A stretch of DNA of 28,014 bases from a virus, in the IMG/VR virus record IMGVR_UViG_3300027969_000354, positions 1 through 28,014 of that record, one strand, 5' to 3'. The position numbers and the translations under genes are program-made. How positions within the stretch are numbered: the first letter of the stretch is position 1; the number at the start of each line of letters is the position of its first letter. The notes beneath the pieces are model-generated. The model did no database searches, was not told the DNA's origin, and was given only the letters and a program-made list of their open reading frames with translations. Shown here piece by piece: positions 1 to 28,014 of this stretch.

Positions 1-1004
1 GTTTCATCATTGCCTGCACCTTGATTCAATAAGTAAGCATAGCTATTTGATACAACTCCAAAGACATCTGAACTTAAATCTTCTTTAACAGCAGTAACTT
101 CTTTGTCACCGCCTAATTCAACAACTGTACCAACATCATAGATTGCATCAGCCGAATAACGTTCTGCCAAGTCAGCGAATGTTGCTTGAAATCTTGCGCC
201 AGTTTCTAATGTCCATACACCTGCAACTGTTCCGCCGCCTGCTAAACGAGTTGTTGTAACTTGTCTTGGAGCAATATTACCTGTAAATTGTGCAATACTA
301 TTCGCGCCAGTCAAATAGTCAGCAACGTTTGCGTTTGTATATGTACCTGATGGATTAAATTGTACACCGTTTGCATACATGTAGTTGTCGCAACGAATAC
401 CATTAACACTGCTTGCAGTGAACGCAATATTACCGTTAACAATAGAAAGTGCATTACCAGAAGTATTACCATAAACAGACCACGCGCCTGTCAATGTACC
501 AGTTGTTGTTGCGCTACCTGTTGTTATTGTGCGTGTAGTTAATGTGCTAATAGTACCAGTAGTAATATTACCTGTAGTAGCAGTCATTGTACCGGATACG
601 TTAGCTAAACGAACATTAAGAATATCGCCGCTGATTAAATTACCCACGCTAATGTTATTAGCAGATAAATTTCCAGTAACAGTTACGTTAGCAAGAGTAG
701 CAGTACCTGAAGTGCTAGTTGATGTTAACGTCAACCAAGAACTTGCAGTTAGCGTACCGTCTGCCGGACAAACGTTCAATGTATTAGTCGATGTATTGTA
801 CCACAATTGACCCTTCAGTGGGTTAGCAGGAGGACTACCTGCGGCAAAACTTTCAGTAATACGAACAAAGTTTGTATCAAATGCTTGTCCATATCCTGAC
901 CAGCTACGACCGGGTAGTGATAGTGAGGTACTAGTAGTATTGATTGTACCGTCTTGAATAGTAGTTAACGTACTACCGTTACTTCTAATAATTGTATATG
1001 CCAT
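1..1004 (-). CDS. Tail-fibre-like structural protein, N-terminal 334 residues (3' end beyond window)
   Basis: The reading frame is open from an ATG at 1004-1002 to the left window edge, so only the N-terminal 334 residues are present. It begins MAYTIIRSNGSTLTTIQDG, then has SLPGRSWSGYGQ at about residues 30-41 and PLKGQLWYNTSTNTL at about 64-78. This opening is one I recognise from fibre-like proteins of environmental T4-type phages. Residues 80-260 are rich in Thr, Ser, Gly and Asn, with beta-type repeats. From about residue 280 the motif FADLAERYSAD followed by VGTVVELGGDKEVT appears; it resembles the start of a C-terminal fibre domain that often precedes a self-cleaving or chaperone module. 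The start is supported by GGAG at 1015-1018, ten bases upstream, and a late-promoter-like octamer just before it. A receptor-binding or fibre role is inferred from context and composition. The missing C-terminus would settle it. Confidence 0.72.
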   Translation of the reverse strand, partial: MAYTIIRSNGSTLTTIQDGTINTTSTSLSLPGRSWSGYGQAFDTNFVRITESFAAGSPPANPLKGQLWYNTSTNTLNVCPADGTLTASSWLTLTSTSTSGTATLANVTVTGNLSANNISVGNLISGDILNVRLANVSGTMTATTGNITTGTISTLTTRTITTGSATTTGTLTGAWSVYGNTSGNALSIVNGNIAFTASSVNGIRCDNYMYANGVQFNPSGTYTNANVADYLTGANSIAQFTGNIAPRQVTTTRLAGGGTVAGVWTLETGARFQATFADLAERYSADAIYDVGTVVELGGDKEVTAVKEDLSSDVFGVVSNSYAYLLNQGAGNDE

Positions 1005-1030
1005 TTGCTTGTTGCTCCAGAGTCTTTAAA

Positions 1031-1038
1031 TATTTATC
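1031..1038 (-). promoter_or_regulatory. Late-promoter-like octamer GATAAATA before the fibre gene
   Basis: Read on the minus strand the octamer is GATAAATA, differing from the T4 late element TATAAATA only at the first base. It lies immediately after the stop codon of the 205-residue gene and 26 bases before the fibre ATG. Initiation six or so bases downstream would give a leader of about 20 bases that contains the GGAG ribosome-binding site. The promoter role is inferred from the match and from the same octamer at two other gene junctions. Confidence 0.55.
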
Positions 1039-1656
1039 TTAAATTGTAACTACGTTTGTCAAGCTTTGAATCCTGATTGTGTAGTCCAATTGTATTTGTC
1101 TGTTCAAACTTTTTTGAACGGGGTGAAAAATCACATGAGTTAATAGTCTTGTCTGTTCATTACCAGACGTATCCATTCCATATCCAGCTAAAATACCCAT
1201 TTCGTCAAAGGTGTACGATGATTCTGTTTGAGTACCATTATCAAACGCTGTCTGTCCATTGGGTTCACCAAAGTCTAGTAAACACTGCACGATAATGTCG
1301 GTATAAACTTTACCAGTAACATGACTGATAATCATTTTATTTCTTGAGGGGTCAGTATTTAAAATACTAGTATCATCTACAATCTTAGTATAAGTCTGAT
1401 TGTATAAACTTGCATTAATACCCACTGTATTTGGGGGCAAATACGTAATAATACCTGTATCATCTACGCTAGTTCCTCCGTTGCCAAATGCCATCTTATA
1501 GATTCCGCCGTAACCTCGGTTACTAAGTGCGTCTGCAATAGCTTGGGAAATGTTCTCATAGTGGATTGCATTCTTTTTGTCCAGTAAGACTTCACCTGTG
1601 TTAGGGTCGGTCAATTTGACAAATCCTTCAATTTTTAACATATTTTGTATTGACAT
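1039..1656 (-). CDS. Conserved T4-type phage structural protein, 205 residues, function unknown
   Basis: A complete 205-residue protein without signal peptide or membrane segments. Near the N-terminus it carries FVKLTDPNTGEVLLDKKNAI (about residues 12-31), followed by AFGNGGTSVDDTGIITYLPP in the first half. Near the C-terminus it has THVIFHPVQKSLNRQIQLDY and TIRIQSLTN. I recognise this pattern as a conserved virion protein of environmental T4-type phages, found near the wedge genes, but I know no demonstrated function. The start codon overlaps the stop of the upstream 46-residue gene by one base (TAATG), suggesting coupled translation. An AGGGG at 1666-1670, nine bases before the ATG, is a plausible ribosome-binding site. 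A peripheral baseplate or fibre-attachment role is a guess from position, between the giant baseplate protein and the fibre gene. Confidence 0.8.
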   Translation of the reverse strand: MSIQNMLKIEGFVKLTDPNTGEVLLDKKNAIHYENISQAIADALSNRGYGGIYKMAFGNGGTSVDDTGIITYLPPNTVGINASLYNQTYTKIVDDTSILNTDPSRNKMIISHVTGKVYTDIIVQCLLDFGEPNGQTAFDNGTQTESSYTFDEMGILAGYGMDTSGNEQTRLLTHVIFHPVQKSLNRQIQLDYTIRIQSLTNVVTI

Positions 1657-1796
1657 TAGTTATCGCCCCTGACTTGCACTAGAATTTCCTTAGTATTGGG
1701 ATCAGTAATCTTGAGGAAGGAACTAAAGTAAAATCCGCTTTGTTCATTGGGTTTTACTTCCTTAGTTTCTGCCGTATTTTCTGGTTTTTCGTTCAT
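1656..1796 (-). CDS. Small 46-residue protein with a DPNT motif, coupled to the next gene
   Basis: This short frame runs from ATG at 1796-1794 to TAA at 1658-1656. The first half is charged and polar (MNEKPENTAETKEVK). The second half contains FLKITDPNTKEILV and ends in RGDN. That second half closely resembles the N-terminal motif of the following 205-residue protein: both read F-x-K-x-T-D-P-N-T-x-E-x-L. The stop overlaps the next start as TAATG. No purine-rich ribosome-binding site precedes the ATG; instead a GATAAATA octamer ends seven bases upstream. Reality of the gene is supported by the overlap, the shared motif and the fact that it fills the gap between two solid genes. I recall similar short proteins beside this gene in related phages, but its function is unknown. 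Confidence 0.68.
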   Translation of the reverse strand: MNEKPENTAETKEVKPNEQSGFYFSSFLKITDPNTKEILVQVRGDN

Positions 1797-1813
1797 AATA
1801 GTTTATTTATCAT
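1793..1813 (-). other. Possible six-codon mini-ORF linking the giant gene to the 46-residue gene
   Basis: Directly after the TAA of the giant gene (1816-1814) an ATG begins (1813-1811). It is followed by five more sense codons (product MINKLL) and a TGA at 1795-1793, which overlaps the ATG of the 46-residue gene as ATGA. It could relay terminating ribosomes to a start that lacks a ribosome-binding site. In AT-rich DNA such a short frame can also arise by chance, and it contains the GATAAATA octamer, which may be what is really selected. Confidence 0.25.
1804..1811 (-). promoter_or_regulatory. Late-promoter-like octamer GATAAATA before the 46- and 205-residue genes
   Basis: This is the same minus-strand octamer as at 1031-1038 and 21286-21293. 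It starts just after the stop codon of the giant gene, and only seven bases separate it from the ATG of the 46-residue gene. If it acts like a T4 late promoter, transcripts would start almost at that ATG, giving a leaderless or nearly leaderless message for the small gene and a leader of about 140 bases for the 205-residue gene. Function is inferred from similarity only. Confidence 0.5.
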
Positions 1814-4800
1814 TTATTCTGTACCGACCTGCAAGAAGTTAGCCGGGAAGCTGTCACTGACTTGCAACGGATCACCCTCAACTGAATAGTCCTCACTGTT
1901 CCAAGTACGGTTATAGTAGAAATTGAACAATGTATTTGTCAATTTTACACCATAGACCATAGTATATTCCGAATGCATCAATCTAGCACCAGAACCATCT
2001 ACTCCTCGGGTAATTCCTGAAATTGTATTAGTCTCAGTATTAACTTTCTTAAAAGTAATAATTTCCCCACCAATATTGATAGTGTTACCTAGTCGTAGTG
2101 AAACCTCCAAGTTATCACCTTCAGAAGCACCTTTAGCTATATAAATCACTGGTCTAGAATTCTTAATAGCCAATGTAATATTTTCTGTACTTATTTGAGT
2201 TAGTGTAGAAATATTATATACAGAAATTTCCTTAATGGTCTCGACTGCGTAATTTACAAGGCACGCAACATTTTCATTTATTGTAGCTGCAACTACGGTT
2301 GTTTTGACTAAATCTAACAACTTAGCTACATCTTCGACATATATTTGACTGTCAAGTACTTCTAAGTTTTTTGTCAACCAAGTTCTGACACCTGTATTTG
2401 CTCGGTATATTGATTGTTCACCATTTTTATCAATGTGATTTACATATACTAGTTGATTGGGTGTAGCGTTTGTAATCATACTGGTAATCAAAACAACATC
2501 ACCCGTAGTAATAGGTTCTAAAATATTAAGCTTGTTTCCACTCTTAAGTTTAAGTCTACTGTTGTCAACTTTGTATCCGTTAATAGTCACAAACAATCTA
2601 TTAATATTAGTCAACGTTAAATCAGGTTGATTTATTTCATGTGTAGTGTCAGATTTCCAAATATATCCACCAGACACATAACTTGTTAGTATTTTACCAG
2701 TTACTGGTTTTGCCAACAATACATCATAGAATAGTTTAATTGGTTGATATGTTATTGCATCCTCTGTTACAGGAGTCATTAATCTAACATAATATTCATT
2801 ACCATTTAATTGTGTAGTACCGTTAATACCATCAATTGTTATTAAGTCACCGGTGACAAATTCAGGTACCGTAGTAACGATTAATGTCAACTCACCTTTA
2901 TCAGTGTTGACAGTTAATAGTGGAGTTACTTGTAATGTGTTAATGTTTTCTGTTAACAAGTATTGGTCACGGGTATCATGGAATGTAGTAACACTAATCA
3001 AATCTTCGCCAGATGCCGGATTAAACAATAATGTCACTGTACCAATTTCTGAATTAGGATCAACTGCAATAGTATACTGGATAGTTGGAATTAATCTTAC
3101 ACCATTATATTCTACAATAGCATCTACATCATTGGTATAACCATCTGAAGACAATCCAACAAAATTAGTGAGAACTAATTCAGTTATAGATGGTGCAACT
3201 TCAAATACTTGTGTTTGTGGAATACTGAAACTATTTTGTTTAGAGTTAATTTCTAGACCCATAATTGCAAAACTTAAATAATCAGTTTCAGAATGGTATG
3301 TTGTAGTGAACAATAATTTAGCTTCTTTAGATGCGGTGGTTGATATTTTGTAATCATCCTCATATATTAAAGGGTTACCGTTTAAGTAAACAACAGGAGT
3401 AGCATATATTTCCGGTGCGTATGCATAACCTAACCATATTTCACTATAACCTGTAACAGGATCAATACGTAAAGGCAAGTTCTGCGAATTACTTCTAACT
3501 TCTTGATTGCCATTACCAAATTCATATACTTCAATTTGTAGATATTTTGTGTTATCATACAAACTAACACCATCCAAAGCACTTAGCGTGATTGATTGAG
3601 TAATCCAATTGATTGAATATGAATAGCTATTAGATGTAGTAGGTGTTATATCTTGATAAATTCTAAAACCTAACTTAGTAGAAGAATCCATTAAGTATAA
3701 TGCAACGTGTGCAGGATTCTCGGTAATCAGAGAAAAGTCTATTGGTAAATCAGTAAGTGCATGTATGAATTTTTTAACTGTAAATCCATTGAATGGATAA
3801 TCTTCAACTAGCCATGTACTTCCCGGGCGAGTTGTAACAGTCATGGTTAACGTATCTGTTAATACACCGGGAACTAATTCCTCTGGTCCATAACCAGAAA
3901 TGAATGGATCACCTTTGATTTGATAGAAGTTTTCTTCTGTCTTAATCAATGATACATTTTGCCATATAACAGCATCAGTGCTACGTAGAATAGTAGCATC
4001 GGATCCAACAATAATCCAATTATCGTCACTATATGTTATTGCAGTCAATGTCTTGGTAGTATTAGATACTACTTCACTCCAAATAATTCCATCCGGGCTA
4101 GTTATAATGGTACCATCATCGCCCACAATAACAAACATTCCGTTAGCATATATACCGTTTAACAGATTAGATGTCTTTGCAGTACCGTCAATTGATGCCG
4201 GATCCCATGCATGAGAGTTAGTTGATGTGAAAACTTGATAATTGTCACCAGCTAAAACAATAGCTGTTCCAGATGATAATACTACATTTAATCCAGTTGA
4301 TACTACTCTTGGTAATATTTCTTCCCAATCAAGACCGTTCAAACTTCTGAAAGTTTTAGAAGTTGATACCAATGATGTGTATCCATTAACAGTAGTATTA
4401 GTAATTGTACCAAGACCAGTAGCAATATAACCGTCAAAGAATGCAGAAGATACATAAGCTACACGTTTAAATTGTTGAGGTAATGAACTTCTGAAGCTAT
4501 ATTGAACACTCCAAGTATAGCTGTCCGGGCTGATTAGTAATTCATCACCCACAGCAATATAGAAATTGTTGTTATAAATTACACTGTACAATTTATCTTT
4601 TGGTGCAGAAATTGATGAACTATCATATCCCACATCATCAAATTTATTAGTATCGTATGGTGTAAATTCTCCCACTGATACCCAATTTTCTAAGTCGTTG
4701 CTGGTTACGACAGGTGAATGTATATTACTTGTAACGATAACATAATGACCTTCATCATATCTAATGTCTTGTACATTTAATACATTTTTACTGATTTGTT

Positions 4801-7800
4801 TCATAGTCCAAGTTACGCCAGTATCGTGACTTAACAATATAATAGAATATGATTCAGTATCACCAATTGCAACCAACAAGTTTTGTTCGGCTACGATAAT
4901 ACCACGTAAATTGATATTGCTTGGATAGAATATTTGATCCTTCAATACAGTATCTAGTTCATTAACTAAGTCATCAAACGGTTGACCAAAGTAAGTATTA
5001 TTTGGATAATCAATACCAGATACTAACATTGGTAGATTTTTACCTGGCATGTTGTCTGTTGGATTGTAGAATCCCATGATTCTATCTAATGCATTCAAAT
5101 CAAATTCATCACTACGTACTTCTTCCCATTTGTTAAAATCAAATGCAATATCATTATTACTTACCATGCAACGATATAATGTATTATTGAATGTTACTAA
5201 ACTATATGGACTGCGAGTGTGTCCGGATGTAATGTAGATTGGTTCTGGAATATATGCATAATCACCACTTAGGAATGTAAATGCATGGTTTGGTACAGGT
5301 CTTACTAGTGAGGTGTCATAGAATAACGCAACTTGTGTCTGACTAATAGGCTTGACATAGTATTTTTCAAAAGAGTTAACTGCTACCCCGTTTAATTCAT
5401 ATACGCTTATTTCATTAGTTATATAATCTGCTAGCTTTACTGTAATCTTAGCATCATTAATACCATTCACACCACCTAAATTGCTACCGTTAATTACAAT
5501 AACATCACCATTAGCGTAAATAGTACCAGGATCAATAATTTGAATGAAGTACTTATTTGTTATGTTTTGAGCAGAGAAGTTTGGCTTAAACACCTTGATA
5601 GTTGCACCGCCGGGTCTTGAATCAACATATGTATATGGATTAATAATTTTATAAAAATATAACTGTAGACCTTTAATTTGTCCTGGTTGTAAGTTTGTAA
5701 CTGAATAATTTAATGTTGCTACGGAATCACCTGATGTGCCGGTTATTGCAACATTTAATTGAGTAGTAACGGTGGTGTTAAGATCGTAAATCACTCCAGT
5801 AAAGTCTATAAACTGAACTGCCGGTGTTATTCTGATAATGTTAGACAACTCTACGTATTCACTAGACACAGAAATAACAAATGTATTTGCTGGTATTGTA
5901 AATCCGGTAACCAGCATGCCTATTTTTGGTAGAGTTCCTGTCAATATTTTAACTGACGATGTACCAAAAATTTCAGCAGTAAATTTAGCAGTTACAACTT
6001 TAGTAATGTGAACTGAGTTTGCAGGAATAGTTCCACCGCTTAGTACCATTCCTGAAATAAACAATCCATTAATAGTTCCAGCAGCGGCAAATTGATTACC
6101 GTATATAATACCGTTAGTAGTAGATGCAATGGTTGCATTTATAGAACTCACGTTAGTGATTGGTAATACTGCTTGTTGAATACTTGCACGTGTAACGGTT
6201 GATGGCGTGCCTGCAACAGTCACTGAAGTTATTCCGCCTACATTACTAATTGTAGTAACTGTTAAGACGCAATTATTTGTAGATGAGATTCCACTTAGAT
6301 TGGCACCTGATATGGTTATAATATCACCCACATCGTATGATGCACCTGCAAAAGTAATTTCAGCATCGTAAGATAGACCAAACAATATATTGTATATTGT
6401 AAATATTGCACCAGTTCCGTCAGTAGCTGATCCTGGGTGAGTTGCTACTCCAGTAAGTCCCGGATACGGTATAGCATAGTTCACTGATAAGTCTAAACTA
6501 CTTTCTACACCATTATTAGTAACAACACTACCGTAGTATTCACCGGATGTCCATTCTTCGACCTTAGTTCTATAACTTGTTCTGTCAAATTTTAGTGTAG
6601 AAGTTAATTCTCTTGTTGGTGTATTGGATACTATTGGTACTGCTCTTGCAGAAACTTCCAACTTGTTATTAATGCTGTTTATACTTTCAGCTAAATTCAC
6701 TCTGCGTGAATCTATCATTGCATTATTCTTGGTAGTGTACAATGCTATAACTGATTTTTTATAAAATAAACTGTCTGTACTAATCACTCGCACATAGTAA
6801 TATTTTTTGTTTTGTAACCCAGAGATACCAAGACTTGTTAATGATTTGATATATTTTACTGCATCTCCGGTTAATAACGAAACTGCATTAATGTTTATAG
6901 TATTATCATTGTAGTTAATATTTGCACTATCAAATAATATAGTGATTGATGCTTGAATAACAATATCCGGTTTAGTTGTATATCCTAATCCCGGATCAGT
7001 TACAGTAATGTCAATTACTTTTCCACCTGACATAACTGGTATAAGAGTAGCAGGTCTAGTTGGTGCAGGATAAATTGTTGAATCAATTACTGCACTAATC
7101 TGTGGAGGGTCAATATAGTCTCTTCCTGAATCTAACAGTACTACTCCCGGTAAATCTATATACACAATTGTTCCTGGGATATGGTTAGCTACATCACTAT
7201 CACCTGCGCCGCGAGTTAAACTGTATAATTTACCCTTTTCTCTGTCAATTTGAGAATAGTTAATGTACTCATTATCAATTTTAATTCTTCCAGTTACTGG
7301 TAATCCAAAAGCATCATCTACATACAAAACATCGCTAATTTTATCTAAATATATTTCCAAAGATGTGATTGGATTGTTGGCACTTCCGGTCAATGATATA
7401 CCGTAATTACTATACCAGTCAGAATATAAACTATCAGTCCAGATAGCATCAGTAGGTAAAACTTGTCCGGTAGCTCTTACTGAATCAAAAACTAAATTAG
7501 GTGTTATAAATCTATCTGTAGTAACGCTATATCTGCCCGGCAAATCAAAGTCAGTTACCTGTCCAGTAAATGATTCTGCTTTAGTGTACTTCAATAAGAA
7601 TTCTTTAATGACAACACGATAAGGTTTAACTTCATTAATGAAGCCTTCCAAGAACACTTGATTATCACGCTTATAGTTTTTATCTTGTGCTAATTCACGT
7701 AATGTATGCTGTACATCTACCAATGATGTTTTATTTAACCAAGTTAAGTTGTTTTGTGAAGTTGTATTCTCGCTTACAATATATTCAAACAACAATATCA

Positions 7801-10800
7801 AACTCTTATTACGGTGAATTCGCAATGTCTCTGTGTAAATTTGTTCATTCAATGCACGAATTATATAGCGAGTTTCCATTGAAGGATATGAATCATATGC
7901 ATCTAAATCAAAGAAATTACTGTCAAAACCAATTTTGTATCCAGAATAATTCCACAATGATTCTTTGATTTGAATTGTACCCTGTTCTAATCCAATCCTA
8001 TCCCATGACTTTCCGTTGTACACATATACTTCACGCTTACCATCACTATTCATAGTAACACCGGCGATCATACCTAGGTACGGGATCAGTGTGGCAAGAC
8101 CATAATATTTAGAAACTTCAACGTCAATTTTAGTATTGACACTATAACCTTCAGCCCACCAGTAAATATATTCCCAATACTTAGTTGTATCAAAATCAAC
8201 TCCAGCTATAGTAAAGAATGTAGGTGCTCTTACTGTACTACTTTCACTATTACTAGAACCTAGCAAACTAGGAGTTTTAAACTCAGCGATAGGGTATTGT
8301 TTCAATACTGTATTAGCATATCCAAAATAGTTAGCCAATGCTTTTAATCTATTCTTAAACATACTTTGTCTAGGTCTATATGCTGTACCAGTTTGCATTA
8401 ACTTAGGTAATGTAATGTCGGGTACTACACGACCCTGACTGTCCATACCAGCAAGACTGTCTAGTAATTTTTCATACATCGCTTCTGGTTCATTATGCTC
8501 GGTATACATTGAGGGGATACCGGCAATAAAGTCATCTTCATAACCTGCACGAATTAATTTATATTCATTGTATGCCGGTGTTTCGTTACTACCAGAACTG
8601 AAACCAATATATAAACTAGAGGTTAAATCTGTTATAAAGTCACTAGCATTATACAAGCCAAATACGTTTGGTTTATATGCCGCAAAGAATGGCACACCTG
8701 ATGTTATTGGATTTGCAATATATAATTCTAAAATTGTATCAGATAGAGTTTTGCCCTTAGTACTTTGAATAACATTAGTATTCTTTACCCAGTAATAGTA
8801 TTTCAATACTAATGATCCTGCATTATCAACTTCGACTGTAGTTGTATATGATTCTAAGTCGTAGGGTGTTCCTGTTCCTGTGTAGTTTACGGGAGTAACA
8901 TCACTCTCGACCCACGTATATACGCTTACTACACTATCAGGGAAAACAGTGCCCCAATATCTACTATTATATACAGTATCTTCTTGGTGATAGTTTACAA
9001 AACGAGTTGAGGATGTGTCAAACCATAGTTTACCTATATATTCACTAGACCAAACTAAGTTATGATTTCTAACGTCTGTATTGTAACCAGCAGGGTCAAT
9101 GCTATCAACATAGTCTAGATTTTCCATGACCACACCCAACAACTTGCCTTGCAATGGATCAATATAATCTAATGATTGACTACGTTCATTGGTGTCGTTG
9201 TCATATATTTGAACTCCGGATAATCTATCAACATCAACAACATCATTTGATTTTCTAAATATGTTCCAATTTGGTTTGTTAGTAAGATTTTTATAAGCAA
9301 CTACCCTACCATTAAATCCATCTCCTGAATAATTATCAGGTATACCAACAACCAATGTGTATTCACTAAATGCTAATTGTCTACCATAGAATGCACTAGG
9401 TCCAATGTTAGTAATTAAATCATTACATGATTGAGCAAATACATAACTACCTAAGTTACTTAGACTTTCATTATATTCTGCAATATAGTCATAAACAAAT
9501 ACTGCACCTGCATTTGCAAATGAATCAATAAATCTAGTGAAGTTATTATCAAAATACGTGTCATTATTTGATTTACTATCGTCAATAAAATCAAATGTTG
9601 TTGCGGCAAATCTATTTGCCACCGGCGCACTAATCGCCACTGAGTTATATTCATTAAACTTTATAGAATATCCAAATTGAGTTGGATTTGTAGTATTATG
9701 AACTTCTCTAATAGTTTGTGTTTGGGTGTACTCTTTGATTCCTAAACTATCTAGTACAGATTTGTTAAACACAGTGATTGTTAATTTGTCATTTAATCTA
9801 CCTAATTTAGGATCACGTAAACTAATCTGTAGTTTAGTTTCATCAATGGCAGTTGCTATCACGTTTAATATTCCTGCTTGGTTAATAGCAGTAACAATAT
9901 TATTTAAACCTGTACTAGGTAATACTACAACTGTTCCGTTGATTAAAATAGTTGCAGTAGAAACCAAAGTTACTGCATTTACTCCAGTAATTGTGCCGTA
10001 CTTTTTACCTTCATGTGTATATCTATAGACTGCACCTTCATAATTATCAACTGATATATCGAACGGTGCACCAACAAGAACATCATTGCCAAATATATTT
10101 GTGTCTAATCCTGTACCAAATGCAATACTGGATCTAACACTTGTTCTATAGTCGTATGGTGTAAGAGTTTGTGTGAAAACAAAGTCGCCTGAACTAATAT
10201 TAACTACATCACCTGCACCAACTCTAAACGGATATTTAAACGTAACTGTGTTAGCTGTGGTAGTGTAATCTATTGCAGGAACTAGTAACTGACCATTATG
10301 TGAGACTGAAATACCATTTGCAGGAGACCACGCTAGCTTAGTAGTTAAATCTGTCCAATCAATAGAGTCACGCACGTATGTAATATTTTGCACTATTCTG
10401 TTATAAACATATACTGCACCCATATTGAATAGTGTGGGTGTAAAATCTAATGTAGGTGCACTGATAAAAACTTTACTTCCATCAAAATTTGTAGATAAAG
10501 TAGTACCAAAGCCAGTGTTAGATACTTTCCAGTATACTGTCTGGGTGCTTGGATTTTGGTTAGTGCTGCCGCCTACTGCTATATAAGTGTTACCACTATG
10601 AAATACCACTGCACCTACACTGTAGGGTGTAGAGCCTGACCAAGCAGGAATAACATCTGACACATTTAATGTTGTTACACTTGAATAATTATATGTTGCT
10701 TTATAGACTGTAGTTCCAGTAGCTACTAGTGATTTAAAATTACCTTCAATGTAAAAAGTAGTCTTATTTGTACCTAAATTGTATTCACTAGTTTCAATTA

Positions 10801-13800
10801 CATATGATTCTGCTTTGATAGCATTAGAGAATGAAACTTTATCTCCATGACCTAACCCATCAGACTGGTCTCCGTTAACTATAAAACCAGTAGCATAGAT
10901 TGCGATTGCAGATGAGAGTACAAATCCAGCAGATACACGAATAACATTATCATCAAGTCTATACACATAAACTTTTGCTTCTGTTAAAGAACTTAAATAT
11001 AACCATTTCTTATCACCAGATAATGCTACCGCATCACCTACACGTTTACCGGCAATAGTAATTACTTGTTGAACAATAAACGATTTATGCGTACTTGGAT
11101 GTAATACACCAACATAGACATAACTGTTTGTCGCACCAGGTGAAGTAATTATAATAACATCATCTGATTTAGCCATTGCAGTACCAAATCCAGCTGTATT
11201 TACATATGCTGATTCTTTATATTCATATGTATTTGCATTAATTGAAGTTACACCATACGTACCTGCCTTAGCATAAGCATATCTGTAAACTGTTCTTGCT
11301 CCAGGATCTCCAATATATATTCCTAAGTCTTTATCAAATATAACAGAGTTACCAAAATTCTGTGTACCTGATCGTTTTAATAAATTAGTATATTTGTAGC
11401 TTAAATCTTTTTGCAATACTGCCCATTTACCATTTTGGTCAGTGTCAACCCATACTTTTTGTTGACTAGCCCCGTCATTCATTAATAATAAATTAGATAA
11501 TTCTTTTGTGGTTGTTATGCGTTGAGTTTGAAACTTAGACGCAATACCCAAACTATTGATTGAGGTTGTGTCTGACGGCAATGATAAATCTACTGTCACG
11601 GTTGTTAGACCACCTACAGTATTAACTCTATAAAACCCGTCAATAGAGGAATCATAGTTAACAATCATAAATGTATCGTCTTTTACTAACCCGTGCGGGA
11701 AATCAAATTCAAATGTAGCAGTACCATTAAAATTATTATTTACACTTATAGCATTAACATGTTTATTAATAGTACCCATTGGAATTGGTGTAGTTACTTT
11801 CCAACTACCATAGTCATCTGCAATCCAAATATAATCACCCTGAAATATGTCATTTGCAGTCAGCGTACCTACACTCAATCTGTCAAATGATAAGCTAAAC
11901 ATCTTAATGTCATTAAAGTTTACATATCCTGCGCTTGGTAACTTCTCAAAATAATCAAGGGGTTTTCTAGGTAGAATATTAATGTCTGTAATTACTGATC
12001 CAAAATTAGTTAGTCCATATAAAGGAATAGTCTGTAATAGTCCTGATTCAGGTTTATCATTTACTATACCTATGATATTGGGATTACCAGTTAATTGAGT
12101 TTTGTTAAGTTTGAATTCAATAAAATTATGGTTAGTTATTCCACCGTATTCAGCAGTCTTAATAGCCCAGTTTTCATATACATCATATTTGATTTGTCCA
12201 ACATCTAATGTAATGTTTTGAGCAATATTAACTGCATTCTTAGTTCCCTTTTCACTAAGAAAACTTTTATATAAATTAACTTGTGAAATATCTGATAAAT
12301 CACTAGCAGATAAGTAATCTCTAGGTCTATATCCAATCAATGAGAACCCTAGCAAATCTCCATCATTCTTTAAGTTAGCATTTTTAATATCATAGTACAA
12401 TGCACTTTCTGATGCACGTGTACTTGCATTGGGTAATAACCCTTTTTGAATCTTTTCGTAATCTGTTTCAATCCAATCATTTGAATTGAATGTAAGTGAT
12501 GCCAACACCGTTTTATTAGCCATCCAATATTTGTTCTGATGTGTTACAATAGAACCCTTAACGTATTTTACATTCGCTGACCAATTTTCAATATTATCCT
12601 GATTTAATAAGAATCCTTGAGCATTTAATGTACCATTCCATTCAGCAGTTTTTTGTCCTCGCAAGAACAATCTATTCTGACGTAATCCGGTAAGTTTGTT
12701 GAATATTGTATCATTGAACAATGACACGTTATCAAACACAATACCATGTTCTAGTGAATTTAAACTGGCAGTAAAATATGAAATAGTATCACCATCATTT
12801 AATGGTCTAACTTCAAATCTAGTGTCATCTCTTAATATTGCTAAATCGCTTGAATGAATTGCATATAAGTTTTGATTCAAAATAAAATTCTTATCCTGTG
12901 CGGTAAGTGGCTGGACAATTAAACTATCTTTATTAATTACTAAACAATTTGCAACTGGATTAATACTAATCAAACTTCCAACTTCCCAATTTGCGCCTAC
13001 CCAATATAGTGCCTCAGCAACCATTTGTTCCCAGTTTAATATGAATTCATTTTCTTGATTATCAAATTGTATTCCTTGGTCGGTTAGATATCTACCGTAG
13101 TTTGTAATGAATTCACCCAGTGATTGCGCTGTAGTAAACACCGTACCATAAGGAACATATTTAATTACAGTGCTGTAATTATTAGGTATATTAACCTTTT
13201 TACCATTTACTTCAATTACTTTGTACGTACCATCCGGGTCGGATGTATATGTCATAAAATATGAACGAGTCTGACTATTACCGGTAACTGAATATCCATT
13301 AGCAGAAGTTTTTTGTATAATTATACTACTATAGCGAATAGTAAATTCAGGTTGATTTTGATACAACATTACATTGTAACTTTCACTAGGTAACAACAAT
13401 GACACATTATTTGAATTGGTGCTTGTTTTTTCTAAGTAAAAATTTAAATATTCTTTGTCGGTAAAACCAGCAATTCTATAAATTAATCTTACATCTAAAT
13501 TGTTTAATAATGATGTAACTTTATTATGTCCTATGTGTCCGGTTCGTTGAACATAATCAACAATCCAATTCATATAACCATGCTGTGCTGTCCCATTACC
13601 ATACAATAGTGGAATTTTATTCCCATGTAGGAATCCATCCAACAAGAATTGGTTAAATTCTGAACTATATGTATATAAATCTATATCCTGTGCCAATGAG
13701 AAGAACTTTGCAGGTTTTAATAATGCAATTATCTTCATTAAATCAAATGGCCAGTTACTACTTCTTCTATAACTATATTCTGCAGGACCTACATCACCCA

Positions 13801-16800
13801 CATCCCATGCAGTGTTAAATACTGCCTTACTATAATCACGAACCATTGTATTAAATGGATTCTTTAAATTACCATATGAATCAACCGGCAATATTGTAGA
13901 CAATCCGGGTCTTGCTCTACGTGAATTAACTGTTCCATTAATTCTTCCTGCCTCAATGTCTGTCCACAATACTTTATTATCGCTAGTATATGGTGCTTCA
14001 CCATAACGAGCATCCCACCAAGAAGGTTTATCTGTTAGTCCCAACATCTCCCATGGCGTTGAATGAGGGGTGGTAGTATCATAATACCACAAATATATTC
14101 CTCTCCAGAAACCTTGAGTTATAACTTTATTAGTTTTATCTGTAGCATTTTTGTAATTCCAAGTAAATTTTTCACTTGAAGAATAAAAATTATTTGCAAA
14201 GTCAATGTTATTCTTACCAACCCAGTCTAAGAAATTAACAGAATATATATTTTGAACTTCTGCTATTGAGTTGCCGGTGCTTCTAAAGTAACCAGGAATA
14301 ATTTCATCTTCTTTGATTGGAATAGGAGCACTTACTTTGATGTTATTATAGATACGAGTTTCAAACTCTAATAAAACTTTATCTTTAAAATCTTCTAAGT
14401 AACCATTATTATATGCACCAAACAATTTAGTTAATGATCCGTCATGTCCTTTAATAAAATACGTAGGAATTAGATAACTGTTGTCTAATACAATACTTGG
14501 GCGACTTGCAGGATATAATCCTAATTTGCTAGGAGTATTTGGAACATAACTACCATACGTAGTATTATATTCGTTGACTATGATTGTATCCCCTGCCACT
14601 AAATCCTTAGTAATTTGTAATTTAGGCTGAGTACTGCTAATAGTATAATCTAAATCTTTAATTAATTGAGTGTATCTATCAATCCCGCCGACAGTATTCT
14701 TACTATAAACTAAAATTGAATTATAGTTTGCATTTTTAAAATCATATATCTTGCTTAATGGGAAGAAGCTTGTATCAATAAATGCATTGAATGTATAAAT
14801 TTTAGAGATATATGGTGCTCTCGCAGGTAACATATCTGACCAAAAGAAACTATCACTTTCTTGTTTATATGAAGCAATCTGTTGCAATACATCATCTAAC
14901 ATCTGTCCACCGGACATTGTTGGGAAATATTCTGATTGGTCAACAGTTGATAACATCAATTGTTTAAACTTAACATATTCTTGTGCGTTAAATGACAATG
15001 AATCTATTAAATTGTATTCTGGATGGCGCATGAATGCTGCCAATTTTACCATTGGCGCACTGTTTCTGATTATTTTAGTAGAATACGGAATTAAATTTCC
15101 AACATCTCTAAAGTTATTTGCCCCAAACACATCACCGGTAATTTTTCTACTGTTATTGTAAATGCTTTGGTAATGTCCACGCAAATCACCTAAACTTAAT
15201 TCAGGGATATCAACATTGAACGGGTTATTAGATAAGTTACTTGGTATAGTAAAATATGCTTTTGAATCAAGTGGATCATTACTGTATATCAACACTTGCA
15301 TCATTGTATTAACTACTGGTGGAAATAATAAAGTAACAGTTGTTTGATTTAACGTAGTTGATGTTTTAACTGTAAATTGTGATGAAGTGAGTTCCGTACT
15401 ATCAAAATAAACTTTGACTGTTGGCCAAGGACTTGAAGTTACCGGCAATATATTAAATTTTAATGTTGAAAAAGATTTACCAATGGTATATTCAAATTCA
15501 AATGCTTGATACTGAAAACTTTCACCAATCGCAGTTTCCCAACCTATTTTTCTATTGTAGGCAGTAAGTGAAGTATAGTTATGAACATATCCATCGGTAA
15601 TATTATATGTAGTAGAAACAAAATTTTTAATAAAATTAAACGAATCACTGTTAAAATCAATATTAAAATTAATATCGCCAATATTAGCTACTGAACTATA
15701 CTTTATTGGAAACCCCAATATAATATCATCAGTACCGGTACCAATAGCATATGAAAATAATTTAGTTCCCTTAAAATCACTACCTTGATAATATGATTGA
15801 TTGCTAAAACTTACACCATTAATATCAAACACATCGAATATAGGAGGTTGATTTATTAATGTTTTTGCTTGTGAGTACGACCAATTTGACCCGTTAAAAT
15901 AATATGTTTTGCCAACGTTATTAGTTCCACGTTTTGAAACTACTTGTTCATTTGCAACAATTACATCTTTATTTGCATTAGTTAATGTAATTATCGGTGA
16001 ACCAGATCCAGTAATTGATCGAAATCTTACAGTAAATATTTTATTTCGCACTTCAACATCATTATCAGCAGTAAAAACAATTGTTGCACCATCAAATAGC
16101 GGTAAGCTACCATCGGGTATGTAAGATGTTTGTCCTGATACTTGAGTATTAGCATTAGTGGTTGTAGTATCAATAAAATCAACAAATGTTTTATGCATAG
16201 TCCCACTATTAAACAATTTTAAATTTGGATAAAATTCAATGATTGGTCTTTTGGCACGGTTATCTGCGTTGTTCAATGCGGCGTTAGATATCTTGCCACT
16301 TGAATATAAAGCAGTAGCTTTCAATACATTAATATGAAACCAACGATTACTACGACTCCATGCATTTCTATTTTTTGCATTTCTACTAATAGTAATGTAA
16401 TCTTTAACTACAGGGACATTCAATCGTTCACTGAATGTTGATGTATCAAATCCTTCATTATCATATGATTTATAAACAATCTGACTGAAGGTTTCTGGAA
16501 CCAATACATCAGTTTCAGGTACTAATTCTATTCCAGTTCCAACACCTTCTACATAGTATTTTTTATCTTTATATGATTCCGGAAATATTGAGCCCACAAA
16601 ATTAATCTTCATTCCGTTTGTAAACACAACACCAAACGGACTTTTATAAGTTTTCTTCCCTAGAATTTCAGCTTCAACATTGATTTTATGTGATGCATTA
16701 TCTTCTACTAACTTTATAAGTCCGGTCTTTAATGGATCAACTGCGTCCTGATAATATAGTGTATCTAAATCAGCCGTGATTTGTGCTAATTGAAGTATTT

Positions 16801-17929
16801 CACCTAATTGATTTTTTACAAAGTCTCTGCTAATAAAAGTTTCACCAAATATTGCAGTAATTTTTTGATTAGTTGGAATAACCTTCTGTTCAGTCAATAT
16901 AATTACGGGGTCACCGTCGTCTTCACTAACATAATTAATTTTATAGAAATTATTTGTAATTACTGTAGTATCACCGCCGTCATAGGTAACATCATCAAAT
17001 GCTACGTTGTCATAGAAGTTAGTAAGTTTAGCAGTTGTTCCCGGTTTAAATCCATAAAACATTAATGTTCTGTTACGCAATGAATTAATTCCATCAATTT
17101 CTTTAAGTTTACTCAATGGCATACCGTGTACTTTTTCGAAAGGTAAAGTACACACAATGTCAACTGGATTATTACCGGGATATTTGATATTATCTTGGTC
17201 AGTTGCATAAGGGACAGTAAACGTCATAAAACCAGCATCAATGCCGTTATTATCCAATCCATAAATCTCTCTGCTAGTTAAGTTAACACGTGATGGATTT
17301 TTACCTGAAGTTCCAGGACTAGTTTGAATATAAAACTTATTTGGTTGTGATACATTAAATGTGTAGGTGCCACCACGTAGTAATGTTATTATTGGATTCT
17401 TACCCAAACTAATGTCATTGGCAGAAATAGAATAGTCTATTGACTGATTAGTAACAACATAATCTAATTTGTTATACAATAAACTAGTTTTTACATCCAC
17501 AACATCAGGACCATCAGGCAACCAATAGTATTGACTGAAGTTAACAAGTTTATCTAAATCTACAAAACTATCCCATGAATAGAATTGATTTGCAAATAGT
17601 TTAGAATGATTAATTACTGATCCATTTTCAGATACAAGTGCGTCAACTAATCCGGGGTATGTTAAAAAATCAACCGCAGTACTAGTATTAGTTTTAGTAA
17701 ATATTACACCTGGTTCAAACTGATAGTCTTGTCTAATTTTACTAGGTTCAACAATATAACTATCACTAGCAGTTAATCCATATTCGAATTTACGACCAAT
17801 ATATCCTTCAATTTTATCTAATTTAGGAGGTGTAACTAGTTGGTCTAGGGTAGCACCCAAGAATTGATTATTAGTTTCTGTTCTAAAAATCTCAGGAAGA
17901 AAATCAATTGTTCTAACTCTATTTGCCAT
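1814..17929 (-). CDS. Giant modular baseplate protein, 5371 residues, in the gp7 position
   Basis: One uninterrupted frame of 5371 residues. It follows gp6 after a five-base gap, with a weak GGA eight bases before the ATG. The opening (MANRVRTIDFLPEIFRTETN, then DWLPDG-like aromatic segments near residues 115-145) is one I associate with very large structural proteins of environmental T4-type phages. T4 gp7, the wedge protein encoded after gp6, has 1032 residues, so this is about five times longer. Visible parts include a Trp/Tyr-rich segment at about 1270-1320, a seven-blade FG-GAP-like region at about 2180-2890, a conserved-looking helical segment at about 3136-3226 (PSMYTEHNEPEAMYEKLLDS), and Gly/Thr-rich beta repeats at about 3540-4220. 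A second seven-blade region lies at about 4340-4655, and beta-sandwich repeats at about 4840-5330. No signal peptide or membrane segment is evident. Wedge or peripheral baseplate location is inferred from position; the module contents suggest surface contacts. Direct homology to gp7 is unproven. Confidence 0.85.
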   Translation of the reverse strand: MANRVRTIDFLPEIFRTETNNQFLGATLDQLVTPPKLDKIEGYIGRKFEYGLTASDSYIVEPSKIRQDYQFEPGVIFTKTNTSTAVDFLTYPGLVDALVSENGSVINHSKLFANQFYSWDSFVDLDKLVNFSQYYWLPDGPDVVDVKTSLLYNKLDYVVTNQSIDYSISANDISLGKNPIITLLRGGTYTFNVSQPNKFYIQTSPGTSGKNPSRVNLTSREIYGLDNNGIDAGFMTFTVPYATDQDNIKYPGNNPVDIVCTLPFEKVHGMPLSKLKEIDGINSLRNRTLMFYGFKPGTTAKLTNFYDNVAFDDVTYDGGDTTVITNNFYKINYVSEDDGDPVIILTEQKVIPTNQKITAIFGETFISRDFVKNQLGEILQLAQITADLDTLYYQDAVDPLKTGLIKLVEDNASHKINVEAEILGKKTYKSPFGVVFTNGMKINFVGSIFPESYKDKKYYVEGVGTGIELVPETDVLVPETFSQIVYKSYDNEGFDTSTFSERLNVPVVKDYITISRNAKNRNAWSRSNRWFHINVLKATALYSSGKISNAALNNADNRAKRPIIEFYPNLKLFNSGTMHKTFVDFIDTTTTNANTQVSGQTSYIPDGSLPLFDGATIVFTADNDVEVRNKIFTVRFRSITGSGSPIITLTNANKDVIVANEQVVSKRGTNNVGKTYYFNGSNWSYSQAKTLINQPPIFDVFDINGVSFSNQSYYQGSDFKGTKLFSYAIGTGTDDIILGFPIKYSSVANIGDINFNIDFNSDSFNFIKNFVSTTYNITDGYVHNYTSLTAYNRKIGWETAIGESFQYQAFEFEYTIGKSFSTLKFNILPVTSSPWPTVKVYFDSTELTSSQFTVKTSTTLNQTTVTLLFPPVVNTMMQVLIYSNDPLDSKAYFTIPSNLSNNPFNVDIPELSLGDLRGHYQSIYNNSRKITGDVFGANNFRDVGNLIPYSTKIIRNSAPMVKLAAFMRHPEYNLIDSLSFNAQEYVKFKQLMLSTVDQSEYFPTMSGGQMLDDVLQQIASYKQESDSFFWSDMLPARAPYISKIYTFNAFIDTSFFPLSKIYDFKNANYNSILVYSKNTVGGIDRYTQLIKDLDYTISSTQPKLQITKDLVAGDTIIVNEYNTTYGSYVPNTPSKLGLYPASRPSIVLDNSYLIPTYFIKGHDGSLTKLFGAYNNGYLEDFKDKVLLEFETRIYNNIKVSAPIPIKEDEIIPGYFRSTGNSIAEVQNIYSVNFLDWVGKNNIDFANNFYSSSEKFTWNYKNATDKTNKVITQGFWRGIYLWYYDTTTPHSTPWEMLGLTDKPSWWDARYGEAPYTSDNKVLWTDIEAGRINGTVNSRRARPGLSTILPVDSYGNLKNPFNTMVRDYSKAVFNTAWDVGDVGPAEYSYRRSSNWPFDLMKIIALLKPAKFFSLAQDIDLYTYSSEFNQFLLDGFLHGNKIPLLYGNGTAQHGYMNWIVDYVQRTGHIGHNKVTSLLNNLDVRLIYRIAGFTDKEYLNFYLEKTSTNSNNVSLLLPSESYNVMLYQNQPEFTIRYSSIIIQKTSANGYSVTGNSQTRSYFMTYTSDPDGTYKVIEVNGKKVNIPNNYSTVIKYVPYGTVFTTAQSLGEFITNYGRYLTDQGIQFDNQENEFILNWEQMVAEALYWVGANWEVGSLISINPVANCLVINKDSLIVQPLTAQDKNFILNQNLYAIHSSDLAILRDDTRFEVRPLNDGDTISYFTASLNSLEHGIVFDNVSLFNDTIFNKLTGLRQNRLFLRGQKTAEWNGTLNAQGFLLNQDNIENWSANVKYVKGSIVTHQNKYWMANKTVLASLTFNSNDWIETDYEKIQKGLLPNASTRASESALYYDIKNANLKNDGDLLGFSLIGYRPRDYLSASDLSDISQVNLYKSFLSEKGTKNAVNIAQNITLDVGQIKYDVYENWAIKTAEYGGITNHNFIEFKLNKTQLTGNPNIIGIVNDKPESGLLQTIPLYGLTNFGSVITDINILPRKPLDYFEKLPSAGYVNFNDIKMFSLSFDRLSVGTLTANDIFQGDYIWIADDYGSWKVTTPIPMGTINKHVNAISVNNNFNGTATFEFDFPHGLVKDDTFMIVNYDSSIDGFYRVNTVGGLTTVTVDLSLPSDTTSINSLGIASKFQTQRITTTKELSNLLLMNDGASQQKVWVDTDQNGKWAVLQKDLSYKYTNLLKRSGTQNFGNSVIFDKDLGIYIGDPGARTVYRYAYAKAGTYGVTSINANTYEYKESAYVNTAGFGTAMAKSDDVIIITSPGATNSYVYVGVLHPSTHKSFIVQQVITIAGKRVGDAVALSGDKKWLYLSSLTEAKVYVYRLDDNVIRVSAGFVLSSAIAIYATGFIVNGDQSDGLGHGDKVSFSNAIKAESYVIETSEYNLGTNKTTFYIEGNFKSLVATGTTVYKATYNYSSVTTLNVSDVIPAWSGSTPYSVGAVVFHSGNTYIAVGGSTNQNPSTQTVYWKVSNTGFGTTLSTNFDGSKVFISAPTLDFTPTLFNMGAVYVYNRIVQNITYVRDSIDWTDLTTKLAWSPANGISVSHNGQLLVPAIDYTTTANTVTFKYPFRVGAGDVVNISSGDFVFTQTLTPYDYRTSVRSSIAFGTGLDTNIFGNDVLVGAPFDISVDNYEGAVYRYTHEGKKYGTITGVNAVTLVSTATILINGTVVVLPSTGLNNIVTAINQAGILNVIATAIDETKLQISLRDPKLGRLNDKLTITVFNKSVLDSLGIKEYTQTQTIREVHNTTNPTQFGYSIKFNEYNSVAISAPVANRFAATTFDFIDDSKSNNDTYFDNNFTRFIDSFANAGAVFVYDYIAEYNESLSNLGSYVFAQSCNDLITNIGPSAFYGRQLAFSEYTLVVGIPDNYSGDGFNGRVVAYKNLTNKPNWNIFRKSNDVVDVDRLSGVQIYDNDTNERSQSLDYIDPLQGKLLGVVMENLDYVDSIDPAGYNTDVRNHNLVWSSEYIGKLWFDTSSTRFVNYHQEDTVYNSRYWGTVFPDSVVSVYTWVESDVTPVNYTGTGTPYDLESYTTTVEVDNAGSLVLKYYYWVKNTNVIQSTKGKTLSDTILELYIANPITSGVPFFAAYKPNVFGLYNASDFITDLTSSLYIGFSSGSNETPAYNEYKLIRAGYEDDFIAGIPSMYTEHNEPEAMYEKLLDSLAGMDSQGRVVPDITLPKLMQTGTAYRPRQSMFKNRLKALANYFGYANTVLKQYPIAEFKTPSLLGSSNSESSTVRAPTFFTIAGVDFDTTKYWEYIYWWAEGYSVNTKIDVEVSKYYGLATLIPYLGMIAGVTMNSDGKREVYVYNGKSWDRIGLEQGTIQIKESLWNYSGYKIGFDSNFFDLDAYDSYPSMETRYIIRALNEQIYTETLRIHRNKSLILLFEYIVSENTTSQNNLTWLNKTSLVDVQHTLRELAQDKNYKRDNQVFLEGFINEVKPYRVVIKEFLLKYTKAESFTGQVTDFDLPGRYSVTTDRFITPNLVFDSVRATGQVLPTDAIWTDSLYSDWYSNYGISLTGSANNPITSLEIYLDKISDVLYVDDAFGLPVTGRIKIDNEYINYSQIDREKGKLYSLTRGAGDSDVANHIPGTIVYIDLPGVVLLDSGRDYIDPPQISAVIDSTIYPAPTRPATLIPVMSGGKVIDITVTDPGLGYTTKPDIVIQASITILFDSANINYNDNTININAVSLLTGDAVKYIKSLTSLGISGLQNKKYYYVRVISTDSLFYKKSVIALYTTKNNAMIDSRRVNLAESINSINNKLEVSARAVPIVSNTPTRELTSTLKFDRTSYRTKVEEWTSGEYYGSVVTNNGVESSLDLSVNYAIPYPGLTGVATHPGSATDGTGAIFTIYNILFGLSYDAEITFAGASYDVGDIITISGANLSGISSTNNCVLTVTTISNVGGITSVTVAGTPSTVTRASIQQAVLPITNVSSINATIASTTNGIIYGNQFAAAGTINGLFISGMVLSGGTIPANSVHITKVVTAKFTAEIFGTSSVKILTGTLPKIGMLVTGFTIPANTFVISVSSEYVELSNIIRITPAVQFIDFTGVIYDLNTTVTTQLNVAITGTSGDSVATLNYSVTNLQPGQIKGLQLYFYKIINPYTYVDSRPGGATIKVFKPNFSAQNITNKYFIQIIDPGTIYANGDVIVINGSNLGGVNGINDAKITVKLADYITNEISVYELNGVAVNSFEKYYVKPISQTQVALFYDTSLVRPVPNHAFTFLSGDYAYIPEPIYITSGHTRSPYSLVTFNNTLYRCMVSNNDIAFDFNKWEEVRSDEFDLNALDRIMGFYNPTDNMPGKNLPMLVSGIDYPNNTYFGQPFDDLVNELDTVLKDQIFYPSNINLRGIIVAEQNLLVAIGDTESYSIILLSHDTGVTWTMKQISKNVLNVQDIRYDEGHYVIVTSNIHSPVVTSNDLENWVSVGEFTPYDTNKFDDVGYDSSSISAPKDKLYSVIYNNNFYIAVGDELLISPDSYTWSVQYSFRSSLPQQFKRVAYVSSAFFDGYIATGLGTITNTTVNGYTSLVSTSKTFRSLNGLDWEEILPRVVSTGLNVVLSSGTAIVLAGDNYQVFTSTNSHAWDPASIDGTAKTSNLLNGIYANGMFVIVGDDGTIITSPDGIIWSEVVSNTTKTLTAITYSDDNWIIVGSDATILRSTDAVIWQNVSLIKTEENFYQIKGDPFISGYGPEELVPGVLTDTLTMTVTTRPGSTWLVEDYPFNGFTVKKFIHALTDLPIDFSLITENPAHVALYLMDSSTKLGFRIYQDITPTTSNSYSYSINWITQSITLSALDGVSLYDNTKYLQIEVYEFGNGNQEVRSNSQNLPLRIDPVTGYSEIWLGYAYAPEIYATPVVYLNGNPLIYEDDYKISTTASKEAKLLFTTTYHSETDYLSFAIMGLEINSKQNSFSIPQTQVFEVAPSITELVLTNFVGLSSDGYTNDVDAIVEYNGVRLIPTIQYTIAVDPNSEIGTVTLLFNPASGEDLISVTTFHDTRDQYLLTENINTLQVTPLLTVNTDKGELTLIVTTVPEFVTGDLITIDGINGTTQLNGNEYYVRLMTPVTEDAITYQPIKLFYDVLLAKPVTGKILTSYVSGGYIWKSDTTHEINQPDLTLTNINRLFVTINGYKVDNSRLKLKSGNKLNILEPITTGDVVLITSMITNATPNQLVYVNHIDKNGEQSIYRANTGVRTWLTKNLEVLDSQIYVEDVAKLLDLVKTTVVAATINENVACLVNYAVETIKEISVYNISTLTQISTENITLAIKNSRPVIYIAKGASEGDNLEVSLRLGNTINIGGEIITFKKVNTETNTISGITRGVDGSGARLMHSEYTMVYGVKLTNTLFNFYYNRTWNSEDYSVEGDPLQVSDSFPANFLQVGTE
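1940..2085 (-). repeat. Module with the I-x-x-E-x-I-x-F/Y ... TRG pattern, copy 2 (giant protein, about residues 5283-5330)
   Basis: The translated segment has INIGGEIITFKKVN followed by ISGITRGVDGSGA, a histidine, and then MVYGV. It matches a segment at 7150-7305 with IKIDNEYINYSQID, then YSLTRGAGDSDVANH and GTIVYID. The shared order (I-x-x-E-x-I-x-aromatic, TRG, G, A, H, V-Y) suggests a duplicated small beta domain, common in phage fibre and baseplate proteins. Confidence 0.5.
2475..3400 (-). repeat. Three C-terminal beta-sandwich motif repeats in the giant protein (about residues 4843-5152)
   Basis: Three segments share the pattern V-x-x-N-G-x-x-L followed by a D/Q-Y step, then a hydrophobic strand and G-D/E-x-hydrophobic. 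They begin PVVYLNGNPLIYEDDYK (about residue 4843), AIVEYNGVRLIPTIQYTI (about 4935) and LFVTINGYKVDNSRLKL (about 5111). Comparable copies occur further upstream at about residues 837, 1072 and 2540. I recognise this as a small beta-sandwich type seen in phage fibres and baseplate proteins. Boundaries are approximate. Confidence 0.5.
3960..4910 (-). other. Second predicted seven-bladed propeller (WD/BNR-like) inside the giant protein
   Basis: At about residues 4340-4655 a unit recurs with a hydrophobic strand ending in V/A-G-D or similar, then T-I-hydrophobic, S/T-x-D/N, and an aromatic W. Clear examples are NGMFVIVGDDGTIITSPDG with IIWSEV, DDNWIIVGSDATILRSTDA with VIWQNV, and NNFYIAVGDELLISPDS with YTWSVQ. 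I count seven units, the usual number for a closed propeller. Such BNR/sialidase-like or photosystem-assembly-like repeats occur in carbohydrate-binding phage proteins. Fold and sugar binding are inferred. Confidence 0.6.
5105..5250 (-). other. CBM5/12-like module 3 in the giant protein (about residues 4228-4275)
   Basis: The segment runs from SPYSLVTFNNTLYRCMVS to FDFNKWEEV. The spacing Y-S-x-x-hydrophobic-V/T-x-x-x-x-x-Y followed by a late W matches small chitin-binding-type modules. Two sister segments occur at 12455-12595 and 10525-10660. Confidence 0.4.
5850..6110 (-). repeat. Tandem I-P-A-N beta repeat in the giant protein (about residues 3940-4030)
   Basis: Two consecutive units share G-M-x-x-x-G-x-x-I-P-A-N-x-V/F: ISGMVLSGGTIPANSVHIT and KIGMLVTGFTIPANTFVIS. 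This unit type is frequent in repetitive phage structural proteins. No separate function can be assigned. Confidence 0.5.
7150..7305 (-). repeat. Module with the I-x-x-E-x-I-x-F/Y ... TRG pattern, copy 1 (giant protein, about residues 3543-3593)
   Basis: First copy of the duplicated small beta domain described at 1940-2085, with IKIDNEYINYSQID, YSLTRGAGDSDVANH and GTIVYID. It is directly followed by a G-x-G-Y-T-x-x-P type beta segment (DITVTDPGLGYTTKP at about residue 3640). Confidence 0.5.
9735..9999 (-). other. Flagellin/hook IN-motif-like module inserted between propeller blades (about residues 2644-2731)
   Basis: The segment contains ATILINGTVVVLPSTG, then LNNIVTAINQAG, then VIATAIDETKLQISL. 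This order (T-I-x-I-N-G, a helix with I-x-x-A-I-N, then V-x-A and L-x-I) matches the pattern of the flagellin hook IN motif known from flagellar cap and hook-associated proteins and from some phage proteins. Assigned from the motif by eye only. Confidence 0.5.
10525..10660 (-). other. CBM5/12-like module 2 in the giant protein (about residues 2424-2468)
   Basis: The segment reads AWSGSTPYSVGAVVFHSGNT, then YIAV, N-P-S-T and YWKV. W, Y-x-x-G-x-x-V, a strand with Y-x-A, N-P and a final W are the hallmarks of chitin-binding type 3 / CBM5/12 modules. It sits between blades 3 and 4 of the FG-GAP-like propeller. Confidence 0.55.
12455..12595 (-). other. CBM5/12-like module 1 in the giant protein (about residues 1778-1825)
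   Basis: The segment reads NWSANVKYVKGSIVTHQNKY, then WMAN and FNSNDWIE. It has the same W, Y-x-x-G-x-x-V, Y/W-x-A and final W framework as the module at 10525-10660. Confidence 0.5.
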
Positions 17930-17934
17930 TATTA

Positions 17935-20900
17935 TTATCCGCTAATTGTTTGAAATTCATTTGCTGTCAACGATGTTATTACCTGTATATCTGATACTTG
18001 TAAAGCACTTACAAATATTTCATTTGGTGCGCTACGAATTTCATATAAATCTCCAAATTTTAATGTTGAGTCTTTTGGAATTAATATGGCTGATCCAATT
18101 AAGTCACCCAATTCACTATGCAAATATGCACTTAGTTCACTGAAATAAAACGTGTCGCCAAAATCCCAATTACTTATATCAAAATAGTTGTTAATTGCAT
18201 TCACTACAGCAATACTTATTTCACTTTCACTTGCTGTGGTTTTACTTGCTTTGATAACCTTAATAGTAGCTTGTAATTGCGGGTCTGCTTTCATTCCAAA
18301 CAATGGTTTAAATTTTACGCTGTTTAAAATAACACTGTCACTTAACATTTTATAATCTTCAATCTTACCATAAGATTGTGATAACTCATTAATAGTGGGC
18401 ATAGTTGGTTCGAGTACTTTATTTGTTGTATCAGTAATCCATTGACGATACTGTGTATAATATGATTGTGTAACTAGATACATATCAATAATGTTTGTAG
18501 TAGCTGGATTGATTCTACCAGTATTACTACTATTGTGTTTGTATTGAAAGTACAAGCCCTGACGCCCTGAATATGTGCTAATGTTTGTTAGCACATTTAA
18601 TTTTAATATATTTGCAGAAGTTGCGTCATTGACTGATTGATAAAATACTTTGTCATCAGTTGCATAGAATTTCTGCCCAAGTGGATATTCGTATTTTATA
18701 GATTGAATTTGCACTACATTATTAAATATAGTTACAATCTCAGTGCTTGGGATAATTCTAAATTTGTTTAATAAATTACTGTCTATAATCTTTTCAACAA
18801 ACACATAATTTTTTAGTCCTTGACCATAACCAGTAACATAATTAAAGAAATCTGGATTGCTAATAATCTTATTGTTAGCAGGATCAATAACACTTACTTC
18901 AATTGAGTAATCATCAACATAACCATCGGCTTCTACTGGTTGACCTACTACTGCTAATGTAACGTCATCCCCAAAGTTTGCATTTGATCCGGGCAATGAG
19001 TTTGTTTTTAAGACTTTAACCGTGTCATATAATGACTTCCCTGACAACGGATCATAAATGATTTTACTTCTGTCAAACGAAAAACGTGTATCATTAGCAC
19101 TACCAAAATAATATGCTAACGCTTTGTTAGTCACTGAATATATTCCATCTCCTATACTTTTGAAATTAACCAAAAAGGTAGTTGCATTATAATCAGAAAT
19201 AGACCAACGTCTTGTGTCTGATATTGATAATGAGTTATCATAGTTCAAAGAGAAGCTTTGATTATTAATACAGCGAGCAATAGCATTTTGAATTATTGCG
19301 CTGGGGACGATATTATCAAATACCGGAATAATAATTGATACTAGTGCGCCGGTTGGTATATTGTGACTTAGTGTCACAGGACCTAATCCATTGTACAAAT
19401 TACCAACGCCGCCGTTGTATCCATCATCAATAACATTAACAATTGATGTCCATATATAAGTTAAGTCACCGGGTCCAGGTAACTTTGGTACTAGTCTATT
19501 GTTTTGAAATACAAAACCCCCGGGTGCAACAAACTTAATCAATGCTCCGGTTGTTGCATACTTCATATTAGTTCCGCTATAGATACCCACAGGAATAGCA
19601 GTGCCTATACTGACCAATTTGAAATAACCAGTAATATTAGTAGAATTAAAAGACGTTTGCTTCCAAGAAACGTCAGTTACTGTATACCTAGATGCATTGA
19701 TAACATAGTATTGTTGCATTCTACGACTAGATAAGATAGATAATAACTTATTAGTTAAGAAACTAATAACACTAGTAGTGCCTCTATCTAAATTAAGAGG
19801 TTGAAATTCATCATTTTGTTTAAAATATAATGCGCCATCTTCTGCAAATGAATTTACACTTGAGTATTTTGCAGTTGGGTCAAGCAAGTCAAAATTACGT
19901 GATGTGCCAATGCTACTGCGATTTAATGCTTTGCTTTTTAATACACTACTGTATAATGTCTTTGGAAATACATTATAATCTTCACCATTAACCATACGAT
20001 TCTGAGAATAAAATCTTGTCGGGGCACGTAGCTTAATATCAGCAATGCTTTCACGTGCTTGTGCATTAGTTACTGGTTGTGTCAATTGTAACGTGATGGT
20101 GAGTGTTTCAACTCTAGCAGTTTTACTAACATAGCTAAATGAAACAGTAGTTCCCTGAATGTCACTTGGATCAATGTTATATTGTAATGAATTACCAGTT
20201 CTATAGTATGCTCTGAAATTACCAATTGGGATTTCACCAAATACGCCGTCACCAAATACATAACTAACTTGGTCATTGAAACGTGAATCAACTGAAAACA
20301 GATTCATTTCCTTTAATGCGTTATTGTATATACTATCTACCTGAATCCATTCTGTTAATGCCCCTGTTACAGGGTCAACTTTGAACAACCAAGTGTCAGT
20401 ATCATTAATACCTTCAGTGTTAATGTCTACTACTTGGTTGGATATTTTTTGTGTCAATGAAAAAGATTGACTTTTTAATGTGCCTTGCTTAAAGTACATG
20501 AAGAAGCCTGTGTTTGCACTTCCATAACCCAAGTTATCATTTCTGTACAACATGTTAAATATTCCATTTGCTTTAGGAGACATTTCATATACATATTCTT
20601 GACCTGCACTACTTGAACTGATTAACTCAAAATTCATTGCAGTGCCATTAATATTTTGTGTAAACCCAATCGCAGGTAATGCATTAGTGGGAATCTTTAA
20701 ACTATACTCGCTTGTTTTAACGCCCAATACTGTTTGCGTATTACCGGGGCGTCCAATGCGCTGTGAAGTAACTAGTGCCGCGTTCAATATCGTATTAAAT
20801 TGTTCTTGCCAATTACCATTTGACGGGTCATTCCATAGTACGGTTGTACCGCTAAGATTAATACCATTAATATCATTAATGTTTTCTGTTGTTGCTAAAC

Positions 20901-21264
20901 TAACAACTTTTAGAAAACCTTGGGCAGATAGATTACGCTTTGGGCTATATCCAACTAAATTAGCTAATTTGATAACGCTATCACGGCGTTCTGCTGTATC
21001 AATAAAGTTTTCACGGGTATTCAAATCATCACGGAAACTCAAGCCTTGACCCATAAATGCAATCAAGTCTAGTAATGCAATATACTCACTAGATTCAACA
21101 TAATCATTGAATGTCTCAGGGTAGTAGGTTTTTAGATAATCTACGAAAGTTTTACGTAGGGTTTCATAGTCATAGCTTTGGAAATCAGCCTGACTAAAGG
21201 TTTTATAGATAGTTTTCCAGTCATTGGAACCAAATATTGTTGATTGTCTAGAACTTGTGGCCAT
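17935..21264 (-). CDS. 6: Baseplate wedge protein gp6-like (baseplate J family), 1109 residues
   Basis: In T4, gp6 forms the inner ring of wedges around the hub and joins neighbouring wedges. The family signature here includes KLANLVGYSPKRNLSAQG at about residues 98-115, the central segment RFYSQNRMVNGEDYNVFPK at about 415-433, and a C-terminal block with AINNYFDISNWDFGDTFYFS then LSAYLHSELG at about 1025-1060, typical of baseplate J/gp6 proteins. T4 gp6 has 660 residues; the extra length lies mainly between about 510 and 900, where the sequence is beta-rich. The start is supported by AAGAGA at 21275-21280, ten bases upstream, and a GATAAATA octamer before that. The next gene, the giant protein, begins five bases after its stop. 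Confidence 0.9.
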   Translation of the reverse strand: MATSSRQSTIFGSNDWKTIYKTFSQADFQSYDYETLRKTFVDYLKTYYPETFNDYVESSEYIALLDLIAFMGQGLSFRDDLNTRENFIDTAERRDSVIKLANLVGYSPKRNLSAQGFLKVVSLATTENINDINGINLSGTTVLWNDPSNGNWQEQFNTILNAALVTSQRIGRPGNTQTVLGVKTSEYSLKIPTNALPAIGFTQNINGTAMNFELISSSSAGQEYVYEMSPKANGIFNMLYRNDNLGYGSANTGFFMYFKQGTLKSQSFSLTQKISNQVVDINTEGINDTDTWLFKVDPVTGALTEWIQVDSIYNNALKEMNLFSVDSRFNDQVSYVFGDGVFGEIPIGNFRAYYRTGNSLQYNIDPSDIQGTTVSFSYVSKTARVETLTITLQLTQPVTNAQARESIADIKLRAPTRFYSQNRMVNGEDYNVFPKTLYSSVLKSKALNRSSIGTSRNFDLLDPTAKYSSVNSFAEDGALYFKQNDEFQPLNLDRGTTSVISFLTNKLLSILSSRRMQQYYVINASRYTVTDVSWKQTSFNSTNITGYFKLVSIGTAIPVGIYSGTNMKYATTGALIKFVAPGGFVFQNNRLVPKLPGPGDLTYIWTSIVNVIDDGYNGGVGNLYNGLGPVTLSHNIPTGALVSIIIPVFDNIVPSAIIQNAIARCINNQSFSLNYDNSLSISDTRRWSISDYNATTFLVNFKSIGDGIYSVTNKALAYYFGSANDTRFSFDRSKIIYDPLSGKSLYDTVKVLKTNSLPGSNANFGDDVTLAVVGQPVEADGYVDDYSIEVSVIDPANNKIISNPDFFNYVTGYGQGLKNYVFVEKIIDSNLLNKFRIIPSTEIVTIFNNVVQIQSIKYEYPLGQKFYATDDKVFYQSVNDATSANILKLNVLTNISTYSGRQGLYFQYKHNSSNTGRINPATTNIIDMYLVTQSYYTQYRQWITDTTNKVLEPTMPTINELSQSYGKIEDYKMLSDSVILNSVKFKPLFGMKADPQLQATIKVIKASKTTASESEISIAVVNAINNYFDISNWDFGDTFYFSELSAYLHSELGDLIGSAILIPKDSTLKFGDLYEIRSAPNEIFVSALQVSDIQVITSLTANEFQTISG

Positions 21265-21285
21265 ATAAGTAGTATCTCTTTAATA

Positions 21286-21293
21286 TATTTATC
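21286..21293 (-). promoter_or_regulatory. Late-promoter-like octamer GATAAATA before gp6
   Basis: The minus-strand octamer GATAAATA lies in the 48-base gap between gp25 and gp6, the longest gap in the cluster. Initiation a few bases downstream would give a leader of roughly 15 bases carrying the AAGAGA ribosome-binding site of gp6. Seven of eight bases match the T4 late element. The promoter role is inferred. Confidence 0.55.
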
Positions 21294-21312
21294 GTTGTAA
21301 AAATACCGGTTT

Positions 21313-21762
21313 TTAAGACAATGATGCAGTATTTGTTTCTTGGTTGAACAGAATGGCAATGTCTCTTACTTGATTTGCCGGGCTCACCGCCAATTCAATT
21401 GACGCCACAATTCCATTTTCTTTAGCATATATTGTCACGTTATTAAGAATAATTCTAGGATCTAATCTAGCTACACGAATTAATTCTTCTTTTAATTGAG
21501 TAGTAGTTTCATGGTCATTTGGTTCAAAAATAAAGTTCCATAGATTAGTGCCATATGACGGTTTACCGGGTTTAGAACCTTGCGGAATATTAAGTGCATT
21601 TAAGAAATTCAATATAACAGCCTCATCATCAACGACTGAATATTTAGTTGATGATACTGTTGACCGGCCAGCATTAGTAGTATAGTCAACTAGTCCAGTA
21701 GGAATGTTAATTGAGCGGGAAGCATTAACGTTTTGTGTAGAGAAACCTTTGTATATTGTCAT
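21313..21762 (-). CDS. 25: Baseplate wedge/sheath initiator gp25-like
   Basis: A 149-residue protein of the gp25 family, which in T4 and type VI secretion (TssE) sits in the baseplate core and starts sheath assembly. The family core is visible: PSYGTNLWNFIFEP at about residues 68-81, a helix ELIRVARLDPRI at about 93-104 in which LDPR corresponds to the conserved EPR motif, and a final strand with VRDIAILF. T4 gp25 has 132 residues; here the N-terminal extension is a little longer. A strong AAAGGGA at 21768-21774, five bases from the ATG, lies inside the last codons of the gp5 gene, whose stop is two bases upstream. The order gp5, gp25, gp6 supports the assignment. Confidence 0.92.
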   Translation of the reverse strand: MTIYKGFSTQNVNASRSINIPTGLVDYTTNAGRSTVSSTKYSVVDDEAVILNFLNALNIPQGSKPGKPSYGTNLWNFIFEPNDHETTTQLKEELIRVARLDPRIILNNVTIYAKENGIVASIELAVSPANQVRDIAILFNQETNTASLS

Positions 21763-21764
21763 TT

Positions 21765-24700
21765 TTATCCCTTTGTTAGGTCATACATTTCTTTTCGTAT
21801 TTCTTCAATACGTATTAAACAATCTTTATAATTCTGTAGGGCAGTCTTAAATTCACTACTATCAGAACCGTATTTTTTGTCTGCTTTGTTCTTTTCTGTC
21901 TGCAAATCCCATTTTTTATTTTTATCTAACTCATCTAATTCTTTTTTGAGTGTATCGTATTTCTTAGTTGCATCTGGGCTCAATGGTTGAACATTCAATG
22001 CGCCACCTGACGTAATAGGTAATGCAATTCCAGGACCCAACAATGAAGCAGCCGCAGAATTCATGCTTGTTCTATCTATTGTATCTACTGCAAATGTAGG
22101 TAATATCGTAGACCCTTCTCCGCCTTTTGGTATTGCATCTAAGTTAGGTTTAGACGTTCCTGCGTTTGCTTTGTTTACAAATGATCCAAGTGATGCTAGT
22201 CCGTCTTTAAATGCACCCAATCCCATTCCAGGAGGTACCACACTAGCGGCAGTTGTTCCGGTTGGTATTTTCGGCTTAGTATTAACTCCTGCTAATGGAT
22301 TCTGAGGTAAGGTACTTGGCAATGAAGTTGGTTTAGGTAATCCAGTAAGTGACGACAAATCGGGGGCACCACTAGGCAATGATTTTAAGTTATCGGTTAA
22401 GCCAGCAATGTCAGATGCTCCCGGAATAGTTATACCTAATTTTGAAGCTGCGGCTGTCATAGATGCAACGCCGGCAGTAGTTGAACTTGATGAAGGTAGC
22501 AATGAACTAGCAGAAGGGATTGCAGATTTTATGCCGGCTAAGGGACTACCTGAAGAAGGGCTAACTGAGGCTGCCATTGTTTTTAAATCCGGAGACCCAC
22601 TTAATTTATCTTTTAATGCAGTAGCGGCTTCTTTAATAGACGCGGGTGGTTTATAGCTTGGATCGCTTTCTGATGCCGCTACTGTTAGATTGACTGGTTT
22701 ATTAGCTTCTAATTTTTTGAATACTGATTTAACTGCATCGAATCCTTTTGCGGCTGCTGACTTTGCACTATCTACTGCTGAAGTCACTCCTGCTTTAATT
22801 GAATCTCCCAATGACCCTGCTGATTTTTGTCCCATAGATGCGGCAAAGTTACCCTCACTTATACTTGCACCAACTTTTGATCCTACTCCACTTAGTGGGT
22901 TTATTGCACCAGAACCTGATGTGCTAGGTAGATTACCACCTACACCTTTTACAAACGCAGTAGTTGCAGCCACGCCATTTGTTGCCGCACTTGATACCAA
23001 GCCACTAATACTTCCTGCACTTTCATTACCATTAATAACTCCGGCAGATTTTAATCCATTATACCCTTGTTGCATTAGTGTAGATGCAGTTCCTACTTGT
23101 GCACCGGGATTGTTTACAAAATCAGATACACTATTAACACCACCTTGACCAGTAAACAAATTGCTTGGTAATGCTTCATTTAGTGATTTACCTTTTGCTA
23201 CCAAAGAATCTGCTAGTGCGGCACTGCCGGGCTTAAGTACTCCGGCTTGTTCTAGTTGAGCAGGTGTCTGCGCTAGTTTACCAAGCACTGCTTGTTTTGT
23301 TCCATTTAAATCTACTACACCTGATCCGTTTGCCACAGCAGTTGTTGTTGCTGGATTTGTTGCTGCTGATACTGCTTGTTGAGAAACAACTGACTGTGTT
23401 GTACTCTTATCCATATTACCTACTGGTTGTGCAGGTGGAACTGTTGCAACAACTGGAGGTGTTGTAGGATTCTTAGGTGAGTCTGGTGCTGAGTTATTTA
23501 CTGCTTGAACTGCTTTAGGGGCTGGTTTAGGCAATGCATCATCTGCCGATGTTTTAATTTCAACGTCCACACCCATGTTAGAATTTACCCACGGCGAATG
23601 CGCCGGTGCACGATTAACGATACTAGATAATTTACCCGGTGTTGCTATCCAACCTTTTACACTATCAAATAGTGTATCAATGTGCGTTGTTTTATTGTAT
23701 GATTTTATTTTTTCTGGGTTTAATGATGATGAACCGGAATTTAAATTTACTACACTACCATTAATGTAGGTAGCTGATCCTGATACAAAACTTGCGGCAT
23801 CGCTTGATTTTGCACTCATACCCTTGTCAACTTTAAGTGTATTATTGCCAACTGTATGCTGAGTAAAATCATCTCCTACTCTTAAATTAGTTTTCTTATC
23901 ACTTTGTATATTGATTTCTTCTGAATAAATGTTTAATTTCTTTTCAGCATGTATATTAACATTATTATCTGCATGAAGATTAATGTCACCCTGTGAACGA
24001 ACATTAAAACTATTCATTGCATATATGTCAACTGTACCTTCTTTGCCCAACTCAACATAACTTTGTCCACTAGCATGTACTATAAACAATGTTTGTCCAT
24101 CATCACTCATAGTAATTTGATGACCAGAACTTGTGCGTAATCTTACTAATTGATTTTGTCCTTGAACGTCACCGTCATCCATTACAAAACTATGTCCACC
24201 TCTACGTGAAGTAATCTTTAATTTTGAATCAGACTCACCTGACAACCCTTGAGCAATAGCAGTATCATTTGATCCATCACCTAACCCACCTTTATAAATA
24301 GGTCTTCCGGGAGTAGATATACCAAATACACGTGACGGTGATTCACGCATACTAGAACTTGATATTGCTCCTCTAATCGGATCACGCAATAATCCTTGTT
24401 GATGTAGTTGCCCAGCAAGTGCGCTATGAACTGGCCTCGGTACTTCAATAAAATCGCTTACCTTTTCTTTACCAATATCATTCCACTCAACTACCGGCAA
24501 TACAGTTGCACCACCGTAACTGTCTGCTTCATTTTCGCTAGCAGTTATCTTGGTAGAAGAACCTATACCAGGAACCATATGATGCGATCCTGTTTTTGGT
24601 ATACCACCTATGTAGTATCCAAAATCTTTCTTACCGTTTAAGAAAATACAAATGACCTCACTACCTATATCAGGTGGTGTAGCCCAAAGCCCATAACTGT

Positions 24701-24980
24701 GATGATTGGTTTTAAATGTGCCGTCATTGTTACTTCCAGGAGCATTATCACCCGGAGTCATTCCAAAGAAAGGACTCATATACTGAACTGTCGTCCAACT
24801 TTTATCGTCATCTTCAGTACCACCAAAATCAGCTACGTATACTTGAATTCTACCTGATCGATTAGCGTCAATTGTATTTTTAACTAAACCCTTAACCGGA
24901 TAGTTAACACTTATCTTACCACCGGCGTCTGGTTTATTGGCTGCTGTTGTGCCTGATACTTTAGTTACATTTTCACTCAT
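21765..24980 (-). CDS. 5: Central spike gp5-like protein without lysozyme domain, long Ala/Ser/Pro linker and C-terminal coiled coil
   Basis: A 1071-residue protein. Residues about 25-130 look like the N-terminal OB fold of gp5/VgrG, with SGRIQVYVADFGG, SWTTVQYMSPFFG, GLWATPPDIGSEVICIFLNG and FGYYIGGIP. Residues about 265-412 carry the needle type beta-helix: SGHQITMSDDG, then short repeats such as INLHADNNVNIHAEKKLNIY. In T4, gp5 forms the membrane-puncturing spike and also carries a lysozyme domain between these parts; nothing like it is present here. Residues about 440-990 are low-complexity, rich in Ala, Ser, Gly, Pro and Lys, and about 1002-1071 form a charged coiled coil (KKELDELDKNKKWDLQ onward). 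The start has GGAA eight bases upstream, and the stop of the hub gene is three bases away. Spike identity is strong; the role of the C-terminal 600 residues is unknown. Confidence 0.85.
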   Translation of the reverse strand: MSENVTKVSGTTAANKPDAGGKISVNYPVKGLVKNTIDANRSGRIQVYVADFGGTEDDDKSWTTVQYMSPFFGMTPGDNAPGSNNDGTFKTNHHSYGLWATPPDIGSEVICIFLNGKKDFGYYIGGIPKTGSHHMVPGIGSSTKITASENEADSYGGATVLPVVEWNDIGKEKVSDFIEVPRPVHSALAGQLHQQGLLRDPIRGAISSSSMRESPSRVFGISTPGRPIYKGGLGDGSNDTAIAQGLSGESDSKLKITSRRGGHSFVMDDGDVQGQNQLVRLRTSSGHQITMSDDGQTLFIVHASGQSYVELGKEGTVDIYAMNSFNVRSQGDINLHADNNVNIHAEKKLNIYSEEINIQSDKKTNLRVGDDFTQHTVGNNTLKVDKGMSAKSSDAASFVSGSATYINGSVVNLNSGSSSLNPEKIKSYNKTTHIDTLFDSVKGWIATPGKLSSIVNRAPAHSPWVNSNMGVDVEIKTSADDALPKPAPKAVQAVNNSAPDSPKNPTTPPVVATVPPAQPVGNMDKSTTQSVVSQQAVSAATNPATTTAVANGSGVVDLNGTKQAVLGKLAQTPAQLEQAGVLKPGSAALADSLVAKGKSLNEALPSNLFTGQGGVNSVSDFVNNPGAQVGTASTLMQQGYNGLKSAGVINGNESAGSISGLVSSAATNGVAATTAFVKGVGGNLPSTSGSGAINPLSGVGSKVGASISEGNFAASMGQKSAGSLGDSIKAGVTSAVDSAKSAAAKGFDAVKSVFKKLEANKPVNLTVAASESDPSYKPPASIKEAATALKDKLSGSPDLKTMAASVSPSSGSPLAGIKSAIPSASSLLPSSSSTTAGVASMTAAASKLGITIPGASDIAGLTDNLKSLPSGAPDLSSLTGLPKPTSLPSTLPQNPLAGVNTKPKIPTGTTAASVVPPGMGLGAFKDGLASLGSFVNKANAGTSKPNLDAIPKGGEGSTILPTFAVDTIDRTSMNSAAASLLGPGIALPITSGGALNVQPLSPDATKKYDTLKKELDELDKNKKWDLQTEKNKADKKYGSDSSEFKTALQNYKDCLIRIEEIRKEMYDLTKG

Positions 24981-24983
24981 TTG

Positions 24984-27722
24984 TTATGTTCCATATAATC
25001 TAGGTCTACCTTCAGATTTTACATTTGTTGTCACTGTTACACCAGGGTTATCATCATTGGGACCTTGAACTGAATTCTGAATGTTTGTGCTAGATAAATT
25101 TGTTTCACTTGCAACTTTAACTCTGCCACCTGTCATTGCATTTAACATACTGTTGTTGGTTGAATTCAAATCAGCAGAATAAGATTGTGAACCACCGATA
25201 GCTGATGCAGGTTGGGTTTTAGGTTCACTACTCTTGGCTGCTTCATCCGAAGTTAATCCTTTTGGTGCAGGATATCGTGATGCTAATGAATCAGTTTCTC
25301 TAGTATTTTCAGCTTTAGTATCGGGAGGATCTGCCGGAGGACTATACATTACTAAATGCAATTCTTGTGTGAATCTACCTTTTGAAAAAGTAGATACAAC
25401 ATCGGTAGCAGAATAAATTATACCTTTTGTGTCCTTAAGATACTTAGGATAATCATATAACTGTATATTAGTTTTAATATTCATTAAACCCTGGTCGTGG
25501 TCATAATCAACACCCTCATTGAATACAATTTGTATAAAAACTTGACCAGCGTGTGGATCGACTGACTTATCAGGTCCATAGTATTCGTCATATACTCCAT
25601 AATTCATTCCTACAGTAGTGCAAATAAAATCAGGATCACCTAATATTTGTATAGTTGCCATTGCTTGATCTCCTGCACTATACAAACTGGTACGTACACT
25701 TGCTATAACTTGCCCGGCTTTATCAAACAACCCAGAATCATCTGCATTTTGTTTTGAGCCAGGTTTGATTGGTATAGTCAGACCGCTTGAGTTAGGAAAG
25801 GGTTTCCCTGGTTCAGGATTGTCCAATGCATCCATATAGAATAAACCATTGTATTTTTGTTCGTAACTTATTACTTCACTGTTCTTACCAGTAAACCAAT
25901 ATTCATAAATTTTGTGTGCCCCGTAATAGGGTGTTGGTTCAGATACATAAGCCGACCTAACTTTTGGAATTTTATATTCGTTAATCAGGTACGTAATTTC
26001 ATATGCAAAATCATTTACAATAGGATCAAACGCTAGCATTTTACAAATTGGGGTAATTACAAACCACTGAAGTCTTGTTCTATCAATCGCCTTTGCCTCA
26101 TCGCTCCAATTTGACATATCTTCATTGCCTTTTGCACTTAGTGCATCAGTAATATATGAGCTTTGTGCAATAACTCTTTCTATTACTTGTGTAATAGATG
26201 TTCCTGCGGGAATTTCAAATGTGCGAGTATTGTTATCTGGTTTAGCAGATTGTGCTGTCTTATCATTTGCTTTAGATGAATCTGTAACTTTTGCATTCCC
26301 GCTCATTGTTGATTTATTTCTATCGGATGCGTTTCCAGTAGTCAATATTGAATCTTTTATTTTTCCAGTTTCACTATTTTTAAATTTTATTTTAAATATA
26401 TTTTTAATAGCAATAGCTTCTGACTTTAATAGGTCTTCTTGTATTTTATTCAACAATTTTTCTAAACTGTTATCGCCGGTAGATAGTAATTCTTCAACTG
26501 TTTTACCTGTCAGGCTCTGACTCGTTTTAATTTGATTATGTTTAACACCGGTACCTGTATTAATTGATACATTAATTGCTTTAAAGTTATAAACAGTTGC
26601 CTTACCATCTAATTTAAATTGCATTTCAGTAATGTTAATAGGAAAGTATCTAGCAAATACCCCGTTGTCTGCAAACTTATCATTTGAACTACCATTATCC
26701 GTATTTGGTATAAGTTGATTTGTCGTATCATCTGTTACTAAATTACCGTCAGCATCATACCCATAAAACTTGATGCCAATCATGTATAATTGTTGCAAAT
26801 GATGCTTTGCTTTATCATGTCCAGGCAAATCACTCTTACCTACTACCTTTAAGGCTGCGGCTTTCAATGCAGACATAAAACTAAACCCAAAAGGTTCATA
26901 AATTTTAAAACTAAACGACAGTGAGTCAACACTTGCACCTTTGGTTGTATTTGTACTCAAATAAGTTTGAAAGCTAAAGTCGTCAATATAAAAATCTAAA
27001 TCAAATAGCCGCTGATTTTTACCATTTACATTTGTACCGCCTGATTCGGCAACAACAAACATATCTTTAGGAGATATACCTTTATTACCTTGTTCAATAA
27101 ATTTATTATATGAATAAGGAGTAATCATATACAATGTGATATGATATGTATAGCTACTAAACATTGATAATGGATTGTGTGGTCTTGCTCCGGGTGCTGC
27201 CTTTTGTGATGTATTATTTGATGTTGATTTTACATCAACATCTCCCGCAGTTTTATTATTTTCGGGGGTAGTAGTTTTGGCAGCATCGTCACCGGCGCTC
27301 GGTGGTAATTTGTCTTGGGGTGCATTAGCCTCTGCTTCTTTTGCCTTTTCATCTGCTGCTTTTGCGGCGTCGGCTTTAGCTGTGGTTACTGCAACATTTA
27401 TTTTTTCTTTTATTGATAATGCTTCATCAGTATTAGTCTTTAAATCCGCCTGTATACTTTTTATTTCCGCCATCAATGCAGTATTCTCTGGACTAGGTGA
27501 CATTGCATTCACTGCATTTACTGCATTTAACTGCATACTATCTTTTTGTGCATTATATGTTTGAGCAAAAGAATCTCTTTTCTCTTTTAACGCAGTATAT
27601 TGTTCAACAGCATTAGGTGATTTAGGATCTATGGCGTCAAATTCGCTTTGAAATCCGGCGGTTGTACTTTTTAAATTGTCACTAAATTGTCTGAATTGAC
27701 TTACTGAGTCTTGTGCAGCCAT
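24984..27722 (-). CDS. Baseplate hub-type structural protein, 912 residues, in the gp27 position
   Basis: Residues 1-130 are predicted coiled coil (KEKRDSFAQTY, AEIKSIQADLKTNTDEAL), followed by a Thr/Asn/Pro linker to about 180. A beta-rich core starts at about 184 (NPLSMFSSYTYHITLYMITP) and runs to about 800. It is interrupted by a second Ser/Thr/Lys linker at about 451-490. Near residue 694 the segment QAMATIQILGDPDFI resembles a motif I know from hub proteins of T4-type and other contractile phages, and VFIQIVFNEG follows. The tail from about 800 is polar and probably disordered. T4 gp27, the trimeric hub that carries gp5, has 391 residues. Hub function is inferred from that motif and from the position directly before gp5. 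The start has AGGA seven bases upstream and follows the preceding stop by one base. Confidence 0.65.
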   Translation of the reverse strand: MAAQDSVSQFRQFSDNLKSTTAGFQSEFDAIDPKSPNAVEQYTALKEKRDSFAQTYNAQKDSMQLNAVNAVNAMSPSPENTALMAEIKSIQADLKTNTDEALSIKEKINVAVTTAKADAAKAADEKAKEAEANAPQDKLPPSAGDDAAKTTTPENNKTAGDVDVKSTSNNTSQKAAPGARPHNPLSMFSSYTYHITLYMITPYSYNKFIEQGNKGISPKDMFVVAESGGTNVNGKNQRLFDLDFYIDDFSFQTYLSTNTTKGASVDSLSFSFKIYEPFGFSFMSALKAAALKVVGKSDLPGHDKAKHHLQQLYMIGIKFYGYDADGNLVTDDTTNQLIPNTDNGSSNDKFADNGVFARYFPINITEMQFKLDGKATVYNFKAINVSINTGTGVKHNQIKTSQSLTGKTVEELLSTGDNSLEKLLNKIQEDLLKSEAIAIKNIFKIKFKNSETGKIKDSILTTGNASDRNKSTMSGNAKVTDSSKANDKTAQSAKPDNNTRTFEIPAGTSITQVIERVIAQSSYITDALSAKGNEDMSNWSDEAKAIDRTRLQWFVITPICKMLAFDPIVNDFAYEITYLINEYKIPKVRSAYVSEPTPYYGAHKIYEYWFTGKNSEVISYEQKYNGLFYMDALDNPEPGKPFPNSSGLTIPIKPGSKQNADDSGLFDKAGQVIASVRTSLYSAGDQAMATIQILGDPDFICTTVGMNYGVYDEYYGPDKSVDPHAGQVFIQIVFNEGVDYDHDQGLMNIKTNIQLYDYPKYLKDTKGIIYSATDVVSTFSKGRFTQELHLVMYSPPADPPDTKAENTRETDSLASRYPAPKGLTSDEAAKSSEPKTQPASAIGGSQSYSADLNSTNNSMLNAMTGGRVKVASETNLSSTNIQNSVQGPNDDNPGVTVTTNVKSEGRPRLYGT

Positions 27723-27723
27723 C

Positions 27724-28014
27724 TTATAGTCCTAACGCAGTTTTTAAATTTGTTAATTGTGGCAGAAAAATATACGTACCAGCGACAAAATCAAACAACG
27801 GATCTTTAATACGATTTGGATTGCGTTGTGCAAACACCCACCACAACCCGCCATCATTATATAAGTCATATGCAAGTAAGTCGGGTCGCATTGAATAGGT
27901 TTGTGTGATTTGCCAGTATATGTCTAATGGATCTTTAACGATAGGCCTATCAATCATTATGTCTAAGAATTGTCCGTTAACAACATCCGTGTTGTAGTAA
28001 GGACTGTTTGCATT
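27724..28014 (-). CDS. 53: gp53-like/LysM-like baseplate wedge protein, C-terminal 96 residues (start beyond window)
   Basis: The frame is open to the right window edge and ends at 27724, so only the last 96 residues are present. The ATG at 27957 is internal: the frame continues upstream with NANSPYYNTDVVNGQFLDIM in register, which looks coding. The segment DPLDIYWQITQTYSMRPDLL followed by AYDLYNDGGLWWVFAQRNPN resembles T4 gp53, whose matching part has RPEELANAIYG then LYWVLLMCN; this region of the family has a LysM-like fold. The end, FVAGTYIFLP, is typical of LysM-type tail proteins. In T4, gp53 connects wedges to form the complete baseplate. The stop lies one base before the hub gene start, so the two are translated as neighbours. 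A small LysM tail protein is the alternative. Confidence 0.65.
   Translation of the reverse strand, partial: NANSPYYNTDVVNGQFLDIMIDRPIVKDPLDIYWQITQTYSMRPDLLAYDLYNDGGLWWVFAQRNPNRIKDPLFDFVAGTYIFLPQLTNLKTALGL

Follow-up and report, generated by a model that had tools for sequence, protein, structure and literature searches.

An intriguing question raised by this locus is how a phage comes to encode a single protein of 5,371 residues directly behind its gp6 homologue, where T4 encodes gp7; namely, whether the frame is a true gene and, if so, whether its product is a gp7 homologue, a fusion of wedge proteins or a fibre. The window (the whole stretch of DNA analysed, 28,014 nucleotides of IMG/VR record IMGVR_UViG_3300027969_000354) derives from an uncultured T4-related, probably jumbo, myophage. 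The best explanation, to which we give a probability of about three in four, is that a real and selected gene encodes a product that takes the place of T4 gp7, with a scaffold that would hold the wedge and modules that would face outward as an adhesion layer. This reading builds on observed features (the frame, its selection, gene order, family and block pattern) and on a predicted one, the fold of a propeller.

An intact gene directly behind gp6

The frame runs on the minus strand from an ATG through 5,371 codons to a stop, with a computed mass of 597.7 kDa (~598 kDa) and pI of 4.9; when the bases of the window were shuffled 200 times, the longest run without a stop reached 192 codons. Two other contigs (IMGVR 3300009164_000047, L022, and 3300010885_009120, L024), from samples possibly not independent of that of the window, carry all 16,113 nt without a single difference, then TAA. 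A relative with 88% amino acid identity (L025) is open across an equal length, and comparison with it gives a dN/dS of 0.09 over the whole length (dN 0.067, dS 0.72) and of at most 0.17 in all 14 segments of up to 400 residues. A stop-to-stop frame of 5,366 codons occurs on three more contigs at 63% identity, a full-length frame is also known at about 50%, and one uncultured relative has a frame of 6,545 codons. The giant gene is real and under selection. The preliminary description had reported an uninterrupted 16-kb frame directly after gp6, which the identical contigs and the 88% relative confirm, and had raised an assembly error that removed stop codons, which those contigs and the dN/dS contradict. 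The gene is frameshifted on one relative contig (L034); nevertheless, we reject an assembly or gene-calling artefact, which has practically no chance of being correct given the identical contigs, the dN/dS over the full length and the full-length frames in relatives.

The minus-strand order is a 912-aa virion protein, a 1,071-aa gp5-like hub protein, gp25, gp6 and the giant frame, which starts 5 nt past the end of the gp6 homologue (Table 1). This is the gp25–gp6–gp7 order of the T4 gp7 family, with gp25 and gp6 identified upstream. The gene after the giant encodes a homologue of PA5oct gp357, the database record of which carries an ESI-MS/MS note. Searches for tRNAs and Rfam families returned nothing, and no terminator was found at positions 1600–1900, where the one promoter-like site lies on the opposite strand, a count equal to chance expectation.

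Table 1 Features of the locus, with residues numbered along the giant protein
Feature	Residues	Window position	Strand	Evidence
Fibre-like protein, PA5oct gp358/gp359 homologue		3..1004	-	first 334 of 403 codons (whole on L020); cut by window edge
205-aa homologue of PA5oct gp357		1039..1656	-	phrog_11259 E 6e-66; hhalign 100%
Giant gp7-position protein, PHROG 10938 family	5371 aa	1814..17929	-	profile match and frame
gp6-like baseplate wedge protein, 1109 aa		17935..21264	-	phrog_10646 E 8.7e-255, phrog_219 E 3.7e-24; Pfam Gp6-like_1st below cut-off
gp25-like wedge protein, 149 aa		21313..21762	-	PF04965 29.4 bits, cut-off 27.2
gp5-like baseplate hub protein, 1071 aa		21765..24980	-	phrog_13211 E 3.7e-36
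Conserved N-terminal block	1-147	17489..17929	-	alignment of 26 sequences
Conserved scaffold block	~507-1033	14831..16411	-	phmmer to Phosso, Atu_ph07, PA5oct, others
Conserved scaffold block	~1120-1780	12590..14572	-	phmmer and alignment
CBM5/12-like module	~1778-1823	12461..12598	-	PF02839 E 1.1e-4, 22.6 bits, cut-off 26.2
Conserved scaffold block	~1830-2045	11795..12442	-	phmmer
KGT motif, weak link to cyanophage gp7	~1870-1930	12140..12322	-	hhalign 40%, E 3e-4
Small barrel like FCCH domain of E1 enzymes and phi92 endosialidase domain	~2048-2135	11525..11788	-	VIA Z 10.6 (7sol), Z 9.5 (4hiz)
Predicted integrin-alpha-type FG-GAP beta-propeller	~2190-2890	9260..11362	-	AlphaFold2 model and VIA; PF14312 in relatives
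CBM5/12-like motif inside propeller region, weak	2429-2452	10574..10645	-	PF02839 E 4.7
Conserved scaffold block	~2890-3135	8525..9262	-	sequence comparison
Conserved scaffold block	~3245-3510	7400..8197	-	phmmer
GxGY-type repeat region, common to cyanophage gp7	~3574-3753	6671..7210	-	hhalign 99.5%, E 3e-22 to S-CAM9 gp7
CBM5/12-like motif, weak	4244-4259	5153..5200	-	PF02839 E 0.026
Stop and new start in relative L014	~4275	5107	-	ATGA overlap preceded by a purine-rich stretch
Second propeller-like region, Ycf48/BNR-like by sequence	~4330-4660	3950..4942	-	hhalign 97.9, 98.3% to S-CAM9 gp7 C-terminal part
Stop and new start in relatives L030/L035	~4725	3757	-	overlapping ATG, GGAAGG upstream, same in both contigs
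Second FCCH-like motif, weak	5012-5054	2768..2896	-	PF16190 E 0.0019, below cut-off

Family membership and possible kinship with gp7

Three of four pieces of the giant protein match phrog_10938 (E = 5e-135, 7.4e-69 and 2.6e-51); the C-terminal piece has no match to it. Members of this family follow gp6 in PA5oct-, Atu_ph07- and RaK2-like phages, have 3.3–4.6 k residues (PA5oct gp355, 3,857 aa; Atu_ph07 gp180, 4,449; Phosso, 4,555; RaK2 gp465, 3,326; also 121Q 582 and GAP32_230), and share with the giant protein their place after a wedge gene and the same conserved blocks. A wedge-annotated gene directly precedes the giant in seven of nine named records (PA5oct, Atu_ph07, RaK2, 121Q, GAP32, XbC2 and Phosso); the preceding gene is a CBM5/12 protein by annotation in Vibrio 2.275 and hypothetical in SCTP-2. 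All four members tested (PA5oct, SCTP-2, Atu_ph07 and Phosso) have a CBM5/12-like match below cut-off, as does the giant protein, and unlike its lineage none has an FG-GAP match at E ≤ 0.1. The last 1,471 residues have matches in only 5 phage records, all within the Ycf48-like region.

Many database records label these giants hypothetical or virion structural protein. The record of PA5oct gp355 carries an ESI-MS/MS note; the paper on Atu_ph07 does not mention gp180 in its main text. Three further virion proteins are putative kin by position, size and annotation, and the CBB record also matches by tblastn. According to the available portions of the reports, CBB_236 was detected in the virion with 21 peptides and is listed beside the baseplate wedge CBB_237 (PMC5259590), phAPEC6 gp245 (382 kDa) gave 17 peptides and lies beside wedge gp244 (PMC7247149), and one of ten gel bands was assigned to RsoM2USA ORF361 (PMC8504454). 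The family is already in databases, because the best BFVD structure matches of residues 1030–2186 are A0A6J5L8L4 and A0A6J5T0D1 (uncultured Caudovirales, UniProt; 32 and 30% identity); such relatives are uncharacterised, or named for a YHYH domain. A sequence search found no solved structure of any family member.

Giant gp7-position proteins rank as very large phage proteins, and the available text of one review (PMC13282480) mentions neither 'wedge' nor 'largest protein'. The size alone is not new, because cyanophage gp7 (PHROG 2885) reaches 5,195 residues in P-SSM2 (4,446 in P-HM1 and 3,884 in S-CAM9) and an uncultured frame has 6,545 codons; together with the jumbo-phage proteins of 3.3–4.6 k residues, these overturn a reading of the protein as unprecedented. 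Giant size is also not universal at this place, because the gene after gp6 in the Pelagibacter phage HTVC008M has only 1,016 codons.

The protein is like T4 gp7 (1,032 residues, as previously stated) in gene position and presumably in its wedge role, and unlike it in sequence. It has no match to the Pfam Gp7 domains, phrog_964 or phrog_2885. Comparison by hhalign of 22 overlapping pieces with T4 families, with reversed controls for five of the seven, gave best probabilities of 4.4% for gp7, 3.7% for gp10 and at most 1.1% for gp8; the controls reached 1.4%, so that gp7 and gp10 exceed them slightly but stay far from significance. The profiles of T4 gp11 and gp53, built from only 1 and 2 sequences, are weak. 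The profile search against the gp7 and gp8 families that the preliminary description had proposed thus yielded no significant match, and a fusion of wedge genes 7, 8 and 10 into one chain, as a reading of the fusion or accretion that it suggested, is unsupported. A fusion would fit C-terminal parts that are separate genes in two relative lineages, as well as the lack of a gp8-like gene, which holds by profile for the giant protein and for the next three genes on contig L020 (encoding 205-, 403- and 331-aa proteins; nothing above 10% against T4 or cyanophage gp8). However, none of the 22 pieces comes near significance, and cyanophages with giants of similar size (S-CAM9, P-HM1 and ACG-2014f) keep gp8 as a separate gene next door; we regard fusion as very improbable. 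The companion claim that there is no gp10-like gene holds for the giant protein, which lacks a significant gp10 match, but not clearly for the window: the fibre-like frame at its edge is homologous to PA5oct gp358/gp359, and gp358 is a T4-like gp10 according to its record note. It is gp358 itself, not the window gene, that matches T4 gp10, over the C-terminal part of the latter.

Cyanophage gp7 resembles the giant protein as a giant wedge gene after gp6 with common GxGY repeats, a Ycf48-like region and a weak KGT motif, and differs in an N-terminal core that cannot be aligned. The KGT region scores 34.8 against cyanophage gp7, whereas 40 shuffles of the columns reach no more than 18.9, and the cyanophage region that it matches itself matches T4 gp7 residues 726–758 at 96%. 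These values favour a true T4 gp7 homologue with a core split by huge insertions, in which an N-terminal LPxxFR motif and KGT (residue ~1895) would be the gp7/gpI core halves, ~1,750 or more residues apart. We take LPxxFR to resemble P2 gpI/TIGR02242-type tail proteins, a likeness that NCBIfam and Pfam do not bear out. Against a split core, direct comparison with T4 gp7 gives 0.5%, the pLDDT of the KGT region is under 50, and the first 150 residues have no match in cyanophage or T4 gp7, find nothing in NCBIfam or Pfam and have only chance matches in the PDB by profile (best E = 0.64). The first 1,400 residues have no PDB match, and the model of residues 1030–2186 (pLDDT 70) has none by Foldseek at E ≤ 0.001; among its matches listed, small domains fill the list and T4 gp7 is absent. 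We put homology through a split core at slightly below even odds. The link to gp7 is one of position and of the weak KGT motif; the protein likely works like gp7, and descent from gp7 is not shown by these comparisons.

Scaffold, insertions and a predicted propeller

The giant chain combines a conserved scaffold with insertions specific to individual lineages and an extension at the C terminus, and has grown mostly by insertion into its middle and by that extension. The earlier picture of a chain of beta modules grown stepwise survives in this form. Six copies of the beta module were chosen by eye, so their scores hold by construction; an iterated search for more copies found none at E below 0.3.

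Structure models cover residues 1030–3370, the first 1030–2186 and the second reaching ~3370; in the second, the propeller fills the match list and model residues 716–1191 (~2895–3370) are barely tested. Residues ~2190–2890 are predicted to have an integrin-type propeller fold. All of the best 50 listed VIA matches are integrins (Z 31.6–35.1; rmsd 2.6–3.8 Å over 326–349 residues; 15–20% identity). Because 933 of 964 aligned chains have Z ≥ 8, propellers in general match and integrins rank first. PF14312 (FG-GAP_2) matches 20 of the 27 aligned members at E ≤ 0.1, with a best value of 5.7e-18; Pfam FG-GAP has no match in the giant protein itself, and a strict FG-GAP regular expression finds none there and two each in the relatives L015 and L016 only. 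The protein's own blades are, by their sequence, worn, and because the regular expression fails the FG-GAP assignment draws on the model together with the Pfam matches of relatives. The sequence places seven blade starts (2192, 2248, 2297, 2474, 2604, 2752 and 2848), of which, on leaving each out in turn, five rank 1st–3rd of 182 and the others 8th and 31st. A tblastn search with the propeller region matched 0 of 50,697 phage records, and residues 2201–2900 gave a best PDB profile match that is unrelated (E = 0.057).

The integrin alpha subunit has an FG-GAP propeller of this predicted fold; unlike it, the propeller here would sit within a phage protein. A literature search by title, mostly of openly accessible journals, found no paper that describes a phage baseplate with an FG-GAP propeller. 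That jumbo virions can contain propellers was known before, because phage CBB has Kelch-type propeller proteins, one of them in the virion according to the available part of that report (PMC5259590). Giant gp7-position proteins being already known, it is the predicted mid-chain integrin-like propeller that would set this lineage apart.

Among the other modules, residues ~1778–1823 align with Milano baseplate chain 8fqc_P1 (Z 7.4, 45 residues, 1.1 Å), a Z that alone proves little. The CBM5/12-like motif in the propeller region has a phmmer match to chitinase C (E = 0.32), and phrog_8147, a tail fibre family, matches at ~2425–2470 (E = 2e-5). The GxGY region has a phrog_460 match at ~3591–3686. 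The Ycf48-like region matches NCBIfam Ycf48 far below cut-off (E = 0.022), and residues 4234–4700 have no PDB match at E ≤ 1.

Proposed role in the baseplate

T4 gp7 is present as one copy per wedge, bound to gp6, gp8, gp10 and gp53. If the giant product does take T4 gp7's place, it would do so in all six wedges of the baseplate, where blocks ~1–147, 507–2045 and 2890–3510 would bind the adjacent gp6 and keep the wedge intact. The inserted and C-terminal modules (the FG-GAP and Ycf48-like propellers, CBM5/12-like and E1-FCCH-like domains and beta-module repeats) would project outward and form an integral layer for adhesion or fibre docking. We infer this wedge location, copy number, gp6 contact and surface-binding role; six copies would come to ~3.6 MDa in all, and the baseplate would be bulkier than that of T4. 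The wedge role is supported because gp25 and gp6 lie directly upstream, a wedge gene precedes the giant in most named records (7/9), and cyanophages hold giant wedge- or gp7-annotated genes at the same position. A fibre-like or whisker protein at the periphery, encoded after gp6 by chance and with another gene in the gp7 seat, would account for the lack of significant sequence similarity to T4 gp7 and for several modules that recur in tail fibres and spikes; yet the position after the wedge gene is kept in divergent phages, the conserved blocks are long and no other gp7-like gene was seen among the window frames scanned, and we consider such a protein unlikely.

With the product as a wedge protein in the gp7 position, the locus yields a block map of conserved scaffold, insertion sites and natural cut points, and makes two questions testable: gp7 replacement in jumbo phages, and receptor-binding domains inside the wedge of large baseplates. 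A phage baseplate with the fold of an integrin head, if true, would surprise structural phage biologists. Only tentatively do we suggest that, across a large clade of uncultured phages, the wedge protein may itself have become an organ of adhesion, with a propeller and carbohydrate-binding-like modules inserted in a gp7-position scaffold, host binding by the wedge chain and not only by separate fibres, and outer modules that pass between the chain and separate genes.

Joining or splitting of the chain does occur, because C-terminal modules have genes of their own in two relative lineages, with cut points at two different residues (Table 1). The break on L034 lies elsewhere, at residue ~2650; it is probably an indel and was left aside.

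The giant frame and its family

The 5371-codon frame in the gp7 position after gp6 is real; the record that holds it is a viral fragment of 28,014 bases. In 200 shuffles, the longest stop-free run arising by chance was 192 codons. Two other IMG/VR contigs, L022 (97.7 kb) and L024 (50.4 kb), carry an identical 16,113 bases with 0 differences. A relative with 88% identity (L025) has an open frame of equal length (dN 0.067, dS 0.72), and dN/dS in this comparison is at most 0.17 in 14 of 14 windows along the giant; the uninterrupted 16-kb frame of the preliminary description is thus borne out.

Three of four pieces of the giant match phrog_10938 (E 5e-135 to 2.6e-51), a family of giants that follow gp6 in PA5oct-, Atu_ph07- and RaK2-like phages; the C-terminal piece does not match this family. 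Searches with the first 1333 residues (tblastn) recovered 57 phage records, all with less than 60% identity, including PA5oct-like phages, Atu_ph07, Phosso, SCTP-2, Vibrio 2.275 and RaK2/121Q/GAP32-like phages. The homologues have 3857 residues in PA5oct, 4449 in Atu_ph07, 4555 in Phosso, 3807 in SCTP-2, 3771 in Vibrio 2.275 and 3326 in RaK2, and in 7 of 9 named records the annotation of the gene directly 5' of the giant is baseplate wedge. In Salicola phage SCTP-2, this gene, in the gp6 position (L004:8609-17899), has 3096 codons; enlargement may extend to a second wedge protein there. Closed stop-to-stop frames of uncultured relatives reach 5571 (L036) and 6545 (L037) codons, and frames cut by the end of the locus reach 5702. 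In a tree of 50 rows, constructed after dropping near-copies and low-coverage rows (including SCTP-2 and the related loci L030 and L035), a branch with support of 100 separates the eight named phages from all other rows, and the query is placed among metagenomic rows.

The gene is split in some relatives. In L030 and L035, which are 99.97% identical over the compared stretch, the first frame ends at the position corresponding to residue ~4725, and a restart follows at an overlapping ATG preceded by GGAAGG; in L014, the stop and restart at residue ~4275 share an ATGA overlap preceded by GGGAAGAAA. The second frames match giant residues 4730-5370 (L030/L035) and 4277-4846 (L014, cut by the contig end), so the C-terminal modules can be separate chains. 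A 13-row tree requires two changes to account for the two split rows, whose neighbours are unsplit as far as visible (nearest forks supported at 91-94%); L015 is cut at residue ~4553 and L017 at ~4664, and L036, L037, L038 and L041 cannot be compared over their last parts. In another relative (L034:1880-2080), the frame breaks at residue ~2650 with no new start after it, probably owing to an indel in the contig.

Relation to gp7

Cyanophages have a giant gene after gp6, annotated as a wedge subunit, gp7 or 'baseplate wedge initiator' (15,588 nt, or 5195 aa, in P-SSM2; 4446 aa in P-HM1; 3884 aa in S-CAM9). The surprise earlier attached to size alone falls away, given that cyanophage gp7 and the proteins of uncultured relatives are of comparable or greater size. 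A separate gp8 adjoins the giant gp7 gene in S-CAM9, P-HM1 and ACG-2014f, whereas the gene after gp6 in Pelagibacter phage HTVC008M has merely 1016 codons.

We compared 22 overlapping profile pieces of the giant with T4 gp6, gp7, gp8, gp9, gp10, gp11 and gp53 and with ten pieces of S-CAM9 gp7, using five reversed T4 families as controls. The best T4 values were 4.4% (gp7) and 3.7% (gp10), with gp8 at 1.1% or less and reversed controls up to 1.4%. The strong matches to S-CAM9 gp7 are those of the GxGY repeats (99.5%) and of the Ycf48-like region (98%), followed by residues ~3519-3580 (85%) and ~5274-5329 (70%), and several more (38-67%) fall within these regions. Residues 1861-1916 reached 20.6%; refinement resolved this match as a KGT motif at 40% (score 34.8, whereas 40 column shuffles gave 18.9 or less). 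The cyanophage KGT stretch matches T4 gp7 726-758 at 96%; the direct comparison of the giant with T4 gp7 fails (0.5%). The KGT motif gives a weak link to cyanophage gp7. Sequence does not place the giant in gp7, and a like-for-like role with gp7 is the better-founded claim. Limnohabitans phage DC31 (76 kb) encodes a protein (L102:7902-9692) with three stretches that resemble the Ycf48-like region of the giant.

A predicted integrin-type propeller

The predicted integrin-type insertion, rather than size, is the part worth following.

Features of the giant gene and protein
Feature	Position	Basis
Giant gene, minus strand	window 1814-17929	5371 codons, stop-free
Conserved blocks	residues ~5-147, 507-1033, 1120-1780, 1830-2045, 2890-3135, 3245-3510	phmmer to named jumbo phages
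Lineage-specific stretches	residues ~150-500, ~2190-2885, 3510-5371	phmmer
CBM5/12-like module	residues 1782-1804	E 1e-4, below Pfam cut-off
E1-FCCH-like barrel	residues ~2048-2135	Z 10.6 to Uba6, 9.5 to phi92 endosialidase
Predicted FG-GAP propeller	residues ~2190-2890	AlphaFold2 model
~50-residue beta module, six copies	residues 838, 1072, 2540, 4845, 4938, 5112	picked by eye

The AlphaFold2 model of residues 2180-3370 (27 aligned sequences) has a pLDDT of 78 and a pTM of 0.59; within model residues 20-590, ten-residue blocks mostly exceed 80, and the last ~120 propeller residues are lower (39-88). In VIA, all 50 matches listed are integrin alpha chains (Z 31.6-35.1, rmsd 2.6-3.8 Å over 326-349 residues); 933 of 964 aligned chains reach Z ≥ 8, so propellers in general match, with integrins first. 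The best Foldseek match is an integrin (E 8.8e-8); its top rows also include further propeller proteins, DDB1 among them. Of the 27 aligned members, 20 carry Pfam FG-GAP_2 at E ≤ 0.1 (5.7e-18 at best), but the query itself has no match; relatives have repeats of the type FG-x-A/S ... VGAP ... G-x-V-Y.

Searches of 50,697 phage records (tblastn) returned 0 matches to the query propeller region at E 0.01, and the L042 propeller region matched 0 phage records at E 0.001. The L038 region matched 58 records; in the 25 matches listed, alignments start at L038 residue 648 or later, no earlier than the last blade and for the most part in the conserved block that follows the propeller. The proteins of PA5oct, SCTP-2, Atu_ph07 and Phosso lack a Pfam FG-GAP match. 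Given these tblastn and Pfam negatives, the predicted propeller is an insertion so far found in uncultured phages of this PHROG 10938 family alone. By analogy with T4 and from gene position, one copy of the giant per wedge would be held through the conserved blocks and gp6, and the propellers and small, putatively binding modules would point outward from the wedge.

Baseplate operon and virion relatives

On the minus strand, 5' of the giant, are gp6 (phrog_10646, E 8.7e-255), gp25 (PF04965, over the cut-off), a gp5-like hub protein and another protein matching a virion-protein profile. The T4 record has much shorter counterparts (660 and 575 codons) of the gp6-like (1109 aa) and gp5-like (1071 aa) proteins (window:17935-24980). 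The giant is followed on its 3' side by a 205-aa protein and the first part of a 403-aa one; the latter is entire on contig L020, where a 331-aa protein is next. Profile comparison identifies the three as homologues of PA5oct gp357, gp358/gp359 and gp360, so this cultured jumbo phage shares the operon and not the giant alone. The PA5oct record notes ESI-MS/MS detection for gp357, gp358/gp359 and gp360, and has an ESI-MS/MS note on the giant gp355 itself.

Three further proteins are placed as relatives by position, size and their authors' annotation. CBB_236 is listed beside baseplate wedge CBB_237 with 21 peptides and 7.7% coverage (PMC5259590), and phAPEC6 gp245 (381.88 kDa) beside baseplate wedge gp244 with 17 peptides and 7.6% (PMC7247149). 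In RsoM2USA, the authors matched one of their ten gel bands to ORF361 (2541 residues), the neighbour of a baseplate wedge ORF; the protein's mass is given as >288 kDa and the gel described as 18 to >116 kDa, so this is not proof of an intact band (PMC8504454). The Atu_ph07 giant, gp180, goes unmentioned in the main text of that phage's paper (PMC6102473).

The 403-aa protein (window:3-1004, cut by the window edge) has a weak match to a Peptidase_G2 autoproteolytic domain (E 0.0041, below the cut-off). Further 3' of the baseplate genes, L020:20573-21988 encodes a protein that is radical-SAM-like by eye (CxxxCxxC motif); Atu_ph07 and Phosso likewise have annotated radical SAM genes 3' of their giants. 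A 779-aa protein (L020:21967-24306) has several W/F/P-rich repeats of the type FDFSWHPDxxEPP...FGTQW.
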